Part shown: positions 1 to 64,000 of the stretch, piece by piece
Numbering within the stretch: the first letter of the stretch is position 1
How the letters are laid out: every line of letters begins with the position of its first letter
DNA from: Incurvaria masculella
Lineage: Eukaryota; Arthropoda; Insecta; Lepidoptera; Incurvariidae
Length of the DNA stretch: 64,000 bases
Reading direction: 5' to 3'
Assembly: GCA_946894095.1 (NCBI GenBank)
Contig: OX335652.1
Coordinates: forward strand, 12,237,001-12,301,000
Program-made: the position numbers and the translations under genes
Notes under the pieces: model-generated
Seen by the model: the letters and a program-made list of their open reading frames with translations, nothing else
Told to the model about the DNA's origin: nothing
The model's database searches: none

Positions 1-550
1 TTAAGGTGGCCCATCCCGCTCATCTCCCCATACAAAAGGGGAAAGAAGATCACGCCCATATTTCTTGTCAGAGATCCAAAATTTTGCTCAAAAGAGCTTT
101 ATTTGATCGAACTAGATGTCTGATGACCGTTGGCATTGTAAAATTGTGTTTGGTTTCTAAGTTATAAGGTCCGAAAGTTCGAATTTTTCGCGCGTTTTAT
201 ACAATAACTTTGGAGTTGGATTACGCAATGATAAAGTAAGAACATCGTAAAAAGATTAGTCATCAGACATAGCTTATTTAATCAAGATTTATGATCTATA
301 TGGTTTTTGTTAGATTTTTGACTACAGCGGTCGTGGTTTACTTTTAGCTATAAGTCGTTTTGAAATTAAAATTTTCGTAAATCTTACCAAATCATACACT
401 ATGCACATTGTCTTTTCTGTGGACATGTTGCATCTTCCTCATCACGGAGTCTTTCTTATTCTTTGAAAGAGAGAAGGTCCCAGAGCGCAACAGCACGGTT
501 TTGTACCGTGCCCGCGAATGAGTTAGGCCCGCCGGGTTGGGCCACCTTAA
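1..550 (+). mobile_element. 550-bp TTAA-bounded MITE, copy A
   Basis: The element begins at base 1 with TTAAGGTGGCCCATCCCG and ends at 550 with CGGGTTGGGCCACCTTAA. The 18-bp termini are inverted repeats that include TTAA. Three near-identical copies follow at 6308, 9160 and 11043. There is no coding capacity. The TTAA boundaries are those of piggyBac-type target sites; assignment to that superfamily is inference, because no transposase is present. Confidence 0.8.
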
Positions 551-662
551 GTTAATAATGTTTCTAATCATGTAAATGTCTGTTTGTTTGATGAAAATAA
601 AATAAAAATACTGTCCATAGAATATAAATATATAATATATAAATATTACTGTAGAAATAACA

Positions 663-836
663 CTTAGGCTGAGATAAATAGTCGTAACCGAAACTTAGAC
701 TAACGATAAGTAATACTTTGTGACGTCACTTTGACACATTTTGTATGGCCGAAATCTCAAAGTAATGCAAAGTGACGTCACAAAGCACTCCTTTTCGTTA
801 GTCTTAGTTTCTGTTACGACTATTTATCTCAGCCTT
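663..836 (+). mobile_element. Small MITE with AGGCTGAGATAAATAGTCG termini
   Basis: About 175 bp. The left end, GGCTGAGATAAATAGTCGTA, recurs inverted at the right end (TACGACTATTTATCTCAGCC). A second pair of inverted GTGACGTCAC boxes lies inside (near 720 and 771). TTA flanks both ends and may be the target duplication. A second copy, in the opposite orientation, hosts the LINE at 14405-17980. Confidence 0.75.
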
Positions 837-1254
837 AGTTATCATAGCAATAGGTTTGGTATAAACATCCATACCCAGTTACCTAAAAATACTCTTGGGG
901 GCTTAGGGGGTAGCTGTTATTCTGTTTGTAAACGAAATTTACGGGTATTTATTATTTTTTATGACTTACCATGTCTTCTACGGAGCACATCACAGTGAAC
1001 GGTAGCACATCACAGTAGGCATTGGCGTTTGTAAGCAAAATTTTTGTGGCTCAAAGTCCAATGTGTGGCGGTTAAGGTGATGCTGTCTGTACATTTAAAC
1101 GAGATGCCCGGCAAACTTAATCGAAATGATCTTTAAAATAGGTCAATCTGTATGAATCTGCCAATCGGTTTGATGCAATGGTGTCTGGTATCACAAGCAA
1201 TGCCATCCATCACACCATTCTGAAGGGCTGGATCTGAACAAAATCTGCTTAGAG

Positions 1255-1535
1255 AGGCGCGTAGTTCAGGGCTCTCGGGGCCTGGCCCCTCATTCGAGAA
1301 GTTGTGGTTTCGATTCCGTCTCCTGCACACATTCTTTCGGAGTTGGATATGTGAATTTCGTCACGAATGCAAGCTGCCCCACGGTTCGAAATACTACATG
1401 TATTTACACTTTCCTACTAGGTGGTAAATAACTGTCTTAGTTTTCAATGTTGCCGTGCTCATAAAGAGAAGGTATGTCGCCTAGTTGCTTTTGGGTTAAG
1501 ATCATGATTAGCCATCCATGTCTGGTTATAAAAAA
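1255..1535 (+). mobile_element. Decayed tRNA-derived SINE
   Basis: Shares with the better copies at 44671 and 46827 the core GTCACGAATGCAAGCTGC, the ...CCGTGCTCATAAAGAGAAGG block and the 3' GCCATCCATGTC tail. The tRNA-like head is strongly mutated. It lies directly before the first visible exon of copy 1. Confidence 0.6.
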
Positions 1536-1599
1536 ACTCTAGCTCTATCCTGTTCGCGCTGTACAGCATCACCGACAATGGAGTCTTCTCACATTGCAG

Positions 1600-4500
1600 A
1601 TGATGCCGTCAATCACACGGTTCCTAGTGGAGGGCGCGGAGCTACTGAACAACGATTGCTCCAGCATGGACCGAGTCATGCTGTACCTGGAAGCCAGTCT
1701 GGACACTCTGTATAACAACCTCAACAACGATAACTTCTCGCGCACCCTGGACATCATCTGGGAACAGCTCAGTGAAGTTTTGTACGAACTTATACAATCC
1801 AATCTGGAGGTAAGGATACTTTGTGATTTTATTATTTAGTTTTTCTGCAGTATTTTTTTTATAACAATGTAAATTAATTTTACTAATGTAGATTATATTT
1901 TTTTTGTTGATTTGCTTCTATAACTAATTCGTTATTTGAGCTTTCTTACCCAGTAAATGTTTTTAATAACTTATATATATCTCATTTAAAAAAATCTTGC
2001 TCAGGGTAAAAAAGCTCAAATATACTTGTCATATTAAACTATAAAGTAACTTACTAAAATTGTTTTTACTTATTTATAATACTTACCTGCCTTATTACTA
2101 ACACTTATTTTTATTTTATAGAAAGAAAAAATGACTACTCGTATTCGCTTGATTAGTCGTAGGTACTTTGGAAAGAATAAGGTTGGCCCAAAAGTCACAC
2201 TTTTTCGGGTAAATAATATTGTTTATGTACGCACTTTAAATATAATGTGTCAATTAATTTTATACACTGTTTTAAATAGTATTTCGGTAGGGGAGACCCT
2301 TTCAAAACCGTATAGAACCGTACCCCCGTCAAATCTTGCTAATGAGATCTATGTCATTGATGGCAGGAACGATTGTGTCATCTGAATATTTCATTGAATT
2401 GTTTTTCGGTTGCATTAATCTGATTTTTCGGAAATATCCAGGTATATTGAAGTTTAGGGGTAGGTACCACAAGTAAATCTCCAATTGACCGTGTTAACCA
2501 TTAACTTCACGATACTTTTACTGGCAAGATTGATTTGCATATGTAGAAATGATTGAGAAGTTTGTCCCAGAGCCTTTGGGCCGTAACTTATAAATTATGT
2601 AATTAATTTTTTTTTTTTTTTTTGCTTTATTTGGGTAATCAACAGCTTATCCATTTTCACATAAAAATATAACAGTCCAAAAGCCAAGAACAGATTACTA
2701 CTATATTATACAAAATTGAGTCTACGTTTATAAATAAATAAATAAAATAAAAAAGCCTTTATTTACCTATTAATATTTTTTTTTTTACGTAGTTTTCCAT
2801 AGCTACCTACCTACTGTACAATAAATTAATAATACTAGTCTATTTTTACAGGTATGGTTGTTAATATTATATGTATGTAAGGTATATATTTTTTATATAT
2901 ATATCACCTATTCCTCCATAAAAAAAAAAAAATTACATATATATTAATTGTTTAACTTAAGTCTACGTTTACAGTCTATAAAATATCACCTGTAGTCCAC
3001 CTAGTTATAGTCATAACGTTTAATAAATTTAAGAGTTTGATTGATACTAACTACTGTGCAAATGGGATTATTAGTTTAGATTTAGAATGAGTACCTATGT
3101 GCGAGAGCTAGATATGATGTTTGTGTGTTTGTATTAAGTACTATCCGAGGACATGCACATGGACTTTTTTTAACCGAGGACTTTTTCTTGGGTCCTCGGA
3201 ATGAAAGGTCGTCACAGTGGGATATGGAATAAGCAGAGGTTAAGTTTTAACAGTTTTATTTCTTGAATAATATTTTAAACAAAAACACATAAATGAGACA
3301 GTCTTATTAAAACCGTTTACAATTATGTTTTGAAATGAATGACCTGCCAACCTGGACTCTTAACTGTACGGTTTTGACCCGGTCTCCCTTTGCGTTGCTC
3401 ACGTCCTGATTAAGCCATGTCATGGCACATGTGCTCACGTCATTATAAATTACGTCTGTTTTGCTTGTTTGAACTACTAGTTCATGACAACGGAACCGTA
3501 TTTTCCTAATTTGAGCTGTAACTTGATGTTTTTTGTACACTAGCACCGAAAGGCAAAACTGAACCGCTTTATCGATTGCAAACGTCTGGACAAGTCTACT
3601 GCTGCGCACTTAGACTCGGTAACAATATATAATGAACTATCCCTCATATATGTAACTATCCCAATTTTATGTATGTGTATGTGCTTGTCCGATTTGTGTT
3701 GGAGAAATGTTGCGGTGAGAAAAAGAATAATACAAGGACATTTTAAACATTGTGAAAAATCCATCATTTCTCCTGCAAATAAGTATTCGGGGGACGCAAG
3801 CGGGTAGCTAATGTAGTTTAGTTTTTTATGTCTATGTATTCTACAAGAAGGTACTTACTGCTGTTGGTGTTGGGTTTTAATACTTTGAGAGTTATCCATG
3901 TTCCATGCAGCCTTTTGTTACTTCTGCACTCTCCAAGATATAAATTATAGACGCAGAGAAATGGTCAAATAGATGCACAGAAATCTGCATGAACTGCAGT
4001 TGGTTTCTCTGTTTTGCGCTCGTCTAAGTAAAATATCCAATGTTCAAAAACATGAAAGATTTTGATAAATTGCACAAAATATTGACTCCAACTACCCATT
4101 ACACTGCATGTAAGAAACACGCCTGCATGAATGCTTTGAAGTTTGAACCTTTTCTGTAGTAAGCTTTTCTCTGTTTTCCAAGCAATTTCTCGGCGGTGCA
4201 AAGAATGTTGTAAAATGTTGCATATACGTAAGTATACTATCTGATCATGTGAATGATTTGTAAATCCCAGATTGTACGTTTTTTTTCTTATTTGAAGTGT
4301 TAAAAATAATGGATTCCATAATATCTACAATGTTTGTCCCTCTCCTTTCAATATTCACACTGAGCGAAAGTGGAGAGAATAAAATATTATTTCTCCGAAA
4401 ACCAAAATTATGGGATGCACGACGACTACTCTCTATGATCCTTATTCTATTGCCTACACGTTTTTTGTTTTCGAGAAATGAGTCCGTTTCATAAATAATG

Positions 4501-7500
4501 TAGATTTAATTTTTTTAAATATTGCTTTGTTATCCAGTCCGGAGCTATACTTTAAACTTCAAGTCTCATAACTCATCGAGTACTTAGTTTAATATCGATT
4601 GAAAAATGTGTACGGAACATAACCAACCAAAAACTCCATTCAGAAAAGAAGACCACCGTCGTTTTTCGCGAACCTGCACGAGTGCCTCAAGATAATGGTC
4701 CGCTCGTTCCGGCAAGACGGCAAGGAGGTGTACTCGAGCGAGACCCTCAAGCGAGTCGAGTACCTGCTCAAGCTGCACGGCATGGAGACGCGCGAACTCA
4801 TCCACCAGTTCCACCTGGAGCGGTGGCAGGAGCAGCAGACCGTGACAGAGCCCACGCTCGGAATGCTCACCGTGCGCGCGCAGTTCCTCGACGAGAACCT
4901 CAAGCTGGAGATCATGAATGCCAGGAATCTCGTGCCGACTGATTCTAATGGTGAGTTTCATAATATTTGTATATTCCGTAAAATAATTCTTGCCGAAACT
5001 AACTGACGCGTTTTCGTATTCCTCTATACCTGGTAACTAGTTATTAATAGTTTTTGCGACAAACCATCATGACTAAACTTGGATCGGCCAAATAAATCTC
5101 ACCTCGTTAAACCACGCTTAGCGTGGCACCATATCAGCTGACTTGCAAGCTACTGAACAGCTAGTTCTCAAAGCTCTATTGGCAACCACAAAAGGGTGAT
5201 CTAATCCTTTTTGACGAGTGCTCTGAATTTAGATTGTATGGGCAAGAAAAAGGAATGCTGTCGAACAGACTGAACAACCCTAAAAAGTTACTTAAAAATC
5301 GCAGTTCCCATATATTTTATCACAAGTCAAGTAACAAAAATGTAGATGATGTAAACTGCAATATTTTTTTACATTGGTTTCTGAAGAACTCAAAATGTTA
5401 AGGTTCTTGTTTTAGGGAGCATTTAAAAGAGCAATCTATATATTTGCTGTTTTATCTAAGATATTTTGATATTGCATTATCTAGCATAACACATCTATCG
5501 GTTGGCCAGCTGACTAGATTCTATGTAAGTGTGATGGTCGCCATAGTTCCATACCTGTTGAAACACTCTCCTTATCTTCGAATGTCAGTCAGTCAGTCAG
5601 CGTGTTTGCGTCCACTGCTGGACATACGCCTCTCCAATCCTTCTCCAGTCCTCCCGGCCCTCAGCGGTACGGAACCACTGCTTTCCGCCGACGCACTTGA
5701 TGTCGTCTTCCCATCTGGCGGGTGGTCTTCCCACACTCCGTTTGCCTGTCCACGGCCGCCAGTGTAGGACACTTATCTTCGAATGTAAAAGTGCATTCAT
5801 GTGGTGAGGTCACGTATGTTCATGCTAAAGGAAAACATAATAAGGAAACACTGAATCAGATGTTGCTCTAGCAACAGGTGAACAGATGACAAAAAGCAAC
5901 AGGCTCATCATTCGTTTTCTGTTTCTAAAAATAGGCGAACACGACGTCGATATTAGTCAGCCGAATTGAGACAGAATATTCGGTTCTCGGAAGCCATGAT
6001 GACTTCCTGTCAATGTTCAAAATGTATAGTGTCATCTCTTTGGAATTTGGTACCTAGATATTTCGTATTGGTATTCAAATTAAAGGTCTCATCGAGATCT
6101 AACTTTCTGTTCTACGTAGATGTCATATCTCTGAGTCCTTAGTCTTTCTATGATCGACCAGGACCCAGCGATACAAAATAGATAGTGGCATTGTCAAATA
6201 TTGGTTCCATCAAAACGTGTCACTTAGATGCACGCGTGCGATGCTATTTACCGCGTAAGTGAAAGAGCTAACACTATTTTGCCTTGGTGGCAAATCGGTG
6301 ACACGTTTTAAGGTGGCCCAACCCGCTCATCTCCCCATACAAAAGGGGAAAGAAGATCACGCCCATATTTCTTGTCAGAGATCCAAAATTATGCTCAAAA
6401 TAGCTTTATTTGATCGAACTAGATGTCTGATGACCATTGGCATTGTAAAATTGTGTTTGTTTTCTAAGTTATTAGGTCCGAAAGTTCGAATTTTTCGCGC
6501 GTTTTATACGATAACTTTGGAGGTGGATTACTCAATGATTAAGTAAGAACATCGTAAAAAGATTAGTCATCAGACATAGCTTATTTAATCAAGATTTATG
6601 ATCTATTTGGTTTTTGTTAGATTTTTTACTACAGTGGTCGTGGTTTACTTTTAGCTATAAGTCGTTTTGAAATTAAAATTTTCGTAAATCTTACCAAATC
6701 ATACACTATGCACTTTGTCTTTTTTGTGGACATGTTGCATCTTCCTCATCACGGAGCCTGTCTTATTCTTTGAAACAGAGAAGGTCCCAGAGCGCAACAG
6801 CACGGTTTTGTACTGTGCCCGCGAATGAGTTAGGCCCACCGGGTTGGGCCGCCTTAAGGGGCTTTGCCAAACTTTTCATTTATTTGGCTGCCTAGACCCA
6901 TTTTGTTGGTACCAACTTAAATTAAATCTAACAATTGCGAAAAAGCCTCGCTTCTGTCTGGTGTCTCAGGAAACCTCACGTGCTTTTTTTTTATAAAAGC
7001 ATTCCCAAAATCTTATTTTGACAAATAACTCTGCAGGTCTCTGCGACTCGTACGTGCGAGTAACACTGATGCCGGAAGACACGTTCGTCGACACAGTGAA
7101 GCCGAAGACCCAGACACACAACAAGAACCTCTTCCCGCTGTATGACGAGGTCTTTCACATGTGAGGAGTATTATTTACATACATACGTACATACCATTAG
7201 GCTGCTTTCCCATAGTGGCAGACAGAGATGATTGGGCGCCATAAGGTGCAATCACAGCATAATTCTGCTTCCTCTAGCCTAAGTGAAAAATTGGCCGCGT
7301 TTTCCATCCAGTTAAATGTAGCCTTGCTCATGAAGGGACGATCCTGGCATGGTACCTAATTACTTCGGAAATACGGTGCATTGGGCTAATGTCAATGAAG
7401 ATGGGTAAGTAGCAACTTTTAGCTACTAACTGAAACGCTGTACCACCTTTCTTATCCTTGCAACATTTATGTGCAGTCCGTTGACTGCGGAACAGCGCGC

Positions 7501-8739
7501 CGTGAAGGATGGCCTGCTGCAGCTGGTGGTGAAGGACAAGGACCTGTTCAGCGTCAGCAACCAGTTCATGGGCGAGGCGTACCTGCACTTCAGCGAGATC
7601 CCCGCCACGCCCGCACCGCTCAGTTCGCTGCCGCAAGTTCACCTCACTCTCACCAGGCCAACCAAGATCGGTATGTCTTAGCAGCTTAGGCTGGAGTGCA
7701 CAATCTCCGATTAATCACATTCTGACAGCAACCATAATCAAACCTACGTCGTAAGAAAATAGCAACTATAACCACTCGATTCTCCACGGTTAAACATAAA
7801 CATGGCCCTAGTTGAACAGCTGATGTGTGTCAATGTCAGTGGAGTCCAGCAGCTTTTCTTTTTGGTATTTTGGATTCAAAGCCGGGAAAAATACTCAATA
7901 TTTTAGTGAGATTCCGTGTACTTAAACCGTGTATGGTTAGCATTGTAAATCTAAAGAGAATCTCTGTTTTTGTCCACTTGCAACTTAGTATTAACACCAA
8001 CCGGAGATTATGCACGCCAAATTTCCTTGTGACAGCTACCCGTGATTATATTTGATTTTAGTTTTGTTATTAAATTATTGTGCACTCCACTCTTAGTTTC
8101 TCAGTGACTTCGAACTTAAGGTGGGCCCCCAAAACTGACGTTTGTACATGCTGGGCTTCGGTGGGTGTCGATTCGGAGGCGTGGGGCTGTAAGAAGGGTG
8201 CAGCCTATACTATTTATCATGGTCAAGCGTTTGAAAAGTGACAGCGGTGGCAGTACAAACGATACAACGTCGGACTTTTAGCTTGTCTTCTGTTTAGAGG
8301 GTAGGGCCTTAAAGGTTCAGAAATTTACGCTTTCCATACAAACATAGTTTCCTAATAATTTAGGAACCACTTTTCCGATTTTCTTGATATTTTCTATCTA
8401 ATATCAAGCAATCGAAGTTGCATCCAGTTCAATGTAACCGTGCTCATAAAAGGAATGACCTGGCATAAGCACATCCGGAATCATAAAATAATATCATGAC
8501 AGTATGTGTGATATTAGCCACCCTTGTCGAGCTACATTAAAACTGTGTCTAATAAACATTGAAGAAAACAAATATTTTTTTGTCTTGAATGATCTTATCA
8601 TGGGATAAAATTTTCAGATGGCGACGCTATGAAAGCCCTCGAGAGCCGACAGGGTGACAAGCAGGCTCGAGACTTCCTCAAGAAGCAGAGGCAGAAGACC
8701 ATCGCCTCGAATAGGAATTTCTCCTTTTCCCTCACGTGA
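1600..8739 (+). CDS. Munc13-4/BAIAP3-like gene, copy 1 (3' part: end of MUN domain and C2B)
   Basis: Family proteins prime secretory vesicles by acting on SNAREs at the plasma membrane. Five exons join in frame: 1600-1809, 4644-4950, 7037-7160, 7477-7670 and 8618-8739 (957 nt, 318 codons plus stop). Each has an AG acceptor and a GT donor, and the phases fit. Exon 1 (MMPSITRFLVEGAEL) and the start of exon 2 (KRRPPSFFANLHECLKIM) are the last helices of the MUN region. The rest is a C2 domain: loop 1 reads PTDSNGLCDSYV with both calcium-binding Asp, and loop 3 reads VVKDKDLF. The tail QARDFLKKQRQK is basic, as in UNC13D/BAIAP3. The same exons recur in copy 2 at the same lengths; the first-exon peptides match at about 50 of 70 positions. 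Upstream exons lie outside the window. The final exon ends in SNRNFSFSLT, unlike copy 2. Family is secure from the motifs; the exact paralogue name is not. Confidence 0.85.
1810..4643. other. Intron of copy-1 gene
   Basis: AT-rich. It holds a poly-T run at 2607-2625, AT-rich simple sequence (2740-2950), and no recognisable exon or element. The short open frames here look random. Confidence 0.4.
5571..5786. repeat. 15-bp target-site duplication around the RTE insertion
   Basis: CTTATCTTCGAATGT is present at 5571-5585 and again at 5772-5786, bracketing the RTE fragment with no mismatch. Confidence 0.85.
5586..5771 (-). mobile_element. 5'-truncated RTE-type LINE (C-terminal RT tail)
   Basis: The reverse strand encodes RSVGRPPARWEDDIK and then EDWRRIGEAYVQQW, the characteristic C-terminal tail of RTE/BovB-type reverse transcriptases. 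The element ends in a (TGAC)n microsatellite, a usual RTE 3' tail. The 15-bp sequence CTTATCTTCGAATGT flanks both sides (5571-5585 and 5772-5786), a perfect target-site duplication. This is therefore a dead-on-arrival insertion in an intron. Confidence 0.85.
6308..6857 (+). mobile_element. 550-bp TTAA-bounded MITE, copy B
   Basis: Same family and orientation as the copy at base 1 and the same 550-bp length, within an intron of the first Munc13-4-like gene. Termini are TTAAGGTGGCCCAACCCG and, at the right end, GGGTTGGGCCGCCTTAA. Only scattered substitutions separate it from copy A, which suggests recent spread. Confidence 0.85.
7285..7410 (+). mobile_element. SINE tail fragment
   Basis: GCGTTTTCCATCCAGTT, CCTGGCATGGTACCTAATTA and GGTGCATTGGGCTAATGTCA match the 3' half of the SINE family seen intact near 44671. 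The tRNA-like head is missing. It is intronic and ends shortly before exon 7477-7670. Confidence 0.6.
8408..8475 (+). mobile_element. Short SINE tail fragment
   Basis: Contains CATCCAGTTCAATGTAACCG, then TGCTCATAAAAGGA and CCTGGCATA, matching the SINE 3' half. It lies in the last intron of the copy-1 gene. Confidence 0.5.
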
Positions 8740-9159
8740 AACTTCCATTAGAAATATCATTGTGTGAGCGAGATGAGCGGCGTTGTCTAGGCGCCTTTGC
8801 ACAAATGAAGTGTCTCTATTTATTTCTCTTTAGAAGTATGGAAGCTATAAGACTGTGTGATGTACTATTAAATTTAGTAACCCTACATTTTTTTCCAACA
8901 CATCTGTTAAAAACTATTTCTCATTTATAAAAAACTCAAATCTCAAGTCTTTTGATGGCAGATTTCTTCTGCAGCATGTAGGTCCTTTACAGTTGTATTG
9001 TTTTAATTTTAAGCTACTACAGTGCTATAAAGTTTTCTTTTTTATTCCTGTTAAAATTTCATAGCAATATTTTAAGAACAAGGAAGTGAAATGCTGTCAG
9101 CTGATACGCAGCTACTGTATGTAGAACTTACAACCTTATACAAACGCTTAGATATAAGT

Positions 9160-9697
9160 TTAAGGTGGCCCAACCCGGTAGGCCTAACTCATTTGCGGGC
9201 ACGGTACAAAACCGTGCTGTTGCGCTCTGGGACCTTCTCTCTTTTAAAGAAAAAGACAGACTCCGTGATGAGGAAGATGCAACATGTCCACAGAAAAGAC
9301 AATGTGCATAGTGTATGATTTGGTAAGATTTACGAAAATTTTAATTTCAAAACGACTTATAGCTAAAAGTAAACCACGACCGCTGTAGTCAAAAATCTAA
9401 CTTAATTGATAATCTTCATTATAAGCTATGTCTGATGACTAATATTTTTACGATGTTCTTACTTTATCATTGCGTAATCCACCTCCAAAGTTATTGTATA
9501 AAACGCGCGAAAAATTCGAAGTCTCGGACCTTATAACTTAGAAACCAAACACAATTTTACAATGCCAACGGTCATCAGACATCTGGTTCGATCAAATAAA
9601 GCTCTTTTGAGCAAAAGTTTGGATCTCTGACAAGAAATATGGGCGTGGTCTTCTTTCCCCTTTTGTATGGGGAGATGAGCGGGATAGGCCACCTTAA
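9160..9697 (-). mobile_element. TTAA-bounded MITE, copy C (inverted, 538 bp)
   Basis: Inverted relative to the first two copies. It lies just downstream of the copy-1 host gene. It starts TTAAGGTGGCCCAACCCGGT and ends GGGATAGGCCACCTTAA. A small internal deletion near 9400, where the CAAATAGATCATAAATC segment of copy D is missing, accounts for the shorter length. Confidence 0.85.
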
Positions 9698-10958
9698 GAT
9701 CTCCTATAGAACCACGTCTTTAAACAAAAATGCTGAACTAGAAAAAAAACGAGCCATAATTAAGTAAGACTATATGTATGCCCTTTTAATAGATGCTATA
9801 TAGGAGGTATGTAAATGACGCGATTCTATAGGCATCACTCGTTTGATACCCAAACGTTTCCATACGTAGGGCGAGAAATCTTGATGTTTGTTCTGTGATA
9901 AAAGAAGCGTGCCTTAGATTACATCTCATTTACTTTATTTTAAGTTTCGTATTTGAATGCTTTGGAAAGTACATTTTATAAGCAAGCAATAAATTGTATA
10001 ATGCCGTAAAAATAGTGACTATAGATATTAAAAAAACATTTGCAAGAAATGTTAACCTTTTTTCATCGTCTAACCACAAACCCTAGTAACCAATCTTCCA
10101 CTCCTCGTTTAATTTATATTGTATGGTCCATATGATCTGGAAATGGTTCAAATGCTAACCATTGTTCCTTGGTCCCTTTGAAGCAAAAAAGATAAATTCA
10201 CTTTTATGGAGTTAATAATGAAAATCCACTAATAGCCACGGAAAGTAAACTATAAAAAGTAGAAAAACTAAAAACATACAAAATTAGTTTTTTGTTTAGT
10301 ATATATTTATGTTAATTTTTTTTATACAGCATATATGTTTATTTCTTTTACTTTTATAAATTAAATTATAATTTTACTTGTTGGTTTTATTTTAATTTTT
10401 TTTTAATAAAAAGCTACTACTAAAAAAGCTACTAAGTACTGATTTAATAAAAAAAAATTACAATGAAACTTTATTCACGGATGACAAACCGAAACCGAAC
10501 AAAAGACCGACTGGTTATTGTTGTATAATTAATAGGTATCAATATATCCTGACAATCAGTATTATTAATCAGCATGTACATGCCAACATATATTTCGTAT
10601 AGGCAGACCGAATATTTAGCATCTGAGGGTTAGTCTCTAACCTGTGAACCCAAAAGATAAAATCATCGCTGAGCATCGTGCTGTGGAACTACCCTCATCG
10701 GCAGCTGGAGCTACCCACAGCTACAATCTTCGCAGCCGGCGACCTGCAGTTAACTTCTGACTGGACGACGTGTCGGAAGTCCTCCAGGTCGCGCCGCGAA
10801 TCCTGAAGAAGTCCACAATGCGGTGGACGAAACATCGACTTAAACAAGTAAGCGATTTATAAGACTGTCTATGTATTCGATTTTTTTTTATTAATAATGT
10901 GTAACAACAGTGAAAGTCTAAATAAACATACCGTAGCCATATATGGTAAGGTAGTTCC

Positions 10959-11016
10959 CAGTACCTGATTGCGTCCTTGGAATCAATTCAGCGACGAGCC
11001 GTTCGCCTTGCGGGGG
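10959..11016 (+). pseudogene. LINE reverse-transcriptase C-terminal fragment
   Basis: The + strand reads QYLIASLESIQRRAVRLAG, matching the LGSLDSIQRRAVRL segment of the LINE at 14405-17980. Only this short coding piece remains before a TTAA MITE at 11043. Confidence 0.65.
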
Positions 11017-11042
11017 AAGAAAAGATGATTTATTAGGTTTGG

Positions 11043-11592
11043 TTAAGGCGGCCCAACCCGGTGGGCCTAACTCATTCGCGGGCACGGTACAAAACCGTGC
11101 TGTTGCGCTCTGGGACCTTCTCTGTTTCAAAGAATAAGACAGGCTACTTGATGAGGAAGATGCAACATGTCCACAAAAAAGACAATGTGCATAGTGTATT
11201 ATTTGGTAAGATTTACGAAAATTTTAATTTCAAAACGACTTATAGCTAAAAGTAAACCACGACCGCTGTAGTCAAAAATCTAACAAAAACCAAATAGATC
11301 ATAAATCTTGATTAAATAAGCGATGTCTGATGACTTATCTTTTTACGATGTTCTTACTTTATCATTGCGTAATCCACCTCCAAAGTTATTGTATAAAACG
11401 CGCAAAAAATTCGAACTTTCGGACCTTATAACTTGAAAACCAAACACAATTTTACAATGCCAATGGTCATCAGACATCTAGTTCGATCGAATAAAGCTAT
11501 TTTGAGCAAAATTTTGGATCTCTGACAAGAAATATGGGCGTGATCTCCTTTCCCCTTTTGTATGGGGAGTTGAGCGGGTTGGGCCACCTTAA
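11043..11592 (-). mobile_element. 550-bp TTAA-bounded MITE, copy D (inverted)
   Basis: Full 550-bp copy in the same orientation as copy C, with ends TTAAGGCGGCCCAACCCG and GGGTTGGGCCACCTTAA. It inserted at a TTAA immediately after a LINE coding remnant (10959-11016). Confidence 0.85.
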
Positions 11593-11843
11593 GTTCGTTT
11601 GGTGTTGATTGATGACCTTTGATTACGTTTATTGATGTTTGATGATGTTTATAGGTGTTCGATAATGTATCATGATATGTTGGTGTTTCAAATTAAAATT
11701 AGGCATTAATATATGAGTCTCTGAGAATTTCCAAAAACAATATTGCATTTTAAAAACCTTCTTTCGGAAAACACGAAAACTAGTCCCTCGGTAGCTCAGT
11801 GTGCGACGCCTTGCGATTCGATAAGCTGGGGAAGCACCTCTGC

Positions 11844-12064
11844 AGGTCTATTCCTGGCATTCAGTAATCAGGAATCCTGAGTCTAGAAAACCGCTTTTAT
11901 AGCGATTTTCAAAGCGAGTTTTTCTACGGAAAACCTTAATTGATTAAAAAAACTATGCTCCGGAATATTTTCGTCAAGAAAATCGCTTTGAAAACCATAA
12001 CCGAAAATCGGTTTTCTAGACTCAGGATTCCTGATTCCTGATTACTGAATGCCAGGAATAGACC
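11844..12064. mobile_element. MITE with ~50-bp terminal inverted repeats
   Basis: The left end AGGTCTATTCCTGGCATTCA continues through TAATCAGGAATCCTGAG to TCTAGAAAACCG. The right end is its reverse complement, with one 7-bp internal duplication (GAATCAG). The ~120-bp core is itself partly palindromic (AAATCGCTTT against AAAGCGATTT-like blocks). Flanks resemble each other only weakly, so the target duplication is unclear. No coding capacity. Confidence 0.8.
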
Positions 12065-12149
12065 TCCTGAGCGCGGTTAGTTTATGTATGGGTGACCATT
12101 TTCAACCGTTGAGGCTGGCCTTGGTTCGGATTCCACGTAAAACCCCTTC

Positions 12150-12235
12150 CTTACCTAATCCCGCCCGGGTTGGTACCATCGCATTGAATAAACGATGGTT
12201 GAAGCGGCAATGTCAATGGCAGTTTGACTTTGACA
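12150..12235 (+). mobile_element. SINE middle fragment
   Basis: CCCGCCCGGGTTGGTACCAT, then CGCATTGAATAAACGATGG and AAGCGGCAATG, match the central part of the SINE family (compare 13048-13098). Confidence 0.5.
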
Positions 12236-12466
12236 GCTTGAAAAGTAAAACCACAGAATAAGTAGAAAACATCTGTGTGGGGTTTGACGTTTTTACGTAA
12301 CTTCGAAGTTCCCTAAACGCCAATTTAGGTGAGATCTCAGACTGACCACTCCAGTACTGATTGGATTTTATTTAGGAAAGGTCTTCCAATTGCGAAGTAA
12401 CATTGTATTGGCTCTGCTTCGCGATTTACGGAGAAATCACGGAATGCAAATGAAGGAATGTAAGGA

Positions 12467-13250
12467 AGGCTCGTAGCCTAGTGGCGCGGCGCGGGGACTG
12501 GCCTAGCGTACCAGAGACCTGGGTTCAATTCCGACAAGCACCACTGTCTTTCTCTTTCCGAGTTCGATAAGTGCATTTCGTCACGAATTCGAGCTGCTCC
12601 ATGGTTCGGAATCCATGTACATCTGTAGGAGGAGGAGGGAGGGAGAGAGGAGGTGTCCATATATCGGCACAAAGCAAGAGCGATACATCGATACAATGCT
12701 CGAATGTTGACTCAAATTATAAAATATAAGGTGTTTTACTGACAAATCAAACTTAATTCCATCTACAAACTTTAGATTTTGTCCTGTGTAATGTTTGCAA
12801 CATTTTACACAAAATCTCATCGTGTAATCGACTGTTCGCTGAAAATTGCGCCGCAGACCATAATATTGTCCCACAACCTAACACCGCCAGCGCCATGTCG
12901 CGAATGACGGTAAGCCACGCCTTCTTATCACGTGGGCCGTGACAGAGACCCACTTGTTGGACACAATACCAGTTTGCCAAGACCATCTCCTCTCTACCTC
13001 CCTCCTCCGTGGTCCCCTTCCCCTACTAGGTGGTAGGGTTTAAGCCCGCCCGGGTTGGTACCATCGCGTTCGATGAAAAGATGGTCGAAGCGGCAATGAA
13101 ATATTGTCCGTGTTTTCCATCCAGTTCAATGTAGCCGTGCTCATAAAGGGAAGGTCCTGGCATGGCACCTAATTCCTTCGGGAATGTGGTGTATTGGGCT
13201 AATATCATAACGGTAGTTGTGTGGTATTAGCCATCCATGTCAGGCCGCAT
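12467..13250 (+). mobile_element. tRNA-derived SINE interrupted by a MITE
   Basis: The head has pol III promoter-like boxes: TAGCCTAGTGGC at 12474 (A-box consensus TRGCNNAGYNGG, 11 of 12) and GGTTCAATTCC at 12532-12542 (B-box GGTTCGANNCC, 10 of 11). The body stops at 12630 and resumes at 13009 (GTGGTCCCCTTCCCCTA), continuing through GCCCGCCCGGGTTGGTACC to GCCATCCATGTC. A 378-bp MITE fills the gap. The 3' end runs into a short A-rich stretch. Confidence 0.75.
12631..13008. mobile_element. 378-bp MITE nested in the SINE
   Basis: The left terminus GGAGGAGGGAGGGAGAGAGG is matched inverted by the right terminus CCTCTCTACCTCCCTCCTCC (12989-13008). The inner sequence recurs without its left terminus at about 48505-48890. 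The joined SINE reads through smoothly, so this is a clean insertion; GTAG/GTGG next to the ends may be the target duplication. Confidence 0.75.
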
Positions 13251-13834
13251 AAAAAAAATTCAACCTGCAGACCTTTTTTGATGCGTAAGTGAGAGAATTA
13301 CTCAACTATTGAAGTATATTTCATTATATTTTATTGTAAACTATGTGTGTGTACTGTTGGTGTGCCATATATAAATAAATGAATAAATAAATTAGTAAAG
13401 TCAAGTATTAGAATATGCGTAATTAGCAAATCTTAATAATAAACTGTGAGCAAATTATAGCTTTCCTACCTATGCATGTATCTCTGAGTTTGCGGTTTTG
13501 TAAGCGTCACAGTGAGACAGCAATACGACAACACCGACCCCTTAGGGAAAGTCCAGAATCGAGGATACATATGACGGCCATTTTATCTTTGCCCCAGGAC
13601 ATAACATGGACTTGGAAGCTTTGTGCAGCGCAATAACTTTGGCGATTTTTTTTTATTCTATTGAAATTTTCGGTGTATGATGCATGGTTTTGGTTTTTCA
13701 GGTCTGACATTTTCAACGTTTTATTTTTCGGAAAGTGATAAAGTAAATGAAAAAAATATATAACGCGTGCAATTTCTTGCTCCCGAGCCAATATTCGGAC
13801 ACAAAGAATTAGAAATGCCGGTTCAATCGAAACT

Positions 13835-14035
13835 TTTTGGAATTCTAGGAATTTTTGAGTCTTTAGTCATCTTAAGAAATCCCAGAATCTTTGATAATCC
13901 TAGGAATCTTCAGTAATCCCTTGGGAATATTTAGTAGTCCTTTAAGAATCATGGAAATCTTCAGGAATCTTTGGAAATATTCAGGAATCTTTGGAAATCT
14001 TTGGTAATCTTTGGAAATCCTTGGGAATCTCACAA
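13835..14035. repeat. Degenerate ~13-bp minisatellite (GGAATCTTTGGAAAT-like)
   Basis: About 200 bp made of imperfect repeats such as GGAATCTT, GGAAATCTT and GGTAATCTTTGG. The last five units (13960-14035) are most regular. No coding sense. Confidence 0.7.
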
Positions 14036-14982
14036 TCACAAGGCAATCCTGGTATTTTTGACTACTGGTAATCTTGGTTTACACTTTGTGCTCGAGTGAC
14101 CGACCCCTCCAAGCGAACTAGCTACTGTCAGTGCATTTACCTACACATTAACTCGTGGCATACATACAAACATATCATCACGCCGTTTTCCACAAGGGGC
14201 AGGCAGAGATGATAGAGCTCTATATGATTCGAATACAGCATACTTATTTCGCTTATTATGCAGCCATCACATGCATGCTTAACGATTACGGGTGCTACGT
14301 ACCCGATCTTTACGAAGTAGGAAAATGTATGACCTTAGTTTAGGTGTACGATGTGTGACTTTAGGCTGACTTTGAGGCTGGAATAAATAGTCGTAACTGA
14401 AACTGTGGGTACCGGCATGTGCCGTGTGGGTACCGGCACGTTAAAAGAATACAAATGGGCCCACTGCATGTCTTCCCGTGCATGTCGTAAGAGGCGACTA
14501 AGGGATTCAGCGTGTGGTAGACCGCAAGGTCGACTGGGTACGCCACCACACTCGGTGATAAGTCACGCCGCCAAGCAGTTCGCTGTGTTCCGGTGTGGAT
14601 CTCGAGGACCCAGTAGCAAGGGGGACTTAGCGACGAAGAGGAGTGGTCCAGTGACTCTAAAGCCTAATCACTGCTTGGGAGTAAGTGATCGACACGATGG
14701 CCAGGGAGACCCGGTAAAACGGGTGCCCGCTGCCCGCCCGCCGAGTAGTTCAGGGCCCGGTCTGTGCCTAACCATCACAGAAGGCTGCACCATCACTCGG
14801 CGCATAATCTCGGAGTGGTCCGTCGTGCCGGTTGGTGACCGGACTGCCGGGGTCCCGGCGGCCACTTCCGGGGGGGACCGGGGGCCCTTCCGTCCATCGT
14901 GTCGGTCACTCACCATCCCAGGCAGATAGTGACGAAGCCACAGAGTTGCGCTTTGACCACAAATCTCCGTTACTAGTCCCCT

Positions 14983-16205
14983 GTGCAACCTCACACCAAC
15001 ACACCAACAAATGAAAGCACAAAAAAGGAAGAACGTAAATTCAGCGGTGCAGATTTCGCGAACATACGGGGGCTGCACACCAATTTGAATGCCGTGCACC
15101 TGCATCTGGAGCAGATGAAGCCGGCCATGCTCTTCCTTACGGAGACACAAATATCACGACCTGCCGACACGTCGTACCTGCACTATCCTGGCTTTACTTT
15201 GGAAGAATCATTCCGTCCAAAGGCCGGGGTGTGCCTGTTCGTCAGGTCTGATATTTGCTGTCGCCGCCTTCTTGCATGGAGGACCCCGAACACTCCGTAC
15301 TTTGGGTCCACGTTGACATGGGGACGGACACGCGGCTGTACGCGTGCCTGTACAGACCGCACAACGGGGACAGGGAGCTTACTCGACTTCTGGAGTACCT
15401 GAGCAAAGCGGCAGACGATGCACAGGCGAGGTTCCCCTCAGCAGAGTTGGTCTTTCTGGGAGATTTTAACGCGCACCATGCGCTGTGGCTAGGCTCCGAA
15501 AAGATTGACTTTGCTGGTAGGGCTGTGCGTAACTTCGCTCTGGCGCACAATCTGACTCAATTGGTGACGCAACATACGCGTATCCCAGATCGAGCAGGTG
15601 ACGCGTCCTCCTTACTGCATCTTCTGCTGACCACCAAACCGGCCGGGTACAAGGTGTCGGTGCTTGCCCCCCTGGGGTCATCTGACCACTGCCTGGTGAG
15701 GTCAACTGTGCCACACACCCAGACCGAGAAACGTGCGACCGGCACGCGTCTGGTGTGGCATTACGAGTCGGCAGATTGGGACGGAATGCGAGAACATTTT
15801 TCCTCCTTCCCTTGGAGGCAACTCTGTTTCAGCACTGTGGATCCGTCGAGCTGTGCGAATGCCGTTTCCGAGGTGATCCAGGGAGCTATGGAACTTTTTA
15901 TTCCCTGCTCCACCAAATCCCTCGGTGGTAAAAGCCAGCCTTGGTTCAACGCGGAATGCGCAGTGGCTTGTTGTACTAAGAACGCGGCCCACCGTGCATG
16001 GTCCCGCGCGCGAACACGACGTGACCCGAATATAAAGGCGCTGAAACAGGCCCTTAACTTAGCCTCCAGATCCAGCAAGAGAGCAATTGCCAGAGCGAAG
16101 TTCGAGCATATCAGCAGGATTGGCGAGAAGCTGATCAGCCACCCTACTGGGAGCCGTCAATTCTGGTCCCTTGCCAAATCTGTGGAAGCCATTGCAGCAG
16201 CCTGA
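14983..16205 (+). pseudogene. LINE ORF2, endonuclease part (frameshifted)
   Basis: The first frame (14983-15250) gives FANIRGLHTNLNAVHLHLEQ, LFLTETQISRP and AGVCLFVRSD, the N terminus of an endonuclease/exonuclease/phosphatase fold with its catalytic Glu in TETQ. After a frameshift near 15250, the second frame gives DTRLYACLYRPHNGDRE, VFLGDFNAHHALWLG and APLGSSDHCLV, carrying the catalytic Asp/Asn and the SDH motif. The linker towards the RT (KSLGGKSQPWFNAEC) follows, and the frame is lost near 16180. The enzyme would nick target DNA, but this copy cannot make it. Confidence 0.8.
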
Positions 16206-17934
16206 CGGATCACTCGCTTTTTCCGCCAAAGAGAAGGCCGACCTTCTCGCGGGCATCTTTGCGGCGAACTCTCGCCTGGATGATGGCGGCTCCATTCCGC
16301 CGACTGTTCCTGGGTGCGAATTCTCTATGCCGAGCATACAATTCCGCTAGAGAGCCGTACGGCGTGAGCTTTCCGCCCTAGACTCCAGGAAAGCGAGTGG
16401 CCCTGATGGTATTCCTGCATTGGTGTTAAAGAAATGTGCTCCAGAACTAGCCCCTGTCCTAACCCGCCTTTACCGCCTATCGTACTCCACTGGATGTGTG
16501 CCAGCTGCTTGGAAATCGGCCAACGTTCAGCCCGTGCCTAAAAAAGGCGATCGATCAGACCCGGCCAACTACCGACCCATAGCCATTACCTCTCTTCTCT
16601 GCAAAGTGATGGAGCGCATCATTAACTCTCAGTTGATGAAGTATCTAGAGAGCAATGAACTTCTCAGCGATCATCAATACGGCTTCCGTCCGAATCGATC
16701 TGCTGGGGATCTCCTAGTATACGTCTCACATGAGATGGGCGATGCGCTCGAAAATCATGGCGAAGGTATGGCTATCGGCCTGGATATTGCGAAAGCATTT
16801 GACCGGGTCTGGCACAAGGCACTGATCTCCAAGCTGCCCTCTTATGGCCTTCCACCCGAGCTGTGTGACTGGATCGCCGACTTCCTGCATGGCCGCAGCA
16901 TAAAAGTCTTGATTGACGGTTGCTGTTCCAAAGCCATGTCTGTGAATGCCGGTGTGCCGCAGGGCTCTGTGCTGTCCCCAACCCTTTTTCTGCTGCAAAT
17001 TAATGATATGCTCAACTTGGGGGACATTGATTGCTACGCAGACGACAGCACAGTGCTAGCCAGGTACGCCAGTCACCAGACCGCTAGCCGGGCTGAAGTG
17101 GAAGAAAATAGGCGGCGTCTCGTTGTTAGACTCGAAGAGACCCTGGAAAAAGTTTCCGAGTGGGGTCTCCAGAACCTCGTTAAGTTTAACGCGAGCAAAA
17201 CACAGGCGTGCGTATTCAGTGCGAAGCGTACTCCGTTCAGCGTGGCTCCGACCTTTCAGGGAACAACTCTGCGTATTGACGACCACATAGGCATTCTTGG
17301 GGTCGACCTGACGCATGACCTTAATTTCGGACGCCATATCGAGGATAAAGCCAAGCTCGCCTCAAAAAAGCTGGGGGTCCTCAACAGAGTGCGTCAGTAC
17401 TTCACGCCTGACCAAAAACTGCTTCTTTACAAGGCGCAGATAAGGTCTTGCGTGGAGTACTGTTCGCATTTGTGGGACGGCTCAGCTAAACACCTGCTTG
17501 GCTCTCTGGACTCGATACAGCGTCGGGCCGTGCGTCTAGTCGACGACCCCGAGGTATCCCTAAATTTGGAGACCCTCCAACTCAGAAGGGATGTAGGGTC
17601 TCTGTCTGTCTTTTATCGTCTTTACCACGGAGAATGCTCGTCGGAGCTGCATAACGCTGTTTCTCCGTCCCCTTTTTACCTGCGGTCAACGCGGAACAGG
17701 GAGAAAATGCACACATTCACAGTCGACATTCCAAAAATAAGAACCCACCGATCTTCTAGATCCTTCATCTATAGGGTCGGAAAACTATGGAATGAACTCC
17801 CTTCCGATGTATTTCCCCCAAAGTACAACCTGGGGTCCTTCAAACATGGTGTGAAGAAGCACCTGGCCGGCCGGCATGGTTTTCGCAGCCCCCCTGTAAA
17901 TTCGAAATCCCATGGGCGTCGTCGGGCACCTTAA
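16206..17934 (+). pseudogene. LINE ORF2, reverse transcriptase part
   Basis: From 16206 the protein continues DGSLAFSAKEKADLLAGIF, has one stop at 16348-16350, resumes with SRKASGPDGIPALVLKKC, and stays open to 17934 (504 residues from 16420). RT motifs are intact: NYRPIAITSLLCKVMERI, GLDIAKAFDRVWHKAL, GVPQGSVLSPTLF and the catalytic CYADDSTVLARY. After the thumb comes the segment LLLYKAQIRSCVEYCSHLWD and then LGSLDSIQRRAVRLVDDPE. The frame ends within 50 bp of the poly-A tail. Confidence 0.9.
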
Positions 17935-18295
17935 GATGTCCTGGCGTACGCCATATGCCGCGCTTAACATAAAAAAAAAAAACTAAGACTAACTAAAAGT
18001 AGTACTAATTGTGACGTCAATTCGCATTACTTTGAGATTTCGTCCATACAAAATGTGTCAAAGTGACGTCACAAAGTCTTAGTTTCTGATGCGACTATTT
18101 ATCTCAACCTAAGTTTCCATATATTTCAAATGTCAGCCCCTCATTAAAAAAAATATATATTTAAGAATGAATGCCGGTTAATAAATATTGTTGATAGCGC
18201 TACACTTTGCGACCTTAAAACGTTTAAAATGCAGATTAATTAAATAGTTTAAATTTAATTTATGCTATTAGATATTAACAATGCGGGTGTATTAT

Positions 18296-18420
18296 TTTTA
18301 ACCGACTTCACAAAAGGAGGAGGTTCTATGTTCGTTTACTATGTTTTCAAGAGATGCAACTGTACAAAAGACAATGTAAAAAATTCAATTACATAACGTA
18401 AATGTATGCCGAATGAAGTT
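18296..18420 (+). repeat. Fragment of the ACCGACTTCA repeat
   Basis: TTTTTAACCGACTTCACAAA followed by AGGAGGAGGTTCTATG matches the start of the repeat at 43580. The remainder has diverged. Confidence 0.45.
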
Positions 18421-18763
18421 CGCAAAGATATATGTATCGATCTAAAATTAAGTTTCCCCGGGCGTCCCGATAGAGGTATCCAACAACGAGATGGTAAATA
18501 AAAGTAATTTCATGCAATGGAATTAGACTCTTAATAGAGAGTCGAAAAATGCTGGCACGATTCGCAGAAGTCCATCGTAACGAGCCGAGCTTAGATCGCT
18601 TGGGTCATCCATGTCTAATCTGGGGGAATCCACAGTCAGTGACCCACGACTGTGTTAATAATACCCCAAAAGCTCGCATGACAGCATGAATTAACGAGAG
18701 AACGCCCCACCGTGTGAACTGTGTTAAGGAGGCCGGGTATTGCCCGACACGGTATTCTCCCGT

Positions 18764-18785
18764 CGTTAGGTTAGGTTAGGTTAGC
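18764..18785 (+). repeat. Short GGTTA (telomere-type) repeat
   Basis: GTTAGGTTAGGTTAGGTTAG gives about four units of TTAGG, the insect telomeric pentamer. It is the right end of a mixed-composition block (18545-18790) that I cannot assign. Confidence 0.6.
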
Positions 18786-19782
18786 ACCACGCCAGGATCC
18801 TCAGCGTGTGTAATGTCGGCGGCGTCACATTCTATGCCCGAAGACATAAAGGGAACTCATAATATATTAAAACTCTTTGCGCCACTCTTTGCAGAGTCGG
18901 CAGTTTGAGTTGTCAGCATTCAGCACTGTTGCAATTCAGAAGGATAAAAATGGACCACTTTCGAATAAACTCTGGAGACCGTCTGTAGCTTAAGCAATGC
19001 AGCAGAAAAACATGGTTACATCAGTGCAGCCGTAGACTAGGATGGACCATAATCTTCCAAAAGCGCATTACTAAAGTGACAAAGTACACGCCAAACGTAT
19101 ATGGGCATCGCGCGTAGAAAAAACGCTCTTAAGACTTCTAGAAAAAAAGCATAGAGTACACGCGCGAGCTTTACAGATAGATAAATTTAAGTTGGGCACG
19201 AAGCACATATACACGACAATACTACCTTCAGAATTTCGCTCGTTATTATTTAATGATTATATGATCTTCTGTGGAACTTGCATCCTTTATTACTCCGCAT
19301 CCTACAGCTATATCCGACCGAAGGACCCGCCGCCGCAGAGAATCAGAGCTGTTTTTTTGGTTGACATTAAGCTTTTGAGAACGAACCATTTCCCAAAATA
19401 ATTTCTTTGCCGCACTGCCAGGATATGAAACTGTCTGCCGACGGATGCCTTTCGTCATACGTATAACCCGGCAGTATCATAGAGTAATTTGCAAAAACTC
19501 GATAGTTCAGCGATAGTCCGCTAACTCGCTGGCATGGTGCCTCGCTGAGAGTGGTTTTGCGAGGCGAGGTTTACTGCTGAGAATTTTCTGAGTACCTTTG
19601 GTCCTCAGCACAGCCACCCATACCGATTTTACAAAAACATATGAACTGTTATATTGAACTTTAAGAATGTGACATCAACGCTAGATTGGCTAGGTTGTAT
19701 ACGACCACAGATCACAAACCCCTCAACAAACACATGCGTCAAGTTTTAAAAATAAATAAGTTTCTTTTTTATGTAATTGGAC

Positions 19783-20046
19783 ATGGATGGATCATACCAC
19801 AACCACCACTAATACCCACCACACCGCATTCTCTGAGGAATTATTTGCCATGCCAGGACCTTCCCTTTAAGATCACGGCTACATTAAATTGGATGGAAAA
19901 CACGGCAAATATTTTCATCCAATATTTCCGAACCATTCGAGACGAAATGAACTTATTCAACTCATAAAGTGTTGCATGAACGGGGCGGGTATCGTACCCA
20001 TGACCTCTGGCATAGAAGGCAAGTCCCCGCGCCACTGAGCTACGAA
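19783..20046 (-). mobile_element. tRNA-derived SINE, reverse orientation
   Basis: Reading the reverse strand, the copy runs from a head of TAGCTCAGTGGCGCGGGGAC, through GGTACGATACCC, to the core AAATATTTGCCGTGTTTTCC and the CCTGGCATGGCAAATAATTC block. Mutated, and lacking the central GGTAGGG segment. Confidence 0.6.
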
Positions 20047-20867
20047 CCATTTACTATACATGAATAAGATGGTTGAAATGTTAAGATCTGCAGGCTCAAA
20101 TCACATGACCGCGACTGCTCGATTGGGCGATTGATCGAGTGAGGTCATATGTAAGGAAATATTGCCAAATTGGTAGTCGCTCTACAGAAATGATATCACG
20201 TCGTTAATAGCCGACTATTGATATTTCTAAGTCAAGAACCTAATATAGTTCTTTACTTGTGGTTATCCTAATCTCTTGAAGATAACTGGTGTTCTTTACA
20301 TTGCACTCATACGGTGTGGTTCAGCCCACCTGATACGAGATGAATATGGCATAGAAACGTTTGCGCGTGATTCATTCTTACTCAAATTCCGCCTGTCTGG
20401 TCGATGATTACCATCTGATCTATAATTTGCCACAAACGGCCGCTCTTTGCGGTGTTGCAATTATTTTTAGGAAAATCCAAAACGACTGCTCGGCCGACCG
20501 ATACAAGCTGAGTCACAGTGCTCTGTCCTCACGCTGCTCGCAGATAATTCCAGTCGCTCGCCAAACCCGGTCAGCTCCGTGGACAACTCTCTGTGCCGTC
20601 CACGCGTATATTTTCGCGAGTTTTATGATATCACGTTATTACTATGATTCTACGGTATGTTGTTTTGAAGCAATTTGTTCGTTTTTTATTGCATGTGGAT
20701 AGAGTGCAGTGTGAAAAAACTTAAGTTTGAACGAATCGAAAGAACGTTGTTGTATTTTATGAGTATTATCAATTATTGTAGGTTGCAACGTAATGGTGAA
20801 ATAGTCCAAATGACCCTGATTTTGGTGTCAGCTTTAATCCGCCTAAGCCTGGATTTCATCAAGTGCT

Positions 20868-21180
20868 GATTATTATTTTTGGCCACTTAAAGGGCCTTCA
20901 TTAGTGAAGTGCTGGTTATATTATACTGGTTAGGGCCTTTTTTACTTTCTGCTGATTAGCTTAATCGCCACATATTAAGAGAATTCATTAGCACCTTGCA
21001 TTCAATACCAGTACAAGATAATCAGCACTTTAGTAATAAAGGCTCTTTGAGTGTCGATTAAAATTAATCAGCTCTTGGTGAAAACCAGGCCAACAATTGC
21101 AAGCTGGTAAGAAAGGCCCTCCTTTGTCAAGACGATTAAGCTAATCGGCAGATGGTGAAACAGACCCCAAATTGCGCAAC
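20868..21180. repeat. Dispersed repeat sharing a core with 59146-59290
   Basis: TGCTGATTAGCTTAATCGCC, ACCAGTACAAGATAATCAGC and CTTTAGTAATAAAGGCTC recur, with small changes, at 59146-59240. The block contains several inverted copies of GGGCCTT / AAGGCCC and AATCAGC / GCTGATT, giving a partly palindromic, MITE-like structure. Ends not resolved. Confidence 0.5.
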
Positions 21181-22160
21181 ACTGTTCAATAATTTGGTCT
21201 TAGAAAATCTGGGAAGGAGTCACAGTTGTTACCACGAGAAATAACACAATTAAATAATAGGACATTTTTCATAAAAGCTAAATCATTCTTTTAATTTCAA
21301 ATACCCTTGGAAACTATGCTAAAGTTACGGCAGTGTCTGCTGTTTCAACATGCATATCGGAAGAATGTTTCCAACGAATAAAATAATTCCTCATATTTTT
21401 TAAAGAACATTTGAAATATGGCTCTTAGAATCTATTTACAGCGCAAATAAAAAAACAAATGCATTTAGTACCTACATTTGCAATTAGTACAAAATATATC
21501 TGTTACTATGGATTTAAATATTGTTTCTCTACCTGGCATAATAAGGTAAATCAATAAATTACTCAAAGATGTACGTTTATTTCAGTCGCGCTTGAGTTTC
21601 CTTATGAGAAAGTATAAATGTCAACTAACAAAACATGTTTTATGACCATGTCGGCTTGTGTGAGGCCTTCTATGTGGATTTCTTAAATTGTAAAAAATAT
21701 ACTGGCCTACCATTACATGAACCTTTGAAGTATTGGGGTACAATATATAATAATCCTCTTTCTGGCGCTGTTGGGTAAAAAATAGAACTATGTTGCAACG
21801 GACACAGTAAAGTGCTTATATACCAGTTCTTTATTATGCAGTATATACCATACAATCTTTTGTTGATCCTTTAAAAAGCACCTCCTTTTTCCAGTTAAAT
21901 GCAAATGTATTTCACATGTACATTTTTTTATATAAATTTAAATACACTGTTCAGAACGGTTTCATTTAAATTAACTAACTTTAAACTATAATGATAGTAA
22001 AAAGACATATATAAGGAAGTTAAACTAAATAAAATTATTCCTCCAGACCGGCTGATTCCACCACAGTCTGCATTGCTTCTTTGAATTTCGAGCCCAACAC
22101 GCTGTACGAAGAAAGAATGCACAGTTCGTTTGTTGTTTAAACAATCCTTCCTCCCTTCAG

Positions 22161-25100
22161 ATCGACGAAATATATTCGGAGATCCTGTACAAGATCCTGC
22201 ACAATGTGGGAGGCGGTGACGTAGGCGCCAGGGCAGGGCAGCTGGCGATGCTGTCCTACGTGCAGGATGCGTTCAAGGTCAGCCCCGAGCGACACGAGCA
22301 GCTACTCACACACGTCGAGGTCAAGGGACCGCCGACGATCACGCTCAACGTGGAGGTCGTAGAGGCCAAAGAACTCGTCTCGAAAAATCCCAACGGCCTC
22401 AGCAACCCTTTCGTAACAATCTACCTCATGTCTAATACAGATCTGAGGTACGACACTTCGGTGAAGCTGGATACCTTGAATCCAACTTGGGAGGACCACT
22501 TATCACTGTGAGTTTTACCTTTGTTTATTTGGCTAGAAACGATCCCATGGTCCGCAGATGGGCTCCTTGGCCTCCGGGGCCAAGATGCTCATGTTGCAAT
22601 CCATCGACAACTGTTTCATATTCATCTTCTTCATCTCTAACCGCTCTTAGATAGGTGGAGATCAATCTCTTGAAGATAACTTTGAAGGACATTTTAAGTT
22701 CTTCTTCTCAATTTAATCCCGCTCGCTCATAATTTGCTGTAACACACGCCGTGGAAAGTCAAGATCAAGCATAATGGAGGACTCGTCTCGAAAAATTCAA
22801 AGCTCCTTTTCAGCCCCTGTAAACCCTTGACAGCTATGCGGTAAAACACTTCGGTGAGATTCGAATACCACTCATCACTTTAAGGTATTATGCAACCAGA
22901 TATGAATGGCTAATACCACCACCATACCAATACCATTATGATATTAGCCCAATTAGGTGCCAAGTCAGCTACAGCTACAGCTACACTGAACTCGATGGAA
23001 AACACGAACAATGTTTCATTGCCGATTAAATCATGTTTCATCCAATGCGTTGGTAACAACCCGGGCGGGTTTAATCCTGCAACATAATAGGGGAAGGAAA
23101 CCTACAGTTTTAAATGGTTTCCGAACCATTTGTGACGAAATGCACTTATTTAACTCAGAAAGAGAAAGAAAGTGGTTCATGAACGGGGTGAGGATTTGAA
23201 CCCATATCCTCTCGCATGAAAAGCAAGTCCTCTAGCCCCTACACCACGTACTAAGAGCGTATATACTTAATTGATAATGACTAATGGGATAGGTATACGG
23301 ATTATTATTTAGGTGGCGTCTGTTTATATCAACCATGCCTGGTTCATGGATGTGAATAATGGATTAATTAAGCATATATTAAGTAACTTTTTCACCTCCA
23401 TGGCCTAGTTGCGATCAATCTTTCTTTGTATTGACATTAAAATAAATGTCACCATCAATGGTTGCTTGAATAATAACGTCGTCTTTAAAAACTGGCCAAT
23501 TGCAAGTCAGACTCGCACGCAAAGGATTCCGTACCATCTTACAAGATTAAACACAATACAATATAGTTTTTTGTATGGGGCCCCCCTTTCATTATTATTA
23601 TTTATTCATTTTACCTATTTATAGCGGCAAAATAAATACACATTCTGTGAAACTTTCAGCTGCCTACCTATTACGGTTCATGAGATACAGCCTTGCGACA
23701 GACAGACGGACAGACGGACGGACGGACGGACAGACGGGTGGACAGACGGGTGGACAGACGGAAGGACAGCGGAGGCTTAGTAATAGGGTTCCGTTGGCAC
23801 CCTTTGTGTACGAAACCCTAAAAAATAAAAATCAAAGTTTGTGGACATGGAGGATAATAAAAAAAATAAACGTATTTTTCTATAATTTCAGGCCTATTCG
23901 AGAAAGTCTGAGCAAAGATTCCCTCTGCTTAGAAGTATGGTAAGTTTTTTCTCACCCTATTAGCAAAGTGAATTTTAGGGATAAAGCGAAGGACAGCTCG
24001 GGAAAATGTTCGCATTACTTTTTTTATCTACTCATGCATTCACAATTCTCATTCATACTTCTCAATTTCTCAATTTTATTTCATACTTCTGTTGACAATC
24101 ATTACTCCATATAATTTACTCATATTTATGCACGATTTTATGGTATAAGTAAATAAATATGCGAGCTAGACTTTTAGAGCTGCTAGGCACTTGTTTAAAA
24201 TCACACTAGAATTAGGCTTCAAATAAAATTCTGAGTTTTCTTGGCCAAATTATGTAGCTTATTTTCGTTAAGCGTAAAAAAGGCTACATAAGCTGTTGGC
24301 ATAGGACACTAAATTAAGTATGTATATTCATGAAAATAGCTTAGTGAAAATCTCATATTATTTTGTTACGGTCACATCGCAAAAAGAGAAGACGGGACCT
24401 TATGGTCTGGCTCCGGTGTCTGTGAGTCACACCATTTTGTCCCGCATTGTTCTCCTATCAACGGTTGTTGATGGGAATTGGATTTCGAAGCCGGATATCT
24501 AGAGCGCTAATTTTGTATGAAATTGCAAAATAATGACCAGGCGAGTGCGGAATTTTCGTTTGGCACTCTGTCTCGTAGAGATATTTCCTACATAGCCCAT
24601 GTCCAGCAGCAATGGGACCATCCGCACGTGAAAAGGTTTACGTATGATTTTTTTTATGTAATGCAGGGACTTCGACGCGGAAGAATCGGTGAAGAAGAAG
24701 ATGGGCAAGATATTCGATGTGAAGGGTGTTCGGGGACTGCGCAAGCTCATGAAGGAGATCGCAGTGACTGCCTCTACGGGCAAGCACAGCAACAAGCTCA
24801 TCGGAAAGGCCAATATTCCTCTCAAGGTGAAATACTTTTAGTGGCAAACCAATGCACACAATTCAGCTTCGCCTGTCATCCTGTTAACGACTTGCGTAAG
24901 TTGCCAGTGTTCACAATTTGGGAAACTGGAAACAAAATGATTGTGCATTGAGTAAGACTATTTGGAAGTGATCACAAGATATAAGAAATGTGAATATAAT
25001 ATGCCAATTATATGCCAATAATATTGGATCGATTGTGCCTGCTTTGCGGTCCGATTGCATCTTATTCCGGTATACTGTATATTATATTGTATCTTTGGGA

Positions 25101-28100
25101 CACTTAAGGAACACCTGGAGTCATCAAAATCTATTCCATTCCAAGAAGTTAAAATTATATTTAAAAACTCACTATAACTACACATAGTTTTAACTTAACA
25201 CTTACCTAATGCAGTATTAAAAAGGTGGATAATAATTTGTTTGCTGATTTTCGTCCTATTTCCTAGCGTACTTTATGCAAGTCAATATGAGCAAAACATT
25301 ACTGAAAAAGAAAACTCTGGGAACAAGTTCTGATTATCTTACTAAAGTTAAATAAAGTTTAAAAGTATTTAATAGTCGAGGAGCCATGCATAACTTTAAA
25401 AATCCTAAACAAAAAACTCATCTCGAAAAATAATGTTGCATGCCATATTGTTCAAGACATGCGGTTTTCTCCCCAAAATCTGTCATAAAGCTGGGTTTAC
25501 AACTTATGATACCAGTCAAACAGCTATTGTCTCCGTTGCAGTCGATCCCGACGAGCGGCTTGACGACGTGGTACAGCCTCGACAAGAAGAACCGACCGCA
25601 GCGGCAGGGCGTGGTGAAGGTGCGGCTCAACTACTCGTCGGAGAAGAATCCACAAGTCGCTGAGCAGGAGCATCGTCACCTGCTGCGGGTTCTGCTGCTA
25701 CATGAGCTGGAGCACTCGAGGGTGAACTTCTACTTTTTTAAGGATTTGAATTAATTTGATAGGATAAAAGGATAAAACATAAATAAGGAGAAAATAAACA
25801 GAAAATATAAATCTAAATAATTAAATTAAAATAAATAGCTCCTCCATTGGGACTGTTGACATTGTCCCAATGACCGAAGCAGCGTTCCCCCGCTGAATGG
25901 CCAAGCTTATGTTTTGGGTAAGGAAAGCTCTGGCACGACGGTCTCCGGACTCCTCAATGAGCAGTTTGCCCAACTGCTGTACCAGTTCTTTGGCGTCCGG
26001 GCTCCATGCCCCAAGGGTCTCCACGGCAAAAGCGATACACTCGTAATTTGTTTTAATGTCACTATACTTTATTCTACATCTATTGCAATCAACTTTATGG
26101 GCTTCGTATGGACATCGAACATCCTATTCAACTAGACTATTTCAAATTTTATTAGTAGGTTCTGTCGTATTGAAGGATCGATAACGTAAATCTGTTAACG
26201 AGTCAGGACACATTTATTAATGTAAGAGCGCGCGTACCAGCCAGTACATTTGGTTAATACAACACCTCGTGTGGTTGATGTTAATAAGCCCAATACACCA
26301 ATTCAAACTAGCTACCATGCCAGGACCTTCCATATATTGCACGGCTATATTGAACTGGTTGAAAAACCAAAAGTCATTTTTTAATGCGCTTCGACTATCG
26401 TCCATTCAATGCGAGGATATCAACATGGGCAGGATTAATCATATTAAGGAACCTATGGCTCTTGAGACACACGGAGAAAATCCATTGAGACTACCTAGTA
26501 TTTAATGTTTGCTTATGATAAAATTACGTTTAAAAAATTCAGTTATATTATTATTTTCTTTCTATACTCTCGACTTGAGAACTTTTGAAGAACCATTGTA
26601 AAGCGAATATCCAATATTAAAGCTGATACTTATGCAGGGTAGCAGTTATGCATGTATATTTTTTAGGTTATCATATGTTCGCTTATAAATGACAGATGAC
26701 TAGAAACATGATAATTCTGATTCATGATTTCTGTCCATTATCCTTGAACAATATTTTTACCCCTTTTTTGAATTTCAGGTTGCCCGATACTGGTGGAGCG
26801 GCAACTTCAGTTTCCAAGCTGAAAGCATCATCTCCCAACACGTTTCGCAAAGCAACCTGGGCGAAGCTGAAAAGTACCTGTCCCAGTGGGCGGTCTTCTG
26901 CGGCATCATGGCAGACCATCCACTCAGTTTCGCTCTTTTCAACTTTCTTCTGGACCACCTTATCAAACCGATACAATCTGGCGCCGTCGGCCAGGAAAAA
27001 GTCATCATGTTCTGGGATGGTACTAGAAAACTGCTCCCGATATGCTTTAATCTAGTCACTAAACGGCGAAGGAAAATCGCTGGCAATACAACTGTGATCA
27101 GGAATCTCAAAGAAGTGCTGAAGATCCTCAACAGATTATCGGGAATGAATGTCCCAGAGGGTTTGGATCTGTTCCCCGCGAGCTCGTACGGTTGGGTCAA
27201 GCGGAGCGCAGAAGGCTTGAGCCTGAGTATCCACGAGGTGTTGTACCAAAGTGCGGCACAAGGCGCTTCCGACTGGTTCGTACACATCCTTGATAACACC
27301 GTGGGCAACGACTCTAGCGAGGAGAATGAGCTGCAGCACATCATACGAGTCGTGCAGCTAGTACGCTCTGATCTGCAGAGGGCTGTCGAATTCTATGATA
27401 ACATATTTGTAGGGTCAGTATCTCAGTATTTGTGTTACCTAGTGAATAATTAAAGGAGTTTTATCTGTCTTGCTGCCATCTATAAATATGAATGGTTGGT
27501 AAAACTTTCAACTGCTTTTTTACAAATGATTGATGAGCTAATTGTTAGTTCTTTCAATGACAATGCAAACGCTGGATCATATATACACGCTGAACCGAAA
27601 GTTGGTTCTTTGAAAAGAGAGATGCAGAAATGAATAATGGCTACAAAGGTGAAGAGACTAAGAGTATTCTTGGCCAATGTTTTCAGTTTCCAAGTTTACC
27701 TAACGAAAATGTTACGCCATTTTCACCAATTGCAGTATAATGAACTTCCCGTACGCGAAGAGTCTGTACGGCATGTATGAAGGCAAAATAGCGAGCTTGT
27801 TAGAGCCGAAGGTCGTGCGGGTGTGCCGGAACTTGAAGCGGCCTCAGTACGAAGAGGAGTCCGACTGGCAGATTATTGGGACGTCTCAATCAACCAACCA
27901 GTCTCTCGTTACGGGAACAAAGCTTTTCGAGCTCTACCTAACTTTGCAGAGATTTTTAACGTTAGTACATGCACAATTTCCTTATATCTTTAAATTAAAT
28001 GGTTTTGTTAGTCTGGAATATTCTCGCGGCTTAACCCGTCGGTTAAACAGTCGGTTTTCCATTGACTTATCCCAGTTTCTTACCCTGTAGGTAATTTAGA

Positions 28101-31100
28101 ATAATATTGGTACAAATATAAGTTATCGAGCCGGATACAATCAAATATGTTGTTCTCAAGCTTTAAGAAACAGACAGACAAAAAGACGAACAGATAGACT
28201 GAAACAGATTTTACTACAGAGTTTGTAAGAGTGTATTATAAATGATTATGTTGTTTGATAACTCGACTGGTCAAAGAGAAAAATTGAGAGAGTTGGGCTT
28301 TCGGCTAACGCTTACAATGCTATAAAATTAAACGCTATTAAAGTCGTATATTATAATTACAGAGAACCTGTCAAAACTTAGTACGAGATTAGCACCGGAC
28401 TAATCATACAAATACCTGTTTAGTCCGGCGAATGAAAGGTAGTCTATTATTCATTTTATGTTTGTTTTTGCAGATTTGGCCAAGACCTGAATGCGACAGA
28501 CTGGCAATCATATGAGATAACAAAGTACCACAATTGGTTCCACGCTGGCGTAGCCCATTGGTGCGATATTGCCTCATTCAAAGCCTTAAAACTTATTAAC
28601 AGAGCTGTTGAATTGGACGACCTTATACCGGTGCACGAAAGCACTAAATACAGCAGTTCGGCAGTAAACACTCTGGGTATATTCTCCCAGATCAAGATTG
28701 ATTGGCAGCAACTCGCTTGGCCGGATGTGGAGGGTTCTTACACTTTTGTTGCTAAAATTGTTGACGTAAGTGTTTTTGGTTTCATAACATCACCGGATAT
28801 GGATGGCTAGGATAACGTCTACAGTAGTTTTTAGTTATTTTGCCAAGAAGATTAATGTTCTGTTAAAGCTTTCCCTATATTTTCTACATTTCAGATTACG
28901 AAAGTGTATGCCGCTGCTCGGGAGGCCAGGATTTCTGAGTTATTTTTTGTCATGAGGATGGAGGGAACTGGAAGAATAATATTCGTAATCTCATTCTGCT
29001 TGGCAATCATAATACAATATGCTATTCACGTTACAGGATATATGCCAATGCAGCTTGTTCTATGCTGATAAGATGGCGGCTCGTATTCGCAATGCCGGGA
29101 TCTCGTCAAGTGTTCACCAATCCAATCAATTTGAGGTGACCATCGAGTGGTGTATCGCTATTAACAACATCGACTACGTAAAACAATCTTTGAGACCGTT
29201 TGTGGCTCAACTCGGCATTGACGAAATCATTCAGAAGATGTACAAGCTAAAGTCTCCGGTTGAGGCTCTGAGGTGATATGTATGTTTCTTATTAATTAAA
29301 TTTGTAGACGATTTCAACTTTACCTATATTTTTATATTTTTCCCAGTCTAAGTTAGTCATGGCTTGAAAAATAAATTGTCCGCAACCCCTTACAAATTGC
29401 TTACTGACTATGCACTTCATTGTAATTCATAAAAAAGCGTTTGCTCTCGAATTTCTACCAAAAAGTCAGTCTTTTCACCCGTTCACCACTCTGAAATAAA
29501 AAAATCAAAATGTTTTATTTATTTTTTAAAGTTTGATCAGAATTACCTTTCACGGATGAATGATTATTTTGTCATTTCATTTCGTTACTTCGTTCATATC
29601 ATATTTATTTTAATTGTATTGTTTTAGATGCAACGAGACATTGCAGAATGTTGTGGATAATGCCATAGACATAGTAGAAAATAAGATATTAGTAGTTCTA
29701 GAGAAAATGGTCAGTAATGTAAGTATCCCACTGAATGAACATGTGTACATTATTAGAGAATTATCCGTAAGGAGAAGGCTCCCTGAAGTTGAATTAAATA
29801 ATTCATGAAATCATATTTCATAACAAAAACGGTGTAATTTAGCCAGGATGTGCATTTTAGGCATGAATACATGTAGATAGATGATTAAGTATCAAAATTT
29901 CGACCCCACAGTGATTTTTTTATTCTGTAAATTGTATATTTAATCATTATTAAACTATACTAGACTATTGATTTTATGGTAGCAAAGTTTTAAATCTGGT
30001 ATCATCGTATACATGTGAACATTTACCTCAACATTCTCACACTGCTTTTGTTTCCCTAAAATAACAAATTATACTTTATCGACCGTAAAATAAATTATGT
30101 CATGTTGTGTTAAGGCCAAAAAGTAACCTAAAAGACAAATACTTTCAGATGATGCCATCTATCACACGTTTCCTAATAGAGAGCGCAGAGATAATGAACA
30201 ACGACTCTTCCAACATTGAACCTGTCATGCTGTATCTAGAGACCAACCTGAATACGCTTTACAGCAATCTCAACCACGATAACTTCTCACGCACCCTGGA
30301 CATAACTTGGGAACTGATCAGTGAAGTCTTGCGCGAATTAGTTCAATCGAATTGGGAGGTGAGGATGATTTCCAAATAAGTAATAGGTTTGGATCGTCAA
30401 ATAACTTTCGTTTTGTATGTGAAATGCTATAAAAGTACTCAATAAGCCAAAACGGTTTTAGTTTTGTATTCCAACCAAAGATTAAATCTTGGTTACATAG
30501 GTTGCAACATTACCTATATAACATCTTCCTGACATTTATTTTGAGTTACTTTTGTAGTTATGTGTTTTATCAGAAATACATTTTAATAAAATAAAAAAAA
30601 AATGCAGATACCAAACAAACAAACAGAAACAAACGGTTTTATATTCAAAGTATACATTTTGGGTAGTAAATTCGATGAACACATTGAGGCTGAAATTAAT
30701 TAGTTGAATTTATAATGGCAGTACTATTTTAGAGGGCTCTAAAGATGCAAAGATTACTTTCAGAAAAGAAGACCTCCGTTATTCTTTGGCAATCTCCACA
30801 AATGCCTTATGATAATGGTGCATTCGTTCCGGAAAAACGTCGAGGAGGTCTACTCTAGCGAGAAACTCGAGCGAGTGGTGTATCTCCTAAAGCTTCATGG
30901 CATGGAGACGCAAGAACTGATCCATCAGTTTTACTTAGAGCGGTGGAAAGATCAGCAGACGGTGGTGGAACCCATGCACGGCATGGTTACCGTTCGAGCG
31001 CAGTTCTTGAAAGACAACCTCGAGTTAGAGATCATAAACGCAAGGAGTCTGCCGACAATGAACTCTAACGGTGAGTATTTTATTGTTTTTTCTCCTTCCA

Positions 31101-33177
31101 AAGAGTACATCCTTCTTACTTCTCTTTTATTAGGGAAATAGTCATAGGTAGCTAATACGGCAACAGATGTCATGATATTAGCCAACTGTCCAAAGGCTAG
31201 GTTTTCCTAATATCGCGCGGCTACATTGAACTATATGGAAAACGAGGATAATTTTCATTGCCGGTTCCATCTTTTATAATCAAATGCAATGGTACCCGGC
31301 TAAACTCGGGCAGCATTAACCTAGTAAGTAGATAAAGGGACCTACAGAGTTTGCTTTTATTTTCACATTTATTTGTTCTCGTAGTATCCTTTCTCGCTCG
31401 ATGTTTCGTTCGTAACGTTGCGGAAGTCGACTTCTCCCTATGTCATATTTAGCGTCTATGTAATCTTAACAATGGTTGGTCGAAGCAATAACTAAAAACT
31501 CAATAATATTCGCAGGACTTTGCAACTCTTATGTGCGAGCGACGTTGATGCCGGAAGACACATTCGCTAGTACGATGAAACCCAAGACTAAGACACACAA
31601 AAAAAACCTCTTCCCGCTGTACGAGGAGGTGTTCCACATGTAAGTTCACACTAACTGCATGTCTGTCTTTAAAGTTACGTAACAGTCACTGCCGGATCTT
31701 TAGAAATGGATTTTAAGGTCAACACAAACAATAAAACTTAAATGACAATCTGCTGCATGCACAGCGTCCTCTGGGATTTCTCCCTTTACAATGAGGTGTA
31801 TTTTGGCGCAAACTCGGTCGATATCAACCGAATGGAAGCCAAGGGGTTACATGAACAACCACTGCTAAATTCAATTTAATTGGTTCACTGATGCACGTTA
31901 TGACTCTGAATATCTGGTATTCTCGTGCTCCTTTTCATAAATTCGCTAAACATTCTTTTTGTTTTAGCCAGCTGACGGCGGAACAGTTTGCTGCGAAGGA
32001 TGGCCTTCTACAGCTGGTGGTGAAAGATAAGGACTTGTTCAGCGTCTGCAACCGTGTTATAGGCGAGGCGTACTTGCACTTTAGCGAGATTCCGGCCACA
32101 TCCGCACCTCTCAGCTCGCTGCCGCAAGTGCACCTCTCGCTCACCAGACCGACCAAGATCGGTATGCCATTTTATGTTCAGCTAAGTGGTCCTTCTTTAC
32201 TCTCAAAGTTTACAGCAGTCTGCGGGCACTGCGGGGCCACTACGCGTTAGTGGTCCCGCAGTGACTATGTAAAGCACTATGTGAGCATGGAAATATCACC
32301 GTGAATGGACAGTAGTGCCTGCACAAGTCGCTGCTGCGATTGTGGGAAAACCGTACTAGCGTATTAAGTATTACTGCGCATCGTGTTGTACGATCGTTAA
32401 TTGAAGTACGTTCGGTATCGACACATGAACACTTTAACATCCCCGCTCTCCTCCGCTGTGAAATGTGTGAAGAAATGCGGGTGATAGGTCGTTTTTAGGG
32501 TTCCGTACCCAAAGGGTGAAAACGGAACCCTATTACTAAGCGTCCGCTGTCCGTCCGTTCGTCCGTCCGTCCATCCGTCCGCACGTTCCTGGACGTTGGC
32601 ACCCTTTGGGTGCGGAAACGTAAAAAGTCAGAAAGAACGCTAAGGAAACAAAGTAACAGCGCGGTCGGGGCCGCGGGCGCATTTTACGGGGCTCCGCGCG
32701 ATTGATTTCTAAAAACCGGCCAAGTACGAGTCGGGCTCGCACACGAAGGGTTTCGTACCATCGAACAAGATTTAACACAAAAAAATCACGTTTTTTGTAT
32801 GGGGACCCCCTTTAATTCGTATTATTCATAAATGTTACCTATTTGTTGTTATAGCGGCAAAAATAATACACACTCTGTGAACATTTCAGCTGCCTACCTA
32901 TTACTGTTCATAAAATACAGCCCTGTGACAGACGGACGGACGGACAGCGGAGGCTTAGTAATAGGGTTCCGTTTTCACCCTTTGGGTACGGAACCCTAAA
33001 AACGCAACTGACCCTAACGGCGCCGGGACCCCCAGCTAGTGTGAAATATAAAGATATGCTTTTTGCACATTTTCAGAAGGAGACACAATGAACGCGCTCC
33101 AGAGCCGACATGGCGATAAGATGGCTCGAGACTTCTTGAAGAAACAGAGGCAGAAGGTCACCGCCACCAAACCATGA
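22161..33177 (+). CDS. Munc13-4/BAIAP3-like gene, copy 2 (C2A-MUN-C2B, nearly complete)
   Basis: Fourteen exons splice in one frame: 22161-22507, 23892-23939, 24667-24826, 25542-25721, 26779-27413, 27736-27960, 28474-28765, 29037-29272, 29628-29718, 30149-30358, 30764-31070, 31516-31639, 31968-32161, 33077-33177. They total 3,150 nt, or 1,049 residues plus stop, close to the ~1,090 of human UNC13D. The visible protein opens with the helix IDEIYSEILYKILHNVG. C2A follows (about residues 50-190), then the MUN/MHD region (about 250-730, with FHAGVAHWCDIASFKAL and DICQCSLFYADKM), then C2B (about 800-1000), then the basic tail ARDFLKKQRQK. Loop 1 of C2A is KNPNGLSNPF and of C2B is MNSNGLCNSY: the usual Asp pair is Asn in both. 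The loop-3 acidic residues (VWDFDAEE, VKDKDLF) remain. The first visible exon begins at an acceptor, so the start codon lies upstream, somewhere in 8.7-22.1 kb, and was not found. No frame break was seen, so the gene looks intact. Confidence 0.88.
22906..23256 (-). mobile_element. tRNA-derived SINE, reverse orientation (intronic)
   Basis: The reverse strand has the tRNA-like head TGTAGGGGCTAGAGGACTTG, the B-box-like GGTTCAAATCC, the core GTGCATTTCGTCACAAATGG, and the tail ending near CTAATATCATAATGGTATTG and GCCATTCAT. It sits in the first visible intron of the copy-2 gene. Confidence 0.65.
23487..23828 (-). repeat. Dispersed ~300-bp repeat with AGGGTTCCGTACCC-type ends
   Basis: Reverse copy of a family also at 32706, 46020, 49550 and 57771. 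Shared parts are CCTACCTATTACGGTTCATG, a (GGAC)n tract at 23698-23762, GGCAAAATAAATACACATTC and CAGACTCGCACGC. One end carries GGAATCC/TAGGGTTCCG inverted motifs. The superfamily is not clear to me; it is non-coding. Confidence 0.65.
25830..26040 (-). pseudogene. LINE reverse-transcriptase C-terminal fragment
   Basis: The reverse strand reads IAFAVETLGAWSPDAKELVQ, then GDRRARAFLTQNISLAIQRG and NAASVIGT before a stop. The motifs VETLGxW and SLAIQRGNAAS are, from memory, the C terminus of a family of animal LINE polymerases. It lies in an intron of the copy-2 gene, antisense to it, and is not a host exon. Confidence 0.6.
26266..26345 (-). mobile_element. SINE tail fragment, reverse orientation
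   Basis: TTAATAAGCCCAATACACCA and CTACCATGCCAGGACCTTCC are the reverse complement of the SINE 3' block. The rest is lost. Confidence 0.5.
31180..31330 (-). mobile_element. SINE fragment, reverse orientation
   Basis: ATATTAGCCA, CGGCTACATTGAACTATATGG and TTTTCATTGCCGGTTCCATC match the reverse of the SINE middle and 3' parts. Intronic in the copy-2 gene, just after exon 30764-31070. Confidence 0.5.
32497..33001. repeat. Two opposed fragments of the AGGGTTCCGTACCC repeat
   Basis: A + strand start (TTTTTAGGGTTCCGTACCC at 32495, followed by (GTCC)n) is followed from about 32706 by a reverse copy (GGCCAAGTACGAGTCGGGCT to GGTACGGAACCCTAAAAACG at 33001). The pair lies in the last intron of the copy-2 gene and could fold back. 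Confidence 0.6.
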
Positions 33178-33419
33178 CAGCGTAGTCTCAGAGCCTTACC
33201 GAAAACGTGCATTTTTAATGTAAAACATGAAAAACGCTCAAATATTTTTTATAATTATTTTTATAAAATATAATTAATCATTTATATATTATATAATTAA
33301 TTTTATTTAATATATAAAAAAAACACAGTATTTATAAAAAAATAGGCAATATTTGGCCCAGTGATGAAAAATGCGTCCACTATTTTATTAATTTATTTAA
33401 CACCTTTTTTTGTTGATAC
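33178..33419. other. 3' UTR / downstream region of copy-2 gene
   Basis: From the stop at 33177 to the LTR at 33420 the sequence is very AT-rich. AATTAATTTT and TATAATTAATT runs lie near 33265-33310, but I see no clean AATAAA signal. Confidence 0.35.
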
Positions 33420-33943
33420 TGTTACGAGCGCGCCCCGCTGCGAAGACATAGCGCTGATACACTACCAAAGTGCGCCAAATGGTTCCTTCGAGTCTCAGTA
33501 GATGGCGCTACTTGTCTTATTGCATTGCGCAGGCTATCGCATCACTGTCGTCCCATATAAAGTGACGCCTCGTCCAGCTGACTTCAGAAACAAATCTCGG
33601 ACATTCTAGTAATGTCTCGAGGGAGATTGTTCTCGACTGCTGCCCTACATGGGTGCCTAGAAATCGGTGGAGTGTTCTGGAAAGAAGCTCCACCGATATA
33701 AAAGGCGCCCAAGGCGCTGAGGGCGGCAGTCTATTTTTGGAAGCGAAGTGAGCGACAACAAGCGATATAGAGTGCAGTGAACTAGCTCTGAAGTGAATCA
33801 GTGAAGTGAGTGATATAGTTTGTAAATTAGTGTTTGAATTAACCTAGTGTGAAATTGTATTTGTGAGTTGGCTTGTGAATTATTTGAAATAAAGGAAGAG
33901 TATTGGTGTTTTCTTCTCTAATCTGCACCCTACCCGCGTAACA
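33420..33943 (+). repeat. 5' LTR of the Gypsy element
   Basis: The LTR begins TGTTACGAGCGCG and ends CCCGCGTAACA, so its ends are a short inverted repeat (TGTTACG/CGTAACA) with the usual TG...CA. A TATA-like CGATATAAAAGGCGCC lies at 33694. GAAATAAAGG near 33889 supplies an AATAAA polyadenylation signal. Length 524 bp. Confidence 0.9.
33694..33705 (+). promoter_or_regulatory. TATA box of the 5' LTR
   Basis: GATATAAAAGGC matches a TATA box, about 250 bp before the end of the LTR. The same motif is kept in the 3' LTR at about 42720. Confidence 0.6.
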
Positions 33944-33945
33944 AT

Positions 33946-33965
33946 TGGTGTCAGAAGCGGGGATT
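33946..33965 (+). other. Primer binding site (tRNA-Leu-like)
   Basis: Two bases after the LTR the sequence TGGTGTCAGAAGCGGGGATT is complementary, with about one mismatch, to the remembered 3' end of insect tRNA-Leu (CCCACTTCTGACA plus CCA). It primes minus-strand DNA synthesis. Confidence 0.65.
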
Positions 33966-33969
33966 AGAG

Positions 33970-35085
33970 ATGCCGATCACACCGAGAGAAGACCAGGAAG
34001 GCGTGAGGACCAGGAGCCAGACGGCAGCCGACACAACACCGGCCGAGGATGCAGCTGCCTCAGGAACTCAAGAATTCGAGAGCCATCAATTAATGACGCA
34101 AACTCCTGCCTTGGACTTGAACGCATTGATGACCTTCATGCAAGAACAGTCCCGCCGTCAAGAAGAACAGGCCCGCCGTCAAGAAGAGCAGTTGCAAAAA
34201 CAGGCCCGCCGTCAAGAAGAACAGGCCCGCCGTCAAGAAGAGCAGTTGCAAGAACAGGCCCGCCGTCAGGAAGAACATGCCCGCCGTCAAGAGGAGCAGG
34301 CGCAGGAACATGCTCGCCGTCAGGAGGAGCAGCAGCAAGAACTGATGTGGGCCGTTAGGGAATCCAATGCCAAAATAAAGGAGAAGCTTGATGAGGTCAA
34401 CTCTAAGATCGAAGAGCAAGACCAAACTCTCGGGCGCCATGAAGAGCGACTGAACGGGCTTGAGTCAAAGATATCCGAAGAAATGGAGAAAATCAAGACC
34501 TGTGGAATAACTGTATCTTCATCTGCAACAGCAGGAGCAAGATTTAAGGTTCCTCCTTTCGATGGTTTGACATCCTGGGCCGCTTACAAACTTCAGTTTG
34601 AATCAGTGGTTATTGCAAATGGATGGAATGAGAACCAAGCACGAACTGCTTTGACCTTAGGACTTCGGGACAAGGCACTCCATGTTGATTCCATGTGACT
34701 TCAACAGTGGGCACTGGAAATCGAAAAACTTGTCCGAAAGGCCCATCAATCATCATCGAATTCTTCGTTGGAAGATTACTTGGTGCAGGCTTTCGTGGAT
34801 GGCATCAGGGACATCGAAGTACGAGCTGCTGTACGATTAAGTCACCACGCAACGTTGAAGGACGCTCTTGCCCACGCGTTGGAGGTCGAAGCGGTTCGAT
34901 CAGATCCCCGAGCGCATCGAATAAGAGAAGTGGTGACGTCGGAAACCAGATCACCTGCAAGACGTAAATTTACTCCCCGGTGCTACAAGTGCAATGAACT
35001 GGGGCACCTTCGAACCAACTGCCCCAAAAACCAAACCGAAAGGCCTGATGCTGCAAATAAAGATGCGCAGCAGGGAAACGAGTAA
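33970..35085 (+). pseudogene. gag: Gypsy gag (one internal stop)
   Basis: Gag forms the virus-like particle that packages the element's RNA. The frame opens with MPITPREDQEGVRTRSQ. A strongly charged coiled coil of repeated ARRQEEQ/LQEQARRQEE units follows (residues about 58-120). The capsid-like part reads ARFKVPPFDGLTSWAAYKLQ, and the C-terminal zinc knuckle is CYKCNELGHLRTNC (CX2CX4HX4C, about 34981). A TGA at 34696-34698 interrupts the frame after HVDSM, and the same frame resumes at once (LQQWALEIEKLVRKA). The natural end is at 35085. The tandem ARRQEEQ array may be a recent expansion. Confidence 0.85.
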
Positions 35086-35186
35086 AGGCCAGAACCGGGG
35101 GGCGGGTGCTGGCTGGTAGAATAGAAGCCCCGAAAGTCACAATTTAGCAGGCATGTACTGGAAACAGCCTGCTCGTTGAAGGGCAA

Positions 35187-36095
35187 GTGAACGGGATACA
35201 ATGCAACTTGACCTTGGATACCGGAGCATCCCGTACAATCGTTAAGTCAAAAACCTTCGGCCGCGTAATATGGAATCGTAGCCAGTATTTCAATGGTTGC
35301 AGGCTTCAGACAGCTACCGGCCAGCACATACCCGTTTATGGAGAGATAGAAGTAACAATTAAAATTGGATGTAAGACTTATCGTCATACCGCCGTTTTAG
35401 CAGATATAATCGATGATTGCATTCTAGGTTAAGACTTTATGAGAACTAACAACTGTAAAGTAAATGTGGCAAATGGCGTGCTCATATGTGGCAAAGAAAA
35501 AGTTTCCTGGCTACGCAAATGTGATGAAATTTCTTTAAATAAATTGGACACAGGGAGATCTAAAGTGTCCACTATTTTGGAAGAAAGCAGACGGGACCTG
35601 ACTGTTGATGATTTCAAGAAAGCAACAAATCTACTTATGCGATATTCAGACATCTTCTCTTCGTACGACGGAGACATTGTGAGAACAAGCATGGTTAAGC
35701 ACCGCATCGACACAGGAGATGCTCTTCCAATACGTTAGAGGCCACGCCGCGTTCCCGTAGCTAAACAAGAAGAAGTTCAGAGAATGATAGCGGACATGCA
35801 GAAAAATAATGTTATAGAGACTTCATCAAGTCCATGGTGTTCACCCGTAGTTCTGGTAAAGAAGAAAGATGGCAGCACCAGATTTTGTGTGGACTATCGA
35901 CGTTTAAATGATGTAACGTAAAAGGACAGCTATCCAATTCCTAGAATTGATGACACGCTGGATACATTGAGTGGCATGAAGTGGTTCACAACCCTGGACC
36001 TGAAGAGCGGCTACTGGCAGGTGGAAATCGACAACAAAGACAAAGAGAAGACAGCGTTTACGACAGGACATGGGCTGTGGCAATTCAAAGTGATG
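35187..36095 (+). pseudogene. pol: Gypsy pol, protease and start of reverse transcriptase
   Basis: In the frame -1 relative to gag, the protein reads NLTLDTGASRTIVKSK, the aspartic protease active site. The protease end DDCILG is followed by a TAA (35430-35432) where a residue stood before DFM. A linker runs to another stop at 35736. The RT start follows: [38 protein letters not shown], a TAA at 35920-35922, then LDLKSGYWQVEI with the first catalytic Asp of the RT. Coding stops at 36095 (LWQFKVM), where the LINE entered. There are three nonsense changes and no frameshift. Confidence 0.85.
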
Positions 36096-36332
36096 CAGAT
36101 ACAGATACAGATACAGATATTTATTTCGCCATAAAGAACACACAACATTAACAATATTAAATGGAGTCATTTGCATATTCAGTATGGTTCGTCATCATTT
36201 TTGTTTTGCTCCGTTCAGCAATGCAGTCTGAATAGTTTTTAAACATATGTATCTTACATAATAAACAATAATTATTTCGACTATAACTTGCTTTTATATT
36301 CTAACGTACATAAGTCATTTTGACCGTCCAAG

Positions 36333-39240
36333 TTAGCAATATTTGTTATTTTTACTATAAGAAAAAAATTCGTTTATCTTGTAAAATGGGTTGTCTAATA
36401 GGAATATTTTCAGCTGAGTCTGGAACACAATGTCACTATGTAAAGACTTAATTTTTTCTGGAATCTTATTATACAGTTTGGGTCCAATCACGTCAGGGTC
36501 TTTTTCAGCCATCGCCGATTTGTGCGCAACAGATTTTAAACGCTCTGAATTACGTGTATTGTAATTGTGGTTTACGCCATTAATCTCGAAAGACTGGATG
36601 TTCTTACGTATGTATACTACCACCTCATATATGTATAGAGAGCATACAGTCAATATTCCTAAAGATCTAAACAGATTTCTGCAGGATGTTGTTCGTGGTA
36701 CACTGGCTAATACCCTTATCGCTCGTTTTTGGAGTATTAGCACCCTTTCAGAATCCGTTGAGTTACCCCATAGGATTACTCCATACGATAGCAGTGAATG
36801 TACGTATGCATAGTCGGATTGTTTCAACGTTTCGGGACCGATCAAGCGGCGTAACTCTCTTAGTGCGTAGATACCACTTGCCATCTTGTTACATAGTTTA
36901 TCTATGTGGCTTCTGCAACTTAAAGTTGGGTCAATATAGAATCCCAAGAATCGTATGCATGTCTGGGAGCTAATAGATCCGGAGGAATTCGAAATGGAAA
37001 GCTCACGGGGACCACAGTATTGTCCAGAAAATACCATATAGTTGGTTTTTGACGTATTTAATATGAGGCCGTTCGCAGCAAACCATTCCGATATTTTTCC
37101 TACTACGGAATTTAGCTTAATTTCCAGTTCATGAATGGATTCAGCAAATACTATTATACTAGTATCATCAGCAAAAAGTATTAACACACCATCTATCTGA
37201 ATTAAGGCTAAGTCATTTATAAATACTAAAAATAATGTATTTCCTAATGCTGACCCCTGCGGAATGCCCATTTTTATATTGCCTAGCCCAGAACATATCT
37301 TATTTCCTTTGAGAGTGACCTCAGTGACCTGTCTTCGATCTGTTAATAATGACTTAAGCAATTTATGAGGTTTATCACTAACTCCATATTTTTCCAATTT
37401 GTTCAAGAGGAGATTGTGGTCCACGACATCAAAGGCTTATGACAGGTCGCAAAATATGCCCGCAACCTTCTTCCTCTTGTCTATTCCTTTTATTATCTCT
37501 CCTACCAGCTTCATTCCAGCTGATTTTGTGGAGAGGTCCTTACGGTATGCATATTGGTGGGGGGAAAGAAGTCTGTTATCCTCAAGATACTTAATTACTG
37601 AGTCAGATATCACAGATTCAATTATTTTGGATAGTGCAGGCACTATACTAATAGGTCTATAGTTGTTAGGGTCAATTCTTTCGCCAGCTCCCTTATAAAT
37701 AGGACATACACGGGTCTGTTTTAATGCAGTAGGATAGGTACCCTCGTTAAACATTTGGTTAACTAATACTGATATGTAAGGCGACAAGCTATTTGAGCAT
37801 TTGGCAATCAATTCACCTGATAACTCGAAAATGTCAGGACTGCTCTTTTTTGATAATTTTTCACGGATAATTTTTGATATTTTTTCAGGTGTGACATAGG
37901 GTAGACAAAAGGCATGGTCAGCATCAATACGGGGAGTGTTCATCATTAGGGACAGTGCTTTGATTGGAGAAGCAGGATTCATTGTTGTTAGCTTGCTTCC
38001 GATATTTAGAAAATGTGAGTTCATATATTCAGGAATGTTGTTTGTAGGAACATCGACTCCGTCTGAGGTTACAAGCTTTTGAATACTATCTTCCCTGCAC
38101 AGCCCTCTATTGGTCTCATCTTTAATTACTCTCCATATCTCATTTTTCGGATTATTGCTATTCAATATCCTTGACTCAATGCAATCTCTACGACTATGCC
38201 AAGACATCATATCTATAGCTGTCCTGTACTTTTCTATACATTTTCTTAAAACATCGCTGTGAGGAAATTGTTTTTTCATTTCAAATGTGTGACAAAGTTT
38301 TGTTTTAAGTGTCAATATGTCGTCATTCATCCAATATTCTTTGTCTTTTCTGCTCGTTTTTGTCACTCTCATGGGGAAATAGATATTTATATAATAGGTT
38401 AATACATTTATAAATTTTTCGAACTTAACATCAATGGGGTAATTACTGTTGTACACAATACTACTCCAGTCATATAATTCGATCGCTTCACAATACTGGC
38501 TCACTCTGCCGGGCGTGCGAAGCCTCCGCTGTATAGGGGCAGGAGGATTGCGGCAGGCCTGCAGAGCGCTCTCCCTAACCAAGGCAAGCTGGCCATCGTG
38601 ATCACTTATTGCAGTGACACGTGCGGAAACTATGATTGAATTTGGAGACAAGTTCGAAGCTAAGGCATCGATAGACGATTCTGACACATCACAAATACGA
38701 GTCGGGAAAGTCACCAAATTGTACATGTTAAATGTTTTTAGTAGGTCGGTTATTTTGCTTCGTTTAGAATTTAATGTCATAAAATCTATGTTCCAGTCAC
38801 CAAATAAAATGATATTTTTATTGTCTTTTACAAAATAACTTAAAATATTGTCTATGGATTTGAGGAAAATGGTAAAGTCACCATTGTCAGTTCTGTATAA
38901 ACCTATAACAATTAAATTCAGTTTCGGGATCTCTATTGCTGTGCAATCTAAATGGAATTCCTGGGTCATCTCATGAACTTCAGACCTTTTTTTAAAACTT
39001 ATATCGTTTCGTTAAAATATAATTACTCCACCGTGAATATTATTTTTACGAGAAAAACTATTTGACACGTTATATCCATGGAGCGTTATATTCGGAACCT
39101 CGTTACAATGGAGCCAAGATTCTGAACAAACGATTACCTCTGGTTGATCATCGTGAATATCTACTTGAATTAAATTTATTTTATTGCGGAGGCTGCGCAC
39201 ATTTTGATGAAATATTTTAAAGTATGACTAGACATGTAAA
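36333..39240 (-). pseudogene. LINE ORF2: endonuclease and reverse transcriptase, two stops
   Basis: The frame starts near 39240 (FHQNVRSLRNKINLIQ, the usual endonuclease N terminus of CR1/L2-like LINEs; VCSESWL carries the catalytic Glu). A TAA at 39012-39014 follows GGVIIF. It resumes at once in frame: LIVIGLYRTDNGD, IILFGDWNIDF and AISDHDGQLALV are endonuclease motifs. The RT includes PNNYRPISIVPALSKIIE and LLSPHQYAYRKDLSTKSA. A TAA at 37437-37439 falls inside the catalytic motif (GIFCDLS stop AFDVVDHN), and the frame then runs on through MGIPQGSALGNTLFLVFIND and LFADDTSIIVFA to 36333. Both lesions are single in-frame stops. Confidence 0.88.
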
Positions 39241-39314
39241 CAGCTAACTGTTTACATTTTCTTTACGTATTGTGTTAGCAACGGGGGGGCTTATATTCTG
39301 GCTAGATGCTACTG

Positions 39315-40244
39315 CTACGTCTGAGTGTGGTCTATCATTGGTTGACAAAAAGAATAGAACATAGAATTTTCGTCCTCTCCCTCATTTACACTTTTATTGC
39401 TATATTTAGAAATATGCGGACATGTCAAATAACGCAAATTCGGATTGTAAAATCTATGTACATATTTTTTACTGATTATCTCAAGGCATATATTGTACAA
39501 GCCTTTAGAATTTATGTTACCTATGCTGTTAAAACACGGTGTGTCAAAATAATTTAAATCTATGTAATGAACTTCTGGACATTTTAAGCTAATGTTGTAC
39601 ATTTGGATGTTAATTTGGTGCGCTACATCATTTAATCTAGAGCTCTCAGTACATCTATAATTGTACATTATTGAGCTTATAAATAATTTAATATTTCTTA
39701 GGCAGCAGTGCCGCGTCAGAAACTTAATGCTACGAATATGTTTTTTTAAGTCAGAGTTCGTAACGGTGTCAGTGGCCAGGACTACAAGTGCGTCTCCCTC
39801 CTTCATGTGCTTGGTAAGGCCAGGTACGTCTTGTGTGAGCGCTTGCAGCGGGGCACCTGGCTTGCATATTGCTGATACGTCATCATAGCCAGTCGAGAGC
39901 TCCTTCATCGTCGCGGCCAAGTCCCTTCCTTGCCTGTCACACAGAATTAGCATTTTTCGTCGTACTGGGTAATCATCATTGACACTTAGAGACGCCGGTT
40001 CGCATACTCTTTTCTGGTGCGATTTGGTGTTGTTAAGGTATGGATTTGCTGGTTCACTTATTGTCATCCTATCATTAGTTGCCTTTTTACAATTTTTAAT
40101 ATTATCGATATTATTTTTTACATTGTATGCATTTTTATTCTTCTTTTTACTCTTCTTACTATTAGGTTTGCTTGCTGGAGATTCTAGCGTTGCCGTGGTC
40201 ATCAATATCGGTTGTGATGATGATGATGATTGCGAAGCTGTCAT
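39315..40244 (-). CDS. LINE ORF1 with esterase-like (SGNH) domain
   Basis: A 309-residue open frame with a basic, Asn/Lys-rich N terminus (SKPNSKKSKKKNKNAYNVK, about 25-50). From residue about 95, an alpha/beta domain starts RRKMLILCDRQGRDLAATM, continues LVVLATDTVTNSDLKKHI and ends VHYIDLNYFDT. The layout matches the SGNH-hydrolase-like domain known from ORF1 of CR1/L2-type LINEs. The catalytic GDS block is replaced by CDRQGR, so activity is doubtful. No zinc knuckle is seen. This ORF is intact, unlike ORF2. Confidence 0.6.
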   Translation of the reverse strand: MTASQSSSSSQPILMTTATLESPASKPNSKKSKKKNKNAYNVKNNIDNIKNCKKATNDRMTISEPANPYLNNTKSHQKRVCEPASLSVNDDYPVRRKMLILCDRQGRDLAATMKELSTGYDDVSAICKPGAPLQALTQDVPGLTKHMKEGDALVVLATDTVTNSDLKKHIRSIKFLTRHCCLRNIKLFISSIMYNYRCTESSRLNDVAHQINIQMYNISLKCPEVHYIDLNYFDTPCFNSIGNINSKGLYNICLEIISKKYVHRFYNPNLRYLTCPHISKYSNKSVNEGEDENSMFYSFCQPMIDHTQT

Positions 40245-40324
40245 GAGATTGGTTGGGGAGAAGAAAGTGGCAGGTTCGTGAGGGGCACGGTGCTGTCGAG
40301 ATCGAGCTCCTTAATCCGGACGTC

Positions 40325-42438
40325 CGTTTGGACTTTGTAATGCTCCCACAACCTTCGAGAGGCTTATGGAACGAGTACTTTTTGGGCTGATCGGGGAAGC
40401 TTGTCTGGTGTACTTGGACGATATAATCATATTAGGGCGGACATTTGACGAGCACATCAAGAATTTGGAGAACGTTTTGAGCAAGATTCGCCAAGCTAAC
40501 CTTAAACTAAGTGTCAAGAAGTGTTCTTTCTTCAAGCGTCAGGTTATCTATTTGGGTCACGTTATCTCTGGGAATGGCATCCAAACTGACCCAAAGAAGA
40601 TCGAAGCCGTACGGGAGTGGCCAATTCCAAAGGATAAGACTGAAGTTCGTGCCTTTTTAGGACTGTGCTCATATTACCGCCGTTTCGTACGAAACTTATC
40701 CGAGATTGCTAAGCCTCTGCATCGACTTACAGAAGATAAGCGTCAATTTAATTGGGACGAGGACTGCGCAAATTCGTTTCAAGAACTAAAGCAACATCTC
40801 TGTAACACTCCTATCTTGGGCTACCCCGAAGCCGATAAAGAGTTCATAGTCGACACAGACGCAAGTAATACCGGAATCGGCGGTGTACTCTCACAACGTC
40901 ATGGGGACAAGGAGATCGTTATTGGTTATTTCAGCAAATCCCTTTCAAAACCAGAACGGAACTATTGTGTGACAAGACGAGAGCTTCTAGCAGTAGTGAA
41001 GACTTTGCAGCATTTCAACAAGTATCTTCTCGGCCGAAGATTCCGCTTGAGGACTGACCACGCTGCTTTGAAATGGCTGCTTCAGTTTAAGAATCCAGAA
41101 GGGCAGGTTGCACGTTGGCTGGAACAGCTCCAAGAGTATCAGTTTGATACAGAGCATCGGAGTGATAAAACCCATGGAAATGCTGACGTTTTGTCTCGTC
41201 GACCCTGCCCAGAAGAGTGTAAGCACTGCATCAGGGAGGAGATAAAGGAGACCGTTCATTTAAAGGCCATCCGAACGGATAACATCAGCGAAGAATGGAG
41301 CAATGAAAACATGAAGCTAGCCCAGGAGGGGGACGATGATCTGATGCCCATTATTCACTGGAAGAGAGCAGGAGAGACAAAGCCAGAATGGAGAGATATT
41401 TCTGCAATGAGCACAGCGACTAAAAGTTACTGGGCGCAGTGGTCGAGCCTGGTACTTCATGACGGAATATTGTACAGAAAATGGGAAACACCTAACGGAA
41501 AGGATACTTCTCTGCAATTAGTCATCCCCAGATCTAAGATTAAAGAAGTTCTTCAATGCCTGCACGATGGAACTTCAGGTGGACATTTGGGAATAAACAG
41601 AACTCTCCTGAAGATACGACAACGGTTCTACTGGATAAATTGTCGCGATGATGTAGAAGATTGGTGCCGTAAATTCACGATCTGTAGCGCTGTTAAAGGG
41701 CCTCATACACGGAGCAAGGGAACTTCAAAATTGTACAATGTTGGAGCTCCGTGGGAGAGAATTGCTCTTGATCAAGGCAGAAACTTCGAATCCCGAGTGT
41801 TTCAGGAGACATGTCGAATAATGGGAATCCATAAGACCAGGACAACCCCATACCACCCACAGTCAGATGGCATGGTGGAACGATTTAATCAGACATTGGA
41901 AAGACACTTGGCCAAATTGGTAGGAGACCATCAAAAGGATTGGGACCAGTGTATTCAGCTGTTTCTGCTGTCATACCGAACCGCTGTGCATGAAAGCGTA
42001 GATGAAACTCCAGCCTACATAAATTTTGGACACGAACTCAGACTACCAGCTGACCTTCTGACAGGAATTCCACCAGAGGTATCCCATTGTGTAACAGAGT
42101 ATGTGTCAGATCTGCGAGGGAAAATGGACACTGTTTATAAACGTGTCAGAGAGGCTGGTCTACGAGCAAGCGAGCGGATGAAAACACGTTACGACCGCAA
42201 AGCTAATGGAAATGTATTTGAAGAAGGATCTTTAGTTTGGCTACATAATCCATTACGAAAAAAAGGAAAAAGTCCCAAACTGCAACCAAAATGGGAAGGC
42301 CCATATAGAGTGGTGACTAAAATAAATGACGTGACATATCGTATCCGCCGGAATGATAGATGTCGGGAAAAGATTGTGCACGTAGATCGTCTGGCCCGAT
42401 ACCACGGAGACAATTATGCTCGAGACGAGCATAACTAA
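40325..42438 (+). pseudogene. pol: Gypsy pol, RT C-terminus, RNase H and integrase (core deleted)
   Basis: A long frame resumes after the nested LINE. RT palm: LVYLDDIIILGRTFDEH, with both catalytic Asp of YxDD. RNase H: FIVDTDASNTGIGGVLSQ and RTDHAALKWLLQFKNPEG. Integrase: HHCC zinc finger (HDGTSGGHLGINRTL... CRKFTICSAV, about 41560-41690), then ERIALDQGRNFESRVF and TTPYHPQSDGMVERFNQTLE with the catalytic Glu. Between the first Asp (ALD) and the DQGRNFE motif, roughly 65 residues of the usual core are missing in frame, so the integrase cannot work. The C terminus (PKWEGPYRVVTKINDVTYRI) is complete. Confidence 0.88.
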
Positions 42439-42449
42439 GGAGGAGGCAG
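42436..42449 (+). other. Polypurine tract
   Basis: TAAGGAGGAGGCAG directly before the 3' LTR (TGTTACG at 42450) is the expected primer site for plus-strand DNA synthesis. Confidence 0.65.
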
Positions 42450-42959
42450 TGTTACGAGCGCGCCCGAAGACATAGCGCTGATACACTACCAAAGTGCGCC
42501 AAATGGTTCCTTCGAGTCTCAGTAGATGGCGCTACTTGTCTTATTGCATTGCGCAGGCTATCGCATCACTGTCGTCCCATATAAACTGACGCCTCGTCCA
42601 GCTGACTTCAGAAACAAATCTCGGACATTCTAGTAATGTCTCGAGGGAGATTGTTCTCGACTGCTGCCCTACATGGGTGCCTAGAAATCGGTGGAGTGTT
42701 CTGGAAAGAAACTCCACCGATATAAAAGGCGCCCAAGGCGCTGAGGGCGGCAGTCTATTTTTGGAAGCGAAGTGAGCGACAACAAGCGATATAGAAGTGC
42801 AGTGAACTAGCTCTGAAGTGAATCAGTGAAGTGAGTTGTGTGTGTGTTGAAGTGAGTGGAGTGAGAGAGATATAGTTTGTAAATTAGTGTTTGAATTAAC
42901 CTAGTGTGAAATTGTATTTGTGAGTTTGCTTGTGAATTATTTGAAATACCCGCGTAACA
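42450..42959 (+). repeat. 3' LTR of the Gypsy element
   Basis: 510 bp, TGTTACG to CGTAACA, near-identical to the 5' LTR over most of its length. Differences: it lacks the CCGCTG-type insertion near the start, it carries an extra TGTGTGTGTTGAAGTGAGTG block near 42840, and it lacks about 40 bp (AAAGGAAGAGTATTGG... to CTGCACCC) that in the 5' LTR holds the AATAAA signal. Confidence 0.9.
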
Positions 42960-43239
42960 ATACATTAAAATGTCTTAAAGTGAAAAAACATTTTTTTTTG
43001 TTGACGAATATTTATTTTATATTAATCGCGATCAGGCCGTCAACTAAGATGTGCTCGGCGAAGCCCATTTGCTTCAAACATTTCTCGGGGGCTGGAAATC
43101 TTTACATTACTTTTAAAATACCCTATGATGATTTTGGTGACACTTTTTCCATAGTTTACCAATCCTATAGATAAACAATATACAAGACCGGTCGGTTCTA
43201 ACTGGAGGAATGTGAGTAGTGAATGGGTATATTTTCTTT

Positions 43240-43530
43240 CTGTTGCGCATACTGCCATGGTGCTATGTGGAGGGACGTCAGGTCAGAAATATTGTGTAGG
43301 TCTCAAGAGCATACTCTCCGTTGTAAAAATGTGTAAAGATTTTTTTTCGATTTCTGGCATACCTCGAGGTTTTCAACGAATGCGTGTTGCTGTGCTGAAA
43401 GTCCACGGAGCCAAGCAGTGATCCGTCTGACGGGTGTGAAAAATACGCCACGGAAGACCTGATCTGTGCCTTGTAGAGTAGCAGCGTGAAATACTGGCGC
43501 ACCTTATACGGTACGACCAGGTTTTGTTTT
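43240..43530 (-). pseudogene. LINE RT C-terminal remnant
   Basis: The reverse strand reads VRQYFTLLLYKAQIRSSVAYFSHPSDGS in pieces, then LLGSVDF. It matches VRQYFTPDQKLLLYKAQIRS of the LINE at 14405-17980, with several deletions. The later part (NRKKIFTHFYNGEYALETY) corresponds to the NREKMHTFT region. Confidence 0.65.
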
Positions 43531-43579
43531 GAGGCAAGCTTAGCTTTATCTTATTATATTAATTAATACTACTGGTTTA

Positions 43580-44044
43580 TATTTTTAACCGACTTCAAAA
43601 AAGGAGGAGGTTATCAATTAGTCTTTTTTTTTCTTATGTTTGTTACCTCATAACTTTTGCCTGGGTGAACCGATTTTGATGATTATTTTTTATATAGCTT
43701 TTATATAGCTAGTGCTTCCCAAGTGGTCCCATTTTGATTTGGTTAAGTTCTGAAAATGATATCCATGAGAAAATCATAAAAGTCTTAAATTTGTATTCAG
43801 ATGTGCGCGACAAATGGTCGAATAACTCAATATCACGCCAACCGATTTCGGTGATTCTTTTTTTATTGCAAAGGACGTGTACAAATTAGTAAATGTACTT
43901 CAGATTCACTAAAAATAAACAAATAAAAAAATTTAACAAAAAAAATAACCGCCTTCAAAGAAAAATAACAAAAATCTACAAAAATGGAAATTATTTTTTA
44001 CTTTTCAGTGCTTTTTCTTTGAAGTCGGTCATTTTTTTTGTTAA
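43580..44044. repeat. Repeat with ACCGACTTCAAA / TTTGAAGTCGGT ends
   Basis: AACCGACTTCAAAAAAGGAG at 43588 is mirrored by CTTTGAAGTCGGTCATTTTT at 44018-44038. The same start motif appears at 18300 (TTTTTAACCGACTTCACAAA). Non-coding and AT-rich; a MITE or LINE-end family of Lepidoptera is likely. Confidence 0.5.
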
Positions 44045-44189
44045 ATTTTTTTTTGCGAAAAATTCTAATCTTTTCTTCTTTCCTTTTAAGGTTCTTGGTA
44101 TAGACCATCTCGAGCAACCCTCAGTTTCACTCATATATTGTTGAAATTGAACCTTTTATGGCTCAAGCACAGAAGCCGCACGGAAGCAA

Positions 44190-44520
44190 GAAGGGTAAGC
44201 CGAGTCAACGCGGTGCCACTAATATTTATGGGTGTCTTTTCACATGATTGTCTCGAAGTGTGCACTTACATAGGTAGCTGTGCCGCAATTGCGAGCGCTC
44301 CTCCCCCTCATTTGTACGGCGGAAGGCACTGCGGCGGGGCGGGGTGAGGGGGGGGGGACGCGGCGGCGGCGCCTTTGATCTGCCGCCCCCTCCCCCACCC
44401 CGCCCGCGAAGCCTTCGTTTGTGATCGCCGCCGCCGCCGACAGCAGACACGAGAAAAAAAAACATACGAAAACACGCCGCTACTTATCGACACAGATTTA
44501 TCGTGAAACTCCTCACTTTG
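44190..44520. promoter_or_regulatory. GC-rich island with a TCF-type site
   Basis: A G/C-rich block stands out from the AT-rich surroundings. It contains CCTTTGATCT at 44372-44381, flanked on the left by CGGCGGCGGC and on the right by GCCGCC. CCTTTGATC is the classic TCF/Pangolin HMG-box site, and GCCGCCR is the helper motif known in Drosophila (seen here as CGGCGGC on the reverse strand). Function is inference; some of the GC may simply be simple sequence. Confidence 0.3.
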
Positions 44521-44670
44521 TTTATTAGCGAGCGATGCGGGGTCTGCTACCTCGATTTCACGGAGACTCGTAGAATTTCAGAGATGGAATATGGTAACTA
44601 GAAAATAGAATGGCTGTGAGATACACTGCAATAAATTCAGTACCAGCCTGACGGAGTTCTATGTAATTTT

Positions 44671-45065
44671 GAGCGGCTCGTAGCCTAGTGGCGCGGGGAC
44701 TTGCCTAGCATACCAGAGGCCCGGGTTTAAATCCTCGCCCCGTTCATGCACCACTTTATTTCTCTTTCTGAGTTGGATAAGTGCATTTCGTCACGAATGC
44801 GAGCTGCTCCATGGTTCGGAATCCATGTAAAACCGTAGGTCCCCTTCCCCTTCTAGGCGGTAGGGCTTAAGCCCGTCGCATTGGGTGAAAAGATGGTCGA
44901 AGCGGCCATGAAAATTGTCCGCGTTTTCCATCAAGTTCAATGTAGCCGTGCTCATAAATGGAAGGTCCTGGCATGGCAACCAATTCCTTCGGGAATGTGG
45001 TGTATTGGGCTAAAATCATAACGGTAGTTGTGTGGTATTAGCCATCCATGTCGGGTTGCCTAAAA
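44671..45065 (+). mobile_element. tRNA-derived SINE, best full copy
   Basis: About 395 bp. Head: CTCGTAGCCTAGTGGCGCGG (A-box) and CCCGGGTTTAAATCC (B-box). Body: GTGCATTTCGTCACGAATGC, GAGCTGCTCCATGG, GGTAGGGCTTAAGCCCG, AAGATGGTCGAAGCGGCC. Tail: CCTGGCATGGCAACCAATTC and TAGCCATCCATGTCGGG. The family also appears at 1255, 12467, 19783, 22906, 45432 and 46827. Confidence 0.8.
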
Positions 45066-45431
45066 ATAAAGATAGATGTACTTATTTTTTGTTAGATCTA
45101 CCAGATGAAGACGAAGAATTGAAGCGGCATGCGGCAGACTAAAACATATTGTGAACGAATCAGGGTGTGTAATATACATACATATACTGGAAGACAGAAA
45201 GAAACTGAAAATGAGAATATAAAATAACGTTAAATTCCGGCGAAAAACAGTCGGTAATCCTCCGACTTCTCTCGTATCAACGTTCAACGCTCACCCCGAT
45301 AACTTAACGTCGTGGAAAATAGCTTATAATAATTACGTCCATCTTTCTGTTCGCTAACTTGAAAACTACTTACCCGATTTAAATTAGGTTGGAATTTACA
45401 AATATATATCTTAATTCTAATTACCAACAAA

Positions 45432-45780
45432 ATCAGTGGCTCGTAGCTAAGGGGCGCGGAAGCTGTAACGTGGATCGGAACCCATGTTTAACTGTAGGTA
45501 CCTTTACTGTATTAATTAGGTGGTATAGTTAAGGACTAAAATTTTGTTTATTATGTGACAACATTTTAATTGTTCTGTTATAAAATAAATACTAATCGTC
45601 ATAGATGAAAATATGGTCGAAGCGGCAATAAAGGTAAGTCTTTGTTTTCTATCAAACTCAATGTAGAGGTGTTCACAACAGTAAGGTCCTGGCATGGTAC
45701 CTATTACTATGCGGTGTGTTGGGGATAATAATATCATGACGGTGGTTTTGGTATTATCCGTGTGCAGTGACAAAAAACAG
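45432..45780 (+). mobile_element. tRNA-derived SINE, degraded copy
   Basis: Follows the same order (GTGGCTCGTAGCTAAGGGGC, AGATGAAAATATGGTCGAAG, GGTCCTGGCATGGTACCTAT, GGTATTATCC) with an AT-rich insertion around 45530-45590. Confidence 0.6.
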
Positions 45781-46019
45781 CTATTCGTTGATCAATCGGG
45801 TGAGTGATTCTCAAGTAAGCGGGCACGACGGCGGAGAGACATAAGTGCATGTAGGATTTAATGAATTTTTTGCAATTTAATATTATAGATTCCGTGAGAA
45901 AATTCAACATAGAGCATAATATGAAGTTAATCATATGAGGGGTGTATAATCAAAAGCAGATCCATACAAGAACTGAATTTTTGGTACACTAAAAACAATA
46001 TTAATTCATCAATATTGCT

Positions 46020-46275
46020 TTTTAGGGTTCCGTACCCAAAGGGTGAACATGGAACCCTATTACTAAGCATCCGCCGTCCATTCGTTCGTCCGTCCGTCCG
46101 TCCGTCCCTCCGTCCGTCTGTCCGTCCGTCCGTCTGTCCGTCCGTCCGTCCGTCCGTCCGTCTGTCACAGGGCTGTATCTCATGAACCGTAATAGGTAGG
46201 CAGCTGAATTTTTCACAGAGTGTGTATTTATTTTTCCGCTATAACAACAAATAAAAATTAAAGGGGGCCCTATGC
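46020..46275 (+). repeat. AGGGTTCCGTACCC repeat with long (GTCC)n
   Basis: Starts TTAGGGTTCCGTACCCAAAG, then a GTCC/GTCT run from 46081 to 46163, then CATGAACCGTAATAGGTAGG and GGGGGCCCTATGC. Same family as 23487, 49550 and 57771. Confidence 0.7.
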
Positions 46276-46826
46276 AAAAACGTAAGTATGAAGAAAAATA
46301 TTTTTTTTTCTTTATTAAGGAAAAACACAGTTAGAATATCTAGATAGAATAATAGATAAAATACCAACCAAACCAACAAAATTTTCACATTTAGTATCAG
46401 CATACAGTCTAAATAAATAACTCGATTTAGGCAAAAAACAAATCTTATCATGGTTTATACTTTTCATATCTAAAATATAAAAAGTAAAAACAAAAAAAAA
46501 CATAGTTTTATGTTTAACTATTTCGCAAGAATTTTAATACATACTTCAATGATCATTTATTTTGTGGTGTTAGGTACGCTGCAGCCTACCAAAATGCGGA
46601 AAGGCCTGTGTATGTATCCCACATGATGATGGTGTGTAATAATGAGCGTAGTATGATCACAGATTATTTAATATGACTACTGTTCATAATAAGGATTGCT
46701 ACTTGCTCCTAACTTTAAAGGCAATTAAGGATTTCGCTTCAGATTATTTGGTTGAAAAGCTATGTAGACATACTACGGAGACTTAACTGAGTGTATGTTC
46801 CTAACTTAGAATTAGTAAACTAGAAT

Positions 46827-47221
46827 TTGAGCGGTTCGTAACGTGGAGACTTGCTTAGCATACCAGAGGTCTGGGTCTGAATCCTCGCCCCGTTCATGTG
46901 CCACTTTATTTCACTTTCTGAGTTGCATAAGTGCATTTCGTGCGAGCTGCTCCATGGTTCGGAATCCACGTGAAACTGTAGATCCCCTTCCTAGGTGGTA
47001 GGGCTTAAGCCCGCCCGGGTTGGTACCCGGCGATTGCATGGGATGAAAAGATGGTCGAAGCGGCAATGAAAATTGTCTGTGTTTTCCATCCAGTTCAGTG
47101 TAGCCGTGCTCATAAAGGGAAGTTCCTGGCATGTCACCTAATTCCTCCGGGAATGTGGTGTGTTGGGTTAATATCATAACGGCAGTTGTATGGTATTAGC
47201 CATCCATGTCAAGATCAATAA
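46827..47221 (+). mobile_element. tRNA-derived SINE
   Basis: Near full length. The head has lost about 9 bp (GTAACGTGGAGACTTGCTTA). The body has GCCCGCCCGGGTTGGTACCC and AAGATGGTCGAAGCGGCAAT, and the tail ends GCCATCCATGTC followed by A-rich sequence. Confidence 0.75.
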
Positions 47222-48504
47222 AAAAAACAATCGAACAATACAAGTACAATCACAAATTTTAGAGCTTATTATTATAGTATAGGTAGAGTATTACCAATCT
47301 GAAAATAGTTCTAACACCAATTAGAACTGTTTTCATAGGTGGTTACCTGCTCTACATAAATAGGTATCAATTAATCTAGAGTCACGTATTTTAGTTACAA
47401 TGAAAATCATCTTCCTTGAAGCAAAATCAAATTAGGAATTATTTCTCATACCGAGACATGGTCGATTATAGATGTGAACTACATTGTTTGGTAGCGCTTC
47501 AGACTGTGAGTTATAATATACCTATGGTACACAACCGCACAACTCCGAAACGTATACAATTTTATGTGCCTACTTCCATCACAGATAAAATTTTTTTGGA
47601 AGGAGACGTTACATGGAAATTGTTAATTAAGTTCAAATGCAGTTTCCATTTATGTACTTTAAAATATTCTCACAATCAGAACATACATAAATATTTCTTA
47701 CGAAACGATTTGACTGATTATTCTCATTGCGTGATGATTCGTTATTAGCCCATCCCAAACGAAATCAGCAGCTCCACGTTAGGTACGTACTTGAACAACA
47801 TTTTATTCTGCTGAGTCATCCTGTGCTCTCATGACATGTCGTCTTCTGATTATAATGAGGATAAATAATTATATTTATACTGAACTAAATTATATGGCCA
47901 AGATTATCTTTAGTTGACTTGAGACGGAAATTATCGTTCACCAGTACTAAAGGTTTTTTCGTGCAAAACCAGAATGGGTGGCTGTGCTGAGGACCAAAGG
48001 TGCTCAGAAAGTCAACCACAAGGGGGTACTCTGATTCTCTACGACGGTTGCTCCGGATATACGTAGGATAAGGAGGAATAAGGGATGCAAGTTCCACAGA
48101 GCAACGTCAATGTTAGTACCTGTAGAACAGACTGAGCGACCCACGGAGGATAGAGATAGAGAGGAGATGTTTTTAACTCATATTAATAAGGATCGCAGCG
48201 TGACACTGTGCGGGGAAGTGGGGGGAAAATCACTTCATGGTGGGGTCATGCACCGCCCATTTTTGCGAAATCCATCTACCGGAAGAATCGATATTCTGGT
48301 AGCAGCTATTCCGAGAGCTATTCTTAGTGGTTACGAGACTACAACTATATGGCGCCTTTTAAATTTTACTGTGTGTTTTTTCTATCAAAAAACCTTAGAA
48401 ATTTAAATCTATGCCTTCGCGCGGCTTCAAATCATTTTAATTTAAAAATGTAATAACAATTTGCATCATGAGATCAACATTTCTTACAGTAAAAAGAAAA
48501 TGAT

Positions 48505-48890
48505 AGCACGTACGCCATCTATCGGCACATAGCCTGAGCGATACATCGATACAATGCTCGAATATTGACTCAAATTATAAAATATGAGGTGTTTTAATGA
48601 CAAATAAAACGTAATTCCAACTACAAACTTTAGATTATTTTGTCCTGTGTAATGTTTGCAACATTTTATACAAAATCTCATCGTATAATCGACCGTTCGC
48701 TGAAAATTGCGCCGCAGACCATAATATTGTCCCACAACCTAACACCGCCAGCGCCATGTCGCGAATGTCGTCGCTAAGCCACGCCTTCTTATCACGTGGG
48801 CTGTGACGTAGCATCCCACTTGGTGGACACAGACCCAGTTTGCTTAGACCATCTCCTCTCTACTTCTATCCTCCGTGGAGCGACCCTACA
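48505..48890. mobile_element. Second copy of the 378-bp MITE core
   Basis: Matches 12655-13008 closely (for example AGCGATACATCGATACAATG, GTCCTGTGTAATGTTTGCAA, CACCGCCAGCGCCATGTCGC). The right terminus survives imperfectly (CATCTCCTCTCTACTTCTAT); the left terminus is absent. Confidence 0.7.
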
Positions 48891-49045
48891 AACCGTCTGT
48901 AGCTCAGGGACTCCAAACCAGCGGTGAGATGTGGACAAGACGGACCGCTCCGCGCTGAATTGAGTCCAATGACAGCAGGTACTGGGGACTACCTTCCCAT
49001 ATGTGACTACAGTTTTATATCGCCTAATCTGTGATTTGTACAGAA
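48890..49045 (-). pseudogene. LINE RT C-terminal remnant
   Basis: The reverse strand gives LYKSQIRR (about 49021-49042) and, after a frameshift, QYLLSLDSIQRGAVRLVH (48931-48984), the same RT tail as in the LINE at 14405. It abuts the MITE copy at 48505-48890. Confidence 0.65.
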
Positions 49046-49549
49046 GTAGTAGTTGTACCCATGAAAAGAAAATTTCCAAGAAATTGTCCAGTCTTTATAC
49101 ATACAGTACCGGTTGGACCGAGGCTCTATTCCAGCAAAAGGGAACGATACCCCGGGTGAAGGAGAAACGGAAAAAACGAGTGATCATGGGTGTCAACTCA
49201 GGACAATACCAGGAATGCCGTCAGGACCACTAACTTTTCGAAGTATCTAACGTCCTCAAACATTTGAATACCCATACTAATCTAGGGTGCAGCCTCGGCT
49301 CGTTCATCGAAAATCCATAGTGTGAAATCAAGGGAGGTCAACCAACGTTGAGTTAGACGTGAAAAGACGAGCAAAAATGCTCACGTTCTTCTTCGCGAGG
49401 GTAGCGAGCGATTCATCAGACCATTCCAGGGAAAATTTCAATTAAAATTCCAAAATGTATCGAATTTCTTTACTAGATTCACTCATATTTACAGAAATAA
49501 AAACAAATTAAAAATAGCGGGAATCAACATTACACTAATTGGTTCCTTT

Positions 49550-49825
49550 TTAGGGTTCCGTACCCAAGGGTGCAAACGGAACCCTCCGCTGTCCGTTCGT
49601 CCGTCCGTCACCGGGCTGTATCTCATGAACCGTAATAGGTAGGCAGCTGAAATGTTCACCGAGTGTTTATTTATTTTGCCGCTATAACAACAAATAGGTG
49701 AAATAAAAAATAATAAAAATGATACGGCCCCCCCGTATACAGAACGAATTTTTTTGTTGTAAATTTTGTGGTACGATAATACGGAACGAGCTTCGTGTGC
49801 GAGTTCGACTCGCACTTGGCAGTTT
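49550..49825 (+). repeat. AGGGTTCCGTACCC repeat
   Basis: TTTTTAGGGTTCCGTACCCA, a short (GTCC) run, GTAATAGGTAGGCAGCTGAA, and an end with GAGTTCGACTCGCACTTGGC. The (GTCC) tract is shorter than in the copies at 46020 and 57771. Confidence 0.7.
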
Positions 49826-50711
49826 TTTTTAATGGTACTTTTAATTTCATCAAAACTATAGCCAGATACAAATAGTGCAGCCAAAGAAAAATTATACATA
49901 CTATATGCGAAAATACTTTTTCCCCGACCTATTATGTTACGGTTAAACCCAGATGTCGGTTAAAGTCCGAAATGTGTTTTCCCTTGAAGGTTATTAGGTT
50001 TCTGAAGGTCTATCCGTGTTGAGTCCACTAGCCTACGTTATAAAATTGAAATACCCATTATTTTCCTAGAAAGCCTATTTGCCTCGCTATTTTCAGGAGA
50101 AACCTGTTTTCTACATCAAAACACGTCCGATTTAATAATTTGTTTCTTGAATAGAAATTTAAATCCTAGTAGCTAATATGTTCATAAATTAGTTTTTTTC
50201 GTAAATTTCTGAGTTGAAACCACTTTGTTTTTGCATACTTTTTAATTCAAAATGTTTCAAGGCATATAAAACACTTTGATAAACTTTAAAAACATAGACA
50301 ACTACCTAATTATTAGATGAGGCAGTTTGCATGATTGAAACCAAATATCTTTTTGTATGGGCCGACCCGGAAGCGACCTTGGGGCGACCTTTTAATCAAT
50401 TATTTTTCAAAACAATATTACGGACACATTTTTTGTTTGCATTACTTAACCAATTTTTTTTAAAATCATTATTCAAAACAAATATTTTTCATAAATGTAA
50501 TGATACCTACAGTTTTAGTTATAAAGTGTTTTTAGCTATTTCTTATGGTTTCTGATTTGGCCATGAACGCACGCTTGAAAAAATCAACTTTCAACGTCCA
50601 AAGCAACTTCGTAAAGCCGTATTCATGTAATCCACTGCTATTCAGCTATTAGTCGTCTTTGTAGTTCCCTATACGCGGTCTCGATAAAGTAGGCTTAATG
50701 AGTTTTTTATA

Positions 50712-50996
50712 ATGACGAGAGAGAGGCTCCCGTCGTGGCGCGCCGCCGCCGCCACCGCGCCGCCACCGCGCCGCAGCCGCGAGCGTATCTCGAGCGGCAT
50801 CATAAAGGAGAAGGAACCAACTGTCAAAGGGCTTATTGTGTCGGCTCGTCTTTATGATGGCATTTTTACTGGGCAGGTACCGGCGGCCCTTTGTGGTTTG
50901 CCGCTCGCGGCGCGCGGCGCGGCGCGGGACGGCGGGGGAGCGCTGTCGGGCTGGCTCGGAGTTACATGGAGCTTGGAGGACGATTCGAGCGACTAA
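50712..50996. promoter_or_regulatory. GC-rich island (possible promoter)
   Basis: A CpG-dense block with repeated GCCGCC units (CGCCGCCGCCGCCACCGCGC) and CGCGGCGCGCGGCGC-type runs lies in otherwise AT-rich sequence. The open frames across it are low-complexity Arg/Ala/Pro, so I do not call them genes. An unseen 5' UTR or promoter is possible. Confidence 0.25.
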
Positions 50997-51384
50997 TTCC
51001 AGTCTTTACATTGAAATCAAAGGAATTAAATTTATTCATTTATACAAACAGACCCCAATGCCGCTCTTACGCTAGGTGGCATGTTAGGTAAAAAAAGAAT
51101 AATTGATTTGTATTAAATTGAATTAATTTAATTATTTTATTAACTTGGACGACTGTAAAGACTTTATTTAATTATATTTATCAATTGTCAATCAGTGTGT
51201 GCTGTGTGTTAAAAATAAATATTATCCATAAATTGCTTACTATGTTATTTTGTTATATTGTTATTAATGGGTATTGGATATATTTTTTAAAATTAAAAGC
51301 CAGTGCTCAGAAAAGCCAAATGCACCTGGCTTCGCGAGACCACGCTTGAAGACTTCTCTCCACATAACATACTGTCGCATTGCA

Positions 51385-51483
51385 TGAAAGGTGATGGAAC
51401 CGGCAATGTCTTCTATTCAAGTTTAATGTAGCCGTGCTTATAAAGGAAATTTCCTTCGGGAAAGTCGAGTTTGGACCCAATAT
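51385..51483 (+). mobile_element. SINE tail fragment
   Basis: GATGGAACCGGCAATGTCTT, TTTAATGTAGCCGTGCTTAT and TTCCTTCGGGAAAG match the SINE 3' half. Confidence 0.5.
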
Positions 51484-51499
51484 ACCTACTCAAAGTTAT

Positions 51500-53460
51500 G
51501 TTTAGATCAATTTTGAAATCGTAATTTTCTCAGATAATTATAGTAAGCAATAAAATTCCTAAAACGCGCTCTCGGCTGCTTACGTTCCGTATACTGATTT
51601 TATGGATTTTTTGCGCGTGGGCTAACAGGGCCTCGAGAAAATATCACTACAGTGCTAATTTCGCCTCCGATCGAGGTAAACTTCTCCACTTATTCAAATT
51701 ATTGAATTCCGTACATATGTGTACAGAGATAACATTTATCCAAATACAACAGAAAAATCGCAATTTAAATTAGGTTCTTTAAATTGCAAGTAAAGCGTAT
51801 AATTGGGTAAGTGAAACTAAGGAAGGCTCTATAAGGTCGTTATAACAGGTGGTCCCGCCGACATCGCCCCGCGTTTCGCAGCCGGCCGCTCGATCTCACA
51901 TTCATAATATCGTAATTGGGTTTGGCAGGTGACCGTGTCGTCGCTTGCACGGATGAACTATCCCAACCTTTATGCATAAGTATACGGCTGATTTAAATAC
52001 AGATATATATGTATTTAGTTTTATTATCATCATCATGATATCCCATTTACTGGTTCCCATTTCACTCATCATCCATTTTCTAAATTATATTAGCTACACT
52101 GTTTATCCCAGCGGTTAATGATTATGATTTATTGTATAGGAGACCGCGGGTTTGATTCCCAGGGACGCATAACATAATCTTGGTAGGTAGTTCCTTTTAC
52201 TTTCATACTAGACATCGAAAAATAAAATGTATCGGATATATCAGTATTTTCGTATATTCATAAAACTCTTGGTGGCAGCCATTAGCGTTTAATCGCACAA
52301 CATTAATCTACACGAAAATACGAATAATATATTTCGACAGTCGTAACCACGGAATATTGAGGAGGCAGGAAGTGAAACGTTTGTAAATTTGTTCCAGGAC
52401 CGCTGTTACCGCTTTACTTAAGACCTTTTTGCTCCGCGAATGTATAACAGTCGCAATTGGCTATCCCTTCATAATCGATAACCAAACAACAAATCCACAT
52501 TTGTTTAGTAAATATGAACCTTAACGTAATGACTCTATGTTGGAATTCCAATACTGTTTGCAATCAAATGTTACGTCACTTTCGAACACGGCCGAGCGCC
52601 TCACACGCACGTGGTCACAAACAACGTAGCGAGACATGACCCGGCGGGCAAGACGACGCCGCGACGCCATATTCTTTCGTAATGCATTTGTCGTAAGTTT
52701 TATCGCTATTCATGTAAATGAAACTTACCGATGATACGAAACTCCTCCATTATGAAGGTTGTGCACCGGCGGTCGTATTTGCACGTTATTATGACACAGT
52801 ACGGCATTACTCCTTTTCAATTTTAGATTGTATCACGGATAAGTTAATGCACAGGAACGCCGCAGAGGAGTGAATCATGCGCGTATGAAGTGAGCGGGTC
52901 CCCGCTAAAGACCGGCGCGCGAGTTTCGCCCACTTCACAATTCTTACCTCCTAATTGTTCTGTGGTCGTAACCCTATCAATTTCCCATACTATGGGTGAT
53001 AACTGTTTACACGCCCTTAATGTTTTTCTAAGTTTTTAAACTTTTGGATTCTAAAATATATTATCAAAATCTACGTCTGCATGTTTAATTATTTAATACA
53101 CTTATTAGATTGGAAAATATTGGCTAAAAACCGTTAGGAAAAAGTTGTCTTTTTAAACATAATTTTATATTTTGTTACTGAAAAATACAGATATTTACAA
53201 AAAATAAAAACATATAGACACAGACTGAAGTTATCTCAAGTGTTTAAAACAGTTTGATTAAAATCTGACAATCTTTGAAGTCCTGTTATTGTGCATTTTA
53301 TGCACTCCGGCTACCGGTACCTCTCTTCGGACGTCCATTTCCCCTCATCATAACCACAAGATTAAAGAACTATCGAACCCGCAAATTGTTATAAAGGATG
53401 TTATATATTCGCGCGTTGACCATATTTTATGTACATTTTAAATGTAAATTGTTTTATGAA
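51500..53460. other. Repeat-poor non-coding stretch
   Basis: No gene, mobile element or strong repeat was recognised. Around 52560-52960 base composition is balanced and non-repetitive (for example ATATTCTTTCGTAATGCATT, CGCTATTCATGTAAATGAAA), unlike the decayed sequence around it. Confidence 0.4.
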
Positions 53461-53464
53461 ATAA

Positions 53465-54389
53465 CTAGCTGCGGTACCCGGCTCCGCTCGGGTTAGCGTC
53501 GGCTAAATTATTTCATGGATAAAAAGTATCCGACATGGCTGATCCAAAATAGGGTACAACTGGTCCAGGACAATGTATCCATCTACCAAATTTACTCAAG
53601 ATCGTTCGAAATGAAATAGCATGATTTATTGAGAAATATCCAATAATTCCCATTTAGAGCTTCGTTGACATTTGGTGGCAATTTAAAAAAAAAGCATTTG
53701 CCGCCAGAACCTTTCTGCACTTGCACTGCAACATTGTTTACCTAGTAAGTAAGTATCGTGTAATGTAGGTAAGTTTTGCGTGGACTCCAACCCACAGCTA
53801 GCCTCAACATCGAAAACAGTAACCCATCTCGAACCTGACTGCTCCCAGAGATCCTATACATTGATAAAATACGCACATAAATCGAGTTAGTGGTTCGCAA
53901 GTTATAAGAATTTAACACTCTCTACTCACCCTTCAGGTAATGAAGCGTTATATTATGTAGTCTATAAGTTTTGAGTAGAATCAGGCTAGACGTAGATACA
54001 ATCCGCATCTAAATCGAGTAATTGGTTCTCAAGGATTTTACCAAGTAGTCCTAAAGTTGCGGGAAATACCAAGCTGTACCCGCCCCCCCCTCCCCGCACC
54101 CGCCCCCGGCGGACCGCCCGCCCCGCCCCCGGCCCCGCTCCCGCCACCGCCCCCGGCTCCTCTCCCCCTAGTGTGAAGTAGCGCTACCGGCATCGTTTTC
54201 GCAGCCCCGTGAAAGTTCTAAAGCCCATGGGGACATAAATTGTAGCCTATGTGTTATTCTGATGTATAAGCTATATTATTGTAAAGTTTCATTAGAATCC
54301 ATTCAGTAGTTTTTACGTGAAAGAGTAACAAACATCCATCCATCCATCCATCCATTATTACAAACATTCCCCTTTATAATATCTAATAA
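53465..54389 (-). mobile_element. Helitron-like non-autonomous element, copy 1
   Basis: Reading the reverse strand, the 3' end is a hairpin (ACCCGAGCGGAGCCGGGT, 53476-53493), 7 nt, then CTAG at 53465-53468: the Helitron 3' signature. The 5' end is at the centre of a palindrome, near 54389 (TATTATAAAGGGGAA after a TC-like start). An ATGGATGG tetramer run follows the 5' end. No coding capacity. Confidence 0.65.
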
Positions 54390-55525
54390 ATATTATAAAG
54401 GGGAAAGTTTGTAATAATGGATGGATGGATGGATGGATGGATGGATGGATGGATGGATGTTTGTTACTCTTTCACGTAAAAATTACTGAATGGATTCTAA
54501 TGAAACTTTACAATAATATAGCTTATGCATCAGAATAACACATAGGCTACAATTTATGTGCCCATGGGCTTTAGAACTTTCACGGGGCTGCGAAAACGAT
54601 GCCGGTAGCGATACTTCACACTAGGGGGAGTGGAGCCGGGGGTGGTGGCGGGGAGCGGCGGCGGGGGGAGGGCAGACGTCGTGACTGTTTGGTGTCCGTT
54701 TGGCGAATTTTCAAGGCACTAGCGATTTGTAAACCTTAGTACATGTACATTTAACTACCCGGGAATTAGGATTGGCTAAATAGAATTCAGTTCCGCTTAC
54801 GCTAAGATGGGGCTGTCATATAAACTGCAATGCTATGCACGGCTCGGCTTTGCGGCGGCAGCGCTTACTTTTACTGAAGTACGGCTTGGTATTTCCTGCA
54901 ACTTTAGGACTACTTGGCATCACGCTAAATCGCCGGAGGAGCGACCAACAGAATAAAATCCTTGAGAACCAATTACTCGATTTAGATGTGCATTGTATCT
55001 ACGTCTAGCCTGATTCTACTATAAACTTATAGATTACATAATATAACGCTTCATTACCAGAAGGGTAAGTAGTGAGTCTTAAAGTCTTATAACATGCGAA
55101 CCACTTACCTGATTTATATGCGTATTTTATCAATGTATAGCATCTCTAGGAGCAGTCAGGTTCGAGATGGGTTACTGTTTTGGATGTTGAGGCTGGCTGT
55201 GGGTTGGAGTCCACGCAAAACTTACCTACGTTACACGTTACTTACTAGGTAAGCAATGTAGCAGTGAAAGTGCAGAAAGGTTCTCGCGGCAAATGTTTTT
55301 TTTTTAAATAGCCACCAAACGTCAACGAAGCTCTAAATGGGAATTATTGGATGTTTCTCATTAAATCATGCTATTTCGGCTCGAACGATCTTGATTAAAT
55401 TTGGTACATGGATACATTGTCCTGGACCAGTTTGACCCTATTTTGGACCAGTCATGTGGGCTACTTTTTATCCATGAGATAATTTAGCCGACACTAACCC
55501 GAGCGGAGCCGGGTACCGCAGCTAG
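54390..55525 (+). mobile_element. Helitron-like non-autonomous element, copy 2
   Basis: Starts AATAAATATTATAAAGGGGA, passes a (GGAT)n run (54417-54460) and TTTGTTACTCTTTCACGTAA, and ends with the hairpin ACCCGAGCGGAGCCGGGT (55497-55514), 7 nt, then CTAG (55522-55525). It is head-to-head with copy 1. Confidence 0.65.
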
Positions 55526-55535
55526 TTTATATATA

Positions 55536-56918
55536 TATATTCGAAGATTTAATGAGAAACATCCAATAATTCCCATTTAGAGCTTCGTTGATATTTGGTG
55601 GCTATTTAAAAAAAAAGCATTTGCCGCCTTTCTGCACTTGCACTGCTGCATTGCTTACGTAGGTAAGTTTTGCGTGGACTTCAACCCACAGCCAGCCTCA
55701 ACATCTAAATCAGTAACCCATCTCGAACCTGACTGCTCCCAGAGATGCTATGTATTGATAAAATACGCACATAAATGGGGTAAGTGGTTCGCAAGTTATA
55801 AGAATTTAACACTCACTACTCACCCTACTGGTAATGAAGCGTTATATTGTGTAGCTACAATCCGATGTAGATACAATCCGCATCTAAATCGAGTAACTGG
55901 TTCTCAAGGATTTTATTCTATTGGTCGCACCTCTGGCGATATAGCGTGATGTCAAGTAGGCCTAAAGTTGCGGGAAATACCAAGCCGTACTTCGGTACAA
56001 TTAGTAAAAGTAACCTCCCCGCCGCTCCCCCCCTCCAGCCGCCGCCCTCCCGCCGAGCCGTGCAGAGCATTTCAGTTTGTATGACAGCCACATCTTAGTG
56101 TAAGCAAAACTGAATTATATTTAGCCTATTCTAATTCCCGGGTAGTTAAATGTACGTGTACTAAGTTTCATCTCATTCGGATAATTGGTTTAAGAGTTAT
56201 GGAGGAACATACATACATACATACAGAAATGATTTCTAAAAATCGTCAATTTAGTTAAAGTATCATAAAGAAAGTCTACAAACGTAATATCTTATAAAAC
56301 AAAGCAACATACTCCATGAACAACCCTTACAGATTTATTATTAGTATAGATTTTACATTATTATTGCTGCTATGTTATTCACGTTAAAATAAATGAACCA
56401 AAACAACCAAAAAAGGACCAATTACTTACCTACCTACAGCCTATAATAATTTAAATAAAAATTAAGTATCTTGGTGAAAGAAACAAATGAACAAAATGAA
56501 ACAAAAACTGCCAATAACTAATCTTTGGCTTAATAAAGTACAATGCGTTTTTAACAAATCCCTAGTGCCTTGAAAAGTCGCGCGTCTTCCCATTCCGTCG
56601 TCCATTTCTCCCCCCCCCCCCTCAGCCTCCGCGCGTCGCACCGCCCGCCCCGCCCCCGCCGCCCGGCTCCTCTCCCCTTGCTGTGAAGTAGCGCTACCAG
56701 CATCGTTTTCGCAGTCCCGTGAAAGTTCTTAAGCCCATGGGCACAATATCTTTATAAATTGTAGCCTATGTGTTATTCTGATGTATAAGCTATATTATTG
56801 TAAAGATTCATTACAATCCATTCAGTAGTTTTTACGTGAAAGAGTAACAAACATCCATCCATCCATCCATCCATCCATTATTACAAACTTTCCCCTTTAT
56901 AATATTAGTAGGATATAT
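55536..56918 (-). mobile_element. Helitron-like non-autonomous element, copy 3 (3' truncated)
   Basis: Same orientation as copy 1. The 5' end near 56918 reads, on the reverse strand, TCCTACTAATATTATAAAGG. The 3' hairpin and CTAG are missing; homology starts near 55536 after a TATATATA run. It shares AATTCCCATTTAGAGCTTCG and TCAACCCACAGCCAGCCTCA with the other copies. Confidence 0.6.
56209..56225. repeat. (CATA)n microsatellite
   Basis: CATACATACATACATAC, a tetranucleotide run inside the third Helitron-like copy. Confidence 0.6.
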
Positions 56919-57770
56919 TAGATTAGATTAGATTATATGTGGTTATTGAAATTATTGATTGTTTTTTCTTGGTAACATTAGGAATGGATAACATTGGAAC
57001 TTTTTCATTCAAAATTCACCATCACACCATTTTTGTTGTGGTAGACTGTAGGTAGTGTCGTTTCAATATTAATTTATGACTTGCGACGGGGTCAATTTTT
57101 GTATCAATGTGTAATTTAACACACATTGATCTAGCCCGCGGATCATTCAGTTTGTAAAGTAAATTAGTGTAGGTTGATTACAAAAAAGTTTCAAGAAATG
57201 CAATGTTAGCCATTCATTACATTTTACTTATCAATCCATTTGATTACAATTAACGATAATAATCTCAATCATTATAAACTATTGATCTCACTGTATCTAT
57301 GCATGAAATCTTCTAAGTAAATTTTGATAACATTTTTATTATACTATATTAAAAAAAATGTTTTTCGCCGGAACCCTCGTATTGCGACTGAAGTTTGTGG
57401 ATGTTGAAAAACAACTAAGGGAGGTACGAGATCCTTTTAAACTGATCTTTCCAGAACACAGTCGAACAGTTCAATACCACTACACTTCATATTAGTGGTA
57501 GAGTGTGGCTACATCATTTTACAGCTCAAGGAGTCAAATGATGCTATTATAAATCGTTTAGCATTTGTGAAGTTTCCATATAATCTTTAATCAGCTCTTA
57601 TCAAGCTCATTGAGGTAGCGTTAAAATTAGTTTAAACAAATTAAAAGCTGATGATTATATTTGATAATTTACTACAGTACAGAGCATTATAAAGAGGTTA
57701 ACTTTTTCTCGTATAATATGCAGCCAAAGTCTGAATTCTCTTGAAGTCTCTGAAACTCTTAACAAATGCT

Positions 57771-58052
57771 TTTTAGGGTTCCGTACCCAAAGAGTGAAAA
57801 CGGAACCCTATTACTAAGCCTCCGCTGTCCGTCCGTCCGTCCGTCCGTCTGTCACAGGGCTGTATCTATTGAACCTCGTAATAGGTAGGCAGCTGAAATT
57901 TTCACAGAGTGTGTATTTATTTTGCCGCTATAACAACAAATAGGTAAATTAAAAAAATTAAAGGGGGCCCCATAAAAAAAACCTTTTTTTTTAGTGAAAT
58001 CTTGTACGATGGTACGGAACCCTTCGTGTGCGAGTACGACTCGCACTTGGCC
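57771..58052 (+). repeat. AGGGTTCCGTACCC repeat, best copy
   Basis: Runs from TTTTTAGGGTTCCGTACCCA through (GTCC)n at 57829-57850, CACAGGGCTGTATC, GGTAGGCAGCTGAAATTTTC and GGGGGCCCCATAA to GTACGACTCGCACTTGGCCG. Shows the whole family in one piece, about 280 bp. Confidence 0.75.
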
Positions 58053-58164
58053 GGTTTTTGTTTTACAATTATTAGTCAGCTGTGCTGTTTAACAGTGTAT
58101 AAGATCCCTCCTAATACAGCTAATGTAACATTACTTTTGTATGTAGAATCGACTGACACAGTGT

Positions 58165-58440
58165 TTTATTTTTTTATTTTTTTATTTATTTATTAATAGG
58201 TTCACAAACAGAGTAGTACACAGGATACACTGAGAATCACAAACAGCATTTAAAAAAATGTGCACACTCCACTGGTAGTGAACACAACATGCATAAAAAC
58301 AAACAAAATATAGAACAAATAGGTTATAAATCTATTACATAACATTAACATTTAAATTCAGAGGTTTCTGAAAATTTTAAATTTCAAACACAAAAAAAAA
58401 ATGGAGTGAAATACTTTAAGTGTTTACCGCCTTACATTCA
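58165..58440 (-). repeat. Probable 3' end of a LINE
   Basis: A poly-T run (58163-58197) is followed by GGTTCACAAACAGAGTAGTA, similar in layout to the 3' end of the LINE at 62680 (poly-T, then ACAAAAGGTACGCCAACAGT). No coding part is recognised. Ends uncertain. Confidence 0.35.
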
Positions 58441-58519
58441 AACACTTTGCCGTCATCACCACCATCGTCTTTGGCATCGCCGGTGCTATATTAGGTACAG
58501 CTTCTTCATGGACATAATT

Positions 58520-58990
58520 CCCGCTAATATGCTACTTCTTCACGGGTTCTAGTTATTTGCCGGTACCTGTGCACAACACACCCAGGATGATCCCTGCGGA
58601 GGCGGTTTCGGGCGGCGGCGGTTGCGTGGGCGGTTGCTGGCGGCGGAGGAGCAGGCAGCCGGCGCGGCGCCCGCCGCCTCCCCGCTCGCGCGGCTTCGCC
58701 CCCAGTCACGCGCCGCTCGTAATGCTTGCATAATAATAATGACGGATGCCGATCGCGCGGCGGCCCCTTTGATCGGCGCCGCCTTTGATCTCGCCGCGCC
58801 GCGGAGCCGGTCCGGCGCGGCGCGCTCCCTCCGGCTACAAACGAGCCCGCTTCGCCTTTATTCGGTCCGCTGCCGCTGCGACGGCGCCAACGTGCCGCTC
58901 GCCCTTCGCGCGTTTACGTCGAGATTTACTTTGTAAACAGCTCCCGGTGTTGGCTGTTCCGGGTTCGCGTTGGCTCGAGGATGGGGATCG
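58520..58990 (+). promoter_or_regulatory. CpG-rich island with paired TCF-type sites
   Basis: A GC-rich block contains two HMG sites, CCTTTGATC (58766-58774) and CCTTTGATCT (58782-58791). A CGGCGGC (reverse of helper GCCGCCG) at 58758-58764 lies 1 bp before the first. In Drosophila, Pangolin/TCF binds HMG plus helper pairs to drive Wnt targets, and Notum is a well-known Wnt target. The island lies 3.7 kb upstream of the Notum-like exon. A promoter or enhancer role is inference. Confidence 0.35.
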
Positions 58991-58998
58991 CCCAGTGA

Positions 58999-59110
58999 TG
59001 TGGTGTGGACGCAGACCGATGCTGAAGAGGATCCGCGAATGGCACTGGACCTTTTGGACGCTCTGTGTAAATATTCCGTTTTGTTTATTCGCAATGCAAG
59101 GACTTGGCGC
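58999..59110 (+). CDS. Possible first coding exon with signal peptide (Notum?)
   Basis: A reading frame starts at an ATG at 58999 (MWCGRRPMLKRIREW) and runs into the hydrophobic stretch FWTLCVNIPFCLFAMQGLGA, followed by DD. The internal MLKRIREW gives a basic n-region plus a hydrophobic core: a plausible signal peptide, as a secreted protein such as Notum needs. It sits at the edge of a CpG-rich block (58520-58990), where a promoter would be expected, 3.4 kb upstream of the Notum-like exon and on the same strand. No convincing splice donor is visible: the frame continues until a dispersed repeat begins near 59110. Linking it to Notum is inference; it may be chance. Confidence 0.25.
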
Positions 59111-59145
59111 CGACGACCGTTTTTTAAACACTATCCTTTTTCACC

Positions 59146-59290
59146 TACTGCTAATTAGCTTAGTCGCCACATATCAAGGGCCTTTTATAACAGTTTGCAA
59201 TAAATACCAGTACAAGATAATCAGCACTTTAATAATAAAGTCCCTTTAAGTGTTGATTAAAATAAATCATCACAATGTGCAAACCAGGCT
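59146..59290. repeat. Repeat shared with 20868-21180
   Basis: CTAATTAGCTTAGTCGCCAC, ACCAGTACAAGATAATCAGC and ACTTTAATAATAAAGTCCCT match the copy near 20950-21060. Confidence 0.5.
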
Positions 59291-60821
59291 TAGAAACCAC
59301 CTGTTGGTAAACCTTTCTAAAAAAACATAATTTAAAAGATCCATGTACATTGATTTTTTTTTTCAGTAACTTATTACTGCCAATGACTACCAAAATAAAG
59401 CAAAATGTCTTAAGACTGTCGTGAAGTTAGACTCAGAGATTTGACAATTTAAAGTAATTATTTCTTTGTTCAATGGCCAAGGCACAATTTCGCACGCATC
59501 GTCTTCCAGGATATATCGGTAAAAACATACAGACGTAGGTCTTGACCATATATTTAGAAATTTCAAAAACCTAGTAAAATATTTAAAACTTTTAAACAGT
59601 TATAGCCGTCTTAAGGAAAATTAAATCTATGATTTCAGACCCGTTTTGGTCTCAAATTTTACAGGCACACGTAGGTATAACGAGTACAACGGATTGAGGA
59701 GTTTCCGATTGTCCATGTTTAAACCATCCCAACAATATGCACAATTAAGGAAATGGGCATTTAAATTCATAAGAAATGTACAATCAGAAACTATGTTATT
59801 TAACTTAAATGATATTTTGCAACCTAGTTTAGAATGAGATAAGTGGATTTACGTAATTCTCACTGTTTTCGGCAAAGGTAATCGAACCGGCAGACAAAAA
59901 TATTGTTGACGAATCTCGGGGTGTATTGTTTATTGTTTATTCATCATCCACAGGCAGCACACTGCACTCGGATTTGTCATATTTTATCATTAGCCAGTTC
60001 AGCATTCACGGCGAAGAAGAACTGGCAAGAAACTTCGCTGATTTTTTTTAACGTCCACTTAGTGCCGAGTGCACGAAAGGACAAAAAATCAAAATCATCG
60101 TCAAAGTATGATCAAACAGGTCACTTTCTATGGACACTATGGAAGGAACTCCATGCGGTTCACTAAAAGTGACGTGTTTGAACATTGATCAACTCAGCCG
60201 TCTCTTCGTGCAACCGCGGCTTAGTCTAAGTTTACAAATTTGTTTGCCACTGCTTACAGAAATACGGGTTATTGGTACCCGTTTATGTCAAAACATTAAA
60301 TTAATATTAATTCACAAAATCTACCATTCACGCCGTATGCAACAGTTCATGACAAATATCGGTTTATTCTGCAAAGTTACGTCAGTCATCTAACATAAAA
60401 AATATACGTGTACTGGGGAAAAAGAAACTGAAACTAATCACAACCGAGGGATTTTAAGGTTAGCATCGAAAGCGTATTAACACAATAACAATAACAATCA
60501 TGATACATATAAAATAAGTGATGACTACGGAATTACAATACCGATTATATTTTAAGAAGTAGGTACTAGCCATCAATTGAATCAGAACTGAAGATTTCTA
60601 CAACACAGTTAACGTTTTTTAAATTGGTTTTCAATACCTTTTTTTCTATCTTAAGCATATAGTTTTAAAAACAAATTGGACAAATATCAAAAACGAGAAG
60701 CAATAAATAAAAACTAAACTTAAAAAAAACGTTACTTGCAAAAATATTAATACACAGCACTCAGTAATTAAAATACACGCATCAGCTTGTAGCTGCTAGT
60801 GTATATAAAATTTAATAGTAA

Positions 60822-60839
60822 TAATAATAATAATAATAG
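60822..60839. repeat. (TAA)n microsatellite
   Basis: AATAATAATAATAATAAT, a short trinucleotide run. Confidence 0.6.
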
Positions 60840-61618
60840 GTTAAGTAGCTGGTAATATTACCAATGAGTGTCTGCAAATCACTCAATAAAAACAAATCAA
60901 AGGCTGCTTATATTTATTTTATTGGCGGTTCTCTCTCATCGTAGTTTGGTTTAAGTTTTCAAATTATTATATTTTCTTTTTTTTTTGTTACAAATAGCCT
61001 GCGACTTTACAAATACCCGTGACTCTGTGGTCCAGCATAGAACGCCCCAAGTAGCAAAACTTGCTGTGAAAAGGCATCATACCCAGCTTTCAGTGATATA
61101 ATGTTGATATAGTTAGCACGCAGAAGTATCTCTGTTCTGTAGGAGCAACTTATAGAACGTTTTTGCTCGTAACAGGTATAGCACTGTAACTTAAACGTAT
61201 ATACAGAATTTTATAGAACTTGGCGTGTAACTACGTCCAGATAACTTTTTAAAAACATTTCTTATAGGTATCACTTTTTAGTTCCAAAATTGTTTTGCTT
61301 TGTAAACGCTTTTCGATACCTATGGACTATATCACTTCTTAATCCAGTTTTACTCTACAGTCGTAACAACATCACCTTGCTGAACTGGTGACGTAGAAGT
61401 GTTTGAAATGGTTAGGACCTTTTTTTCAAATAAATCAAATAAACCAATTGTTAAATAGTAGTGATAAAGACGTTGTCATTGGTGCTATTTAGACTCTCTC
61501 CAAATATCAGTTATGGAACTTTTATTCATCAAAAAAACACTTTGGGTGTTCATGCTTGAAAACTTACGGCTTTTCACGCGGCGGGAAGAGACATTCTCCG
61601 ACGTTTCGAGCTGATCGT

Positions 61619-62410
61619 TCAGTCCGCTATCAAGGTGGCAGCCGTTACGTCCGTACACAGCAGCTGACTGACAGCTAGACTCGCCGTGGTCGTAGATCGT
61701 AGATGTGTGTGCGGGTAGTTGCGGAAAAGATGGGCTGCGTTCCTTACTTCAGACGAGAGGCAGTATGAGCTGACAATATGGTCGCCGATATTATCGTCTT
61801 CCTTGACCTTCCTCAGTGGCTGAACTATGGGGTTCCACATTGCAGAGGGCTTAAAATAATCTTTTTTGAAGTTGCTGTGGTTCTTAATCCCGATAGCTTC
61901 TCGGACTAATTCTTGGTATATAATTAGTTTTTGGTCCTGATTCGCTATGCTCACACAAAGCAGATTTTGCGTCCTTCTTTACTGCTCGAATGTGTTCCGT
62001 AACCCGTGTCGTAACATTTCGCTTTGTTTAACCAATAAAATAGTTTCCATAGGAACATAGAATTTTGTACACGCCTAGAAACTGCAAGGGGACCTGATTC
62101 CTGATCTTTTTATAGGTGTGAAAACTGTCCCAATCTGAAGTTTTTTCAGTTTCTGACGGCCCAATGATTTCTGTTACTCCCTTTACATATGGCAAGAATG
62201 CTTTTCGTCTTTCGGCGTGTTGGATGGGGAATTGTACCCATTTTCTCGAAGCACCCTGTCCACAGTATCCATTTCGGTGACGATATGATTCTTGTCACAT
62301 AACCGCTGAGCTCTTGCGACCGATTCATTGAGCATGGTGCGAAGAAGCATGTAGGTTGCGAATTGTGTGTGTCGGCTTACAGTAAACTGTTTGGCTAAGG
62401 GTTCCATCCA
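61619..62410 (-). pseudogene. Penelope-like element, decayed (RT end plus GIY-YIG)
   Basis: The reverse strand shows, in several frames: FTVSRHTQFATYMLLRTMLN, RLCDKNHIVTEMDTVDRVLR and ENGYNS (62400-62210); VTEIIG and a TVFTP-like piece (62180-62110); then GVYKI, CSYGNYFIG, TKRNVTTRVTEHIRAVKK and ALCEHSESG (62070-61940); and LIIYQELVREAIGIKNHSNF (61925-61860). The order of RT tail, GIY-YIG nuclease (GVYK.. YIG-like YFIG.. TxR) and the REAIxIxKH end is typical of Penelope-like elements. It is broken by several frameshifts and one stop in the nuclease, and lies antisense, ending just before the Notum-like exon. Confidence 0.65.
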
Positions 62411-62469
62411 ATCGTTTATACTGCCGTGAAAACCCAGACTGCAACCGTCTATTTTCTTTGCGGTTACAG

Positions 62470-62588
62470 ATTCTGCTGGGAGATGGCGGCGGCGCCGGGG
62501 GCCGGGTGCTGGCGCGCTCCACCGACACCCTCCAGCTGGTGTGGCTCAACAACTCGACAGCCAGGTGCAACGATGGCACAGCGGCAGG
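62470..62588 (+). CDS. Notum: Exon of Notum (palmitoleoyl-protein carboxylesterase), partial gene
   Basis: Notum is a secreted esterase that removes the palmitoleate from Wnt proteins and so limits Wnt signalling. After an acceptor (GGTTACAG), the exon reads ILLGDGGGAGGRVLARSTD and then LVWLNNSTARCNDGTAAG. The stretch resembling LxxLLNNSTxTCNDGxxAG, just before the family's YYL and catalytic-domain start, is characteristic of Notum. The exon starts in phase 0 and ends in phase 2 (GCA GG then GTCCGT, a weak donor). It is GC-rich and codon-like, unlike the AT-rich or transposon sequence around it. The catalytic Ser, Asp and His would lie in downstream exons past the window; the next 1.4 kb is intron holding a LINE. 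The recognition rests on about 35 residues recalled from the family, so it needs a protein search. Confidence 0.6.
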
Positions 62589-62679
62589 GTCCGTACCTAT
62601 GCCTTGATTCTCGATTACATATTTGCACGAAAAGGATAAGCGATTTTTTTATGACCTAGGTGGTAGGGTTAAGCCGCTT

Positions 62680-63830
62680 TATTTTTTATTTTTTTTTTAT
62701 TTTACAAAAGGTACGCCAACAGTGTACACACGAAAACTTTATATAATAGCAAACATAGTGGGGGGCACATTCCTGGTGTGCATACCAATTATAGGCGAAC
62801 ACAACATTTCAGAACAGTGTCTAACACCGAGTGCACAATTTAAACATATTTAATAAAAAAATATATAATAAGTTGAAAACATGATAAATGAGAGAGTCTA
62901 CAATATAACAACAAAAGTAAAAAACCAAAGTAAAGGAAAAATAATGACAGTTGAACAGCAGTTGAATGACGGTTGAGATTTAATGATTTAATGATTCACA
63001 GTAATGCCTTGTAAGTCAATGCATAACGCTTAACACTACTTAGTTGGTCTTGAAATATGTCCACATCTGTGTTATGTGTGAGTTCATTAAAATATTTCAT
63101 TATTCTAGGAAGAGTTGCATGCCGACCTAAATTGGTGTACGTTCTGGGAACTTGGAAGATTCTACTATGTGTTCTTGAATTGGTGCGTGGTACTGTAAAG
63201 TTCAGCTCAGTTACTAGATTGGGACAGTCAATAAGGTTATTAGCGAGCTTGTATAGGAAAGTCATATCCAGCATAAATCTGCGGCTAGAAAGTGTGTCAA
63301 GACCAAATCTATCCAAGCGATCATTGTAGCTTGCTCTGTGACTGATGCCCGTAGTGTGAAAAGCTAGGTGTCTTGTGAAGGCGCGTTGGAGTTTTTCTAT
63401 TCTGTTCCCGTACTTCTCATAGTTCGGGTTCCAGACAACACAAGCATACTCCAACACACTTCTTGCATACACTTGATACAGCCTTACTTTTGTTTGAGGA
63501 TTTCTAAAATCCTTGCTGTTTCGTTTGATGAAGCCAATCAATGCAGATGCTTTTTTTATAATATGTTCGATATGAGAAGAAAACCTAAGTTGACTATCTA
63601 CTATGATACCTAGGTCACGAATTTCACTGACTTCTTTTATAACCTCGTTTCCAATCTTGTAACATGAGTTAATGTAGTTGCGATTGCGCGTAAACTTTAT
63701 ATGAAAGCATTTGCTTGCATTAAGTGACATGTCATTTAGGGTACACCATTCGCATATTTTAATGAGATCTTCCTGCACGAGTCGAACGTCATCAGATGAA
63801 CAGATCGTATCGAACAATATATTGAAATTT
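62680..63830 (-). mobile_element. 5'-truncated LINE, RT C-terminal half
   Basis: A frame on the reverse strand (about 63825 to 62996) reads VRLVQEDLIKICEWCTLNDM, MSLNASKCFHIKFTR, ISEIRDLGIIVDSQLRFSSH-like (EVSEIRDLGIIVDSQLRFSS), YARSVLEYACVVWNPNYEKY and IEKLQRAFTRHLAF, all typical of the region after the YADD box in Jockey/I-group LINEs. The catalytic box itself is missing. The 3' UTR ends in a T/A-rich tail at 62681-62702 in plus-strand terms. It probably lies in the Notum intron after 62588. Confidence 0.75.
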
Positions 63831-64000
63831 CTAAATGTTCCTTTTTTAAGAACACCACTCAAAAACACAAATACAGGATAAAAGACTGAGCGCAATCTTA
63901 ATTACAAACGAAAACCACATTTACTAATATTGATGGTACAACACATTTCAAACAAATGTTCTAATTGTCGTTCTGTTTCTAGGATCGTCGTCATTTCAAT

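Follow-up and report, generated by a model that had tools for sequence, protein, structure and literature searches.

Two copies of a Munc13-4-type unc-13 gene lie in tandem on the same strand of the Incurvaria masculella genome, one with all four of its loop-1 calcium-position aspartates and the other, as the original prediction proposed, with none. In the downstream gene (copy 2), Asn occupies both loop-1 calcium positions of the C2A domain (residues 76 and 82) and of the C2B domain (residues 905 and 911). On the basis of sequence comparison and the behavior of human mutants, we consider copy 2 likely to be a functional, calcium-uncoupled paralogue of staccato/unc-13-4B, generated by tandem duplication of a 14-exon gene body in this lepidopteran lineage; it probably acts as a docking factor or a brake.

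Tandem copies of a 4-type unc-13 gene

The window, that is, the whole 64,000-nucleotide stretch analyzed here (C12:12237001-12301000, where C12 is contig OX335652.1 of a 552-Mb, 31-contig assembly), contains the 3′ end of copy 1 and the body of copy 2, with 13.4 kb between them. The copy 2 model comprises 14 body exons on the plus strand (22161-33177), with GT-AG borders at 13/13 introns and 1046 codons plus a stop, and has zero internal stops. Exon 1 (22161..22507), which has a Pfam C2 match, encodes an N-terminal helix and the first half of C2A including loop 1; exon 2 (23892..23939) carries C2A as far as loop 3 (LEVW/DFD, with the slash marking the splice junction), and exon 3 (24667..24826) contains C2A loop 3. 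Exons 4 (25542..25721), 5 (26779..27413), and 6 (27736..27960) are followed by two exons of the Munc13-homology region, exons 7 (28474..28765) and 8 (29037..29272), and then by exons 9 (29628..29709) and 10 (30149..30358). Exon 11 (30764..31070) terminates within C2B loop 1 (MNSN/G), exon 12 (31516..31639) encodes the remainder of that loop (LCNSY), exon 13 (31968..32161) contains C2B loop 3, and exon 14 (33077..33177) ends with the stop codon TGA.

The body of copy 1 also has 14 exons and starts at C12:12228111; its open frame, for which we took the 5′ part from the same genome, runs to 1056 residues. Exons 1 to 9 of this body precede the window on the contig (C12:12228111-12235348); they were placed by the lengths of the copy 2 exons (exon 6 by alignment), and AG/GT borders were afterwards found on all of them. 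The remaining exons fall on the plus strand of the window: exon 10 (1600..1809), exon 11 with the first part of C2B loop 1 (4644..4950; TDSN/G), exon 12 with its second part (7037..7160; LCDSY), exon 13 with C2B loop 3 (7477..7670), and exon 14 ending with TAG (8618..8714). Body exon lengths are identical between the copies in 12 of 14 cases, the exceptions being exon 6 (258 bp in copy 1 and 225 bp in copy 2) and the last exon (97 versus 101). Copy 1 exon 6 is itself followed by two more partial tandem copies (C12:12232104-12232817; period, ∼268 bp), of which the first is near-identical and the second more diverged.

In its domain layout, the copy 2 model is of the Munc13-4/BAIAP3 type, in that Pfam matches C2 in two stretches and C1 in none, and this membership is supported by phylogeny and exon structure. 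It aligns with human UNC13D in three stretches and has full-length matches to insect unc-13 4B/staccato proteins. The Pfam MUN domain (PF06292) gave no score in the copy 2 model, as was also the case for many orthologues among those listed. A six-frame search of the genome with the copy 2 protein returned at least 29 matches, 28 of them inside the two C12 copies and one, weak, on contig C14, and we therefore take it that the genome holds two copies of this gene.

Several other features surround these genes. In the stretch between the copies (8715..22160, plus strand), our searches recognized no unc-13 first exon. Frames for an endonuclease (PF14529) and a reverse transcriptase (PF00078) of LINE-like type lie there at 15252-17934 (+), and a second such pair lies at 36333-39011 (−), its endonuclease match (37437-39011) falling under the Pfam cutoff. 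A 707-residue frame at 40315-42438 (+) resembles an LTR retrotransposon, with a reverse transcriptase end, RNase H, and integrase; long frames at 62996-63901 (−), 39315-40310 (−), and 33922-34698 (+) have no Pfam match. Between the first coding exon of copy 1 and the next lies, upstream of the window, an aldehyde dehydrogenase (ALDH)-like frame (C12:∼12208167-12209738), identified by a tblastn match to orthologue record P0022. The ALDH domain (PF00171) is fused with unc-13 in records P0022, P0035, P0044, P0093, and P0116, which suggests either that the nesting is conserved or that predictions have been fused.

Calcium-ligand residues in loops 1 and 3

Loop 1 of copy 2 C2A reads KNPNGLSNPF and is contiguous in the DNA (22383-22412), while that of C2B reads MNSNGLCNSY after GT-AG splicing of an intron that follows the first base of the Gly codon (31070/31516). 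Copy 1 C2B, split after the same base of its Gly codon (4950/7037), reads TDSNGLCDSY once spliced; all three motifs are as originally predicted. The four Asn codons of copy 2 are AAT at 22386 and AAC at 22404, 31061, and 31524, and the two Asp codons of copy 1 C2B are GAT at 4941 and GAC at 7045. Recovery of copy 1 C2A from upstream of the window yielded KDPNGLSDPF with both Asp present, giving copy 1 all four.

Loop 3 had been described as unchanged in both copies and as reading VKDKDLF. The Asp pairs are indeed kept, but this motif represents C2B loop 3 only (7529-7549 in copy 1, 32020-32040 in copy 2), and in copy 2 it lies just beyond the interval in which the original prediction had placed it (22380..31560). 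Loop 3 of copy 2 C2A is instead VWDFD, split by the intron at 23939/24667 and with both Asp retained. Copy 2 has accordingly lost the loop-1 Asp of both C2 domains while keeping all four loop-3 Asp, whereas copy 1 carries the acidic ligands of loops 1 and 3 in both domains.

These positions are nearly invariant among the listed orthologues. In an alignment of 120 listed rows of the 305 found, residues 76, 82, 905, and 911 are Asp in 119/119, 119/119, 117/117, and 118/119 aligned rows, respectively, the sole non-Asp row (Thr) being P0084, an isoform misaligned at that site. Most of a further 59 fragments do not extend to the sites; among those that cover a given site, 14 have Asp at 76 and two another residue (P0167, P0179), 16 have Asp and one Gly at 82, three have Asp at 905, and one each has Asp and Phe at 911. 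The loop-3 Asp of C2A (133 and 135) are present in copy 2 and in 119/119 rows, and those of C2B (969 and 971) in copy 2 and in 118/119 and 117/118 rows of the 120. Asn occurs at none of the four loop-1 sites in the 120 listed orthologues and 59 fragments, which excludes the alternative that the Asn pair is general in insects. Neither an orthologue nor a transcript of copy 2 was among the matches listed in our protein searches, and no fragment carries the Asn.

Elsewhere copy 2 retains 100 of 113 conserved columns of the Munc13-homology region. It departs at 31 of the 268 columns conserved at 97% or above, all four loop-1 sites included (P = 0.00015), and at 27 of 264 such columns outside those sites. 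The changed sites that are strictly conserved include two next to C2A loop 3 (A137E and E142K) and one, F608D, within the Munc13-homology region at a position that aligns with Thr in human UNC13D.

We also asked how far the coincidence of the four changes exceeds chance. The body of copy 1 has 59 Asp, of which 36 are kept in copy 2 and 10 have become Asn, and the 10 include the full set of four from loop 1 (P = 0.0005 if changes are placed at random); the probability that all four would be altered in any way is 0.019. Among Asp columns conserved at 97% or above, 6/16 are changed in copy 2, four of which are the loop-1 sites (P = 0.008). These tests provide moderate evidence for a specific loss, because they are post hoc, the sites having been picked after they were noticed, and because Asp to Asn outnumbers every other Asp change in copy 2, six of the 10 cases lying outside loop 1. 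The contrast with loop 3 (four of four Asp kept) points in the same direction.

Divergence, constraint, and the start of copy 2

The two copies are sisters, with support of 99/91 in a tree of the shared C-terminal region and an SH-aLRT value of 100 in a quick full-length tree from which the four columns were left out. In these trees, both fall inside the lepidopteran branch, outside Plutella and the rest and inside row P0001. Among named proteins, copy 2 likewise best matches those of Plutella and other Lepidoptera, and identity to Plutella is 65% over the whole model for copy 2 and 81% for copy 1. The copies differ from each other at 250 of 1045 aligned sites (76% identity), and these differences are uneven: polarized with Plutella, 177 are derived in copy 2 and 17 in copy 1 (56 undecided), with similar imbalances when P0001 (182:19, 48 undecided) or a caddisfly (135:24, 90 undecided) is the reference. 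Branch lengths for copy 2 and copy 1 are 0.48 and 0.014 in the C-terminal-region tree and 0.43 and 0.005 in the full-length tree, and overall amino acid changes are about tenfold more numerous on copy 2.

Copy 2 is nevertheless constrained as well as fast evolving. Pairwise omega between the copies is 0.116 over 1045 codons (dS = 1.15), with regional values of 0.075 to 0.133, and in the 305 shared C-terminal codons an omega of 0.085 is strongly favored over 1 (twice the log-likelihood difference, 175). No stop has arisen in copy 2, where 67 to 100 nonsense changes would be expected under neutrality if dS on its branch were 0.5 to 0.75. With its open frame, splice sites, and purifying selection, copy 2 has the features of a functional gene; relaxed selection, one of the regimes originally suggested, is not supported for the gene as a whole, given its omega and lack of stops.

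How copy 2 begins is a separate question. Its exon 1 has no in-frame start codon before the nearest upstream stop. Copy 1 has two alternative 5′ ends, both with counterparts in orthologue proteins: a set of N-terminal exons belonging to a long isoform, and a short first exon. Both the short exon and the final exon of the long set finish on a complete codon ahead of the GT donor, a phase shared by the acceptor in front of IDELY. Copy 2 keeps the phase-0 acceptor (CAG/ATCGAC) that these alternative N-terminal exons of copy 1 use. Searches for a copy 2 first exon, which could miss short or diverged exons, gave nothing convincing with orthologue N termini (for which E values were too good, owing to an artificially small database size), a best E value of 0.53 for the short form and no match for the long form with two N-terminal HMMs over the whole window, and, for the first exons of copy 1 itself against 8715-22160, only a 13-residue match near 9603-9641 (best E, 0.09) that we find unconvincing. 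Two of the three long-isoform N-terminal exons were searched against the genome and occur once each. Comparison of the copy 1 5′ region with 8715-22160 gave 16 short DNA matches, which we have taken as dispersed repeats.

Copy 2 may therefore start from a new first exon, from an internal Met at residue 30, or from the first exons of copy 1 by long-range splicing. Since its own first exon was not found in these searches and the acceptor has the same phase, shared promoters may feed either body: the locus might be one gene with two exchangeable bodies, with transcripts from copy 1 promoters carrying the calcium-sensing body or, when its 14 exons are skipped, its calcium-blind counterpart. We regard this arrangement as rather unlikely, though if true, splicing would choose whether a vesicle tether senses calcium, with the blind form as a built-in brake.

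Alternative explanations were weighed against the reading of copy 2 as a functional calcium-uncoupled paralogue. The least probable, to the point of being nearly negligible, is that the Asn pair is normal for the insect gene or reflects an assembly error: Asp is found in the aligned rows of listed orthologues and in copy 1 of the same genome, and an error is unlikely because it would have to occur separately at each of four codons, spread over three exons, in a gene that is otherwise intact and diverged. We found nothing in support of either version. Scarcely more probable is RNA editing. One A-to-I event turns an AAT or AAC codon into Asp, all four codons are of these kinds, and an edited protein might switch between calcium-blind and calcium-sensing forms; against this, the best duplexes within 2.5 kb of the four codons (−36.6, −44.5, −34.1, and −40.0) are ordinary relative to 50 exon controls (median, −38.6; best, −50.8), and copy 1 encodes Asp directly. 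That copy 2 is a pseudogene or dying duplicate is also very unlikely, for although neither a first exon nor a transcript was found in the searches above and its protein has changed roughly ten times as much as that of copy 1, the 1046 open codons, 13 intact introns, low omega, and shortfall of nonsense changes all argue otherwise.

Two further possibilities deserve more weight. Under local relaxation or drift, copy 2 would have adopted a role in which calcium played no part, and common G-to-A changes would have eroded the ligands, their loss itself unselected. In favor of this are the prevalence of Asp-to-Asn among Asp changes in copy 2 (10/59), its lower third-position G+C (0.65 versus 0.79 in copy 1 over 305 codons), and the fact that C2A has the highest regional omega (0.133); it fits less well with the change of four of four loop-1 Asp to Asn alongside four of four unchanged loop-3 Asp, or with omega values for C2A and C2B (0.133 and 0.085) near those of other regions (0.075 to 0.123). 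We judge it possible but doubtful, and because it concerns the cause of the loss, it is compatible with calcium uncoupling, so that the two are not mutually exclusive. Alternatively, copy 2 could be constitutively on, its neutral loops imitating the calcium-bound state and binding acidic membranes calcium-free for continual priming or tethering. Copy 2 is in fact less acidic than its relatives: net charge is −3 for the body (−24 in copy 1; −27 to −8 in rows P0001-P0052), +4 for C2A (−2 to −1 in the same rows), and 0 for C2B (−7 to −2). With Asp-to-Asn changes also present outside loop 1, this lower acidity means that the change extends beyond the loops; loop 1 supplies two charges per C2 domain, and the remaining changes are scattered, 52 sites being more positive and 36 more negative, a protein-wide pattern that may reflect general drift. 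According to a review, loop Asp repel membranes until calcium neutralizes them, and Drosophila Syt1 with Asp-to-Asn changes in C2A still supported release but failed to clamp asynchronous fusion (PMC8164606). The corresponding substitutions in human Munc13-4, however, cut or abolished calcium-stimulated membrane recruitment and did not rescue exosome release (PMC6080937), and we think a constitutively active copy 2 improbable.

Proposed function and known systems

The four Asn of copy 2 align with positions 155, 161, 969, and 975 of human UNC13D chain 9la9_A, which, after subtraction of an offset of 28, we infer to be D127, D133, D941, and D947 of human Munc13-4. In PMC6080937, D127N/D133N in C2A inhibited the calcium-dependent SNARE interaction and D941N/D947N in C2B prevented calcium-stimulated membrane binding; membrane recruitment stimulated by calcium was reduced by the C2A changes and eliminated by those in C2B, and exosome release was not rescued. 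A preprint describes a mutant with two Asp-to-Asn changes in each C2 domain that localizes normally to granules and docks but fails in fusion and that, when overexpressed, blocks stimulated crinophagy (PMC12425082).

By analogy with these human mutants, neither C2 domain of copy 2 would bind calcium at cellular levels, given that two acidic ligands of each domain come from loop 1. Copy 2 may still reach vesicles and bind SNAREs via its largely conserved middle region, and this conservation combined with the lost ligands leads us to expect a protein that, like the human mutant, would tether or dock without calcium triggering. Beside a calcium-sensing copy 1, it would then be a calcium-independent docking factor and, if made in the same cells, possibly a brake that competes for docking sites. 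Some observations sit less easily with calcium uncoupling. Copy 2 is more than a counterpart of the human point mutant, since the 27 other conserved columns at which it differs include A137E and E142K; Drosophila SYT4, as described in PMC8164606, sets a precedent in that loss of ligand Asp does not always abolish binding; and the first exon of copy 2 was not found in our searches, nor its orthologue or transcript among the listed protein matches.

Lysosome-related secretion is placed under calcium control by Munc13-4-type proteins, and Asp-to-Asn substitution at these four residues is a laboratory tool for uncoupling the two. If the reading of copy 2 as calcium uncoupled is true, the natural occurrence of all four substitutions in a protein maintained by selection next to an intact sister would indicate that docking is useful without the calcium function. 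Copy 2 would also offer a ready test system for a docking-only form as a brake versus an always-on tether.

Surprise at such a protein is limited by the fact that other C2 paralogues are already known to have lost calcium ligands; what appears to be new here is the case of a 4-type Munc13. Our search of the open-licence literature found no report of ligand loss in a 4-type Munc13 and nothing on Munc13 duplication in Lepidoptera. SYT4 and SYT11 (in which C2A D3 is Ser), SYT12, and SYT14 keep their C2 domains but have lost ligand Asp (PMC8164606). Loss of ligand Asp is thus common to these synaptotagmin paralogues and copy 2, but they belong to another family, the ligand affected in SYT4/11 is a different one, and copy 2 has lost the same loop-1 pair in both C2 domains. 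In Munc13-1/2, the C2A domain binds no calcium and mediates protein contacts (PMC5496627), but only that one domain is concerned, whereas in copy 2, a 4-type protein, ligands have been lost from both C2 domains following duplication within Lepidoptera. Insect staccato/unc-13 homolog 4B proteins share the same body as copy 2 from end to end; they differ in having Asp in the aligned listed rows where copy 2 has Asn, and copy 2 is without a recognized first exon. A parallel in the loops themselves is with the calcium-dead mutants of human Munc13-4 (D127N, D133N, D941N, and D947N), which carry the same four substitutions at aligned positions; those are engineered point changes in a vertebrate protein, whereas copy 2 is a natural protein that differs from its sister copy at nearly a quarter of its sites.
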